A DNA stretch of 64,000 nucleotides from Salvelinus alpinus (lineage: Eukaryota > Chordata > Actinopteri > Salmoniformes > Salmonidae): NCBI RefSeq assembly GCF_045679555.1, contig NC_092087.1, forward strand, positions 22,592,925 to 22,656,924. Reading direction: 5' to 3'. Position numbers and translations under genes: made by a program. Each line of letters begins with the position of its first letter. Position 1 is the first letter of the stretch. A model generated the notes under the pieces. The model searched no databases. It was not told the DNA's origin and saw nothing but the letters and a program-made list of their open reading frames with translations. Positions 1-64,000 of this stretch are shown here, one piece after another.

Positions 1-2085
1 TTTGGTTAGAGACTGTTAATTAGGATATGGCTCTCTTTCAGCAACTGTAAATGTAGTGTGTTGGTTGTGGATGAGCAGTTTGAGTTGGACATTGTGACGT
101 TAAGAGAGAGGCAGGTGAACACACTGAGTGATGGACAGGTACAACTGCATGCACCTGCTCAATGTCTCCACCTGTCACTCGCCTCCTGCAGCCACTGTTT
201 AAACACTGTGCGCAAATGTGTGAAAGAGAGAGTAGATTTGTTGGCCAACATTCATCTTATTTAACCTTGTTCCAGGTCTATATTTCCTTGTTTTGAGGGA
301 GTTAAGTCTCCTACTCTGTAGCCCAGACAGTGAGTCAGAGTCTGTGTAGCCAGGAGAGTCCAAGTTCCCATGGTTTTCTGAGTGATCAGGTCTGGTCACA
401 GAGCAGTGAGGGTGCGTGGGCTGTGGCAGAAGGTGAGGTAAACTGTTCCACTCAGCCTCTGTCAGCTGGAGAAGCTAGCCACACGCTTCTTAAACAGTCA
501 GGGAAATATTCACAGAGCTGGAGATAAGACTTCTGTTGCGAGTTTTAGTCTGTTTAGTGAATCACATGACACATGCTAACCACTGGGTCTGGGTAGTTGT
601 TAGAAAGAAGAGCGCTAGACATTTGGTCATACAGCTGTGTACTAACAAAGAGTCCTATATGGAGTGAGAGGTCTGGAAGGTGGATTTATGGTTCTGAGTC
701 ATTTGGTTGTTTCCATTGCACCTTTGACCTGGATGTTCTTGTACAGCAGGCCTTTTAAGTTCCATCTGCTTGGAATGAATTGAGAGCAGTTTTATGCTGT
801 ACATTTTTAACATGTTCTCAGGCGAGGGTGTCAGCTCTGCAAATAAAATCACACAGCATGGCAAGTTGAAGTGAGTAACGGTTTAAGTCGGATTATGCTC
901 TCTAGTTAGTCAAAACTTCTTAATACTACATTGGAATCACTCTTTCTGTTGTATGAATCATGTCTCTGTAGTTTAATCTGATCTTTGCCACAAAGTTTAT
1001 GTAGAACCATTTAAACACAAGCTACCATTTTAAATCCCACAATATCATAACCTTCACAACACTCAGAGGTACTGTATATATTTCAAAACATTTTGATAAA
1101 TGAAAACAGTACATGACACTACTCTTCCTTTGGGAGTGTAGAATGCCTGGTTCTGAAATCGGAGAACTTTTTCCTGCTGCGCGCTTCCTAGTGCCAGAAC
1201 ACTCACTGTAATTTACCAAAAGTGGCTGCTATTTATGCCATAAAGCATGTGTTTAACATTCCAGAGCCCCACTGTGTTTGTGTATTTCTCTCTCTCTCTC
1301 ACTCTCTCTCTGTCTCTTGGTTGTATATCTATTTATGTATATGTATGTGTGTTAGTGTGAAGTGTCCCTGCAGAGAAGCAGCCCTCTCTCTCTTCACAGG
1401 AGGATCATCTCTCCCCCTCAGAGACAGGCCGGCAGGAAATGGGAGTTTACATTGGCCTACTTCACCCAAAAAAAAGACAGGCTAGGAGCCGAGGGGCTAA
1501 AGTGCTAACCCTCACTGCTTACTGCCACTGCACCAAATCCCATCCCCCCCACTGCTCCCACCCACGCCCGCTCCCAGGCCCAGTCCCAGTCCCAGTCAGG
1601 GGGGAGAGAGAGAGCGGCCTTCAGTGCAGCAGCAGCCAGGGCTCACAGAGGGCTCAGGGCCTGGGATACAGGAAGGAGCTGTCAGCCTCCCATAAACACG
1701 ACTCATCCTGCACCGATGATACAGAAGGCCTGGGGGTAGCTCTCCCCGGCCACACCGCTGCCGACCCGCAGCTTTACACTGAGTGCTGCTGAGTTCTAAA
1801 CTTGTGGATTCCTACGGGGCTTTCCTTCAGGTGCCAGTCCCTGTCTGTGGTTCTCTACTCTGCATGTTTCCCAACATGGCAGTGCAGTATGCTGATTTCA
1901 GGGAGCAGTTACATTGTTTTTTCAATGTGTGCCATGCCAAGAAATATAAACTCAACAACAAAGTAAATTGTCAGGAGAAATGTTAAGTGCAACTAGGTTT
2001 ATGTTGATAGTCTTTGTAATAAATTGGGGTGTGTTTTACTTGCAATCTCCCCTTGAATAGCTAACTAAGCACCTCTCACCCCATG
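1..2085. other. No gene recognised
   Basis: Only short open frames without recognisable domains are present. A CT-rich low-complexity stretch lies near 1287-1318 and a GC-richer patch near 1500-1790. The longest frame (1439-1792, 117 codons) is proline/serine rich and looks like non-coding DNA. I see no RNA gene or named repeat here. Confidence 0.6.
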
Positions 2086-2254
2086 TACAGTACCAGTTAA
2101 AAGTAAGGACACACCTACTCATTCAAATGTTTTTATTTAGTTTTACTATTTTCTACATTGTAGAATAATAGTGAAGACATCAAAACTATGAAATAACACA
2201 TATGGAATCATGTAGTAAACCAAAAAGTGTTAAACAAATCAAAATAGATTTTAG

Positions 2255-3440
2255 ATTTTAGATTCTTCAAAGTAGCCACCCTTTGCCTTGATGACAGCTT
2301 TGCACACTCTTGGCATTCTCTCAACCAGCTTCATGAGGAATACTTTTCCTACAGTCTGCTGAGCATTTGTAGGCTGCTTTTCCTTCACCCTGCGGTCCAA
2401 CTCATCCCAAATCATCTCAATTGGGTTGAGATCAGGTGATTGTGGAGGCCAGGTCATCTGATGCAGCACTCCATCACTCTCCTTGGTCAAATAGCCCTTA
2501 CACAGCCTTGAGGTGTGTTTTGGGTCATTGTCCTGTTGAAAAACAAATGATACTCCCACTAAGCGCAAACCAGATGGGATGGCGTATTGCTGCAAAAATG
2601 CTGTGGTAGACATGCTCGTGTGCCTTGAATTCTAAATAAATCACAGACAGTGTCAACAGTAAAGCACACCCACACCATGAAACCTCCTCCTCCATGCTTC
2701 ACAGTTGAAACCACAAATGCAGAGATCATCCGTTCATCTACTCTGCGTCTCACAAAGACACAGTGGTTGGAACCAAAAATCTCAAATTTGGACTCATCAG
2801 ACCAAAGGACAGATTTCCACTGGTCTAATGTCCATTGCTTGTGTTTTTTGGCCCAAGCAAGTTTCTTATTATTATTGTGGTCCTTTAGTAGTGCTTTCTT
2901 TGTAGAAATTTGACCGTGAAGGCCTGATTCACACAGTCTCCTCTGAACAGTTGATGTTGAGATGTGACTGTTACTTGAACACTGTGAAGCATTTATTTGG
3001 GCTGCAATCTGAGGTGCAGGTAACTCTAATGAAATAATCCTCTGCAGCAGAGGTATTGAATTTTGTATTTAACCCTTATTTTAGCAGAGGTAACTCTGTG
3101 TCTTCCGTTCCTGTGGCGGTTCTCGTGAGTGCCAGTTTCATCATAGCTGTTATGTATGGTACGAAGTGCTGTTCGTCGTACTGTACGTTGTTATGGTTTA
3201 AGACAGTGTGCTGCTTTACAGATGAATGGGTTGTCAGAATGATTGGCACAGGTCCTTAAAATGAGAGAGGGATGTGCAATGTGAAACTGTGCAGATGTGC
3301 GTTCTTTGACAGCGCTTGATGGTTTTGCGACTGCTAAGTTCTTGAAATTTTACGCATCGACTGAACTTCATGTATTAAAGTAATGATGGACTGTCATTTC
3401 TCTTTGATTATTTGAGCTGTTCTTGCCATGATATGGACTT
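2255..3440 (-). pseudogene. Tc1-like transposase remnant
   Basis: Minus-strand frames at 2251-2613 and 2559-2753 encode the C-terminal half of a Tc1/mariner DD34E transposase: the '[18 protein letters not shown]' block with the second catalytic Asp, then '[19 protein letters not shown]' with the catalytic Glu. The N-terminal DNA-binding part continues at 2760-3440 but is broken by frameshifts and by a roughly 160-bp insertion. The gene is dead. Confidence 0.8.
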
Positions 3441-3493
3441 GGTATTTCACTGAATAGTGCTATCTTCTGTATACCACCCATACTTGTCACAAT

Positions 3494-4686
3494 GCCCATA
3501 CTTGTCACAAATCCCATGCTCTTACAATGGAACATATAGGGAAATAGTTCAATCTAGCTCCCAGTATGCAATTCCTAAGACTTCCACTGGGTGTCAGTAG
3601 TCTTTGTTTAAGGTTTCATGCTTGTTTCTTCCAAAACGAGTAAGAATAATGAGTTTTAGTACAAGGACATCTGCTTGGAAATTCATGTGTGCGCAGGCCA
3701 TGAAGACAATGCGCACCTGCTAATATCGGTTTCCTATTGAACATACTTCTTTCAGTATGAAATATTATAGTTTAGTTATATTTTAGGGTATCTGAGGATT
3801 AAATAGAAACATATTTAGACCTTTTGAAACAAAGTTTAGGGGTAGATTTTCGGATTCCTATCTTGGCATGTTGAACGAGTGGATTACTCAAATCAATGGC
3901 GCCAACTAAACAGACTTTTTGGGATATAAAGAAGGATTTTATCTAACAAAACGACACTACGTGTTATAGCTGGGACCCTTTGGATGACAAATCAGAGGAA
4001 GATTTTCAAAAAGTAAGTGAATATTTAATCGCTATTTGTGAATTTATGAAACCTGTGCCGGTGGAAAAATATTTTGATGTTGTCACGCCCTGACCGTAGA
4101 GATCCTTTTTATGTCTCTATTTTGGTTGGTCAGGGCGTGAGTTTGGGTGGGCATTCTATGTCTGGTGTTCTATGTTGTCCTTGTTTTGTATTTCTGTGTG
4201 TTTGGCCTGGTATGGTTCTCAATCAGAGGTAGCTGTCTATCGTTGTCTCTGATTGAGAATCATACTTAGGTAGCCTGTTCCCACCTGTGTTTGTGGGTAG
4301 TTGTTTCCTGTTTAGTGTTTGTTTCACCTTTCAGGACTGTTCGTTTGTCGTGTTTGTTGTTTTGTCAAGTGTTGCGTATTTTATTAAATAATATGAACAC
4401 TTACCACGCTGCACCTTGGTCCTCTTCTCCTTCTCCCGATGACGTGCGTTACAGATGTTGGGCGCCGTCCTCAAACAATCGCATGGCATGATTACGCTGT
4501 AAAGCCTACTGTAAATCAGACAGTGCAGTTAGATTAACAAGAATTTAAGCTTTCAACTGATATAAGACACCTGTATGTACCTAAATGTTTAAAATCCATA
4601 ATTTTTATGATTATTTATTTGAATTGTGCACCCTCCAGTTTCACCGGAAGTTGTCCCACTAGCGAGACGCCTAACCTTCAAGACTC
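3494..4686. repeat. Unclassified salmonid dispersed repeat inside Tc1
   Basis: This block interrupts the Tc1 element and resumes after an LTR-like insertion at 4083-4453. No open frame or clear terminal repeat was identified, so it is probably non-autonomous. Assignment as a dispersed family is from memory of similar salmonid sequence. Confidence 0.5.
4083..4453 (+). mobile_element. LTR-like unit (possible solo LTR), fossil
   Basis: A unit of about 370 bp starting 'tgtcacgccctgacc' and ending 'gcgttaca' is flanked by the direct repeat 'gatgttg' (4076-4082 and 4454-4460), which fits a target-site duplication. The TG...CA-type ends and a late 'attaaa' polyadenylation-like signal suggest a solo LTR of a salmonid family. 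No internal coding region is present. It is the innermost of three nested insertions, so it is younger than its hosts. Confidence 0.5.
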
Positions 4687-4980
4687 ACCTGTTAATTGAA
4701 ATGCATTCCAGGTGACTACCTCATGAAGCTGGTTGAGAGAATGCCAAGAGTGTGCAAATCTGTCATCAAGGCAAAGGGTGGCTACTTTGAATAATCTCAA
4801 ATATAAAATATATTTAGATTTGTTTAACTTTTTTTTTTGGTTACTACATGATTCTATTTGTGTTATTTCATAGTTTTGATGTCTTCACTATTATTCTATA
4901 ATGTAGAAAATAGTAAATAGTAAAAATAAAGAAAAACCCTGGAATGAGTAGGTGTGTCCAAACTTTTGCGTGGTAGTGTA

Positions 4981-5760
4981 TACTCGCCAACCCTCCTATC
5001 GTACAGAAAATAATGGTCTCCTCTTTGTATGTTGCCTGTGAAGAGGAAGCTCACACCAACAAACTCACCTATACTGCTAATTCTCTGTCTGCAAATAGGC
5101 CATGGACAACTGCATCTGGTAAATAAAGAACCCAACAACAGTAACACCACAAGTATGTCTAATGATGGATTTCATCAGGGTTTGGAGTCTGCCTGAGGAC
5201 AGGATTGGAGAGGTGGTCGAGTTGTTGGGGTGAATAGAGTGCATATTAAACAGTAATGAATCACACACTCAGTCACAGGGTCGCCGGGAATGAATGTGCT
5301 CTCTGTTGGTTTTCCTGGAGCCTGGAGTTTACTAACTGATGACGCAGGCTGCACTTGATCAGAGACATGTGTTGCTGAGGACTCGGTGCCAGTGAGAAGC
5401 AAGGAGAGGGGGAGAGGTGGAAGGACGGATCTCCCTCTCTCCTTCTATCCCTCCTGGGCATTGCCTCACACTGGGGATTGGGGAGGAGGGGTGTCCCGTC
5501 CCACTCTGGGAAAAATAAACCCAGCCTTTATGCCAGGACAGGAAACAAGGGATCTTGACCTAACTCCACCAATTCCTTACAGTGGAGGCCTTTAGTGCAC
5601 AACACATCAGCTGTCTGTGACCACACAAAAAACCTTTCCATGTCAAACCTTCATATCATTACTGCTAACTGCTACACACAGCCTACATCATTGTCACATC
5701 ATAGCCAACTAGAACTACTAGAATTAACGCATTAGTAAACCCGCTACAATCATGAAGTAC
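4981..5760. other. No gene recognised
   Basis: Several overlapping short frames on both strands (about 60-85 codons) have no domain signature or splice context. Nothing is assigned here. Confidence 0.5.
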
Positions 5761-5892
5761 AGTGTACAGTCGGCAGCAAGCAGTTTAGCAGTTACACTGG
5801 TGGGCCCCGATGACAATAAATTAATAAAACCAAAGGCTTACCTTGACTTGGAAGACTTCCAGTGTTGGATAGCCATAGCCATAGCCAGCTAC

Positions 5893-6275
5893 CTAACATA
5901 ACATCTGTAAATAGCCCACCCAATCTACCTACCTCATCCCCATATTGTTTTTATTTACTTTTCTGCTCTTTTGCACACCAGTATCTCTACTTGCACGTCA
6001 TCATCTGCTCATTTATCACTCCAGTGTTAATCTGCTAAATTGTAATTACTTCGCTACTATGGCCTATTTATTGCCTACCTCCTCACACCATTTGCACACA
6101 CTGTATATAGACTTTCTTTTTTTCTATTGTGTTATTGACTGTACGCTTGTTTATTCCATGTGTAACTCTGTGTTGTTGTTTGTGTCGCACTGCTTTGCTT
6201 TATCTTGGCCAGGTCGCAGTTGTAAATGAGAACTTGTTCTCAACTGGCTTACCTGGTTAAATAAAGGTGATTTTT
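5893..6275 (+). mobile_element. LINE 3' end fragment
   Basis: The segment resembles the 3' untranslated part of an abundant salmonid LINE. It ends in 'acctggttaaataaaggtg', the tail type shared with salmonid SINEs. The 5' part is absent, as expected for 5'-truncated retroposition. Confidence 0.6.
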
Positions 6276-6704
6276 TTATTTTATAAATAGCATCTCTCTC
6301 TGTTTGAGCCGGGTGTTTGAGTAGGCTAAACTAGCTAGTTGCATTTGCTAGCTAAGTGAAAGTGAAAGTTAAAAAATTAAACCACATATAGCTCTCTCTC
6401 TCTCTTGCTTCTCCTTAATTTTGGAAGAAATTAATATGTTAAAAACTGTTAAGTTATTGTCTTTCTCTTTGAGTACACTAGTTAAATAAATGTTAAATAA
6501 AATAAACACTACTCACCACATTTTATGCACTGCACTGCAGTGCTAGCTAGTTGTAGCTTATGATTTCAGCACTAGATTCATTATCTGATACTTTGATTGG
6601 GTGGGGAACATGTCAGTTCATGCTGCAAGAGCTCTGATAGGTTGCTGGATGTCTTCCAGAAATTGTCATAGTTGCTGTGTAAGTCTATGGAAGGGGGTGA
6701 GAAG

Positions 6705-8117
6705 TAGAGGTCGACCGATTTATTATTTTTCAACGCCGATACCGATACCGGTTATTGGAGGACCAAAAAAAGGCGATACCGATTAATCTGACAATTTTTA
6801 TTTTTTATTTTATATTTATATATATTTGTAATAATGACAATTACAACAATACTGAATGAACAACGAACACTTTTATTTTAACTTAATAATACATCAAATC
6901 TATTTAGTCTCAAATAAATAATGAAACATGCTCAATTTGGTTTAAATAATGCAAAAACACAGTGTTGGAGAAGAAAGTAAATGTGCAATATGTGCCATGT
7001 TAAAAAAGCTCAAGTTTAAGTACCTTGCTCAGAACATGAGAACATATAAAAGCTGGTGGTTCAATATTCCCAGTTAAGAAATTTTAGGTTGTAGTTATTA
7101 TAGGAATTATGACGCGTCAACTATTTCTCTCTATACCATTAGTATTTCATATAACTTTGACTATTAGATATTCTAATAGGCACTTTAGTATTGCCAGCCT
7201 AATCTCAGGAGTTGATAGGCTTGAAGTCATAAACAGCGCTGTGAAGCAAGCATTTCTAAGAGCTGCTGGCAAACGCTCAGTCAGACTGCTCTATCAAATC
7301 ATAGACTTAATTATAATATAATAAACACAGAAATGCAAGCAGTTGGCCATTAATATGGTCAAATCTGGAAACTATCATTTCGAAAACAAAACGTTTATTC
7401 TTTCAGTGAAATGCGGAACCGTTCCGTATTTTATGAAACGGGCGGCAACCCCAAGTCTAAATATTGAGGTTACATTGCACAACCTTCAATGTTATGTCAT
7501 AATCATGTAAAGTTCTGGCAAATTAGTTCGCAATGAGCCAGGCGGCCCAAACTGTTGCATATACCTTGACTCTGCATGCAATGAACGCAAGAGAAGTGAC
7601 ACAATTTCCCTAGTTAATATTGCCTGCTAACATTAATTTCTTTTAACTAAATATGCAGGTTTAAAAAAGTATACTTCTGTGTATTGATTTTAAGAAAGGC
7701 ATTGATGTTCATGGTTAGGTACATTCGTGCAATGATTACGCTTTTTACGTGAATGAGCATAAATCATCTCTCCTTTGGTGAAGTAGGCTGTGATTCGATG
7801 ATAAATTAACAGGCATTGATTATATGCAACGCAGGACAAGCTAGTTAACCTAGTAATAGTAGCATAATCACTAGTAATAACTAGTGATTATGTGAAGATT
7901 GATTGTTTTGTAGAAGATAAGTTTAATGCTAGCTAGCAACTTACCTTGGCTCCTTGCTGCACTAGTGTAACAGGTGGTCAGCCTGCCACTCAGTTTCTTC
8001 GTGGAATGCAATGTAATCGGCCATAATCGGCGTCCAAAAATGCTGATTACCGATTGTTAGGAAAACTTGAAATCGGCCCTAATTAATCGGCCATGCCGAT
8101 TATTCGGTCGACCTTTA
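6705..8117. mobile_element. hAT-like non-autonomous transposon
   Basis: The ends are inverted repeats: 'tagaggtcgaccgatt' on the left and its complement with one change on the right. They are flanked by 8-bp direct repeats 'gtgagaag' (6697-6704) and 'gtgagaac' (8118-8125). An 8-bp target duplication is the hAT signature. The 1.4-kb interior is AT rich and has no transposase frame, so it needs enzyme from elsewhere. Confidence 0.75.
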
Positions 8118-8605
8118 GTGAGAACCATGAACCTCTTAGGTTTTGTATTGAAGTCTATGTACCCAGAGGAGAACAGAAGCTACCTATCCTCCTGCTACAC
8201 CATGGTGCTACCCTACAGAGTGCTGCTGAGACTACTGTAGATCTTAATTTCAAAACAGTGTTTAATCAATTATTTTGTGATATGAACATATTTAATATAG
8301 TTTTATCTAAAAATGATAACTTTTTTAACGTTTCACTATTAATATTTTATGAAATTCACTGAGGAGGATGGTCCTCCCCTTCCTCCTCAGCCTCCACTGG
8401 GGAGATTCACATCCACTACAAAGACAGTATTGTTCTAACCAATGTTATTGATATAAAGTTTACATTGGTGATCTAAGGATGAAGTAATTCCACATGCAAG
8501 GAACTGAAATTATTGTTTTTTTAATCTCATGTAGCTTTCCATTCTTTACCTGATGCAATTGAATCAAAACTCTTCCTCCAGCTTTGAGGTCTCAAAGAAC
8601 CTGCT

Positions 8606-8895
8606 GAAAACCTATTGTAACGAACCTTGCCTAGGTAGGCCTAGGTGGATTGTTACGACCCTTATTTGAGCAGTGGTTAGCAGGTCTGCCTATGGGCTGG
8701 GATACCTGAGTTTGAGACTTACAAGGGGCATTACACTGTTGCCATTCTCAAAAATTGCTGCAGTGGGATGGTGCCTTGGGGGACATAGGAGAGGTGTGCA
8801 TGCCTGAGGGAGTTGGTGAAGTGTGGGGACACGCTCTCCCTAACGGAGGGGATAGTGAAATGAACCTTGCATAGGTAGGCCTGTTATGACCCCCC
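8606..8895. repeat. Direct repeats about 240 bp apart
   Basis: A motif 'gaaccttgc(c/a)taggtaggcct' followed by 'tgtta(c/t)gaccc' occurs at about 8620-8660 and again at 8863-8890. The interval has a weakly tRNA-like stretch ('ttagcaggtctgcctatggg'). The pair may bound an unrecognised small element. Confidence 0.35.
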
Positions 8896-8983
8896 CTCCT
8901 CTGGTATTGGCACGTGTGCTCTAGCCAACAGCGCTCTGTGCAGATAGTATCTGAGTGCAGGTATATACATCAGCAACCTACAT

Positions 8984-9164
8984 CAGGGGTCTTCAACCCT
9001 GTTCCTGGAGAGCTACCCTCCTGTAGGTTTTTGCTCCAACCCCAGTTGTAACTAACCTGGCTCAGCTTATCAACCAGCTAATTATTAGAATCAGGTGTGC
9101 TAGATTAAGGTTGAAGTGAAAACCTACAGGATGGTAGCTCTCCAGGAACAGGGTTGGAGAGCCA
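8984..9164. mobile_element. MITE with long inverted ends
   Basis: This element is nearly palindromic: the left end reads 'caaccctgttcctggagagc' and the right end gives its complement ('gctctccaggaacagggttg'). It is a common fish MITE, probably hAT-derived. No convincing 8-bp target duplication remains. Confidence 0.65.
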
Positions 9165-9760
9165 TGTCCTTCATGATGAGATTATTATGGAGAAAAGAGC
9201 AAGATTCTTTTATTTGTCAAACGGTAGCCAGCCAAGCGTTGATGATCATGTCACCAGAATAAGACCCTCGATATTTATTGGAAAGGAGCATCAAGGTCAT
9301 CATCACCTTGCAATTTCACAACCCTGTGAAGTTAATCATAATTGATGTTATCTGTAGGCTAATAAACTGCATGCTTTCCCAACGAGTCATGGGAGGATCA
9401 CACAACATGTCAATGCGTGACTCCAAGTTTACTTCAATATGATGGTTATTATATCAATATTCGAGCATAAAAGCATTTCCACCGTCATTTCTCTCAAAAT
9501 TCATTTTACCGACACAAAAAGATTCCACATTGTATAGCATGTATTGTTTTGTCGTCATTTTGAAAGTTTACGGGGGGAAAAATCTGTTTCCATCAGGCCT
9601 GTCATGACATTTTTTTATCCGACATGTACTTTAAGCATAAAAAGGTTGGATGGAAACCTGGTTACTGTTGCCATTTGCAGAAATAGCTACATTATTTAAA
9701 GCAGCCAGGCAAGACTCGGCTCTACTCTACAGGCCTACTCTACAATCTGGTATCAGCAAT
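9165..9760. other. No gene recognised
   Basis: There are no long frames, splice context or recognised repeats in this AT-rich stretch. Confidence 0.5.
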
Positions 9761-10099
9761 TTAAAGCTGCAATATGTCACTTTTTGGATGAACTGAGTTA
9801 TAGATCTGTCATTCTCATTGAAAGCAAGTCTAAGAAGCGGTAGATCTGTTCTATGTGCACTATTTTTATGCTTCCTGTGCTTAAGTTTTGTTTTTGCTAC
9901 TTTCGGTTTTCTACAGCTTCAAACAGCTAAAAAGACAATATTTTTGGTTATGGAAAATATATTTCACAGCGGTTTAGATGGTACAATGATTCTCTACACT
10001 ATACTCGGTTGTTTTGTCACATAAAATGACATTAGGCAAACTATTAGAATTTTAGCAACCAGGAAATGGCGGAGCAATTTCTGCATAGTGCATCTTTAA
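9761..10099. mobile_element. MITE-like repeat with TTAAAG ends
   Basis: The left end 'ttaaagctgcaatatg' and the complement of the right end ('ttaaagatgcactatg') form an imperfect terminal inverted repeat. The interior matches a widespread fish repeat from memory. A 68-codon frame inside is incidental. Confidence 0.55.
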
Positions 10100-10814
10100 C
10101 TTTTGTGGCTAATCCACCTGCGTGTATTTTCCCAGAGAAGGTGAAAGGGGATGTTGAACAGTTGCTGGAGGCAACGTGAGAGTATTGTGAAATAGAGCAA
10201 TGTCAATTTGTGTCTTCTTGTCAGGGCTTGTCAGCTTGAACATAACCAACTAGAGACAGTGTGTTGAGAAATATACTGTTTTGGTACATTATTACTGGCT
10301 CACATGAAGCATTCATTTTGACTTGATGACGACCATTGGTGCAAGTGACATCTTGCTTAAACAAGGATTGCTGTATGTTGGAGAGTACAAAATGTGTCGA
10401 TACAATTTAAAACTTCATTAATAGAGTGTGATAGTTTCACGTAGGAAGCTGTCCATCGTATTGGTCTACCACTGCCTCTCTCCCATGAACAGCCCCAAAG
10501 GTGCATGACGTTCTGGCTCAGATCCAGACCCCACCCCAGTATGACACACACAGAGAGATGTGTTCTGTGGGAACATGTGCACAGTCTGTCACTGTCACTG
10601 TTCCAGTTAACTGTAAGGTGCTGGAGCACCTCCTCCCAAATGGAGAATCAGAAGGGATCAAAGAAAGTTAAGAGTCTGGCAACAGCTGAAACGGCTGGAG
10701 GGTTGGAACAGATGCATAAAATAAAAATACTTTTACAGACAGGCAAACAAACACAAACACTGACCATCAACAGCTGTCATATTGCATCACAACCCTGCTG
10801 AAAAAAATAACTGG
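10100..10814. other. No gene recognised
   Basis: Short frames of 90-98 codons lie on opposite strands at about 10357-10801 without domain features. Nothing is assigned. Confidence 0.5.
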
Positions 10815-11150
10815 TTTATGCTGGTCAAGCAGGTCTGACCAGCTGGTCAAGCTGGTGATGCTGGTGAGCAGCTCATGCTGGTATGCTGGTGATGCTGGTA
10901 TGCTGGTGACCACCTTATACTGGTATGCTGGTTATGCTGGAATGCTGGTGACCAGCTCATGCTGGTATGCTGGTAGGCTGGTGACCAGTTTATGCTGGTA
11001 TGCCGGTGACCAATTTATGCCGGTATGCTGGTGACCAGTTTATACTAGTATGCTGGTGATGCTGTATGCTGGTGATGCTGGTATGTTGGTGATGCTGGTG
11101 ATGCTGGTATGCTGGTCTATGCTGGTCCAGCATGGTATAGCTGGTCTGGC
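10815..11150. repeat. TGCTGG minisatellite
   Basis: This is a degenerate tandem array built from 'tatgctggtgaccagtt', 'gatgctggtatgctgg' and related units. Related motifs recur at 12680-12735 and 13180-13200, so the array was once longer. Confidence 0.85.
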
Positions 11151-11554
11151 AAAACCACACCCATCATTATCATATATTCCAAGCATGCGCGATTGCGGTT
11201 AGATTTTTAGAATTGTTTGTTTCAATATCTTTTTAGTTTGTTGTGTTTTTGCATGTGCATTGATTGATTATGCTACACAAAGATAAATAACATACACCTT
11301 TCTAAACTAATCCAATCTGTTAATTGGACTTATTGCACCCTTTACGGAAATTATTGTTTGAGTTTAAATGGTTGAGGTAGTCTCATTCATTTATAATTCT
11401 AACCCTGGAATTCATTCTGAATGCAGATTGTTGGTGAACAAAAGTTCAAATTGTTGGATATCCCCACTCTTGCTGGATTTCAATAGGAATTAACCATTAC
11501 TTTGCAAGCCAGCATAATGTGACTTGCAGGCCTGATGTGGCCACTGTATTAACA

Positions 11555-12615
11555 CCTTTCTGAACCACCCATCCCGGATCCGGGATAATTGTCATCAGCA
11601 ACGCTGAATAGCATAGCGTAGCATAGCGCCACAGGTAAATAATATTACTAGAAAATATTCATAGTCATGAAATCACAAGTGCAATATTGCAAAATACAGC
11701 TTAGCCTTTTATTAATCCACCTGTCATCTCAGATTTTGAAATTATGCTTTACAGCGAAAGCAATACAAGCGTTTGTGTAAGTTTATCGATCTCTCAACAA
11801 AACAATAAGTACACTTAGCATCAGGTAACTTGGTCACGAAAATCAGAAAAGCAATCAAATTAATCGTTTACCTTTGATGATCTTCGGAGGTTTTCACTCA
11901 CGAGACTCCCAGTTAGACAACAAATGTTCCTTTTGTTCCATAAAGATATTTTTTATATCCAAATACCTCCGTTAGTTTGGTGCGTTATGCCCAGGAATCC
12001 ACCGGAAAGAGCGGTCACGACAACGCAGACAAAAATTCCAAATTATATCCATACTGTCCACAGAAACATGTCAAACGTTTTTTATAATCCATCCTCATGG
12101 TGTTTTTCAAATATCTATTCGATAATATATAAACCGGGACAGTTGGCTTTTCACTAGGACCGGGAGTAACAATGGCTGCCTTTCTCTTTTACGCCCAACT
12201 CACTCTGAGAGCCCCCACCTATCCACTTACGCAATGTGGTCGTTCACGCTCATTCTTCAAAATAAAAGCCTGAAACTATGTCTAAAGGCTGTTGACACCT
12301 TAGGGAAGCCATAGAAAAAGGAGTCTGGTTGATATCCCTTTAAATGGACAATAGGGATGCATAGGAACAGAGAGGTTTCAAAAACAGGGGCACTTTCTGA
12401 TTGGATTTTCCTCAGGTTTTAGCCTGCAATATCAGTTCTGTTTAACTCACAGACAAAATTTTGACAGTTTTGGAAACTTCAGAGTGTTTTCTATCCTAAT
12501 CTGACACTTATATGCATATTCTAGTTTCGGGGGCTGGGAAATAGGCAGTTTCAAATGGGTACGTTTTTTAGCCAAAAACGAAAATACTGCCACCTAGCCT
12601 ATAAGGCAAAAACTA
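11555..12615. repeat. Salmonid dispersed repeat, class unknown
   Basis: A unit of about 1 kb runs from 'cccatcccggatccgggat' to 'aatactgccacctagcc'. I recognise it as a high-copy salmonid sequence but see no transposase and no clear terminal repeat. The 77-codon frame at 11924-12157 has no features. Confidence 0.5.
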
Positions 12616-12750
12616 GGCCTTCAAAGTAAGGCCTTGTGACACGGTACATGTAATGTACTATCTCAAATAATTAAGAACTTTGTTGCTGGTTTTGCTGGTG
12701 ACCAGTGTCCAACACACACGCTGGCATTCTGGTCAACAGTGTCCAAAGCC

Positions 12751-13163
12751 GAAAGAATTAGATATATTCTGAACAATAAACTATCAACATTTGATCAAAT
12801 CTGGCAGCCTTTCCTCTCTTACCTGGACCATTCGGCGCTGTGAATTTGTACTTTTTAACGCACTCTCAATTGTAATATTTTAATCCACCTTTGGGCAGCA
12901 TGTGCTGGCACCGCCACCCGAGCAGTCGGGAGGGGAACAAGGGGAAGGGATAAAGGGGGGGAATAAGTGGGGGGTGACACCTACCCTCTTTCTTTCTACC
13001 TGTCCTTGTTCTGTATGTCTTGTTTTGTAAATATTTGTTTTGTACCCAGAACTCTGGGTCTTTTTGTTTCTGTCTGCTCTTGTATGTTTAGATAAGAATT
13101 GTATACCTGTCTTTTATACCTATACACCATTCTTGTGTGTGTTCAATAAAAAACATTTGAACG
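12751..13163 (+). mobile_element. 5'-truncated L1-like LINE 3' end
   Basis: The first 90 bp read as the C-terminus of an L1-type ORF2 (ending '...STFDQIWQPFLSYLDHSAL' and a stop at about 12839-12841). A 3' UTR with 'aataaa' near the end follows. A 16-bp target duplication 'aacagtgtccaaagcc' flanks it (12735-12750 and 13164-13179). It landed in the TGCTGG minisatellite region. Confidence 0.8.
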
Positions 13164-13294
13164 AACAGTGTCCAAAGCCCAGTAAAGGTTGGTCACCAGC
13201 AAAAACACATTGAAGGCATCAGCAAAAACATAGCGAAGACTGACTATGCTGTTTCAGCAGGCAAGCCATCAAACACTCTCCCCATCTCCCCCAA

Positions 13295-13451
<157 letters not shown>

Positions 13452-13879
13452 AAGAGCAATTCTCTGCGTGGGAGGCCAGAGCAGCAGCTGGATATGATGG
13501 AAAACCTCCTGCACCCCCCACTGACTTACACCCCACAGGCTGTCCTTGTCACACAGTGACACACGAAGCGCTATTGCCTTGGAAGGTCTTATTCTCTAAG
13601 GAACTCAAGGAGAGGGGTCCGTTCATTAATGGTGCACAGCTGTCAAAGTACAATTGGATGAGAGAATATTCTTCACACACAGAGGAATAAGAAGTCACAC
13701 ACTCACATATGCACACATAGTCACATGCACAAGTACACACGCACACACATTTGCACTCACACATGTTGAAGCCATTACTCTGTAGCTTGTTAAGTCATTA
13801 CTCTGAAGCTTGTTATTTTCTCAACCCGAGAGAAACCAATCTATCCAGAGAGAGCTTTGAGAGATTTGCCACTGGATTG

Positions 13880-14010
13880 GGCCTTTGGATATAGAGGTTA
13901 CACGGAAATCCAAAGCATGTGGGGAAGCCTGGTTCAAATCCCCACTCTGTCTAGGTGAAAAATCTGTCAATGTGCCCTTGAGCAAGGCACATAAACCTAA
14001 TCACTCAGTC
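13880..14010 (+). mobile_element. SINE fragment
   Basis: The segment contains a B-box-like 'ggttcaaatccccactc' and the motif 'gcccttgagcaaggcac' typical of tRNA-derived fish SINEs. It is degenerate and incomplete. Confidence 0.55.
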
Positions 14011-14844
14011 ACCGGATTAATCAAAAATGCATAGATGATGTGTTACCGATAGTGTCTTTCAAAACTTGCTCGAATCAAAAACCATGGATTGATGGCAGCC
14101 TTGTCAGGAAACTGAATGAGAGAGATGCTGCTTATAAACAGGGCAAGGTGACCAGGGTCAATTGTATGGTTAAACAGTAGAAATTTGACCTATGCATATC
14201 GATCAAGATCGCGAGACACAAGTATAGGGACAAAGTGGAAGAGAAATTCAGCGGGTCGGACAAAACGCAAATGTGGCCGGGGCTTCTAACGATCACAGAT
14301 TACAAAAAGAAGGACAATCACGTTGCGGACATCAATGCTGCCCTACCGGACGAGCTAACCATATTTTTCTCATGCTTCGAGCCTAACAACTCTGAGCTAC
14401 CGAGCAGAGCCCTCGAGCACAACGAGGACTACATGCTTATGGTCCATGGAGGACGTATGTAAGTCATTCAAATGTGTTAACCCTCGCAAGGCTGCCAGCC
14501 CAGACAACATCCCTAGCTGTGCCCTCAGAGCATGTGCAGACCAGCTATCTGATGTGTTTTCTGAATTTTAAATCTCTCTCTAGCTCAGGCCACTATCCTC
14601 ACCTGCTTCAAGATGTCCACTAGCATCTCTGTGCCCAAGAAAGGGAAAGGAGCTGAACTGAATGACTACCGACCCGTAGTTCTCACTTCCGTCATCATGA
14701 AGTGCTTCGAGAGGCTAGTCAAAGACCACATCACTTCGATCCTCCCAAACACACTCAACCCTCTCTTTAATTCGCCTACCGCCCCGAAAGATCCACGTAC
14801 GCTACAATCGCCATTGCACTGCACACTGCCCTCATCCCTCATTT

Positions 14845-15075
14845 GGGGGCTCCCAAGTGGCGCAGCGGTCTAAGGCACCGCATCTCAGTGCAAGAGGCAT
14901 TACTACAGACCCTGGTTTGAATCCAGGCTGTATCACATCTGGCTGTGATTGGGAGTCCCATAGGGCGGTGCACAATTGTCCCAGGTTTGGCTGGTGTAGG
15001 CCGTCATTGTAAATAAGAATTTGTTCTTAACTGACTTGCCTAGTTAAATAAAGGTTAGATAAAATGTTTATTTAT
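14845..15075 (+). mobile_element. tRNA-derived SINE, SmaI type
   Basis: The tRNA-like head 'ctcccaagtggcgcagcggt' with a B box 'ggtttgaatccaggc' is followed by the salmonid tail 'cttgcctagttaaataaagg'. It splits the LINE reverse transcriptase. The SmaI name is from memory. Confidence 0.8.
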
Positions 15076-15737
15076 TTAATCCACCTGGACAAAGGGAATG
15101 CATATGTGAGGATGCTGTTCATCGACTACATCTCGGCCTTCAATACCATAGTGCCCTCTAAGCTTACCACAAAGCTCACAGCCCTGGGACTGAACTCCTC
15201 CCTATGCAACTGAATCCTGGACTTCCTGACGGCCACCCCCAGCTGGTGAAGGTAGGCAACATTACCTCTTCCACACTGATCCTCAACACTGGTACATCCT
15301 CAGTCCCCTCCTGTACTCCCTGTGTACCCTCGACTGCGTGGCCTCACACAGTTCCAACTTCATCATCAAGTTCGCTGACGACACGACAGTAGTAGGCCTG
15401 ATTACCAACAATGACGAGGTAGGCACTCTGACGGCATGGTGCCAGGTAAACACATTACCAACAACCCTCTACGTCAGCAAAACAAAAGAGCTGATTGTGG
15501 ACTTCAGGAGGAACCAGGCTTGGCACGCCCCCATCATCATCAACAGGGCAGCGGTGGATACGGTCCAAAACGTCAAGAAATTCAGTCTGTCCCCTCCCAG
15601 TGTTCTACAGGAGCACCATTGAGAGCATACTGTTTGGCAGCATTACAGCAACTCCACCACACAAGGCTCTACAGATTGTTGTTATTGTTTTATTCACTTC
15701 AACTTGCAGTGTTGAAGCTCAGAGATGAAGAATTTCA

Positions 15738-15935
15738 CTGTTTATTTTATCTTTATTTAACTAGGCAAGTCAGTTAAGAACAAATTCTTATTTTCAATGA
15801 CAGCCTAGGAACAGTGGGTTAACTGCCTTGTTCAGGGGCAGAACAACAGATTTTTACCTTGTCAGCTCAGGGATTTGATCCTGCAACCTTCTGGTTACTA
15901 GTCCAACACTCTAACCACTAGGCTAGCTGCAATTA
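15738..15935 (-). mobile_element. tRNA-derived SINE, HpaI type
   Basis: Read on the minus strand it has a tRNA-like head, then 'cagttaacccactg' (with the GTTAAC HpaI site that names the family), then the LINE-like tail. It is inserted in the 3' part of the L2-like LINE. Confidence 0.8.
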
Positions 15936-16059
15936 CAGCTGTGACTCAGTGCATGTGACTAATAAACTCTAATCTAATCTAAATATAATTGCTCTTGTAA
16001 GTTGCTCTGGATAACAGCGTCCGCTAAATGACTCACATGTAAATGTGAAATGTAAGCCT

Positions 16060-17040
16060 GTAATTTTCCATCAGAATCATGTCTGTAAATCGCAGACAGC
16101 TCTGTGCTGCCCATGGGGAGCCCCAGTTGTGCAGACATACTGATGACAATGCAGAACAGCTTTACTCAGCCAGACGGACTGGGAGGAACTGACACGGTCC
16201 AAGAGCTTTGACGTGTTCACAGCAGATCCTCTAGATCTGTATTCTATTTCCCCCTCTCTCAAGACAGTGAGTGTTGGCAATTCTACCTTGAAATGGTTGT
16301 GTCTATTAAACCTCTTGTGTTATCACTGGTAGGCTACATGAGTATAAAAATAACATGAGAAAAACTGAAACAAACACCAATAGGCAACACTAGATGGTCA
16401 GTGTGTATTCCCGTGGTGCTGCTCTCTCCCCATCTTTCTCTCCCAGAGCCCAGAGCACACAGCCCAGCCCCCCCCCCCCTTCCCTCATGGTTCAGTGGGG
16501 TTTATTATCAGAAACACAACTGGCAGGCCTTTCACATCATCCCTCCCCACATGGCTGAAGAAACCCTCCCAGAGCCTGGCTGGGCTGGTCTTCATGGCTG
16601 GGCTACTGCCACTCTCACCGGAACACTAACGGGTGACACATGCCCCACAGCTCCGCCACTTACACCTAAGATCAAAGCATGGGTCCGGGCAAGGTGGAGG
16701 AGGGGGTTGTTTTACACTCTAGTGTCCCCCCACCCTGTCATTGACACCAATACGATATGTCTGTCTGTGGGACTAAATGTGGAAGCACCTGTCCTCTCTG
16801 GTGTTGGGCTTAACATAAGCAATAATGCAGCGTAGGTCGACTGTTTCAACTTGACAAGTCCCCCTTCAGATTTTATTGATTTATTTCCCATCTGGATGTG
16901 AAGTCAGCTCAGATAACATATGGCACACTGTGGCAGATAACTGTGGCAGATAACACTCTTAGGCCTCACTCCCCCCTATCTGAGTTACCTACTGCAGCCC
17001 TCATCCTCCACATACAACACCCGTTCTGCCAGTCACATTC
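16060..17040. other. No gene recognised
   Basis: An incidental proline-rich frame (16401-16835, 144 codons) includes a C-run and no domain. Nothing else is recognised. Confidence 0.5.
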
Positions 17041-17041
17041 T

Positions 17042-17605
17042 GTTAAAGGTCCCCAAAGCACACATCCTTGGGTCGCTCCTCTTTTCAGTTCGCTGCAGCT
17101 AGCGACTGGAACGAGCTGCAACAAACACTCAAACTGTACCATTTTATCTTCATCTCTTCATTCAAAGACTCAATCATGGACACTCTTACTGACAGTTGTG
17201 GCTGCTTCCCGTGATGTATTGTTATCTCAACCTTCTTGCCCTTTGTTCTGTTGTCTGTGCCCAATAATGTTTGTACCATGTTTTGTGCTGCTACTGTACC
17301 ATGTTGTGCTGCTGCCATGTTGTGTTGCTACCATGTTGTTGTCATGTTGTGTTGCTAGTATATTGTGTTTTCATGTGTTTCTGCCTTGCTATGTTGTTGT
17401 CTTAGGTCTCTCTTTATGTAGCATTATGGTGTCTCTCTTGTCGTGATGTGTGTTTTGTCCTATATATTATTATTTTAATTTAATTTATCCCAGCCCCCAT
17501 CCCCACAGGAGGCCTTTTTCCTTCTGTTAGGCAGTCATTGTAAATAAGAATTTGTTCTAAACTGACTTGGCTAGTTAAATAAAGGTTAAATAAGTAATAA
17601 ATAGA
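17042..17605 (+). mobile_element. LINE 3' end
   Basis: Near 17085-17215 the sequence encodes the typical end of a fish LINE ORF2 ('SDWNELQQTLKLY' in a broken frame). A 3' UTR with repeated 'ccatgttgtgttgct' units follows, then the shared salmonid tail 'ggctagttaaataaagg'. The 5' part is absent. Confidence 0.65.
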
Positions 17606-19590
17606 CACAATTCAGTTAGATTGTATGTCATCGAGAGATGCGCAAGACTCAAATTAGATATGCATCAGTGCAGTCACAGTCAAAACTATCCGTCTCAACA
17701 TTTTGGTGGAAATCCTCAATGGAAAATGAATAAATAAATGGAAACTGGATTGCAGTGGTTTGGAAGTATCCAACAACTTTCAACTGAGAATCCCTGAAGT
17801 ATCTTACATTATGTGGAATAATTTACCTCATCCATCACGGTTTGGTGAAATACTCTGTGATTAGTTTCCATCTCTCAAAGAAAGAGAGATCTAGAGGGTA
17901 GGGAGAGGTGGGGGGCTGGCAGGGCAAAGAGGAAATCCCAGTGCAACCTGAACTTCTTCTACATAGTTCTACATAGTTCTACCAGAGCAGGCTGTTGTAG
18001 CAATCCTCCACCCCCTCCATCCTGCCTGTCAACCAACCCCTAACACGATATATTGCAGCACTGTGAACCCCCCCCCCCCCCCCCCCCAACACAGAGAGAG
18101 AGAGAGACAGAGAGAGAGAAAGAGAGACATATACAAACTCCAGCAGTTCACTCACAGGCCATTACTCAGCAGTGGGGCGGGGGATCAAAAGCTCAGGGTT
18201 CCCCAATGTCTCCCTGCACAGTCCCACTGTGGTTAGGTCTGAGACAGACAGGCACCACTTTTAAACAGAGCCCCCAAATGCCAAAAAAACTCCAGTACAC
18301 TATACACCAATATTGTACACCAATAGTGCACACACACACACACACACACTCTTCCTGTTTCCCTGCACAAATTCCTTACGGGAGGAAAGTTATCTGTGAC
18401 ACATTGAAGCCTTTCTCTTCCACAGTTTTGCCCGGCTCTTTCTTACATTCCACGGCAGTAATTCTCCACACAGTATTCCTACTATCACTTGTTCATTGAG
18501 GGTGCATATGCTCTTCATGTGACTCCAATGAAGACAGCTCTGTAAAAACACTTGACAGAAACACTCATCTCTGTATCCTTGTTTTACAGTAATACTAATT
18601 TCCAAATGCTAATTTCAAATCAGAGATTGTTAAATGGGTGCAGTACAGGTCAAAGAAAAAACACTGAAACATTTTGAGGAAAAAGTACAGATGGAAAATA
18701 CGTTTTTGGATTCAATCTGATTTCCTGTATGTCGTGCTGAGATCTCATGCAAAGTCAGGTCCTCCAAAAGCACAGCAAGGTTTTTCCTGATGAACATAGT
18801 GCTATGGTAGTGGCAAGTGTGAGAGGGCAGGGGTGGGGGGTGGGGGGTGGACAAGGCACCTTGCAACAGCTGGTCTGAATTATCCGGAGGGGTCGAGGGT
18901 GGCGGGGAAGGGGTGGTGGGTACAGAGACTCCTGGCGCCAAGATCGGGGCAGCAGGTCAGGGAGGATGACGATTACCAAAATACAAACGGGCAGCCGTAC
19001 CCAGGAGAGCAGGGGGTGTTCATGGCTCAGAGAATCCCAGCTAGAGGCTGGGGAGGCTAGATGACTGCTGCGGTGGAGGGATGGGGACAAGGACAGGGAC
19101 GGGGGGCTCCTACTCTGACTTCCTATCAGATAACCCCTTCCTTTCCAAATGACAGCCCAAAAGATTGAAAGTGGAAAGACTATTTCTAAGAGTTGCCATT
19201 ACCCAAACTGGTCAGTTTTATCAGATGAAAAGTTGTGTAGTTCATCAACCATACAGTTAGTGTGATAATGTCACCCACATGTTGTTATTGCCCACACAAG
19301 CTTGGCATGTTACTGGTGTGGGATAAAATTGACTGGATGCCTGTTTTCTATTCTTAAGGTGTAATGTAGGTTTTTATAAGAACACATTTACAACATAATT
19401 TTCACAAGCTCTGTAGTATGGATCAGAAGCAGGGTTTTGTAAATCTGGTTTATCAATAGAAACCTGGTAACACTGCTGTTTGCAACACACTGTTTGTTTA
19501 TCTGTCACATGTCTGTCCTCGGGTCATTTGTGATCGACCAGACCAGTCAACTGATTATTGATGTCATGGCAGAGCGTGGATCCCTCTGCT
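17606..19590. other. No gene recognised; low-complexity patches
   Basis: A C-homopolymer tract (about 18066-18088) is followed by a GA-rich run to 18130, and a G-rich stretch lies at 18825-18850. A 148-codon frame at 18053-18499 begins in the C tract and is not supported as coding. Confidence 0.55.
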
Positions 19591-19591
19591 G

Positions 19592-19668
19592 GCAATTTGT
19601 TTATTTGCATCTCCATTAGCTTTTGTAGAAGCAGCAGCTACTCTTGCAGGGGTCCAAAAGCAGTGTAC
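19592..19668. repeat. Short dispersed repeat fragment
   Basis: The motif 'catctccattagcttttg' followed by 'agcagcagctactcttgc' resembles a common fish repeat from memory. Only this fragment remains. Confidence 0.4.
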
Positions 19669-19731
19669 TGCTGCCACAAGCCTTCATCATTACAGTCAGA
19701 GAATTCAGAGGTGGAGGAGCCCTATTTGGAG

Positions 19732-19912
19732 GGATTAGGGTAAGAGTTGAGCCAGGGTTGAAAATTAGTTATGGCTAAACCAGGATGTGGACATGAAGCT
19801 AGGGTTAGGGTTATGGCTAAACTGGGGTGTGGACATGAAGCCAGGGTTAGGATTATGGTTAGGGTTATGGCTTGGGTTAGGGTTGAAATGGGGTTGTGAC
19901 ATGAAGTTAGAC
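19732..19912. repeat. Minisatellite with AGGGTTAGGG-like units
   Basis: About three degenerate copies of a roughly 46-bp unit contain 'gtggacatgaagc' followed by 'agggttagg'. The telomere-like hexamers are part of this longer unit. Confidence 0.7.
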
Positions 19913-20313
19913 TTATTTTTTTTTTTTCAGTCCATTGAATGACATTGAATATATGAAATGTACATTTCTGAATTGCACATACTGTATGGGTATTAGGGTT
20001 GTAACACTTGCACCTCCATACTTGCTGTAGTTGTGCCGCAGAGCATCATGGGGGTTTGCATGTGTTGTAAATGATCACGTTCTAGATAAATGGTTGGGCT
20101 GAATTTCTGTCTTCCGTTTCATCATTATTGATTTGTTATAATAAGGTGGTTTTGAAACCAACAAGATATAACAGTATGGTTGTCTGGTCTACTTTTAGAC
20201 TACAAGCATCTCAATATTCTCATCACTGTGGTTTCATAAGAAGATCCATACAACACCCCCAAGGAGAACTGTGCTAAATACAAAACATCACTGTCACAAA
20301 CCAAAATGTGTAA

Positions 20314-20385
20314 TGGATGGATGGATGGATGGATGGATGGATGGATGGACGGACGGATGGATGGGTGTGTGGGTGGATGAATGGA
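20314..20385. repeat. (GGAT)n microsatellite
   Basis: Tandem 'ggat' units with a few substitutions towards the 3' end. Confidence 0.95.
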
Positions 20386-20429
20386 TGGTGGGTAATAAAA
20401 ATAAATATGTGGTTAGCCCCTTGTTGCAA

Positions 20430-20632
20430 TTAGAGGGCGACATTGTTGCTGTAGACGGCAGCATTACTCCAGTAGAGGGCAGCATTGTTGCAGTAGAGGG
20501 AAACATTGTTGCAGTAGAGGGCAGCATTGTTGCAGTAGAGGGCAGCATTGTTGCAGTAGAGGGCAGCATTGTTGCAGTAGAGGGAAACATTGTTGCAGTA
20601 GAGGGAAACATTGTTGCAGTAGAGGGAAGCAT
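20430..20632. repeat. 21-bp minisatellite, about nine units
   Basis: The unit is 'gcagcattgttgcagtagag' plus one base, with variants carrying 'aaac' in place of 'cagc'. Because 21 is a multiple of three, the array is open in several frames on both strands. That explains the repetitive peptides it can encode and is not evidence of coding. Confidence 0.92.
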
Positions 20633-20635
20633 TTC

Positions 20636-20758
20636 ATTTTCAAATTCTTATTTACAATGACGGCCTGCACCGGCCAAACCAGGACGACGCTGGGCCAATT
20701 GTGTGCCGCCCTATGGGACTCCCAATCACGGGCGGTTGTGATACAGTCTGCATTGTTG
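20636..20758 (-). mobile_element. SmaI-type SINE fragment
   Basis: The minus strand contains the SINE body ('gggagtcccatagggcgg') and the start of the common tail. The tRNA-like head is missing. It directly abuts the 21-bp minisatellite. Confidence 0.7.
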
Positions 20759-20759
20759 C

Positions 20760-23700
20760 AGCAGACTGAGTCTACAAAAATGATATTAGCTGTTCAGTCT
20801 CCTGCTTTTCTTTCTGCTAACTTGTCATGCGGCTGGCTGCATTCAGAAGTAATCTGTTAGGCTGTATAGTTATTCATTCAAATACAAGTTTGACAAATCA
20901 TATTAGATAGATTACCTTTCACCTTTCATGCGTCATGCTCTCAACAGGTAAAATAACACATTCAAAGTTCTCCTTGAACAGGACACAAATCTTTACTGTC
21001 ACTCAAGATTTTTTTTTACCGTAAATGTTTAAAGGATAATGTAATGTGGTATTGTGTGCTATATTGAGTATTGAGACACACTTCTGTCAGTGTCTGTTCA
21101 ACTGTCTGGCCTGCTGCCAGGAAGTAACACTTCTCAGGATGCCAACTGATCCTAATGTTACACCTCAGGGGATGTGGTGCAGGGCTTCTCCTTCCCCCCA
21201 GGAATCCCTTCACCTGCTGCTACTGGCTACTGGGACATCACACAGCTCCTCCAGACCTCTACACACAGAACAGACAGAGTATAGAACAGAGTATAGCTCT
21301 GGTAAAGCTTAGATAAATTGTTTACGACTGGCAGAAGCTGAATTATTTCACAGAACCAGGGAAGCAGTGTTGTTGTGATCATTGACAGAATAAAATAGAT
21401 TGTGTTAAGGTGCCCCCTGCTGGCTAGACTACTAACATGACAGGAGTCAATCTGTCAACCAGTTGTGTTAGTAACATCTCGTGGACAGGTTCTGGGAAGT
21501 AACAAACTTTCATGAGAATTTTGCATCTGGAAAACCGAGATTATGTTGTTAATCATCATAGATAGATAGATTACTGTTAGGGTGGCATTAGCTTTAGCAA
21601 CATTCCTGAAATCCTGGTTGGAGGTTTTCAGGAATTGAGAGGGAATATGCAGGGGAACCTGGAATCCTCCAACCAGGATTTCTAGAAAACCAGGGAATTT
21701 TTGGAAAGTTACCAGAATTTTGCAAACCTAATTACTGTAAAGTATTATATCAACCTCCAAAATAGTTAATATGTGCTATCTATTCCAGAATTACATAAAG
21801 AGATACTTAACCAGCCTCATCAGTGGGCTGAATTGCCGGGACACACTGATCATCATGGTGTAAAAACTTTCAACCCCTCTGCTTGAAACTGAAATTCACA
21901 GTTTGACAACTTTGTTCAGACTGCTGCCACAGGCGCTGGTGTAAATGTACTGTTAGAGTGTGAATACTCACATGCAATCTAATCAGGCAGTCACCATGCA
22001 ACAATGGAATTGAGCATTTAAGTGACACTTGTAATTTCACGGGACTCCAAACCCACCGATTCGATCTTTATGGATGTGTCTGTCTGCTCTTGAAGTAATT
22101 TGTCACTTTAACACATGCACCGCCTCAGACGGTCAGTTGTGTCTGTGTTTGAGCAGTTGCCGTGGGAGACAGGTGCCATTGTCTTATGGTGTGTGTGTGT
22201 GTGTGTGTGTGTATGTGCACGCTAGCGTGCATGTGTGGGTGCATATACAAGTATGCGGGAATAGGTCAGGACTTGGAGACTGTGTAAACTGTGAAAGAGA
22301 CCCTGTGCACCAGTCACACATCCTTGTTGGTTTATGGTTTGACACTGGCCCACTGGCATACTGTCACCAGAGATTTCATATCTCATATCAAAACACCATA
22401 GTGGCCAAATCCCTGTCCCAGGTCTGTGTAGCCACCTGTACCCCATGGGCCTGTTTAAAGGATCCACAGGGGCCCCAGAGGCACGCCTGCCTGCTTGTAA
22501 AATATGTGGAGATGCGTCTACCCTGACAATGAGATGTCGTATGGTCACATACTGCAGCTCTCACAAGCAGCCAGACAAATAGCCTCCAAGTCTATTGTAG
22601 GTCAGGCAGAGCAACTGAAACCAAGGCCCACAGTATAAGACATATTTTTATATGTTAAGCTACTACTAAATCTCCAATATTATGGAGATCATCTTTCGAT
22701 ACTTTCATATTTATGCCCAAAATACACAAGACAAGTTGACAATAACTCAATTGTCATGTAACATGCACAATACCAACAACAAGTGGACTACTCCTTGTTT
22801 TGGAACTTTTATAGTGTCCACTGATAACTTGAGTAATATTTGCCTGTACTGTAAGTGTTTGCTTTGCCTTGTTAATCCCTCTCCTCTTCTCTAGTCAGTC
22901 TCCGTGCTTAATGGGGAGGCGGGAACAGGCTGTCAGTGGGATCCCAGAGTGCGTTGGATTGTCTGCAGGGCTGTGTTTAGATAAGGCAGCATGCCCATTG
23001 TCTCTGATGGGCCGGCGAGGCTGAGGTATGCCTCCATGCTCTGGAAATAGAAAAACAGTTGAGGGCTTCCATACCCCGGGCCTGCTCGGGCAAGGCCGGG
23101 CGCACAGACAGAGACTTAACACAATGAAAGAGATACCATTGTTTGAAGACAGGGGGTAATGGCAGAGGTACTGTATCTCAACCAAACGAGTTGCTAAAAG
23201 ACTGATCATGTTATTGTTGCCTGTGTGGGCAATAGCTGCTCAGTAGGAGGTGGCATGGAGGGAGCTCTAACAGAGGAATGATTGAGGCTTTGGCCTGTGT
23301 GACCATCTTTGTGTCTCCTCTCTGATAAATTGATTGCTAAACTTGAGCTTCTACAGTTGATGCCAGCTTTTGTAGACAATCACTGGGCGATTACAGAAAA
23401 ATGATCACCCAATCAAATATAGAATAGAACATTTACGTCCACCACGGTGTCTGTGCCCCTCGGTTTTGCTTATCTAGAATGGAAAAGTAGTGGATGTTGT
23501 ATTCTTCTCACTAACAGAAAAGGGGTAAGAGTTTGATCAACAGATCTTACTTTTGTTATTGTGTAATTGTGTGCATGTGTGAGGTGGAGAGAGAGTAAGA
23601 GAGAGACAAAGAGCATGTGTGGTGTTTAACACTGCGGAATGTAGTGCACTCGTAAATCTCAATCTCTTTGGATCCCTCTGTCTTAAAACCACATGGCATT

Positions 23701-24140
23701 CTGTGAACAAAGATCTAAAACAACTGTGGCCCTTCAGAACATCCCAGGTCTGATTCCTGGGATTCAGGTCTTGTCATGATGTCCCAGGTGACTACATTGG
23801 CTCTCCACATTGAGATCACCTTACTGTTGGGCCAGTAAACACACAAGCATACAGTCTATAATCAAAATATGGGCATTTTGGTAGAGTATTTTCAGGATGT
23901 AAGGAGAGCTGTTGTTTTCAGGACTCAGCTGTTGCATTGGGATGCAGTGTGGGCGGCACTACATAGGCATGCTGGGAAGGTCCATGCTACACTACAGAAC
24001 ATTACATACAGTGTTCTAAAGCAACATCGGTGGACTTTGGGGATTCATCACTCTCATTTGTTCATCATCATGCCAGCTTGTTTTTACTCACACAGTACGC
24101 AACACAGCCACCACTACTCTAAAGTGCACAGCAGGTTGGT
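20760..24140. other. No gene recognised; small repeats
   Basis: A MITE-like inverted pair lies at about 21600-21732 ('tcctggttggagg' and 'cctccaaccagga'). A GT microsatellite is at 22188-22212. The longest frames (22074-22526, 150 codons; 22895-23209 minus) show no domains or splice context. Part of this may be upstream sequence of the myosin remnant. Confidence 0.5.
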
Positions 24141-24144
24141 GGCA

Positions 24145-24297
24145 CCTTAATTTGGGAGAACGGGCTCGTGGTAATGACTGGAGCGAAGTTCGTGGAATGG
24201 TAACAAATACATCACGTGGTTTCATTTGAGTCATGCCATTCCATTTGCGCCGTTCCGGCCATTATTATGAGCCGTTCACCCCTCATCAGCCTCCTGT
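24145..24297. mobile_element. MITE-like repeat
   Basis: The complementary blocks 'gagcgaagttcgtggaatgg' and 'ccattccatttgcgccg' resemble a common fish MITE beginning 'caccttaatttggg'. The ends are degenerate. Confidence 0.5.
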
Positions 24298-24739
24298 GCT
24301 AAACTGTCCTGAAATAGCTCTGGCCTGCTATATCTAACAGATGCCCAAGAAAGTTTAAGCCATCAACGCAACACCTCTCGCCCTCCCATGGCAGGAGATA
24401 GTGCTATCAACAAAGATGGCTGCCTCTTAATCCTAGATTCCCATGTAGGACTTTGTTTTCTCCTATCGTCACAATGGAGCCCTGCACTCTCATACATGAG
24501 AAGATCTTAACCTTGTAATTTGTGTACTCTCTCTGTTTGTACTGTGTCTTAAAATGAGGAAATAGAAAATGTATCCCAATCACATTTTGGACACTTCTTC
24601 AGTACTGCTGTGGCTACAGCACTGGAACATGAAAGTGTGCTACTGTGCCTGTTTAACAATTAGATATTTCTAACAATGAATCCTTTCATTCAGAAATGCT
24701 GGAATCTGGCTTTGTCAATTCTGGGACACTTTGAAATGT

Positions 24740-24862
24740 GTCTTCCGCATTTAACCCAACACCTCTGAATCAGAGAGGTGCGGGGGGCTGCCTTAATCAA
24801 CATCCACGTATTCGGCGCTCGGGGAACAGTGGGTTAACTGCCTTGCTCAGGGGCATTGGGCA
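24740..24862 (+). mobile_element. SINE fragment
   Basis: The sequence around 'cagtgggttaactgccttg' and 'ctctgaatcagagaggtgcg' matches the body of a salmonid SINE of the HpaI group. Head and tail are lost. Confidence 0.6.
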
Positions 24863-24934
24863 CAACATAATCCGAAAAACAATCAAAACAAACTGCAAAC
24901 GCATCCAACAAGCTTGATGCATCCAACAAGCTTG

Positions 24935-25200
24935 ATGCAGTCATTGCGTGCTAGGAATATGGGACCAAATACCTTTGACTAAATTTAATACACTATAAGT
25001 GAATTTCTCCAAATATTTATGACACCTTCAAATGGGGGGACAAGATACATAAAGTGCTTTCATTTCTAAAGGGTAAAACAGATAAGTATGAAAATACCAC
25101 CAAATAAACATAAAATAAAACATTTGATCTCAAATCCAAAATGCTGGATTTAAGAGCCAGATTGAAAGTTTTAGCTCCACTGTCCAAATAAATCCGCAGG
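24935..25200. repeat. Dispersed repeat fragment
   Basis: The block 'gaccaaatacctttgacta' to 'aaatccaaaatgctgg' resembles a recurrent fish repeat from memory, diverged and without frames. Confidence 0.4.
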
Positions 25201-26057
25201 GGAGTGTATATAATAGTGATGAGTGTCTATTCTGTATAATATAGGCCTACCTGACAATTGCTTTCACATGCAAAAATAACTGTAAATAATTGTTAATAAA
25301 CTATTTAACTGTAAATGACTATGAGTTAACTATTGTGTAATAAGACAATTATTTAGAATAGATTTCAGGATGACACTTTTATAGACCTATCTGCTCAATT
25401 GCATTTTCACTTTTTAAACCCCTTGGGTTTACAAATTCGCAGGGACCTTAAGCAGATGATCAATAAAAACGTATTGTGTTTCAGTCTAGCTAATAGCAAT
25501 TACGCATTTTCATCCTGCATCAAGTAGATTGTGGTTCCACAGCTAACAATGACTCCAACGTGTATAAAAGCACGCTCAATCATATTGTATTTCTGTCTAC
25601 CACATCTCCATATGTACCCTACATAAAATAACACAGCTATAAAAATAGCCCTCGAGTTAACTCAAAGATTAAAACGTTGCTTTCCTTTTGTGTCAATTGA
25701 GACACGGGGTCACCACCAATAGGCGATGGAGGAGGAATATGCTAATTAGGGACGGGTCTACTCTGACAGTGACCTTGAGAAAGACAATAAAACGAGCACA
25801 AACCTCTAATAATAGTAATCATGTTGTGTGCACCCTGAGGTCAGTTTACAACTTCCAACTCGTCTGTTTTTTTTGGTGTTGTTTTTTGTCACTACGCACC
25901 GGTACCATATCCATGTGTAGTTGTTTCTCATGTTTAATTTTTCATACAATGTATTTATTCTTGCTAAAAAACGTATCTTGATATTTCTGTTCTGCTAAAA
26001 CAACTTTTTCGTATATTGTCAAGAATGGATATACTCGTTATATTACGCGCGAATTGT
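25201..26057. other. No gene recognised; possible myosin upstream region
   Basis: This AT-rich stretch lies directly upstream of the first myosin coding exon. I cannot identify a promoter, a non-coding first exon or muscle-regulatory sites with confidence. Confidence 0.4.
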
Positions 26058-26140
26058 AAATGTTGATGTCTTCACTATACATCTACAATGTATAAAATAG
26101 TAAAATAAGAAAAACCCTTGAATGAGGAAAAAAATTTAAC
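26058..26140. mobile_element. Tc1 terminal repeat fragment
   Basis: The sequence 'gatgtcttcactatacatct' through 'aaaacccttgaatgag' is the end of the same Tc1 family seen at 2088-4978. It is detached from any transposase. Confidence 0.7.
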
Positions 26141-26219
26141 AAAATAATACAAAGGAGTTTGATAAATCTCTCCTGTCAGTGCGTCGGGTACGTCTGCGTG
26201 TGGAGTTGCCAGTGCCATC

Positions 26220-26423
26220 ATGTCCTGCTTTGATGCGAATTAGTTCGGAGGGGCTGGTCCTTTTCTACGAAAAACTGATCTGGAGTTGCTGGCTGCGCAA
26301 ATCATCTCGTTTGATGGTAAAACGCGAGCATGGGTTCCAGACGAAAAGGAGGCTTACATTGAGGATGAGAACAAGCAGCTCGACGGAGACAATGTTATCG
26401 TTGAGAACAAAGATAGAAGAAAG
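26220..26423 (+). pseudogene. myh7b: myh7b first coding exon
   Basis: This 204-bp exon (68 codons, the usual size in vertebrate myosins) starts at ATG 26220. It encodes the N-terminal segment with 'GPFLRKTDLELLAAQ' and 'WVPDEKEAYIEDENKQLDG', and ends at an intact donor 'aag|gtgagt'. Codon 8 (26241-26243) is TAG where Glu would be expected, so translation would stop almost at once. Confidence 0.9.
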
Positions 26424-26740
26424 GTGAGTGCTGCGCTCAGGGATTTGACACTACAGTTGACACACAATCAGAAAATACTACCATGCATCAACCCTTCATT
26501 TCTTTGCAAGTGTTTATAGATAGAATAAAATACTAATAATATATATAATATAATAATTTATTTTGATACATCACTATGAATTGTTTTTAATAATAAAATG
26601 GTATATAGTTTGCAGTGACGGAATATGATATGATAGCAGAATATATATGACAACAGAAGCAGACCTCCCCAGTTCACCCTTGCCCATTGCACCAGTCTCA
26701 CTGCATTGCCTCTTCCTCCTTCCTCTTCCCAGCTCTACAG

Positions 26741-26880
26741 TCTCTTACAGTGAAAGAGGAGGACATCCAGCAAATTAATCCTCCTAAGTTTGACATAAAG
26801 GACATGGCCATGCTGACACACCTAAACAAGGCCTCTGTGCTCTGTCAATTATCTACAGTACACACCGGCTCATTCAAGGG
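26741..26880 (+). pseudogene. myh7b: myh7b second coding exon, damaged
   Basis: After a good acceptor 'ctctacag' the exon reads '[17 protein letters not shown]', then '[15 protein letters not shown]', which is typical myosin sequence around residues 70-105. One codon is missing relative to the family ('KFDKIEDMAML'). The end of the exon is not recognisable. A Tc1 fragment begins just after it. Confidence 0.85.
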
Positions 26881-26885
26881 ATTTT

Positions 26886-27880
26886 CTTAATTTTTTACTA
26901 TTTTCTACATTGTAGAATAATAGTAAAGACATCAAAACTATGAATAACACATATGGAATCATGTAGAAACCAAAAAAGTGTTAAACAAGTTACCCTTTGC
27001 CTTGATGGCAGCTTTGCACACTTGGCATTCTCTCAACCAGCTTCACGAGGTAGTCACCTGGAATGCATTTCAATTAACAGGTGTGCCTTGTTAAAAGTTA
27101 ATTTATGGAATTTCTTTCCTTCTTAATGCTTTTGAGCCAATCAGTTGTGTTGTGACAAGGTAGGGGTGGTATTATGGCAAGAACAGCTCAAATAAGCAAA
27201 GAGAAACAACAGTTTCTTCAAGTGCAGTCACAAAAACCATCAAGCGCTATATGAAACTGGCTCTCATGATGACCACCACAGGAAAGGAAGACCCAGAGTT
27301 ACCTCTGCTGCAGAGGATACGTTCATTAGAGTTACCAGCCTCAGAAATTGCAGCCCAAATAAATGCTTCACAGAGTTCAAGTAACAGACACATCTCAACT
27401 TCAACTGTTCAGAGGAAACTGTGTGAATCAGGCCTTCATGGTTGAATTTCTGCAAAGAAACCACTACTAAAGGACATAAATAATAAGAATATAATTGCTT
27501 GGGCAAGGAAACACGCGCAATGGAAATATGTCCTTTGGTCTGATGAGTCCAAATGTGAGATTTTTGGTTCCAACCGCTGCGTCTTTGTGAGACGCAGAGT
27601 AGGTGAACAGATGATCTCCTCATGTATGGTTCCCACTGTGAAGCATGGAGGAGGAGTTGTGATGGTGTGGGGGTGCTTTGCTGGGGACAATGTCAGTGAT
27701 TTATTTAGAATTCAAGGCTCACTTAACCAGCATGGCGACCACAGCATTCTGCAGCGATACGCCATCCCATCTGGTTTGCGTTAGTGGGACTATCATTTGT
27801 TTTTCAAAAGAACAATGACCCACACCTCCAGGCTGTGTAAGGGTTATTAGACCAAGAAGGAGAGTAATGGACTAACAAAC
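26886..27880 (+). mobile_element. Tc1-like transposon, 3' truncated
   Basis: The left terminal repeat is followed by a shortened 5' region and transposase pieces: '[19 protein letters not shown]' near 27318-27377 and '[20 protein letters not shown]' from 27587, in different frames. The last part of the transposase and the right terminal repeat are missing. Same family as 2088-4978 and 45866-46803. Inactive. Confidence 0.8.
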
Positions 27881-28061
27881 TCCAGACAGTAATGGAATAT
27901 GACTTGACTCAATTAAATAAAAATTAAAGCTTTACCAAAATACATGGTGACGTAGCACTACACTACACGTAGCACGTACACAAGCCTTTCGTAACAGCTT
28001 ACTCAGTATCATATCTGAACAGATCATGAGAATCAGTCCATGCTCATTTAACCTTGAGTTA

Positions 28062-28232
28062 ATTAAGAACAAATTCTTACTTACAATGACAGCCTACCAG
28101 GGAAGAGTGGGTTAACTGCCTTGTTCAGGGGCAGAACAACAGGTTTTTACCTTGTCAGCTTGGGGATTTGATCCAGCAGCCTTCAGTTATTGGCTCAATG
28201 CTCTAACGATTAGGCTACCTGCCGCCCCACCA
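28062..28232 (-). mobile_element. HpaI-type SINE
   Basis: On the minus strand it shows a tRNA-like head, 'cagttaacccactc' with the GTTAAC site, and the tail 'aagaatttgttcttaatt'. It is complete but diverged. Confidence 0.75.
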
Positions 28233-28432
28233 ATCACATAATTAAATCCATGTCAGAAAGTTTTGTTGTAATTACTGTTACAGTATACCCTGTATAGTTT
28301 GCTGATATTTCACATACTGCTACTAAAGCAGAAAGTAAGTTAAATTGTGACGTTCAGCTTGGGAGAAATCTTACAGTATTCAGCATCCAAACATAGCCAC
28401 TGTTATAGCATTTTTCTACAAAACAATATATA

Positions 28433-30052
<1,620 letters not shown>

Positions 30053-30261
30053 TATGCACACACACACACAGGGTACACACAGGGTACACAGCTGTCATTC
30101 GCATGGGTACTCCCTGTTGCTTGGATAGCAGATTCTATGGTCTGTGATGTGTTGAGTATTTGATTGTTTAAGAACCTATCCCTGCTGGAATGCTAATCAC
30201 GGAGCTAAATGAACACGAATTAACCTAAATTCACCGTACAGATGCAGTTGATTAATGTCCT

Positions 30262-30394
30262 TTGACTATGTGGTGGTGTTCGACGCTCTGTACCTTTACC
30301 ACATACTCGTTCCCCACCTTCACACTGGGGTACAGGAGCCCCTTGATGAGGTCAGCTGAACTGACTTCCATTAGGGAGGAGGCTTTGTCAGCAC
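30262..30394 (-). pseudogene. myh7b: myh7b motor exon, inverted
   Basis: On the minus strand, after an acceptor '...tgtccag', the exon encodes '[20 protein letters not shown]', then '[18 protein letters not shown]'. This is the 50-kDa-domain segment near residues 375-415 of sarcomeric myosins. It is reversed relative to the exons on both sides. Its end is degenerate. Confidence 0.88.
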
Positions 30395-30830
30395 CTGGAC
30401 AAACATACAGAAGATGTTCATGATGAGACACACACAAGCATAACAATCTGTTGGTTGGAGGCTACAATGTATATGGTCCTGATCTGGTCTCTATGTATGT
30501 CTTGACTATTAGACAATAGTCAGTCCACTTTAGTGCAATGTCTCAAATTGGTAGTCCCCTTTACTTTCAGTGCCTTCAGCCTGTGGAGGAGAGTATCTTT
30601 GTCAATCAGAACTCATGTGATTGGGTCAACAAACACTGCAGCACTTTCTGAGTAGTATTGGATTTGATCCTAATTTAACAATAAGTTCTGGTTTCTTCTG
30701 AGACATGATCTGATAGTAGATATGGTAGCTCCTCTCCCCAGGTTATTGAAATATCACTCTGGATTTTCCAGAAAATCTAAAAGTAAAAAAAATCATAGTT
30801 AAATAAAATAAACAATAAATCATGGGCATA

Positions 30831-30980
30831 CAGTGCATTCGGAAAGTATTCAGACCCCTTGACCTTTTCCACATTTTGTTACGTTAAAGCCTTATTCTAA
30901 AATGGATTCAATTGTTTTTTCCCCTCATCAATCTACACACAATACCCTATGATGACACAGCAAAACTTTTTTTTTTTTTT
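30831..30980 (+). mobile_element. Tc1-like 5' end fragment (second family)
   Basis: The sequence starts 'cagtgcattcggaaagtatt' and continues 'cagaccccttgacc', the left end of another Tc1 family common in fish. It is cut off at a T-run that leads into a palindrome. A matching right-end scrap lies at 49062-49094. Confidence 0.75.
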
Positions 30981-31194
30981 TTTTGAAACAGTCTGTTGTT
31001 ATCAACATCGTTACAGCCCCACCATTTACATTTTCTTCTCACTCCCTATTTTGATTTTTGATTTAGATTTTCCTCTTTAAACTTTTTATCAATTTTTATA
31101 AAAAGTTTAAAGAGGAAAATCTAAATAGGGAGTGAGAAGAAAATGTAAATGGTGGGGCTGTAACGATGTTGATAACAACAGACTGTTTCAAAAA
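30981..31194. repeat. Near-perfect palindrome, arms about 97 bp
   Basis: The left arm (30981-31089) and right arm (31098-31194) are reverse complements, separated by an 8-base centre. The only sizeable difference is about 13 extra bases in the left arm near 31050. The sequence would form a long hairpin. It lies inside the inverted myosin block. Confidence 0.92.
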
Positions 31195-31485
31195 GGAAAG
31201 ACTTGTAAGACTTGAATGAATAAAAAAAATCATTAAAATAATTGAAAGATAACAAGCAGTAACAAAAGAGGGCTGTACACATGACAAATAAGAGCAGACT
31301 TTGAGCCACAAAGGACAGTAAGAATGAAAATGTACATTCACTTTTTAGATGCTCAATGATGGAGTATGACCAAGACACCATAAAGGAATAGGGAAAACAT
31401 TGAGTGAGTTCTTATGACAAAAAAACACCAAAACATTTTTAAAAGGGGGAGGGAAACAAAATTCGGAATGCCATATTGACCTTAC

Positions 31486-31582
31486 TCCTTTTTTAGCAGC
31501 TGCTTCCCCAAAAGCTGCTACAGTGGCAAAATACTGAATGACACATTTGGGGTTGGCAGTTTTGCCAGCACCAGATTCTCCG
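31486..31582 (-). pseudogene. myh7b: myh7b P-loop exon, inverted
   Basis: The minus-strand exon has an intact acceptor 'cctatag' and donor 'gtaagg'. It encodes 'GESGAGKTANPKCVIQYFAT', then 'VAAFGEAAAKKG'. GESGAGKT is the complete nucleotide-binding P-loop of the myosin motor. In minus-strand reading it precedes the exon at 30262-30394 in the correct order, so one block was inverted as a unit. Confidence 0.93.
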
Positions 31583-31789
31583 CTATAGGAGTGTGGGAAA
31601 AGTATTGGTAAGTAAGGAAGAGTGTGTATAAAACAGGTTAAAAAAATGCACAAATCAAGAAAATTACGCCTTAAACTGCAGTCAAAGAAAAAATACCAGA
31701 ATGTTCTCTCTGAACCAAAAACGAGTACCAAAAAAACTCCTGTTTTCACATCTTGAGATGTAACATAAAAATTATATATATATATATAG

Positions 31790-32258
31790 TGGCGTACAGC
31801 AGGTCAGCCACCAGGGGAAGACTCGTCGAGGCCTGGTAACAGATGGAGTATACATCACGAGGCGGTGGCTCCATCTACTGGACGTGCCAGGTCTTGACGG
31901 GCTCTCCGGACAGGACTAATTGGGGCTGATTGGGAGGTGGTGAGTAATCAAGTGCGGAATGCTCACCAGCTGTGCAAGGCCCATAAAGCTGCCAGAAGGG
32001 CAGCATACAGGGAGGACTGGGGGAAGTAAGGTGACTTCTGTGTAGTTGGAGACGGTGCCCGAGGGAGTTTGTGTGCAAAACAGGATACAGCAAGAACCGG
32101 AGCCCAGAAGACGGTATCCCGGAGAGGCTCTCATGGGGGAGACCTATCCTTTTCTTCTGATTTATTATTTAATAAACACCCTTGAAACCGAGCTAATCAT
32201 ACTCTGTCCGTGTCTGATCTGTGTAAAACGTCTTGACCAAACCCCCTGGTCTGCCAAA
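31790..32258 (+). repeat. Dispersed repeat, LTR-like, fossil
   Basis: A unit of about 470 bp with 'aataaacacccttgaaac' near its end resembles a recurrent salmonid sequence. Possible solo LTR, class uncertain. No internal genes are attached. Confidence 0.4.
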
Positions 32259-32267
32259 ATATATATA

Positions 32268-33425
32268 CAGTTGAAGTCAGAAGTTTACATACATAACTTT
32301 GGAAGTATGCTTGGGGTCATTGTCCATTTGGTAGACCCATTTGCGACCAAGCTTTAACTTCCTGACTGATGTCTTGAGATGTTGCTTCAATATATCCACA
32401 TAATTTTACTTCCTCATGATGCCATCTATTTTGTGAAGTGCACCAGTCCCTCCTGCAGCAAAGCGCTGCCACCCCCGTGCTTCACGGTTGGGATGGTGTT
32501 CTTCGGCTTGCAAGCCTCCCCCTTTTTCCTCCAAACATAACAATGGTCATTATGGCCAAACAGTTCTATTTTTGTTTCATCAGACCAGAGGACATTTCTC
32601 CAAAAAGTACAAACTTTGTCCCCATGTGCAGTTGCAAACCGTAGTCTGGCTTTTTTATGGCGGTTCTGGAGCAGTGGCTTCTTCCTTGCTGAGCGGCCTT
32701 TCAGGTTATGACGATATAGGACTCGTTTTACTGTGGATATAGATACTTTTGTACCTGTTTCCTCCAGCATCTTCACAAGGTCCTTTGCTGATGTTCTGGG
32801 ATTGATTTGCACTTTTCGCACCAAAGTACGTTCATCTCCAGGAGACAGAACGCGTCTCCTTCCTGAGCGGGATGACGGCTGTGAGGTCCCATGGTATTTA
32901 TACTTGCGTACTATTCTTTGTACAGATAAACGGGGTACCTTCAGGCGTTTGGAAATTGCTCCCAAGGATGAACCAGACTTGTGGAGGTCTACAATTATTT
33001 TTATGAGGTCTTGGCTGATTTGTTTTGATTTTCCCATGATGGCAAGCAAAGAGGCACTGAGTTTGAAGGTAGGCCTTGAAATACATCCACAGGTACACCT
33101 GCAATTGACTCAAATTATGTAAATTAGCCTATCAGAAGCTTCTAAAGCCATGACATAATTTTCTGGAATTTTCCAAGCTGTTTAAAGGCACAGTCAACTA
33201 AGTATATGTAAACTTCTGACTCACTAGAATTGTGATACAGTGAATTATAAGTGAAATAATCTGTCTTGTAACAATTGTTGGAAAAATTACTTGTGTCATG
33301 CACAAAGTAGATGTCCTAACCGACTTGCCAAAACTATAGTTTGTTAACAAGAAATTTGTGGAGTGGTTGAAAAACGAGTATTAGTGACTCCAACCTAAGT
33401 GTATGTAAACTTCTGACTTCAACTG
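32268..33425 (-). mobile_element. Sleeping-Beauty-type element, internally deleted
   Basis: The minus-strand copy has its 5' terminal repeat at 33425 and a very short 3' terminal piece at 32268, each bordered by TA. About 0.45 kb including most of the 3' terminal repeat and the C-terminal transposase is missing. It is oriented opposite to the copy at 28433-30052. Confidence 0.9.
32426..33034 (-). pseudogene. Truncated Sleeping-Beauty-like transposase
   Basis: An open minus-strand frame starts at '[11 protein letters not shown]' (in-frame ATG at about 33034, with another at 33049) and keeps the full DNA-binding domain ('[20 protein letters not shown]', then '[15 protein letters not shown]'). 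The basic region and the first catalytic Asp ('[11 protein letters not shown]') are also present. After 'VKHGGGS' the frame jumps into unrelated residues and ends, so the second Asp and the Glu are lost. It could bind ends at most. Confidence 0.85.
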
Positions 33426-33445
33426 TATATGGTTGGGTGCTGTAG

Positions 33446-33593
33446 GTTAACTATTCCGTTGAAGCTCTAGCCAAAGCCACTTATAGTCGCATGTTGACAT
33501 GGCTGGTGGGACGCATTAACAAGACCTTGTACACATCCCTGCCTTGCCAGTTCTTCATAGGAGTGCTGGAAATAGCTGGCTTTGATCTTTGAT
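33446..33593 (+). pseudogene. myh7b: myh7b motor exon (before relay)
   Basis: The exon begins after 'gctgtag' and encodes '[19 protein letters not shown]', then '[19 protein letters not shown]', close to residues 418-465 of sarcomeric myosins. It directly follows, in protein order, the inverted exon at 30262-30394. At its end two bases are missing from the 'GFEIFE' codons, giving a frameshift before the donor 'gtaggt'. Confidence 0.92.
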
Positions 33594-33824
33594 GTAGGTC
33601 TATCCACGCCACAGTTTTCACAGGGTGATATCTTTTGAGGCAATTCACAAACAAACATCTTTCTACCTGGATCTTTCACTGCTAGTTAGCAGAAAACAGA
33701 CGGTTCGTCATTTGGGTGTGGTCTGTTAATGTTTACATAATTTTTAAGCTTCATATCACAAGACTAAAATCTGAAGTGCTTTATGCATTCTTAAAATCCA
33801 AGGATTTTATTCCACTCTATATGT

Positions 33825-33895
33825 AGGCCGTCATTGTACATAATAATTTGTTCTTAGCTGACTTGCCTAGTTAAATAAAGGTTAAATAAAAAATA
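33825..33895 (+). mobile_element. SINE/LINE tail fragment
   Basis: Only the 3' tail 'cttgcctagttaaataaagg' and preceding 'taggccgtcattgtac' are present, followed by an A/T-rich end. The head is missing. Confidence 0.75.
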
Positions 33896-33943
33896 TATAT
33901 ACAAAAATATGCTTATTCTGAACCCATGTCCCTTTCATTTCAG

Positions 33944-34114
33944 CTCAACAGCTTTAAGCAGCTGTGCATCAACTTCCCCAATGGGAATCTGCAACAGTAT
34001 TTCAACCACCACATGTTCATCCTGGAGCAGGAGGAGTACAAACAGGAGGGCATTGAGTGGACCTTCATGGACTTCGGGCTCAACCTACAGGCTGGCATTG
34101 ACCTCATAGAGAAT
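33944..34114 (+). pseudogene. myh7b: myh7b relay-helix exon
   Basis: A 171-bp exon, the family length, has intact acceptor 'tttcag' and donor 'gtatgg' and is fully open. It encodes '[20 protein letters not shown]' followed by '[20 protein letters not shown]', which is the relay helix and relay loop that transmit nucleotide state to the converter. It is one of the best-preserved exons. Confidence 0.95.
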
Positions 34115-34330
34115 GTATGGGGAACAACCACTTCTCAAAAACATTGCACTGACATCCCACCTCAGATGAGGTATTGAACCTAAGGATGTGTTTGCTTGCT
34201 GATATGTTTTATGATAAGAACCTGTATCTGTTTGCAGGATTTGTTTTATGTATTGTAATGTGTTTGATTGCATGATGCATCTCAGATTCACTATCTGTAC
34301 TGTATGTTAAGTTGAGCCTTGTTTCTCCAG

Positions 34331-34370
34331 CCCATGTGGGATCATGTCCATCCTTGAAGATGAGTGCATG
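34331..34370 (+). pseudogene. myh7b: myh7b exon, part before LINE insertion
   Basis: After acceptor 'tctccag' the sequence encodes 'PMGIMSILEDECM' once a single extra base near 34336 is discounted. The exon continues at 34914-35054 on the other side of a LINE insertion. Confidence 0.88.
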
Positions 34371-34913
34371 TCACAGGAAGGCCAAAAAGATCATCAAGGA
34401 CAACAACCACCCGAGCCACTGCCTGTTCACCCCGCTACCATCCAGAAGGCGAGGTCAGTACAAGGGCATCAAAGCTGGGACTGAGAGACTGAAAAATAGC
34501 TTCTATCTCAAGGCCATCAGACTGTTAAACAGCCATCACTAACACAGTGAGGCTGCTGCCTACATACAAATCATTAGCTACTTTAATAAATGGATCACTA
34601 GTCACTTTAATAATTCCACTTGAATGTTTACATATCTTGCATTACTCATCTCATATGTATATGCTGTATTTTATACCATCTATTGCATCTTGCCTATGCC
34701 ACTCGGTCATTGCTCATCCATATATTTATATGTATATATTCTTATTCCATTCCTTTACTTAGATTTGTGTGTATTAGGTAGTTGTTGTGCAATTGTTAGA
34801 TCACTTGTTAGATATTGCTGCACTGTCGGAACTAGAAGCACAAGCGTTTCGCTACACTCACAATAACATCTGCTAACCATGTGTATGTGACCAATAAAAA
34901 TTTATTGAATTTG
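34371..34913 (+). mobile_element. 5'-truncated L2-like LINE inside a myosin exon
   Basis: The fragment starts within the end of ORF2 ('RKAKKIIKDNNHPSHCLFTP' just downstream of the junction) and finishes with the 3' UTR and tail 'tttattgaatttg'. It interrupts the myosin codons 'DECM' and 'FPKATD' without removing any, so it inserted into an intact exon. Target duplication is not obvious. Confidence 0.9.
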
Positions 34914-35054
34914 TTCCCCAAGGCGACAGACAACAGCTTTAAAGCCAAGTTATACGACAACCATATTGGAAAGTCAGCTAACTTCCAGAAGCCACAACCT
35001 GATAAGAAGCGCAAGTACGAGGCACACTATGAGATGATGCACCACGCTGAAGTG
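34914..35054 (+). pseudogene. myh7b: myh7b exon, part after LINE insertion
   Basis: The frame resumes as '[20 protein letters not shown]', then '[20 protein letters not shown]', and ends at the donor 'gtaagt'. This is the lower 50-kDa region of the motor. Reading frame and donor are conserved despite the LINE. Confidence 0.93.
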
Positions 35055-35164
35055 GTAAGTATGTAACAATGGTATACTATTGTATTACTTTAGATAGTGT
35101 TATTTGATATAACTTTCATAATGACATGTCTTAGCGAAGTAATAATATTTTTTTCAATTGAAGT

Positions 35165-35295
35165 TTATTGTTTCTTAACAATACAATTGGTACAAAGCAA
35201 TCAAATGTATTTATAAAGCCATTTTAACATCAGCAGATGTCAAAATGCTTATACAGAATCCCAGCCTAAAACCCCAAGCAGCAATCAATGCAGAC
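35165..35295. repeat. Dispersed repeat fragment
   Basis: The stretch around 'cccagcctaaaaccccaa' matches a better-preserved fragment at 40875-41050. Identity as a common fish repeat is from memory. Confidence 0.5.
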
Positions 35296-35575
35296 AAACA
35301 GTATAGGTTTCATTTTTCACCCACAACTCTCAATATGACTCTTTTGGTAGTAGTTAGAGCAACTTTTAGCCACATGAGCTTCCCAATCCATCAATATCAG
35401 TGATATTCAGTAAAAGCAGAGCAGGATTTTGTGGTACCCCGAGTATCTCATTTCTATACCAGAAAACCATGTGTCCTCCTATTTTCGATTTAGGGTGCAT
35501 AGTAATTATCTTGTGCTCCATATGAAAACAGAAACTATTAAGACGTTAATGGTTGACTTCATCCTGACACTCCAG

Positions 35576-35775
35576 GTACCGTACAACATCATTGGCTGCT
35601 TGGATAAAACAATGACCTGTTGAATAAGACGGTGGTGTTGTGCTTCCAGAAGCCCTCCAACAAGCTGCTGGCCTGCCTCTATAAGAACTATGTTGGCTCT
35701 GACTCAGACCAAATGACTGGAGGCAAGGAGAAGAGGAAGAAGGATGCCTCGTCCCAGTGTGTCACAGCTACATAA
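35576..35775 (+). pseudogene. myh7b: myh7b loop 2 exon, frameshifted
   Basis: After acceptor 'tccag' it encodes '[11 protein letters not shown]', then a frameshift (bases missing in the Lys/Asn codons, stop at about 35621), then '[20 protein letters not shown]' and '[20 protein letters not shown]'. This last part is loop 2, the lysine-rich actin-contacting loop. The donor 'gtgaga' is kept. The next intron carries mir-499. Confidence 0.92.
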
Positions 35776-35975
35776 GGTGAGAGGGACAACTTTGTCTGTT
35801 GGTAAGTTGCTCGCAAAGTATATCATATAGCTAATATAATGCAATCATGCTAGTTTATACTTTATCTAGTAGACAGTGAAACTATACAAGTATTACAGTT
35901 TAATAAACAAGCAGAAAGGACATAGCTAGTTAGGCAGTGAAGCTGATTCTACATTGAGAGATAATCTATCCAGTG

Positions 35976-36066
35976 CTGAGAAGGAGACAGTTAAGACTTG
36001 TAGTGATGTTTAGGGAAATTATCACATGAACATCACTTTAAGTCTCTGCTGGCTCCACTCTCATAT
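35976..36066 (+). ncRNA. mir499: miR-499 precursor hairpin
   Basis: The 5p arm (35991-36012) begins 'ttaagacttg' and matches vertebrate miR-499-5p as I remember it, except for T instead of C at position 11. The seed 'TAAGACT' is unchanged. The 3p arm (36029-36050) is 'aacatcacttta' then 'agtctctgct', as expected for miR-499-3p. The arms pair over about 22 bases with a 16-base loop and a few internal mismatches; the changed base was in an unpaired position already. Its host is the intron between the loop 2 and actin-binding exons of MYH7B. In vertebrates it is processed from the MYH7B transcript and acts in slow and cardiac muscle. Whether this copy is transcribed cannot be read from the sequence. 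Confidence 0.93.
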
Positions 36067-36404
36067 GCATCACATACTGTTTCCTCCTTGAAGTCAATGG
36101 AAGAGCTTCAGCTGTGCACAACAACTGAAGGAGAGCATATTTTCATTAACTGCAGCAAGAACTTAGATATTGACTAGTTTATTTTGAAAACACTATATCC
36201 ACACATTTTTCTCATTTGTGTTTATTCATCAGAAAGTATTGCTTATGGGTACCTTCATGTGTTTGTAAAATATTCTTATTCTCAGACTTTTAATTAATAG
36301 ATTTTAGATGTGTATGAAAATGTGTTTTTTGCAAAACGCTATATATCCATTGTTTAGCTGAAATGGAATGTTTGTATCCTGTATATTTGACTGTGATATG
36401 TGGT

Positions 36405-36828
36405 TGTCTCACCTAGATTATCAGGAATCAAGGTAAGACCCAAGTGCAGGGGCAAGCAAACGACAGGTCAAGGCAGGCAGGGGTTGATAATCCAGAGTAG
36501 AGGCCAAGGTACAAGACGACAGGCAGGCTCAGGTCAGGCAGAGGTCGGTAATCCAGAGGTGGAGCAAAGGTATAGGACGGCAGGCAGGCTCAGGGTCAGA
36601 GAGGCAGTGGTCAGGTGTGCGGGTACAGGGTCAGGACAGGCAAGGGTCAAAAACCAGGAGGACGAGAAAAAGAGACTGGGGAAAAACAGGAGCTGAGACA
36701 AAACGCTGGTAGGCTTGAACAAACAAGACAAGACGAACTACCCAGGGGATAAGTGGGGAAGATGGGCGACACCTGGAGGGGGTGGAGACAAGCACAAGGA
36801 CAGGTGAAACAGATCAGGGCGTGACATA
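36405..36828. repeat. Dispersed repeat with internal near-tandem units
   Basis: The block has 'gacaggcaggctcaggtcag' and related units repeated about three times and ends 'cagatcagggcgtgaca'. It resembles a salmonid repeat seen elsewhere; class unknown. It sits in the mir-499 intron, downstream of the hairpin. Confidence 0.5.
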
Positions 36829-36851
36829 GATAAATGCACTTACTTTATGTC

Positions 36852-36942
36852 GCTCTGAATAAGAATCTGAACAAGCTGATGACTAACCTCTGCTGCACTC
36901 ACTTTGTCCTTAGCCTTATCCCCAACGAGACCAAGACTCCAG
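36852..36942 (+). pseudogene. myh7b: myh7b actin-binding exon, with deletion
   Basis: It encodes '[20 protein letters not shown]' and 'NETKTPG', corresponding to '[25 protein letters not shown]' in intact genes. Two residues are deleted and the acceptor is no longer recognisable, while the donor 'gtacag' remains. The conserved Arg-Cys before IIPNE is replaced. Confidence 0.88.
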
Positions 36943-37075
36943 GTACAGCATTCAACTGAGATCCAATGAATTCTGAGTGCCTAGGAAATCGTAGGAACAT
37001 ATGTTATTTACTGTAAGTGCTCCAGAGAGCGTTTTCTCTCTGATTGATAACCCCCTCTCCCCCGGTCCTCTGCAG

Positions 37076-37193
37076 TGATCATGGATGCCTTCTTGAAGCT
37101 GCACCAGCTTCGCTGGAACGGGTTGCTGGAGGGTGTCAGGAACTGCAGGAAGAGATTTCCAAACCACATAATCTATGCAGAGTTCAAACAGTG
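37076..37193 (+). pseudogene. myh7b: myh7b SH1/SH2 helix exon
   Basis: A 118-bp exon of family length has acceptor 'ctgcag' and donor 'gtgagt', fully open. It reads '[20 protein letters not shown]', then '[17 protein letters not shown]'. The reactive SH1 cysteine is present ('NCRK'); the SH2 cysteine of 'LRCNG' is replaced by Trp. Confidence 0.93.
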
Positions 37194-37284
37194 GTGAGTG
37201 TGATGACACACTTTCATTCCCACAACACACATATAAAAATAAAATTGGAATAAATCATATACAATGTTTTCTTTTTACTCACAG

Positions 37285-37408
37285 CTATCGCATCCTGAAC
37301 CCACATGCCATCCCTGATGATGCGTTTGTGGACAGCAGGAAAGCAACAGAGAAACTGCTCGGGTCCCTCGAGGTCGACCACAACCAGTACAAGTTTGGAC
37401 ACACTAAG
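37285..37408 (+). pseudogene. myh7b: myh7b converter exon
   Basis: A 124-bp exon of family length is open, with acceptor 'cacag' and donor 'gtagaa'. It encodes '[20 protein letters not shown]', then '[20 protein letters not shown]'. This is the converter domain that drives the lever arm. No damage is visible in it. Confidence 0.94.
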
Positions 37409-37490
37409 GTAGAAGGCTGAGGCTTTACATGTGTGTTTGGTCAATTAATCACATAAACACACATTGGATCTATAGGCAAATGAAGTTGTA

Positions 37491-39055
<1,565 letters not shown>

Positions 39056-39101
39056 TATGTGATCTTCCTGACTGGGTCTGGATGGGGTTCTCCTTCTCTA
39101 G

Positions 39102-39234
39102 GTGTTATTTAACACATTTAAGGCAGGTCTGCTGGGGCAGCTGGAGGAGATGAAGGATGAGCGTCTAGCCAAGGTCCTCACGCTGCTCCAGGCTGTCAGC
39201 TGAGGATAGAGCTCCAGAATGGGATGGCCAGAAG
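39102..39234 (+). pseudogene. myh7b: myh7b lever-arm / IQ exon, frameshifted
   Basis: After acceptor 'tctctag' it reads '[20 protein letters not shown]', then '[13 protein letters not shown]' and a TGA stop (about 39201). Extra bases near its start ('VFFKAGLLG' in relatives) and the frameshift before the IQ motif show decay. The donor 'gtaaca' remains. Confidence 0.9.
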
Positions 39235-39239
39235 GTAAC

Positions 39240-40013
39240 AGATCATGGCTTAATTTGATTTGATAATGTCAAGTGCTCTAGTAAAGTACCTAAATGAAGT
39301 CAGTTGTCCTAGAATATTGGGGAGGTACTGTATTATCTCTTTGGAGTGCAGGAGTGTTGTCAGGAGTGTTAGAAGTGTGTGTGAGGCGTGTGCTTGTCCA
39401 TGTATGGTTGCCTTGCAAGTGTGTGGCCCCCATGTTAATATTGAACCCATTCCCCCCTCGCTCACACACATTCCTCCCCACCCCTCTCTGCTCTCCCTAA
39501 ATTAAACAATGCTGATGGTGTCCTTAGAGCCAGGTGGCGACATGTGTCAAGTAGCAGCTGCTCGGGCCCACCCTAAAAGTACCCCCGCCTGCCCCGTGGC
39601 CCCTAGCCGCTTTTGTTCCAGGCGCCTGCAGTTCTAAGTGAGCACATAGAAGGGATATGTGGTGGGTGACAGAGGATTATAGCCTGCCGTCTAACAGAGG
39701 GCTTTAGTTTCTAAATAAACACATAGGCGCTCACGTTTGAGAGGCAATGAGCACAGAGTCACGTCTGAAATGCAATCATACCACAGCGACCACCCATTCA
39801 CCCTGCCACCCCCGACACCCTGCCTGACCATGGCCCTGCACTCACTCAGGCACACATTCACAACTCTGACAGGAAGTACCTGACCATGTTTCAAAAAGGT
39901 AATTTTTGTTTTGATACAATGCCACATCGTATTGCCTGTTATTGGATTTCTTCGTTAAATTTTTTTTCCAGCCACCTAAACTTTGACATTCCCCATAATC
40001 TTCCCTAAAACAG
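39240..40013. other. No exon recognised; several myosin exons missing
   Basis: Between the lever-arm exon and the next tail exon, intact genes have exons for about 200 residues of neck and S2. I find none here. Frames at 39250-39505 and 39691-39927 have no myosin character. Confidence 0.5.
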
Positions 40014-40159
40014 TAGGAAGGTTGTTTGGAGCAAGAGAAGAAGGTGCGCATGGACCTGGAATGGGTCAAGTGCAAGCTGGAGGGGGACCTGAAGCTATCC
40101 ACGGAGTCTGTCATGGACCTGCAGAATGAGAAGCAGCAACTTGAATAGAAGCTGACCAA
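40014..40159 (+). pseudogene. myh7b: myh7b S2 coiled-coil exon
   Basis: A 146-bp exon of family length encodes '[20 protein letters not shown]', then '[20 protein letters not shown]' and a TAG stop before 'KLTK'. This is the proximal tail (S2) with heptad spacing. The donor phase fits the next exon ('AA|G AAA GAC TTT'). Confidence 0.92.
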
Positions 40160-40252
40160 GTGAGAACAATCTACTTGATTGAAGACTGATCAGTTCTCTG
40201 GTCAATGATCAATTAAAAAATATGAATGTAATCTACTCTTCTTTCGAATCAG

Positions 40253-40343
40253 GAAAGACTTTGAGATTAACCAGATCACCACCAAGATTGAAGATGAACA
40301 AGCCTTGACCATTCAGCTCCAGAAAAAGATCAAGGAATAACAG
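40253..40343 (+). pseudogene. myh7b: myh7b tail exon
   Basis: A 91-bp exon of family length has acceptor 'aatcag' and donor 'gtatga'. It encodes 'KDFEINQITTKIEDEQALTI', then 'QLQKKIKE' followed by TAA where another codon is expected. Otherwise intact. Confidence 0.92.
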
Positions 40344-40491
40344 GTATGAATGTAAAATCGGGTCTAGAAATACTAACAGCAATTTCTCATGAATATAATA
40401 CTATTACATTTCTCAATAGATTACAAAGATCATAGATCACAAACTGAAAATATCCATTGATCTCTTTGTCTATGCCCATGTCTTCTCCCAG

Positions 40492-40614
40492 GTTCGTATC
40501 GAGGAGCTGGAGTCTGACCGGGCATCCTGTGCCAAGGTGGAGAAGCAGCTGGGTGATGCCAAGATGGAGGCGGACGATCTGGCATCCAACGTGGAACAGC
40601 TCTCCAAGAGCAAG
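40492..40614 (+). pseudogene. myh7b: myh7b tail exon with in-frame internal deletion
   Basis: It starts 'VRIEELESDRASCAKVEKQL' and ends 'MEADDLASNVEQLSKSK'. These two ends belong to the start and end of a much longer exon (about 390 bp) in intact myosins, so roughly 267 bp were lost and 123 bp remain. The frame stays open. Acceptor 'cccag' and donor 'gtagag' are kept. Confidence 0.9.
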
Positions 40615-40702
40615 GTAGAGAGATGAGCATACGCACACCTGTTCAGAAGTATGTCAAGTATATGTGGGCTGGTTCTGCAGCTGATCCCACTTGTATTTCC
40701 AG

Positions 40703-40733
40703 GCTGATGCTGAGAAGATGTGTCATCTGTATG
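40703..40733 (+). pseudogene. myh7b: myh7b tail exon, part before LTR insertion
   Basis: After acceptor 'ttccag' the exon reads 'ADAEKMCHLY' and is then split by an LTR-like insertion. It continues at 41425. Confidence 0.9.
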
Positions 40734-41424
40734 TGTTATGGGAATTTTATGAATAATGACTAAATGTATACATTTAACGTAGAATTATAACTAACAGAAT
40801 TATATCCTGTCTGATGAAGAATGTTTGTCCATAAGAAAGAGGGACTGTTAGTAGGCAAGGAACTGTGGCAGACAATCAATCAATCAAGTTGATTTTTTAT
40901 TTTATATAGCCCTTCGTACATCAGCTAATATCTCGAAGTGCTGTACAGAAACCCAGCCTAAAACCCCAAACAGCAAGCAATGCAGGTGTAGAAGCACAGT
41001 GGCTAGGAAAAACTCCCTAGTAAGGCCAAAACCTAGGAAGAAACCTAGAGAGGAACCAGGCAACTTGTGACCACTGTGAAACTGATAACAGGGATGGATG
41101 GAAGTCTCCCCACCCAGGGAGGGGAGAGACCTTGGGCTTGTAGTAGATTGTATAACAGGTGGCAGACCATGTATGAGAAGAAGACTTGTGAACTATGTTG
41201 CCATTGTATCTGAGAGGAGGAGTGACGTTTATGATGAAATGTGAGGTATATAGACCAATGTACCGGAAATGATAAGCAGAGCTCTCTAAATAAACATTCC
41301 TGACAATTGTAGCTGGACCTCCGCCTGATTCATTTCAACCAGTTTCTTACAAATTCTGGATTTCAGGCTGAGTAATTAATTCAATTGGGTATTATGAACA
41401 ACTGAGAACAAAATTATTGTAACA
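40734..41424 (+). mobile_element. Solo-LTR-like fossil inside a myosin exon
   Basis: The unit starts TGTTATGGG and ends TTGTAACA, and is flanked by the 5-bp direct repeat GTATG (40729-40733 and 41425-41429). TG...CA ends and a 5-bp duplication fit an LTR retroelement. No internal genes are present, so it looks like a solo LTR. A fragment of another repeat (about 40868-41050) is embedded in it. It postdates loss of the host exon's function or caused it. Confidence 0.75.
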
Positions 41425-41534
41425 GTATGAGAACCAGATAAGCGAGGACAAGGACAAGGTGGAGGAGCACCAGAAGTAGAACAATGACACTAACGCCCAG
41501 AGAGCCCGCGCTCAGGCCGACTGTGGTGAGGCCC
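41425..41534 (+). pseudogene. myh7b: myh7b tail exon, part after LTR insertion
   Basis: The frame resumes at the duplicated GTATG as 'YENQISEDKDKVEEHQK', then a TAG stop, then 'NNDTNAQRARAQADCGEA'. Intact relatives read '...EEHQRLINDLTAQRARLQ'. The exon is cut again by the next LTR-like unit. Confidence 0.9.
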
Positions 41535-42195
41535 TGTTACGGATACAAGTGTTCTGTGTGTATCCTGTGTGTATTTCTTTTCTCTCCTTCTCCCCTACTC
41601 ACAGGTGACAATAATCATTCCCCAATCAGTCATCAATCAGTCGCTAATCGGAAGACACCTGCTCCTTTTCCCTTACCCAATCACAGTCCCTTTCCCTTGG
41701 TTTAAAACCCCTGTCAGTTGTTTTCTCCCCAGCTCAATCTCTTTGTAACATGCCTTCTGTCTGTAGATCGCTTGTGTGTTTTGCATCTACATGTCACTTT
41801 GTCCCCACCTGTGAGTATTGTTTTGGTTATGGTGTTTGAGTGTTTGTTTGATGGTGGGAAAAGGGGGTAACCAGACAAGTCGCCCTTGGGCTACACTACC
41901 CGTAGTTAAACATTGTTAAAAAGACTAGTTAGAACTGGGCGGACCACCCCCTGTATTTTTGGTTAGTTAGCTGTTTGTGAAGTAGGCTAGTCTAGCTTAG
42001 GGGTGTTTTTGAATTATTATTCTTTCATTCCTTGGGTCCCGCTCAGCCCCTTTTCCTGCTCCCCCCCCCATTTACCGTGTGTTTATAAATAAACATTTAG
42101 TGTTTGACGGTAATTAAGTTGTCTGTGTTATTTGTTCTCACTGTTACGTTTTCACTACTATAATTTGCATGAGTTGTGTTACGGGTCCCATTACC
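41535..42195 (+). mobile_element. LTR-like fossil, second unit
   Basis: Starts 'tgttacggatac' and contains an 'aataaa' signal near 42087-42092. I recognise it as a salmonid LTR type from memory. The right end is uncertain; a LINE follows. No coding region is attached. Confidence 0.55.
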
Positions 42196-43209
42196 ATCCC
42201 CCCTAGACTGTGCATATTTGTGCATATTTGTAAACAACATATACTGTGCATATTTGTAAACAACAGCTGGTGCACGAAATCTAAGGAAGTCTCTAGATTT
42301 TGCTTGCCTGAAGTAGAGTATATAGTGATAAATTGCAGGCCACACCACTTGCCTAGAGTTTTCAGCTATACTGTTTATTTACCACCACAGACAGATGCTG
42401 GCACTAAGACCGCACTCAGACAGATGTATACGGAAATAAGCAAACAGGAAACCACTCACCCAGAGGTGGCGCTCCTAGTGGCCGGAGACTTTAATGCAGG
42501 CAAACTTAAATCAGTTCTACCAAATTTCCATCAACATGTTAAATGTGCAACCAGAGGGGGGGAAAAAATTCTAGATCACCTGTACTCCACACACAGAGAC
42601 GCGTACAAAGCTCTCCCTCGCCCTCCATTTGGTAAATCCGACCACAACTCTATCCTCCTGATTCCTGCAAAAATTAAAGCAGGAAGCACCGGTGACTCGG
42701 TCTATAAAAAAGTGGTCAGATGAAGCAGATGCTGAACTACAGGACTGTTTTGCTATCACAGAATGGAACATGTTCCGGGATTCTTCCGATGGCATTGAGG
42801 AGTACACCACATCAGTCACTGACTTTATCAATAAGTGCATCGAGGATGTCGTCCCCACAGTGACTGTATGTACATACCCCAACCAGAAGCCATGGATTAC
42901 AGGCAACATTCGCACTGAACTAAAGGGTAGAGCTGCCGCTTTCAAGGTGTGGGACTCTAACCCGGAAGCTTAAAAGAAATCCTGCTATGCCCTGCGATGA
43001 ACCATCAAACAGGCAAAGCGTCAATACAGGGCTAAGATTGAATCATACTACACCGGCTCCGACACTCGTCTTATGTGGCAGGGCTGGCAAACTATTACAG
43101 ACTACAAAGAGAAGCACAGCCGCGAGCTGCCCAGTGACACGAGCCTACCAGACGAGCTAAATCACTTCTATGCTCGCTTCGAGGCAAGTAACACTGAGGC
43201 ATGCATGAG

Positions 43210-43658
43210 TGTCATGACATTGGCCTGTTGGGGGAGGTTTATGACCCCCATAAATACCTTTCCCCTTTTCTCTCTCTCTACTTTAGAGTTGACTCTTGTA
43301 AAGCCTTTGTAACAGAGTCTGGTAACATCAAAAGGTGGGAAACGGAACCATATTTCGGTAATCCAACCAGTTGAAAATATGTGTTGGTACTTAATGAATA
43401 TGATCTCAGATCAGTTGTTGTCTGAGACATTACTACTAATGACAGGATGACATAAACTGTATCTTGGAAAGTTGACACATTCTAGTTATCAGATTCACAT
43501 GGAATTGTTGTGCAATTTAAATGTTTAAATATGAAACTATTTGTGAAAAGATTAAATGTAATTGTAGCTTCTTAAATGAGAGAACGGTTTGCATTGAGAA
43601 ACTCTGCTCACTCAGAGTTCACTCACTTACTTAATCCGGCATAGCCAAAGACACGACA
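43210..43658 (+). mobile_element. LTR-like fossil in the LINE
   Basis: The unit begins 'tgtcatgacattgg' and ends 'acacgaca', interrupting LINE codons that continue on both sides. TG...CA ends suggest a solo LTR; no clear target duplication. Younger than the LINE. Confidence 0.55.
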
Positions 43659-43853
43659 AGACCATCAGCTGTTCCAGATGACTGTGTGATCACGCTCTCC
43701 GTAGCCGACGTGAGTAAGACCTTTAAACAGGTCAACATACACAAGGCTGCGAAGCCAGACGGATTACCAGGACGTGTGCTCCGGGCATGTGCTGACCAAC
43801 TGGCAGGTGTCTTCACTGACATTTTCAACATGTCCCTCATTGAGTCTGTAATA

Positions 43854-44437
43854 TGTCGTGGCAATTTCCTGTATTATCAAATGAGGAGAGTTAGAAACCA
43901 CACACCAGTCAGAGTTATACTTAAACTTCATCTTTAATAATGTGAGCTTTACTATAGCCCTTTGACTCTCAGATCAATTCAGTGTCTATAATGAATTCTG
44001 AGTGCCTATAAAAGAATACTAAGATCTTTTATAGCCAAAATACATCCCCCTAGTCGGCATGACAAACCACAGATAATAGGAACTCTTCACAAAGGGCCTT
44101 TTACTTGAGAAAGGAGTATCCCATAGCCAGATAGCATTAGCTATAAATTATCGTTCAGTTTGGTCTCTAAGACGAGGTTCTAATCGCGTTCCTGGTACTT
44201 CATAGTACAAAAACATAACCTCACTATCTGGAATGCTCTTTAGGCTTTATTGGCCAAAGACATCGTAAATCTCCTCTGTCAGTGCTATCTCATAGAGGCC
44301 CATCCTCAGTGGAACACTGAACACACAATAGTCGACAGATTCTATTCTGTCGAATAAAACAACCATTCTAATGCAATACAAAGATTATAATTTAATTTTA
44401 CAAGCACTATAACATAATCTCGCAATTTTCCACGACA
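43854..44437 (-). mobile_element. Solo-LTR fossil in the LINE
   Basis: The unit begins 'tgtcgtgg' and ends 'ccacgaca', with the direct repeat 'aata' on both sides (43850-43853, 44438-44441). The minus strand carries 'aataaag', so the LTR is probably in minus orientation. It resembles a salmonid endogenous-retrovirus-type LTR. No internal genes are present. Confidence 0.65.
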
Positions 44438-44474
44438 AATACCAACATGTTTCAAGCAGACCATCATAGTCCCT

Positions 44475-45347
44475 GTGCCCAAGAACACAAAGGCAACCTG
44501 CCTAAATGACTACAGACCCGTAGCACTCACGTCCGTAGCCATGAAGTGCTTCGAAAGGTTGTTAATGGCTCACATCAACACCATTATCCCAGAAACCCTA
44601 GACCCACTCCAATTTGCATACCGCACAAACAGATCCACAGATGATGCAATCTCTATTGCACTCCACACTGCCCTTTCCCACCTGGACAAAAGGGACACTT
44701 ATGTGAGAATGCTATTCATTGATTACAGCTCAGTGTTCAAAACCATAGTACCCTCAAAGCTCATCACTAAGCTAAGGATCCTGGGACTAAACACCTCCCT
44801 CTGCAACTGGATCCTGGACTTCCTGATGGGCCGCCCCCAGGTGGTGAGGGTAGGTAGCAACACATCTGCCATGCTGATCCTCAATACTGGAGCTCCCCAG
44901 GGGTGCGTGTTTAGTCCCTTCTGCACTCCCTGTTCACCCACGACTGCATGGCCAGGCACGACTCCAACACCATCATTAAGTTTGCAGACGACAACAGTGG
45001 TAGGCCTGATCACCGACAATGACGAGACAGCCTATAGGGAGGTCAGAGACCTGGCCGGGTGGTGCCAGAATAACAACCTATCCCTCAACGTAACCAAGAC
45101 TAAGGAGATGATTGTGGACTACAGGAAAAGGAGGACCGAGCACGTCCCCATTCTCCTCGACGGGGCTGTAGTGGAGCAGGTTGAGAGCTTCAAGTTCCTT
45201 GGTGTCCACATCACCAATGAACTATCATGGTCCAAACACACCAAGACAGTCGTGAAGAGGGCACGACAAAACCTTTTCCCCCTCAGGAAACTAAAAAGAT
45301 TTGTCATGGGTCCTGAGATCCTCAAAAGGTTCTACAGCACTTATTGA
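44475..45347 (+). pseudogene. LINE reverse transcriptase remnant
   Basis: A 290-codon open frame covers RT blocks: '[20 protein letters not shown]', '[20 protein letters not shown]' and '[20 protein letters not shown]'. It continues through '[14 protein letters not shown]' to '[20 protein letters not shown]'. A frameshift near 44920 moves the catalytic FADD codons (44981-44992) out of frame, and a second shift restores the original frame. The frame is open but the enzyme core is broken. Confidence 0.88.
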
Positions 45348-45815
45348 TGAAGCCGATGATTGAGATGGTATACTCCTCAATGCCATTGGATGAATCCCGG
45401 AACATATTTCAGTCTGTGCTAGCTAAACAGTCCTGTAGCGTAGCGTCCGCGTCATCTGACCACTTCCGTATTGAGCGAGTCCCTGGTACTTCCTGCTTGA
45501 GTTTTTACTTCTAAGCAGGAATCAGGAGGATAGAATTATGGTCAGATTTGCCAAATGGAGGGCGGGGAGAGCTTTGTATGCATCTCTGTGTGTGGAGTAA
45601 AGGTGGTCTAGAGTTTTTTTCCTCTGGTTGCACATGTGACATGCTGGTAAAGATGTTGTAAAACTGATTTAAGTTTGCCTGCATTAAAGTCCCCGGCCAC
45701 TAGAAGCACCGCTTCTGGATGAGCATTATCTTGTTTGCTTATGGCCTTAGAGTTGGTTGAGTGTGGTCTTAGCGCCAGCATCGGTCTGTGGTGGTAAATA
45801 GACGGCTACGAATAA
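45346..45815 (-). mobile_element. LINE endonuclease fragment, opposite orientation
   Basis: On the minus strand this is the endonuclease and linker part of the same LINE family (complement of 'ccggggactttaatgcaggc' near 45685). It abuts the plus-strand LINE at 45345, giving a tail-to-tail pair of fragments. Confidence 0.75.
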
Positions 45816-45865
45816 TATAGATAGTGTGGTCTACAGCTTATCATAAGGAACTCTACCTCGAGCAA

Positions 45866-46803
45866 TCAAGCGCTATGATGAAACTGGCTCTCATGATGAC
45901 CGCCACAGGAAAGGAAGACCCAGAGTTACCTCTGCTGCAGAGGATAAGTTCATTAGAGTTACCAGCCTCAGAAATTGCAGCCCAAATAAATGCTTCACAG
46001 ACTTCAGGTAACAGACACATCTAAACATCAACTGTTCAGAGGAGACTGCGTGAATCAGGCCTTCATGGTTGAATTGCTGCAAAGAAACCACTACTTAAGG
46101 ACACCAATAAGAAGAAGAGACTTGCTTGGGCCAAGAAACACGCGCAGTGGACATTAGACCGGTGGAAGTCTGTCCTTCGGTCTGATGTGTCCAAATTTGA
46201 GATTTTTGGTTCCAACCGCCCTGTCTTGGTGAGACAGAGTAGGTGAACAGATTATCTCTGCATGTGTGGTTCCCACCGTGAAGCAAGGAGGTGTGTTGGG
46301 GTGCTTTGCTGGTGACACTGTTGGTGATTTTTTAGAATTCAAGGCACAGTTAACCAGCATGGCTACAACAGCATTCTGCAGCGATACGCCATCCCATCTG
46401 GTTTGCACTTAGTAGGACTATAATTTGTTTTTCAACAGAACAATGACCCAACACACCTCCAGACTGTGTAAGGGTTATTTGACCAAGAAGGAGAGTGATG
46501 GAGTGCTGCATAAGATGACCTGTTCTCCACCTTCACCCAACCTCAACCTAATTGAGATGGTTTGGGATGAGTTGGACTGCAGAGTGAAGGAAAAGCAGCC
46601 AAAACGTGCTCAGCATATGTGGCAAAGGGTGGTTACTTAGAAGAATATAAAATGTAAAACATATTTTTTTGGTTACTACATGATTCCAAATGTGTTATTT
46701 CATAGTTTTAATGTCTTCACTATTATTCTACAATGTAGAAAATAGTATAAATAAAGAAAAATCCTTGAATGAGTAGGTATGTCTGAACTTTTGACTGGTA
46801 CTG
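45866..46803 (+). mobile_element. Tc1-like transposon, 5' truncated
   Basis: It starts inside the transposase ('[20 protein letters not shown]' region) and runs to the right terminal repeat ending 'ttgactggtactg' before TA. Broken transposase blocks include 'NDPTHLQTV'-type and 'NLIEMVWDELDCRVKEKQ' sequences. Same family as 2088-4978. Inactive. Confidence 0.82.
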
Positions 46804-46900
46804 TATTTAAATAAGATATTTCATTTTCAATAAATCAATTCAACTTATTTTGAATTCATACTGTAACCAGTGGTGTAAAGTATCGAAGTAAAAATACTTA

Positions 46901-48506
<1,606 letters not shown>

Positions 48507-49054
48507 TATGTACTACTAATTAGTGTTTAGAAAATATCTGTACTTTACTATTTACATTTTTGACAACGTATACTTTTACTTCACTATATTCCTAAAGAAA
48601 ATAATGTACTTTTTACTCCATATAATTTCTCTGACACCCAAAAGTACTTGTTACATTTTGAATGCTTAGCAGGACAGGAAAATAGTGAAATTCACACACT
48701 TCAATAGAACATCACTGGTCATCCCTACTGCCTCTGATCTGGTGGACTTACTAAATACACCCACTTCATTTATAAATTATATCTGAGTGTTGGAGATAGC
48801 CCCTGGCTATCCGTAAATAAAAAATAATACTTACTGGTTTGCTGAATATAACTTTTTATTTATTTATTTTTTTAAACTTTTGACACTAAAGTATATTTTA
48901 GCAATTACATTTACTTTTGATACTTAAGTATATTTAAAACCAAATACTTTTAGACTTTTATTCAAGTAGTAATTTACTGGGTGACTTTCACTTTTACTTG
49001 AGTAAGTATGACAATTGGGTACTTTTTCCACCACTGGCTATAACACAACAATGT

Positions 49055-49098
49055 TGAATAAATGAAGGGGTATGAATACTTTCTGAAGGCACTGTATG
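49055..49098. mobile_element. Tc1 right-end scrap (second family)
   Basis: The sequence 'gggtatgaatactttctgaa' then 'ggcactgta' is the right end of the family whose left end is at 30831-30980. Only the terminus remains, directly before a myosin exon. Confidence 0.7.
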
Positions 49099-49108
49099 TA
49101 TTCACCAG

Positions 49109-49293
49109 GAAGAAGCTGGTGACACATCTGCAGGAATCTGAGGAGTCTGTGGAGGTGTCCAACGCCAAGTGCTCTTCCCTGGGGAAGACCAAGCACCGTC
49201 TGCAGACGGAGATAGAGGGACCTAGTAATGGACCTGGAGAGCGCCAACGCTGCAACCTCCGCCCTTGACAAGAAGCAGCGCAATATCGATAAG
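49109..49293 (+). pseudogene. myh7b: myh7b tail exon, frameshifted
   Basis: Encodes '[20 protein letters not shown]', then '[17 protein letters not shown]', then shifts frame ('[20 protein letters not shown]' is read in the next frame) before an intact donor 'gtgagc'. Light meromyosin region, near residue 1400. The 5' part of the exon is lost next to a Tc1 scrap. Confidence 0.92.
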
Positions 49294-49488
49294 GTGAGCC
49301 ATAGGACGCTATCATGGGTAATGTGAACTACAGAGATATGCTGTCAACTTTATGACATCCTGTTTCTGAGTAAGGATCTCAACTGGAATGACCTCTGTGG
49401 AAAAAATAGCAATTTTGTCTGTTTTGAACATAAACGTAATCTAGGCAGCGGCAATGGAATGACTAAAGAGGTGAACTACTGATTTCAG

Positions 49489-49649
49489 GTGCTGGCTGTG
49501 TGGAGGCAGAAGTATGAGGAGTGCCAGTGTGAGCTGGAGAGCTCTCAAGAGTACCGCAGCCTGAGCACTGAGCTGTTCAAGCTGAATAACTCCTATGACG
49601 AAGCTCTGGACCACCTGCAGACCACCGAGAGAGAACAAGAACCTTCAGG
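49489..49649 (+). pseudogene. myh7b: myh7b tail exon
   Basis: Acceptor 'tttcag', then '[20 protein letters not shown]' and '[20 protein letters not shown]', ending '[14 protein letters not shown]' in a shifted frame (intact genes read '...KRENKNLQ'). A donor-like GT follows at 49650. About 5 bp shorter than normal. Confidence 0.92.
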
Positions 49650-49911
49650 GTACGACCACCTCACACACATCTGATTACCTCAGACTATAGTCATTGTTCC
49701 ATGCCACATGAATTTAGCCATTTAATTACATTGTAGCCAAATTAGTACTTTCTCCCCTCAAACCCCCTATACTGTATTTCAGTATAAAATAATATTCAAA
49801 TGAATGATTATTAGTTGAGAATTTCACACCAATCTTACATGGTATGGAAACGCAAACTGAAAGGCCTTTTTGTTCCACTAACCCCACTGTCCTCTTCTTC
49901 CCCACCTACAG

Positions 49912-49934
49912 AGGAGATTGCTGACCTGTCTACC
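49912..49934 (+). pseudogene. myh7b: myh7b tail exon, first part before a breakpoint
   Basis: After acceptor 'cctacag' only 'EEIADLST' remains, then the sequence switches to a Tc1 scrap. The rest of this exon is found on the minus strand at 50260-50363. This marks a rearrangement breakpoint inside an exon. Confidence 0.85.
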
Positions 49935-49936
49935 CC

Positions 49937-49993
49937 TAGAGAGCTCCTTGGTCTTCATGGTGCCACTTGTTTGGTGGTACCCCTTGCTTAGTG
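49937..49993. mobile_element. Tc1 scrap at the breakpoint
   Basis: About 57 bp ('tagagagctccttggtcttc' onwards) match the N-terminal transposase region of the Tc1 at 37491-39055 (positions 38647-38703) and the truncated copy near 53335-53395. It lies exactly at the junction to the inverted exons. Confidence 0.85.
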
Positions 49994-50034
49994 TACCCTG
50001 ACATGTTATCTAATCGTATGGTCATTGAACTCAC

Positions 50035-50149
50035 TGGAGGTTGTTGATTTCCCATCATTCTCCACCAGCTTCCTGTAGATGTCAGCCTTGATCTGGTTGA
50101 GCTCCAGCTGGATACAGAGAGTCTTTCTCTCCTCGTGTTCCAGAGTGCC
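50035..50149 (-). pseudogene. myh7b: myh7b tail exon, inverted copy
   Basis: The minus-strand exon has acceptor 'tctctcag' and donor 'gtgagt'. It encodes '[20 protein letters not shown]', then '[18 protein letters not shown]'. The end of this exon and the following intron occur a second time, on the plus strand, at 50364-50378 plus 51986-52065. Confidence 0.92.
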
Positions 50150-50259
50150 CTGAGAGAAAGAGAGAGAGAGAGCAGAATATTATACAAACAAAATACACAC
50201 AATAGTTTCAGTACAGTACAGTTAAAAAGGCAGAGGGAAAAGGCGGAACAGAGACTTAC

Positions 50260-50363
50260 CTTAATCTCCTGTAAGGCAGCCTGGATCTCACTCTTCTCCA
50301 TGTTCAGATCCTTCTTGATCTGCTCCAGCTCATGGATGGTCTTCCCTCCCTGGCTGATCTGAT
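50260..50363 (-). pseudogene. myh7b: myh7b tail exon, remainder, inverted
   Basis: On the minus strand it reads 'QISQGGKTIHELEQIKKDLN', then 'MEKSEIQAALQEIK', with donor 'gtaagt'. In intact genes this follows directly on 'EEIADLSE', which lies on the plus strand at 49912. So the exon is split between strands. Confidence 0.92.
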
Positions 50364-50378
50364 TAAGGCTGACATCTA

Positions 50379-51985
50379 CAGTGGGGAGAACAAGTATTTG
50401 ATACACTGCCGATTTTTCAGGTTGTCCTACTTACAAAGCATGTAGAGGTCTGTAATTTTTATCATAGGTACACTTCAACTGTGAGAGACGTAATCTAAAA
50501 CAAAAATCCAGAAAATCACATTGTATGATTTTTAAGTAATTAATTTGCATTTTATTGCATGACATAAGTATTTGATACATCAGAAAAGCAGAACTTAATA
50601 TTTGGTACAGAAACCTTTGTTTGCAATTACAGAGATCATACGTTTCCTGTAGTTCTTGACCAGGTTTGCACACACTGCAGCAGGGATTTTGGCCCACTCC
50701 TCCATACAGACCTTCTCCAGATCCTTCAGGTTTCGGGGCTGTCGCTGGGCAATACGGACTTTCAGCTCCCTCCAAAGATTTTCTATTGGGTTCAGGTCTG
50801 GAGACTGGCTAGGCCACTCCAGGACCTTGAGATGCTTCTTACGGAGCCACTCCTTAGTTGCCCTGGCTGTGTGTTTTGGGTCGTTGTCATGCTGGAAGAC
50901 CCAGCCACGACCCATCTTCAATGCTCTTACTGAGGGAAGGAGGCTGTTGGCCAAGATCTTGCGATACATGGCCCCATCCATCCTCCCCTCAATACGGTGT
51001 AGTCGTCCTGTCCCCTTTGCAGAAAAGCATCCCCAAAGAATGATGTTTCCATCTCCATGCTTCACGGTTGGGATGGTGTTCTTGGGGTTGTACTCATCCT
51101 TCTTCTTCCTCCAAACACCGCGAGTGGAGTTTAGACCAAAAAGCTCTATTTTTGTCTCATCAGACCACATGACCTTCTCCCATTCCTCCTCTGGATCATC
51201 CAGATGGTCATTGGCAAACTTCAGACGGGCCTGGACATGCGCTGGCTTGAGCAGGGGGACCTTGCGTGCGCTGCAGGATTTTAATCCATGACGGCGTAGT
51301 GTGTTACTAATGGTTTTCTTTGAGACTGTGGTCCCAGCTCTCTTCAGGTCATTGACCAGGTCCTGCCGTGTAGTTCTGGGCTGATCCCTCACCTTCCTCA
51401 TGATCATTGATGCCCCACGAGGTGAGATCTTGCATGGAGCCCCAGACCGAGGGTGATTGACCATCATCTTGAACTTCTTCCATTTTCTAATAATTGCGCC
51501 AACAGTTGTTGCCTTCTCACCAAGCTGCTTCCCTATTGTCCTGTAGCCCATCCCAGCCTTGTGCAGGTCTACAATTTTATCCTTGATGTCCCTACACAGC
51601 TCTCTGGTCTTGGCCATTGTGGAGAGGTTGGAGTCTGTTTGATTGAGTGTGTGGACAGGTGTCTTTTATACAGGTAACGAGTTCAAACAGGTGCAGTTAA
51701 TACAGGTAATGAGTGGAGAACAGGAGGGCTTCTTAAAGAAAAACGAACAGGTCTGTGAGAGCCGGAATTCTTACTGGTTGGTAAGTGATCAAATACTTAT
51801 GTCATGCAATAAAATGCAAATTAATTACTTAAAAATCATACAATGTGATTTTCTGGATTTTTGTTTTAGATTACGTCTCTCACAGTTGAAGTGTACCTAT
51901 GATAAAAATTACAGACCTCTACATGCTTTGTAAGTAGGACAACCTGAAAAATCGGCAGTGTATCAAATACTTGTTCTCCCCACTG
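50379..51985 (-). mobile_element. Complete Tc1-like transposon, possibly recent
   Basis: The 1607-bp element has ends starting 'cagtggggagaacaagtatt', flanked by TA (50377-50378, 51986-51987). The left and right terminal repeats appear identical over about 200 bp. They share changes not found in the sister copy at 46901-48506 (for example 'tttttcaggttgtcc' against 'ttttgcaggttttcc'). The transposase frame is uninterrupted. It is inserted in a duplicated myosin exon. Confidence 0.93.
50595..51617 (-). CDS. Tc1-like DD34E transposase, full-length frame
   Basis: The 340-codon frame is the usual length for Tc1-like transposases, which cut and paste elements at TA targets by binding their terminal repeats. 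Residues about 1-115 form the paired helix-turn-helix DNA-binding region ('[20 protein letters not shown]' start; '[20 protein letters not shown]'). The DDE core follows with D153 ('[11 protein letters not shown]'), D244 ('[17 protein letters not shown]') and E279 ('[14 protein letters not shown]'), a DD34E spacing. The frame ends '[10 protein letters not shown]'. One oddity is '[12 protein letters not shown]' in the glycine-rich box, where the sister copy has GGG (residue 189 Asp for Gly), which could weaken activity. ATG at 51617 is the family start. Activity cannot be judged from sequence alone. Confidence 0.93.
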
Positions 51986-52197
51986 TACATGAAGCTGGTG
52001 GAGAAGGACGGGAAATCAACAACCTCCAGTGAGTTCAATGACCATACGATTAGATAACATGTCAGGGGTTGTACAGGCTCTGGTAGCTATCTCTCCTTTC
52101 AGTATCAGAGGCTCATGTCAAGGAATGTCCCTGCCTTTCTAACTCTCCACATTTTTGCTCTCTTTCACCCTCCCTCTTCCCATTCCTCGCCCCCCAG

Positions 52198-52333
52198 CCG
52201 TAACCCCCAAGGAGCCCTGGAATCCATGCAGGCCACCCTGGACTCAGAGTGCAAGTCCTGGAATGAGGCGGTGCATCTGAAGAAGAAGATCGAGGGGGAC
52301 ATGAACGAGATGGAAGTGCAGGTCAAGATTAAG
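52198..52333 (+). pseudogene. myh7b: myh7b tail exon
   Basis: Acceptor 'cccccag', then '[20 protein letters not shown]', '[20 protein letters not shown]' and 'QVKIK' in one open frame. The following donor is 'gcaagt', a GC form or a decayed GT. Light meromyosin region near residue 1545. Confidence 0.93.
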
Positions 52334-52575
52334 GCAAGTCCTTCAGCAGCCAGTCTGACAACTCCACACTCACTTATGGCCTCTGTGACAATGTCCAGAC
52401 AAGGTTCCTCTGATTTTGTTTTTACAGTGCTTTGTATACACTGTAATAAACTCTTCAGACTAATTAATAAATTCAAGTTAGCTACTTGACTCATCTACAC
52501 TTCAGATTGTTTGCCTGCTGTGTTATGTCAATAGCATTCTGTACTGAACACTGTCAATGTCCTCTGTAACCCCAG

Positions 52576-52702
52576 GAGCTGGATGACACGCTGCAGCAGA
52601 ACAAGGAGCTGAAGGAGCAGGCGGCGGTGACAGAGCGCAGGACACGCAAACTGGCCGAGCACGAGCTGCTGCACTCCCAGAACACAGGGTCAACCTGCTG
52701 CA
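52576..52702 (+). pseudogene. myh7b: myh7b tail exon with deletion, cut by Tc1
   Basis: Acceptor 'ccccag', then 'ELDDTLQQNKELKEQAAVTE', 'RRTRKLAEHELLHSQNTGST'. Relatives have about 25 more residues between 'VERR' and 'RKIAEQELL', so an in-frame deletion is present. The exon ends abruptly in a truncated Tc1. Confidence 0.9.
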
Positions 52703-53754
52703 GGTTTCCCTCAAGAATTTCCATGTATTTAGTGCCATCCATCATTCCTTCAATTCTGTCCATTTTCCCAGTCCCTGTTGATGAAAATCATCCCCACAGC
52801 ATGATGCTGCCACCCCGTGCTTCACTGTGGGGATGGTGTTCTCGGGGTGATGAGAGGTGTTGGGTTTGCGCCAGACATAGCATTTTCCTTGATGGCCAAA
52901 AAGCACAATTTCAGTCTCATCTGACCAGAGTACCTTCTTCCATATGTTTGGGGAGTCTCCCACATGCCTTTTTGCAAACACCAAACATGTTTGCTTGTTT
53001 TTTTTCTGACCACTCTTCTGTAAAGACCAGCTCTGTGGAGTGTAAGGCTTAAAGTGGTCCTATGGACAGATACTCCAATCTCCGCTATGGAGCTTTGCAG
53101 CTCCTTCAGGGTTATCTTTGGTCTCTTTGTTGCCTCTCTGATTAATGCCATCCTTGCCTGGTCTGTGAGTTTTTGGTGGCCAGCCCTCTCTTGGCAGGTT
53201 TGTTGTGGTACCATATTCTTTCCTTTTTTAAATAATGGATTTAATGGTGCTCTGTGGAATGTTCAAAGTTTCAGATTTTCTTTTTGAACCCAACCCTGAT
53301 CTGTACTTCTCCACAACTTTGTCGCTGACCTGTTTGTAGAGCTCCTTGGTCTTCATAGTGCCACTTGCTTGGTGGTACCCCTTGCTTAGTGGTGTTGCAG
53401 ACTCTGGGGACTTTCAGAATAGGTGTGTGTGTAAATATATACTGAGATCATGTGACACTTAGATTGCACACAGGTGAACTTTATTTAACTAATTATGTGA
53501 CTTCTGAAGGTAATTGGTTGCACCAGATTTTATTTAGGGGCTTCATACCAAAGGGTATGCACGCACCACTTTTCTTTTTTTTAAATATATTTTTTTAAAA
53601 CAAGTAATTTTCTTCACTTCACCAATTTGGACTATTTTGTGTATGTCCATTACATGAAATCCCCCCCCCAAAAAAAAAATCGATTTAAACTCCATGTTGT
53701 AATGCAACAAAATAGAGAAAATGCCAAGGGGGGTGAATACTTTTGCAAGACACT
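52703..53754 (-). mobile_element. Tc1-like transposon, truncated (third family)
   Basis: The minus-strand element has the right end 'cttttgcaagacactg' before TA. It is cut on the left inside the transposase after 'MMDGTKYMEILEGN'. The frames at 52742-52984 and 52822-53214 (minus) give broken DNA-binding and first-Asp blocks ('WSDETEIVLFG'). It replaces several myosin tail exons. Confidence 0.87.
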
Positions 53755-53861
53755 GTACAAACCGAAGAGGACAGCAATTTACTTGGTTAGAGATATTCAC
53801 CTCTTCACCATTACTGAACAGTAAGTGTAGATCAGTGGTGTGACAGTGTACTTATTGACAG

Positions 53862-53956
53862 AGCTGGAGAATAAGCTAGAGTCTGAGCAGAAGAGCCAGG
53901 AGTTCCAGAAGGGTGTCTGCAAGTACGAGAGGAAGATCAAAGAACTCACCTACCAG
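53862..53956 (+). pseudogene. myh7b: myh7b tail exon
   Basis: Encodes 'ELENKLESEQKSQEFQKGVC', then 'KYERKIKELTYQ', with donor 'gtacag'. Relatives read 'ELENEVEAEQKRNVEAVKGL' here. One frame is open throughout; light meromyosin, about residue 1810. Confidence 0.93.
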
Positions 53957-54180
53957 GTACAGAAACACAGCACCTTCATTAGCCATGGGGAAAATGTAGG
54001 AAGAGATCTGTGTCATGCAGTTCCCCAATGTTATGATTTTGCACTTCATTAGGTTCAAGTGATCATCTTAATGATGGATCATATTGCTGATTATATTATT
54101 TTTCTATGATGTAGTGGTGAAGTGATGATGTAATGGTGTAGTGCTTCATGCTGCCCCCTGCTGTTTGTTTGTCCCTGCAG

Positions 54181-54273
54181 AAAGAGGACAGGAAGAACCT
54201 GGCTAGTCTGCAGCAGCTCATAGACAAGCTGCAAGCCAAGGTGAAGAGCTACAAGAGGCAGGCTGAGGAAGCG
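54181..54273 (+). pseudogene. myh7b: myh7b tail exon
   Basis: Acceptor 'ccctgcag', then '[20 protein letters not shown]', '[11 protein letters not shown]' and donor 'gtaagt'. Three bases shorter than the usual 96. No stop. Confidence 0.94.
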
Positions 54274-54405
54274 GTAAGTCCCCATACCACTTCCAGTTTA
54301 CTGTTGTGTTACTGTATGGAATGTGGGTCTGTTTCCAAATGACCTACAGTGGTATGATCTAGTTACCTGCTCTCTCTGATCTCTCACTCTGTCCTCTCCC
54401 CTCAG

Positions 54406-54540
54406 GAGGAACAAGCTAACTTCAACCTGACCAAGTTCAGGAAGATCCAGCATGAGCTGGACGACGCAGAAGAGAGGGCTGAAATGGCTGAGACCACGGT
54501 CAATAAACTCAGAGTTCGCACTCGGGACCAAGGGCCAAAG
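54406..54540 (+). pseudogene. myh7b: myh7b last recognisable tail exon
   Basis: Acceptor 'cctcag', then '[20 protein letters not shown]', '[20 protein letters not shown]' and donor 'gtcagt'. This 135-bp exon is open and of family length and is normally followed by one short terminal exon, which I could not identify. A hAT element begins 155 bp downstream. Confidence 0.94.
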
Positions 54541-54694
54541 GTCAGTACTACACTTTATGGAAGATACCGGTAAGGTGTGATTTATCACATAACATGTGGC
54601 TAACAATTGAGGGAAAATATTATTATTGGATTTGGAACAAATTCACTAGACTCAACCAGTCAGCTGAAGTTGGTCTGCTCTGGAATATTTAGGG

Positions 54695-56253
54695 CAGTGG
54701 TTCTTAACCTGGGTTCGATCGAACCCCAGGGGTTCGGTGAGTCAGTCTCAGGGGTTCGGCGGAGGTCAAGACACACATCCGACTCATATGATTCGTGATG
54801 ACACGCCCCGCTTGGCCATCATTGGCTGCAGGTGATCACGCTACATCGCTTGGCCTATCTGTGCTGCAGGGAATTTGGTGCGCTCAGTAGTCGACTTGTG
54901 ACTGTCGTGATGGTACGTTTTGTGATTTCTTTCTTAATATTTTAATCCCTTCATACTTACGTATATGTACAATATGGATTCACATGTATAACGGAACGTG
55001 ATGGGAGTCAGCGTCCTAACTGCATGATTTGCAATGCCAAGTTGAGCAATTCTAGTTTAGCACCGGCAAAACTAAGAGAACACTTCCTTAAGCTGCATGG
55101 AGATGGAGAATACAAGAACACAACGCTCGCTGAATTCAAGGTGAAGAGAGCCAGATTCGATGAAAAGGCTACTCTGCCTGTTCTCGGCTTTGTACCCATC
55201 AACAAACCGATCCTCACAGCATCGTACGAAGTTGCTTACCTGATCGCAAAGCAGGGCAAACCACACACCATTGGTGAAACACTCATAAAACCAGCTGTGT
55301 TGAAGATGGCGAATATCATGCTGGGAAAAGAGGCTGAAGTTAAGTTATCCCAAATTCCTCTTTCAAATGACACCATCAGCGACAGAATAGAGGACATGAG
55401 CAAAGACATCTTGGCTCAAGTAGTTGCAGATCTGATTTCAAGCCCGGCAAAATTCAGCCTTCAACTCGACGAGACCACAGACGTTTCCAATCTAAGCCAG
55501 CTTGGTGCGCTATGTGAAAGACGACGTGATAAAGGAAGATTTTTTATTTTGTAAGCCTCTTACAACAACAACTAAGGCAGCCGATGTGAAGAAACTTGTG
55601 GATGACTTCTTCAAAGACAACAATCTTTCGTGGGATATGGTTTCTGCAGTCTGTTCAGACGGCGCTCCAGTCATGCTGGGAAGAAAGTCTGGTTTTGGTG
55701 CGCTAGTGAAAGCCGATGCACCACACATCATTGTTACGCATTGTATTCTGCACAGGCATGCGTTGGCAACAAAAACCTTGCCTCCAAAACTGGCAGAAGA
55801 ATTAAAAATTGTAGTGGAATGCGTGAACTATGTGCGAACTAGTGCTCTGAGGCACCGCATCTTCAGTGAGCTGTGTAAAGAAATGGGCTCTGAATTCGAG
55901 GTACTTCTGTACCATTCTAACGTTCGGTGGTTATCCCGCGGACAGGTGCTGAATCGTGTTTTTGCCGTGCGTGTGGAATTAGCCCTGTTTTTGCAAGAGC
56001 ACCAACATTGTCATGCAGATTGCTTAAAAAATTCTGAGTTCATTCTCATTTTAGCGTACATGGCTGATATCTTCGCAGCTCTCAATCATCTCAATCAAAA
56101 GATGCAGGGCGGTGGAGTCAACATCATCGAAGCGGAGGAAAACCTGAAGGCTTTTTTAAAAAAGCTACCGTTATGGAAACGACGAACAGAGAACGATAAC
56201 TTCGCAAACTTTCCCCTGCTGGACGACTGTGTAAGTAAGATCGAAGATATCTA
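54695..56253 (+). mobile_element. hAT transposon, 3' truncated copy
   Basis: Starts with the hAT-type end 'cagtggttcttaacctgg' and stops within the transposase. The strand-reversed copy at 59617-61895 looks identical for the first 1.56 kb, including a shared frame break. The 3' terminal repeat is missing, so no target duplication can be tested here. Confidence 0.9.
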
Positions 56254-56254
56254 G
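54971..56254 (+). pseudogene. hAT transposase (ZBED5/FAM200-like), broken
   Basis: A BED-type zinc finger ('CMICNAKLSNSSL' with 'HFLKLH') is followed by 'LDETTDVSNLSQL' of the RNase-H-like core in the frame at 55024-55554. The next frame (55502-56254) continues 'VRYVKDDVIKEDFLFCKPLT' through 'CSDGAPVMLGRKSGFGALVK' and stops at the truncation. The frame shift is explained by loss of 8 bp at a 'gtgcgcta' repeat. The N-terminus before the zinc finger and the C-terminal dimerisation domain are missing. Confidence 0.88.
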
Positions 56255-56467
56255 ATATCTCCTAACTTTTGCCACACACGGCGGCTCTATGACTGTAGCC
56301 TATTGCCGCTTTGATTACTTATGATTGGCCAACAACAAGCTACACGCGCTACACTCCACTCTCTGTATAGTACTATAAATAAGCATTTCATAAAGAGAAT
56401 GGTTAGACCTTTTCAGTGAAAACTGATGCTTAAGGCAGTGGTACAGAGCAGGAGAGAGGCTGCTGAC
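56254..56467. other. Junction between hAT and trpc4ap, nothing recognised
   Basis: No exon or repeat is recognised in these 214 bp. The downstream (C-terminal) trpc4ap exons would be expected from here towards lower coordinates but are absent. Confidence 0.5.
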
Positions 56468-56656
56468 CTGTGCTGGTGTGCTCAGCCTCCTCCGTGGCCA
56501 TCTGCATGAGGGCGTCCAGCACCAAGGCGTTGTCAAGCCACGTGTACCAGTCCTCCAGCTCCTGCAGGAAGTTAGACGACCCCGTGGCCTCAGACACCTT
56601 TCTGGTGGCCAGCTTACACAGGCGCTCGATGAAGCACGGGATGTTTAGGAGGGTCA
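56468..56656 (-). pseudogene. trpc4ap: trpc4ap exon d
   Basis: A 189-bp exon with acceptor 'ttcccag' and donor 'gtcagc' encodes 'VTLLNIPCFIERLCKLATRK', then 'VSEATGSSNFLQELEDWYTW', 'LDNALVLDALMQMATEEAEH'. Phase fits the upstream exon (CAA G|TG ACC). Confidence 0.9.
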
Positions 56657-56891
56657 CTGGGAACAAGGAGGCAGCAGAGTGGGCTCATTCATTGATCATG
56701 TACTCTACTACAGTTTTAGGTTAAGGGCTGAGAAAATTTTTGGACAGATTAAGGGCATCAAATCAAATAAGTACTACAAATCAACAGATTAATTAAACAA
56801 ATCCTTTAACAAGACCCAAAGATAGGGTAATTGAGCTAAAGAATAAGAAAAAGGTCATTTCTCCACTGTGTTTCTGTATCCCTTGTCCTAC

Positions 56892-57093
56892 CTTGGTTGA
56901 CCTCTGCACGTGAGAGGCTAGAGTCTTTTTTCTGCTGGGCGTTCTTGGCCAGCAGGGTGTGTTTGTCATCATTCCCCACGTCGGGTTCTGAGACTGTGAC
57001 AGAGAGGATGCGGCAGAAGTTAGCCAGCTGCTGCTGGTCAAAGCTCTGAACCAGACCAGACAGGTTAGCAATCCCTTCCAACTGGATCATCGC
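56892..57093 (-). pseudogene. trpc4ap: trpc4ap exon c
   Basis: A 202-bp exon with acceptor 'gccacag' and donor 'gtagga' encodes 'AMIQLEGIANLSGLVQSFDQ', 'QQLANFCRILSVTVSEPDVG', 'NDDKHTLLAKNAQQKKDSSL'. Open throughout. Confidence 0.9.
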
Positions 57094-57234
57094 CTGTGGC
57101 AGAAAGAGGACCAACATATGGGTCACCATTGGCATAAGATGACCATGGATATAAAATCTCCACCCAGCGCAAACCCACAAACTCTCTCGAGGTGAGCAAT
57201 ATTGTAAAAGATTTTGTTGTAAAGTTCCTCTGAC

Positions 57235-57363
57235 CTTCTTGACTCCGAGAATATCCTCGATTAAAGTGGCAGTCTGTAGAAAAGTCTTCTGGTTCGTCAT
57301 CAAGGTAAAGAGAAACAGGACAAAGTAGTCTCTGGCTGCAAGGCTCTTTGTTACCCCTTCCGT
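57235..57363 (-). pseudogene. trpc4ap: trpc4ap exon b
   Basis: A 129-bp exon (43 codons) with acceptor 'tctcag' and donor 'gtcaga' encodes 'TEGVTKSLAARDYFVLFLFT', then 'LMTNQKTFLQTATLIEDILG', 'VKK'. Open throughout. Confidence 0.9.
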
Positions 57364-57469
57364 CTGAGAAAATTAGGGGAGAGATTTGATGATTAATGAA
57401 TGTTTATATTAAAAGGCAGACATTATTCATTATTTTCATGAAGTGATGTTCTGCGGCAAGTGTACTTAC

Positions 57470-57525
57470 ACATATGCAGCAGTTGTAAAGAACACTAAGG
57501 CAGTCATTGACCAAGTCATCATTCA
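57470..57525 (-). pseudogene. trpc4ap: trpc4ap exon a
   Basis: A 56-bp exon with acceptor 'cctgcag' and donor 'gtaagt' encodes 'NDDLVNDCLSVLYNCCIC'. Together with exon b this gives the 'NCCICTEGVTK' junction typical of TRPC4AP. Confidence 0.88.
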
Positions 57526-58376
57526 CTGCAGGGACAAAACATAATGAATGTACTTTATTCTCCCAGATAGTCACCAGTTGAAGTATCCTGGGGTAAGGAA
57601 TGTTTGGGGGATTTTCAAGTCCCTCAGTTGAGCACCTGATACCCCTTTTTACACTTAAGCTGGGCTGAAGTGCATTTGAGTATACCTTTTTTTACACACT
57701 CATGGGGTGGTGATCATATGAAGACTTGTTTGTAATTCATTAATATCACACTGGAGCCATCTGTACCTAGGAAGTGTTTAGTGTGCATTGGACTTACCTT
57801 ATACATACAACTCTCAATCCTGACGCAAAGTCCACCATCTTCCCCCTAAGAATCCATTTTCCACCCTTTTTGTTCATCTAAAGTTAAACCATTTATTTAT
57901 TTAACAGTCTTGTTTGTGAATTTAATATAAGGATAAGCATAATAAATTCTCACAACTATCTCTCGAATGTGTGTGGTGTATTTTGTTCACAGTGGTCTTA
58001 TTGATGGGACACAATAACAAATGTCGTCTTGCCTCAGAACGTCAGGCTGTAAAAACAATGATATTTCCTGAAGATTCCACAAGTTGAATCGCTATTGTTG
58101 ACACCCAGCAGATAAACTCCTGCACACGGCCGACATTCCTTATGGTGTGTTCCGTCCTTTACTCAACGCATCTCTCCACACAACACTGACTGCAGACAGT
58201 AATGAGACAGATTGTACTATAAATGCTTTTAGAAGTCTTTATTGGTCTATATTGCAGTCACACCACAACTGTTGCAGCTGGCTGGCTGTGATATCTTTGG
58301 TTGGGGAATTATCCTCTGGATTACTCTGCAAGCTGAAATACACAAGTTAAATATGCTTCAGTTATATGCCCTAAAT
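57526..58376. other. No gene recognised
   Basis: I looked for further 5' trpc4ap exons on the minus strand and found none. The 119-codon frame at 58242-58601 has no domain features. Confidence 0.5.
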
Positions 58377-58425
58377 CAGTGGTTCTTAACCTTGTTGGAG
58401 GTACTGAACCCCACCAGTTTCTGGT
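58377..58425 (+). mobile_element. hAT terminal repeat scrap
   Basis: Starts 'cagtggttcttaaccttgtt', the same as the left end of the element at 59617, and diverges after about 45 bp. A third trace of this family. Confidence 0.8.
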
Positions 58426-58469
58426 GGTTCATTTATATAGTAATTGGCATTCAACATGACCTCATCTGG

Positions 58470-59330
58470 GATTTGAACTCACAACTTCTTGGTTCACAGC
58501 ATTCCAATCTTCCTGCTACGCATCTGTATTGCTACACTTTGCACTTCAAAGTAAATCTGAGCTCTGTTAAAAATACATTCAAGAAAAACTATTTATCATA
58601 GCGATTAAGGAGTAACATAAAATGAGAAATATGACCTACCAACATTAGATAACTACTCAAATTAAATAAGTTAATGATGAGAGAATAGTCAGATGAAATG
58701 ATAATTGACACAGACATGGTGGCGTAGCAGGAAGATCGAAATGCCATGAACCACATAATTGAATTGTAATTACTGTATAAATGAACATGCACAATGTAAT
58801 CATGTATGTCAAGGTGTGTCAAATACATAAGTTGAAAACATTGTATGTTAAAAGCATTGCGTGTGTGACTAATTGCACAGCCTTTTTTAGGTAAGATGCC
58901 CAAAATAATAATTTCTAGTTGAAAGAACATAGGACACAAATTGTGCAAACACATCATATTAAGTTAACAGCATTTTTGCCTACATTTTCTAATGTTGGAG
59001 GCATGGAGCTAAGTTTGGGCCAACTAAAAATGTTAAGTTCAGTTAACACTTTGACCGAAAAGTTGAGTAAACAAAAAAAGGCAGTGGAATCAGTTACTTA
59101 ATAATAATTAGTTGAAACAACTAGATTAGTGTTTATTTTATATATATATATATATAAAATAAAATAACAATATACATATATATATTTTTTCTTGAAATGT
59201 TTATTATTGAAAAAAAAGTTATATATATAAAAAATAAATACAATTGTATTTTTATTTTTTATTAAGCAGTGTATGGAGAAAGCCTAGGAACCCTTTTGGA
59301 ATAGTTTTTTCTGAGTGTACACAGAAGCTC
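58470..59330. other. AT-rich DNA with a SINE-like scrap
   Basis: A tRNA-like B box read on the minus strand ('gagttcaaatcccag') lies near 58470-58485. A TA-rich low-complexity run spans 59135-59260. No gene is recognised. Confidence 0.5.
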
Positions 59331-59334
59331 CCAC

Positions 59335-59405
59335 CTTTAGTGGTTAGAGCGTTGGGCCAGTAACCAAAAGGTTGCTGGATCGAATCCCTGAGTTGACAAG
59401 GTCTG
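59335..59405 (+). mobile_element. HpaI-type SINE head
   Basis: The tRNA-like part 'tagtggttagagcgttgg' with B box 'ggatcgaatccctga' is present. It runs straight into LINE sequence without its own body and tail. Confidence 0.7.
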
Positions 59406-59616
59406 TTAATCTGTTGTTCTGGTGTGTTCGCAGAGCATGCGCAGAACAGCTGGCAGACATTTTCAACCTCTCCCTGTTCAATCTGTAATCTTAAACTGAC
59501 CCAAGAACTCTAAGGCTTCATGCAACACTGACTACCACCCTGTAGCACTCACATCTGCAATCATGAAGTGCTTTGAAAGGCTGGTTACGGCAGATAAAGT
59601 CCATCACACCCTAGAC

Positions 59617-61895
59617 CAGTGGTTCTTAACCTTGTTGGAGGTACTGAACCCCACCAGTTTCATATGCGCATTCACCGAACCCTTCTTAATTGGAAAAATA
59701 AAATATGATTTTTTCAAATTCAAAACATAGGTATATATTTTACTGGTGCACAAAATGAACCGTGCATCAACATCAACACTGTGTGTTCAAAGAACAAAAT
59801 CATCAAAACATGATTTTCACACAAAAACAAAAACATAATAATGAATATTTACTGCAAATCAGTGTGACTTCTGCTGTTGCCTTTCAGAGACCAGTTCAGA
59901 AATGCGCGGCTTCACCTTGGCAAGTGCCACTCTCATGTCATTTTCGCAACAAAGTCTGTTCCTTTTCTTCGTTTTTATGTCCAGCATCCTCGAAAAGGAT
60001 TGCTCGCAAAGATATGTTGTAACAAACGGTATGAAAATCTCCAGAGCTTTCTTAGCAATAACAGGGTACGTTACCATTTGTTGACACCAAAACGTTGAAA
60101 GCGTTGTTGTTCTGAAGAGTTGCTGTTGAACCTGGCTCTGCTGAATTTCAATGATTTCATCGAGGTATTCATCATTGACATCTGTTGTCTCAACACTAAA
60201 CGTGACCGGCTGTCTCACCCATGCTGGATATGACTCTCTTGTAGGGAAGTATCCGTCGAGAGACTTTGCAAGCTCATCTAAGTGCGTGGCAATTGCTTGC
60301 TTCAGTTCCGCGGGTACAGAAATGTCTCCGATTCCAGATACATCTTCGATCTTACTTACACAGTCGTCCAGCAGGGGAAAGTTTGCGAAGTTATCGTTCT
60401 CTGTTCGTCGTTTCCATAACGGTAGCTTTTTTAAAAAAGCCTTCAGGTTTTCCTCCGCTTCGATGATGTTGACTCCACCGCCCTGCATCTTTTGATTGAG
60501 ATGATTGAGAGCTGCGAAGATATCAGCCATGTACGCTAAAATGAGAATGAACTCAGAATTTTTTAAGCAATCTGCATGACAATGTTGGTGCTCTTGCAAA
60601 AACAGGGCTAATTCCACACGCACGGCAAAAACACGATTCAGCACCTGTCCGCGGGATAACCACCGAACGTTAGAATGGTACAGAAGTACCTCGAATTCAG
60701 AGCCCATTTCTTTACACAGCTCACTGAAGATGCGGTGCCTCAGAGCACTAGTTCGCACATAGTTCACGCATTCCACTACAATTTTTAATTCTTCTGCCAG
60801 TTTTGGAGGCAAGGTTTTTGTTGCCAACGCATGCCTGTGCAGAATACAATGCGTAACAATGATGTGTGGTGCATCGGCTTTCACTAGCGCACCAAAACCA
60901 GACTTTCTTCCCAGCATGACTGGAGCGCCGTCTGAACAGACTGCAGAAACCATATCCCACGAAAGATTGTTGTCTTTGAAGAAGTCATCCACAAGTTTCT
61001 TCACATCGGCTGCCTTAGTTGTTGTTGTAAGAGGCTTACAAAATAAAAAATCTTCCTTTATCACGTCGTCTTTCACATAGCGCACCAAGCTGGCTTAGAT
61101 TGGAAACGTCTGTGGTCTCGTCGAGTTGAAGGCTGAATTTTGCCGGGCTTGAAATCAGATCTGCAACTACTTGAGCCAAGATGTCTTTGCTCATGTCCTC
61201 TATTCTGTCGCTGATGGTGTCATTTGAAAGAGGAATTTGGGATAACTTAACTTCAGCCTCTTTTCCCAGCATGATATTCGCCATCTTCAACACAGCTGGT
61301 TTTATGAGTGTTTCACCAATGGTGTGTGGTTTGCCCTGCTTTGCGATCAGGTAAGCAACTTCGTACGATGCTGTGAGGATCGGTTTGTTGATGGGTACAA
61401 AGCCGAGAACAGGCAGAGTAGCCTTTTCATCGAATCTGGCTCTCTTCACCTTGAATTCAGCGAGCGTTGTGTTCTTGTATTCTCCATCTCCATGCAGCTT
61501 AAGGAAGTGTTCTCTTAGTTTTGCCGGTGCTAAACTAGAATTGCTCAACTTGGCATTGCAAATCATGCAGTTAGGACGCTGACTCCCATCACGTTCCGTT
61601 ATACATGTGAATCCATATTGTACATATACGTAAGTATGAAGGGATTAAAATATTAAGAAAGAAATCACAAAACGTACCATCACGACAGTCACAAGTCGAC
61701 TACTGAGCGCACCAAATTCCCTGCAGCACAGATAGGCCAAGCGATGTAGCGTGATCACCTGCAGCCAATGATGGCCAAGCGGGGCGTGTCATCACGAATC
61801 ATATGAGTCGGATGTGTGTCTTGACCTCCGCCGAACCCCTGAGACTGACTCACCGAACCCCTGGGGTTCGATCGAACCCAGGTTAAGAACCACTG
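59617..61895 (-). mobile_element. hAT transposon, both ends present
   Basis: The 2279-bp element has ends 'cagtggttcttaacc' and its complement, and a perfect 8-bp target duplication 'ccctagac' (59609-59616, 61896-61903). This defines its borders exactly. It lies in the reverse transcriptase region of an L2-like LINE. The transposase is on the minus strand. Confidence 0.95.
59859..61620 (-). pseudogene. hAT transposase (ZBED5/FAM200-like), one frame break
   Basis: Two overlapping minus-strand frames cover it: 61566-61036 (BED zinc finger 'CMICNAKLSNSSL...HFLKLH', up to 'DETTDVSNLSQLGAL') and 61088-59859 (409 codons). The second has the RNase-H-like core 'CSDGAPVMLG', 'HSNVRWLSRGQVLNRVF', and the C-terminal hAT dimerisation domain 'YLCEQSFSRMLDIKTKKRNR'. 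The break is best explained by an 8-bp loss at the repeated 'gtgcgcta' and is shared with the copy at 54695. Upstream of the zinc finger no ATG-started frame is visible. Domesticated relatives of this family exist in vertebrates, but this copy is not intact. Confidence 0.88.
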
Positions 61896-62000
61896 CCCTA
61901 GACCCACTAAAATTTGCATACTGCCCCAACAGATCCATAGACAACGCAATCTCAATTGCACTCCACACTGCCCTCACCCACTTAGATAAGAGGAATACGT

Positions 62001-62275
62001 ACACTATATATACACAAACATATGTGGACACCCCTTCAAATTTCAAATGAGTAGATTTGGCTATTTCAGCCACACCAGTTACTAAAATCGGGCACACAGC
62101 CATGCAATCTCCATAAACTTTGGCAGTAGAATGGCCTTACGGAAGAGTTCAGTGACTTTCAACATGTCACCATCATAGGATGCCACCTTTCCAACAAGTC
62201 AATTCGTCAAATTTCTGCACTGTTAGAGCTGTCCCAGTCAACTGTACGTGCTGTTATACGTGCCCAGTCACAGTC
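62001..62275 (+). mobile_element. Tc1-like 5' end fragment (fourth family)
   Basis: The sequence 'tatgtggacaccccttcaaa' followed by 'gatgccacctttccaacaag' is the left end and N-terminal transposase start ('MALRKSSVTFNMSPS' in a broken frame) of another Tc1-like family. The rest is missing. Confidence 0.7.
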
Positions 62276-63529
62276 CACAAATGGGCGGCACCCATTTATG
62301 GAAATTTAAGTGGGGCGTGGCTGGCCAGTTTTGTGTAGCGGCTGGTATCATCACGTGATCACCCGTGCTGTTCATCCAGTATAAACCCAAATTATTATTA
62401 GCCCTAGTTAGATAGATGGCAGAAACAGCCTATCAGAATACAATGTAATGGTTTACTCCCAATCTGTTGATGAAACCCATAACAAAGCTTGCTAAATAAC
62501 TGTTTCGTTAACCAAACTAGCTAGTAGTGCACACTTTCAGTTGAGCAAACCCATGTTAACGTTAGCCAGCTAATATAACATTGAGTAATATAGCTAGCTA
62601 GAGATGCCAATTGCATGTATAAATGCGAACAAACAAACCAAAGACGTTAAACTAGCTAATAGTTAACTAAAACGGGCATCCTGGATCAAGAAAAGAGTTA
62701 GCTAGCTAGTGCAGGCTACATGGAGGTTCTCAGCTGGCACTTTGTAACTAGTTCACGGTGTATATTCCAACTTTGTCATGTAAATGAACACATTATTTTG
62801 GAACACAGCCAGCTAATGTTAGCCACCTAACCAGCAAGACATGCAAACTGCTACTTCATCCCGGCATCTTGTGTGTGCCTGTACTGTAGCTAGCTAGTTA
62901 CTGTACTACTAGCTCTCTGCAGGGTTGCAAATGCAGGTCCCGGGCTTGAGTCTTGCTCCCCCTTTTCAGATCGTTTCATTGTCAAGACATCGCACTAGTT
63001 GTGTCTTACCTGTGTCCCTCGGCTGAAACCCCGGCCAACGATCTGACTATGTCTGATCTTTGCAGTAATATTTCCATTACGAACACTTCGTTTCCCTCCA
63101 GTCCAAGGGGACTCCAACCCCAGAAGCGTCGCCATTATTTGTTATCCCTGAACTGTTCCAAGCCAGAAGATTTAGCTAACTAGATCTCATCAGATTCCAC
63201 AGTTACGAGGTCAAAATTGGCTACAATTTTTTGTGTTAATTCAAGGTTAAGGCATAAGGTCAGCGGTTAGATTTTAAGAATATCAATTGTAGAAATGGGC
63301 GGTGTTTATGACTTTGTGGCTATATAAACTTGTGACGACCGCTAGGTCTTGATACACATATTCAAAAGTAGCGGCATCTAGTGGTAGGATTTGAAAATAG
63401 TTTTGACATGAGACGCTTTCTCCGTGTGGCCCAGATAACTTCAGCACCTGGTGTCTTGTTTTGATGCTCTTTTTTTGTATGAAAATGTTGGCAATCACAA
63501 GAAACAAAACTGTCATATACAACTTCATT
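62276..63529. other. No gene recognised
   Basis: Frames at 62953-63183 (76 codons) and 63283-63528 (81 codons, minus) have no recognisable features. Repeated 'gctagcta' motifs occur at 62518-62710. Confidence 0.5.
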
Positions 63530-64000
63530 TATTTATTCCTAATTCTTACAACCAGAGCATGCAGAACTATGCTGCCACGAGCCAAATGCTGCTAAAAAGT
63601 CAGAGTTAGTTTCAAGTTAGTTCAGACATGGCATGTCATTCATATACAAACGGATTGCAGAGTAACAGATTGCATATGAAACGAACAATCGGTTCAATAT
63701 TTAGTCCAATTAAAACGTTCTTGTTGTTCAGTGATCTTCCTTCTTTGGTAAAAAAAGAAATAGACCAATGCATGGGCGTTTCTGTGTGGACAAGCAGAAT
63801 GGAACCTTCCTTGAGCTGAAAGGAAGTGCTCCTCACATCATAATACCAAAGACAGTACAGATAATACCTTTCGGTTCCAGCCTCTGAAATGTGCTCTTGA
63901 GCACAAGCACAGCTACAGCATTAGAAGACTTGAGAAGTGCCACGTAACACTGCTTCCCTGTGGCTACCTGAACCCTAACACACATTCTACCATCAAAACA
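63530..64000 (-). CDS. Possible terminal exon of an unidentified gene
   Basis: On the minus strand a frame is open from the window edge (64000) to a TGA at 63833-63835, 55 codons. It contains 'QVATGKQCYVALLKSSNAVA', then 'VLVLKSTFQRLEPKG', which looks more protein-like than neighbouring frames. An 'aataaa' signal on the minus strand near 63530, about 300 bp after the stop, fits a 3' UTR. I cannot name the protein. It could also be chance or a repeat. Confidence 0.3.

Follow-up and report, generated by a model that had tools for sequence, protein, structure and literature searches.

In mammals and zebrafish miR-499 lies in an intron of an intact MYH7B/MYH14 myosin gene, and in several fish the microRNA has outlived that host. 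Medaka, stickleback, Atlantic cod and platyfish are reported to keep miR-499 at a locus from which the host is gone (Bhuiyan et al., 2013, PMC3716903), and survival of miR-499 without a host at the locus in fish is also described in PMC4177693. These accounts bear out the claim of a sequence-only reading of the DNA described here that miR-499 has persisted after MYH14 loss in some teleosts. Medaka is reported to express miR-499 even though its locus is without a host (PMC3716903). By its own account that survey leaves Protacanthopterygii unreviewed. A study of microRNA retention after the salmonid duplication describes rainbow trout as keeping nearly all of its microRNA loci in duplicate (PMC4774146).

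Here we describe a mir-499 hairpin inside a dead myh7b gene in Salvelinus alpinus. It was found in a stretch of 64,000 nucleotides (contig NC_092087.1, positions 22,592,925 to 22,656,924), hereafter the window, all positions being counted from its first letter. We compare it with the three other mir-499 copies of the same genome, designated C12, C17 and C28, the last of which sits in an intact myosin gene.

A mir-499 precursor inside a broken myosin gene

At curated cut-offs, cmscan returned a single Rfam match in the window, mir-499 (RF00745) at 35978-36057 on the forward strand, spanning the full model (1-80) with 86.5 bits against a cut-off of 60 (E 1.4e-16). The predicted hairpin has a minimum free energy of -42.9 kcal/mol, and 0 of 200 shuffled sequences folded as stably (z -5.97). 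Its parts are as follows.

35978..36057, forward strand: mir-499 precursor, full Rfam model 1-80, from cmscan and fold
35991..36012, forward strand: miR-499-5p (guide), T at base 11, seed unchanged
36029..36050, forward strand: miR-499-3p, C at base 18 (G in C12, C17 and C28)
35977..35978, forward strand: basal TG, a Drosha landmark, 14 bases before the 5p start
36068..36071, forward strand: CNNC motif (CATC), 18 bases after the 3p end

All seven seed bases of the 5p arm agree with the RF00745 consensus. Among the 54 conserved consensus columns the window copy differs at five, one of 20 in the 5p arm, one of 19 in the 3p arm and three of 11 in the basal flanks, with no mismatch in the seven seed or four loop columns. 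Seed and fold are kept, as the sequence-only reading had stated. It had also counted one arm change, at base 11, and placed it at an unpaired position; the position holds, and the count does not. There are two changes, C to T at 5p base 11 and G to C at 3p base 18 (base 56 of the pre-miRNA), both at unpaired, non-seed bases and neither carried by C12, C17 or C28. In an alignment inspected by eye the CNNC motif has equal spacing in those three copies; the Drosha landmarks stand at their usual spacing. With its long stem, a basal UG at -14 and CNNC at +18, the window copy has the sequence features of a canonical microRNA gene and is a candidate functional one. Basal UG and CNNC are named as Drosha determinants (PMC6298569). 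The opposite strand of the hairpin (35982-36062, reverse) scores 46.6 bits, under the cut-off, and 45.4-46.3 bits in the other three copies.

Within this genome the T at 5p base 11 is confined to the window copy and so does mark it, as had been proposed. We considered this T as damage and dropped that view, the same T being printed in chicken mir-499 (PMC9876980); agreeing with the printed chicken form, it need not be damage and is compatible with a working microRNA. A grouper qPCR primer carries it as well (PMC9437975). The four genomic loci encode exactly two mature 5p forms, and two are also described in Atlantic salmon, ssa-miR-499a-5p and ssa-miR-499b-5p, both about 70 times higher in heart (PMC6356880). 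A literature search with a 13-base piece carrying the T gave, among the matches listed, none with a salmonid in its title, and a comparison of the mature sequence with viral contigs gave 0 matches.

The hairpin lies between myosin exons matching human MYH7 residues 597-649 and 653-686. The exons, found with the human MYH7 protein as query, run from 26.2 to 54.5 kb; one of them, checked independently, has chains named Myosin-7 as its best PDB matches and is Myosin_head in Pfam. The reading frame opens at 26220 with ATG, and its codon 8 is TAG. The host and the elements that disrupt it are laid out as follows.

26220..54540, forward strand: dead myh7b, with a start ATG, a stop at codon 8 and 27 recognised exons out of 41
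35777..36860, forward strand: intron of the host that separates coding exons 17 and 18, with its donor GT retained
30277..31582, reverse strand: inverted host exons 12, 9 and 6 (P-loop exon)
50036..50361, reverse strand: inverted host exons 33 and 34
28428..29582, forward strand: Sleeping Beauty-like transposon copy with a Tc-type transposase domain, left of the inverted block
32292..33430, reverse strand: Sleeping Beauty-like transposon copy, right of the inverted block, in opposite orientation

The figure of 27 exons counts those passing threshold against intact C28; exons 1 and 5 are visible otherwise. Relative to C28, exons 6, 9, 12, 33 and 34 lie on the opposite strand, and the tail of exon 3 is replaced by transposon sequence. 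The exons carry 9 frame-breaking indels and 7 in-frame stops. Over-stretched alignment makes some of these doubtful, namely the indels of exons 3 and 21 and the exon 36 stop; the count sets aside exon 27, whose 6 indels and 4 stops are a product of stretched alignment. Through stops, frameshifts, missing and inverted exons, and with no clear codon periodicity left, the host has lost its coding function. Rfam match, fold, intron position and host lesions together confirm a miR-499 hairpin within a dead myh7b, the central claim of the earlier reading. The two Sleeping Beauty-like copies are 94% alike and inverted relative to each other, and a fragment of one matches Sleeping Beauty SB100X at 75 of 82 residues (counted from the alignment). 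Because these opposed elements flank the first inverted exon block, recombination between them is likely the cause of that inversion.

The window holds further repeats. Positions 54690-56248 and 60342-61900 form a 1559-base inverted repeat of 100% identity, which is a very recent duplication or else an artefact of assembly; a hAT-type transposase frame overlaps the copy at 60342-61900, and the same frames recur in that at 54690-56248. A Tc1-type transposase frame of 356 codons with no stop (50595-51665, reverse) has a neighbour copy of 97.8% identity at 46899-48508, both being apparently recent insertions, and 13296-13449 is a perfect AC repeat of 77 units.

Four mir-499 loci and the fate of their hosts

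We searched the 2.37-Gb genome with RF00745, scoring 60 of 348393 first-look candidates, and obtained eight matches. Four exceed the cut-off, in C17 (90.6 bits), C12 (90.3), C28 (88.2) and the window (86.5, the lowest of the four), and the remaining four are the opposite strands of the same places. This number of copies, the size of the genome and the close SB100X match fit a salmonid. Exon divergence pairs the window with C12 and C17 with C28, the pattern that two rounds of duplication predict. All four loci adjoin a gene that matches human trpc4ap and is presumably trpc4ap; Pfam returned no match for the two pieces of it that were submitted. In the window this neighbour is cut down to matches at 56478-57526 and 63010-63105 (both reverse), covering about residues 158-348 and possibly 25-56. 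In C12, C17 and C28 the matches continue to the C-terminus.

The C28 host is intact. Spliced alignment from MYH7 residue 4 to 1928 gave 41 exons and 1922 residues with 0 stops and 0 frameshifts, all exon borders being GT-AG save one GC donor, and the hairpin lies between coding exons 17 and 18, in the same intron as in the window. Exon 14 of C28 is Myosin_head in Pfam; a PDB search with this short piece at a cut-off of 1e-33 gave no match. The other two hosts are broken: C12 retains 24 of 41 exons, with frameshifts and in-frame stops and with exons 24-38 absent, and C17 retains 17 of 41, without exons 4-9 and nearly the whole rod.

We compared rates of change by codon position in the 11 of 41 exons common to the four copies (1076 sites), using locally aligned columns and dropping the two bases next to every gap or end.

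Branch-specific changes per site (codon positions 1, 2 and 3)
Window:.045,.053,.058
C12:.042,.028,.036
C17:.039,.064,.058
C28:.011,.011,.028
Internal branch between the pairs:.070,.047,.242

A looser count gave the same picture at higher rates. These rates indicate that the host was under protein constraint before the pairs split and still is in C28, most or all of that constraint being lost in the other three. Judged by these exons, then, the hosts in the window, C12 and C17 lost their coding function after the last duplication. They apparently died separately: in seven exons inspected base by base we saw no frame-breaking lesion common to the window and C12, which fits separate deaths and is no proof of them. 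When the three dead copies are pooled and exons 1 and 5 omitted, 10 of 45 exons are lost before the hairpin and 39 of 72 after it. These losses are not all separate events, as neighbouring exons vanish together in single deletions. A need for the promoter-to-hairpin stretch alone would give such a pattern, and a few large deletions could give it too.

Conservation of the hairpins and their upstream sequence

Expected numbers of changes in the hairpins were derived from exon rates of two kinds. Strict rates use locally aligned exon columns only, and the ranges below are without and with exons 21 and 27; they may err low, since local alignments favour well-kept stretches. Looser rates (.0685,.0346 and.0806) come from exon alignments stretched to full length, which run into non-homologous tails (the last part of window exon 3 is transposon and that of C17 exon 13 repeated sequence, and C17 exon 21 contains foreign sequence). 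P values are those at strict rates, weaker than the looser ones, unless marked otherwise. The far flanks of the hairpin and the C17-C28 near flank were misaligned and are excluded.

Across the three dead-host copies, the 38 arm bases that are paired in the C12 fold show 0 changes where 5.0-5.4 are expected (P 0.005-0.007), and in the 60-base pre-miRNA there are 2 where 7.9-8.5 are expected (P 0.010-0.015); for all 44 arm bases the count of 2 against 5.8-6.2 is borderline (P 0.05-0.07). At looser rates the arms have 2 changes against 8.1 (P 0.013), the paired bases 0 against 7.0 (P 0.0009), and the pre-miRNA reaches P 0.0012. Both changes belong to the window copy. Taken alone, C17 gives P 0.04-0.05 for the pre-miRNA and 0.09-0.10 for the arms, and C12 is not significant (P 0.12-0.24). 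Between the members of a pair, the C17 and C28 pre-miRNAs show 1 difference in 60 bases, compared with 213 in 2046 for their exons (P 0.012; looser, 0.0017), and those of the window and C12 show 3 in 60, compared with 198 in 1686 (P 0.07; looser, 0.028). In a ranking of 100-base segments, with transposons in the chain and the promoter omitted, the low value of the window-C12 hairpin was reached by 16 of 238 segments and that of the C28-C17 hairpin by 0 of 207. There is thus moderate statistical support that the dead-host hairpins have been kept by selection as a set. The suggestion in the sequence-only reading that selection acts on the microRNA alone stands to that extent, for the three copies pooled, on paired bases and pre-miRNA more clearly than on the 44 arm bases.

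Upstream of the host, two blocks are common to the four copies.

25695..25809, forward strand: promoter-like block common to four copies, about 450 bases before the coding start
25716..25724, forward strand: CCAAT-type site CCAATAGGC, identical in four copies
25770..25778, reverse strand: TCAAGGTCA (TGACCTTGA on the other strand), an ERR-type site, identical in four copies
25784..25792, forward strand: TATA-like ACAATAAAA (ACAATATAA in C12)
23167..23230, forward strand: upstream conserved noncoding element, about 3 kb upstream, common to four copies

Within the promoter-like block three stretches (9, 10 and 7 bases long) are unchanged in all four copies, having been picked for being unchanged. 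In pairwise counts 11 of 101 bases differ between the window and C12, on par with dead exons, and 9 of 102 between C28 and C17. Counts of singletons at looser rates (2, 1 and 2 changes against 7.5, 3.8 and 8.9 expected) had pointed to selection on the whole block, which the pairwise counts did not uphold; the singleton test is misleading here, as singletons are under-counted where the two pairs differ. The block is a candidate promoter for miR-499 that, as a whole, is no better kept than dead exons. ERR-gamma is described as an activator of the miR-499 promoter (PMC5048369). The upstream element at 23167-23230 lacks five bases in the window copy only. Downstream, 3.6 kb after the hairpin, a noncoding segment (39607-39719) has a counterpart of about 72% similarity in C28 and is present in C12 as well; it may be a conserved intronic element.

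Alternative explanations and comparison with known loci

We judge it somewhat more probable than its negation that the window holds a real mir-499 gene whose host died after the last duplication, and that the microRNA, with its old promoter, is probably still transcribed as a noncoding RNA. Direct support extends to the hairpin, its fold and landmarks, the dead host, the four loci, the three dead hosts and the slower change of dead-host hairpins as a set; transcription, processing, an effect on targets and current selection on the window copy we infer. The teleost and salmonid-type duplications would have left four myh7b copies, this host among them. RNA polymerase II would most likely start some 10 kb upstream, at the old myh7b promoter, and give a noncoding transcript, from which Drosha would release the hairpin whether or not the ruined exons splice; splicing has been argued to be unnecessary for the release of intronic microRNAs (Bhuiyan et al., PMC3716903). 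The mature miR-499 with T at base 11 would join the miR-499 pool of heart and slow muscle and may repress the usual seed targets, for example Sox6, a reported target of miR-499 (PMC4159003, PMC3239296). A study of rainbow trout reports up-regulation of MYH7b in the red muscle of fish that were swimming (PMC3540090), in line with at least one host being active.

A broader proposal, to which we give slightly less than an even chance, is that the microRNA rather than the myosin is the product that has been kept. Three of the four myh7b copies would have died separately after the salmonid-type duplication while four hairpins and a CCAAT/ERR/TATA-like core were retained for miR-499 dosage, so that three former myosin genes would now be noncoding primary-microRNA genes, one of them giving the variant with T at base 11.

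The window copy may instead be a decaying relic, miR-499 being supplied by C28, C12 and C17 and too little time having passed to break the hairpin; this we hold to be a substantial possibility, though not the probable one. On the window branch alone the arms show no slowdown, with 2 changes against 2.1-2.3 expected (P 0.60-0.65), and the paired arm bases (0 against 1.8-2.0, P 0.14-0.16) and the pre-miRNA (P 0.40-0.45) behave similarly; looser rates give P 0.42 for the arms, 0.22 for the pre-miRNA and 0.07 for the paired bases. In neutral simulations all 17 arm pairs were kept in 682 of 2000 runs at a rate of 0.05 and in 457 of 2000 at 0.0685, as a relic would predict, and the folding energy of the window copy was reached in 244 and 131 of 2000 runs, respectively. 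The window also has the lowest Rfam score and the shortened upstream element, and it alone of the four copies has trpc4ap cut down. Selection on the window copy by itself, the narrower sense of the earlier suggestion, thus finds no backing in the arms, the Rfam score or the upstream element. Against a relic, both arm changes lie at unpaired positions, which number 6 among the 44 arm bases (P 0.016, the test being picked after the data were seen), the UG, CNNC and core promoter sites are still present, and the T at base 11 is the chicken form. On its sequence, the window hairpin is compatible with weak constraint or with drift that has so far been harmless, and appears to be the most relaxed of the four copies.

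Gene conversion between copies, rather than selection, could make the four hairpins alike, and the identity of the arms in C12, C17 and C28 is in keeping with it. However, the loop and basal flanks differ between the pairs, the bases around the hairpin carry pair-specific changes, and a conversion tract would have to skip the loop between the arms, so we consider this very improbable. Scarcely credible is a living host misassembled in the window: the nearby 1559-base perfect inverted repeat could be an assembly problem, but the damage consists of point stops and small indels in scattered places, the exon changes lack clear codon periodicity, and the inverted exon block is bordered by opposed transposon copies.

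Among known loci, the window locus shares with the intact MYH7B/MYH14 genes of mammals and zebrafish the host, the intron by exon position, and the seed and fold; unlike them, its host makes no myosin, and two of its arm bases differ from those of the other copies in the same genome. As in the fish cases of Bhuiyan et al., miR-499 has kept its syntenic position (TRPC4AP, NDRG3, SULF2) although myh7b/MYH14 has been lost from it, and for those cases the conserved 5' flank of the host was proposed to drive miR-499 (PMC3716903). The main text of the study of microRNA retention in rainbow trout does not contain "499", and the passages of it considered here do not mention dead hosts (PMC4774146). 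At the level of titles and openings of abstracts, in a coverage outside which most subscription journals fall, we found among the matches listed no report of salmonid miR-499 in dead hosts.

As far as these searches go, three things are new: host loss is seen half-way, it has apparently happened three times in one genome that also has a living control, and of the four copies the one in the window is conserved least. In the fish cases from the literature considered here, host loss is finished and the myosin is gone from the locus, whereas here the host remains readable and the process is caught half-way, apparently three times, with three dead hosts and one intact in the same genome. Host decay, hairpin and promoter can for that reason be compared base by base, and this family of loci makes it testable whether the microRNA, its dosage or the host protein is what is kept after genome duplication.
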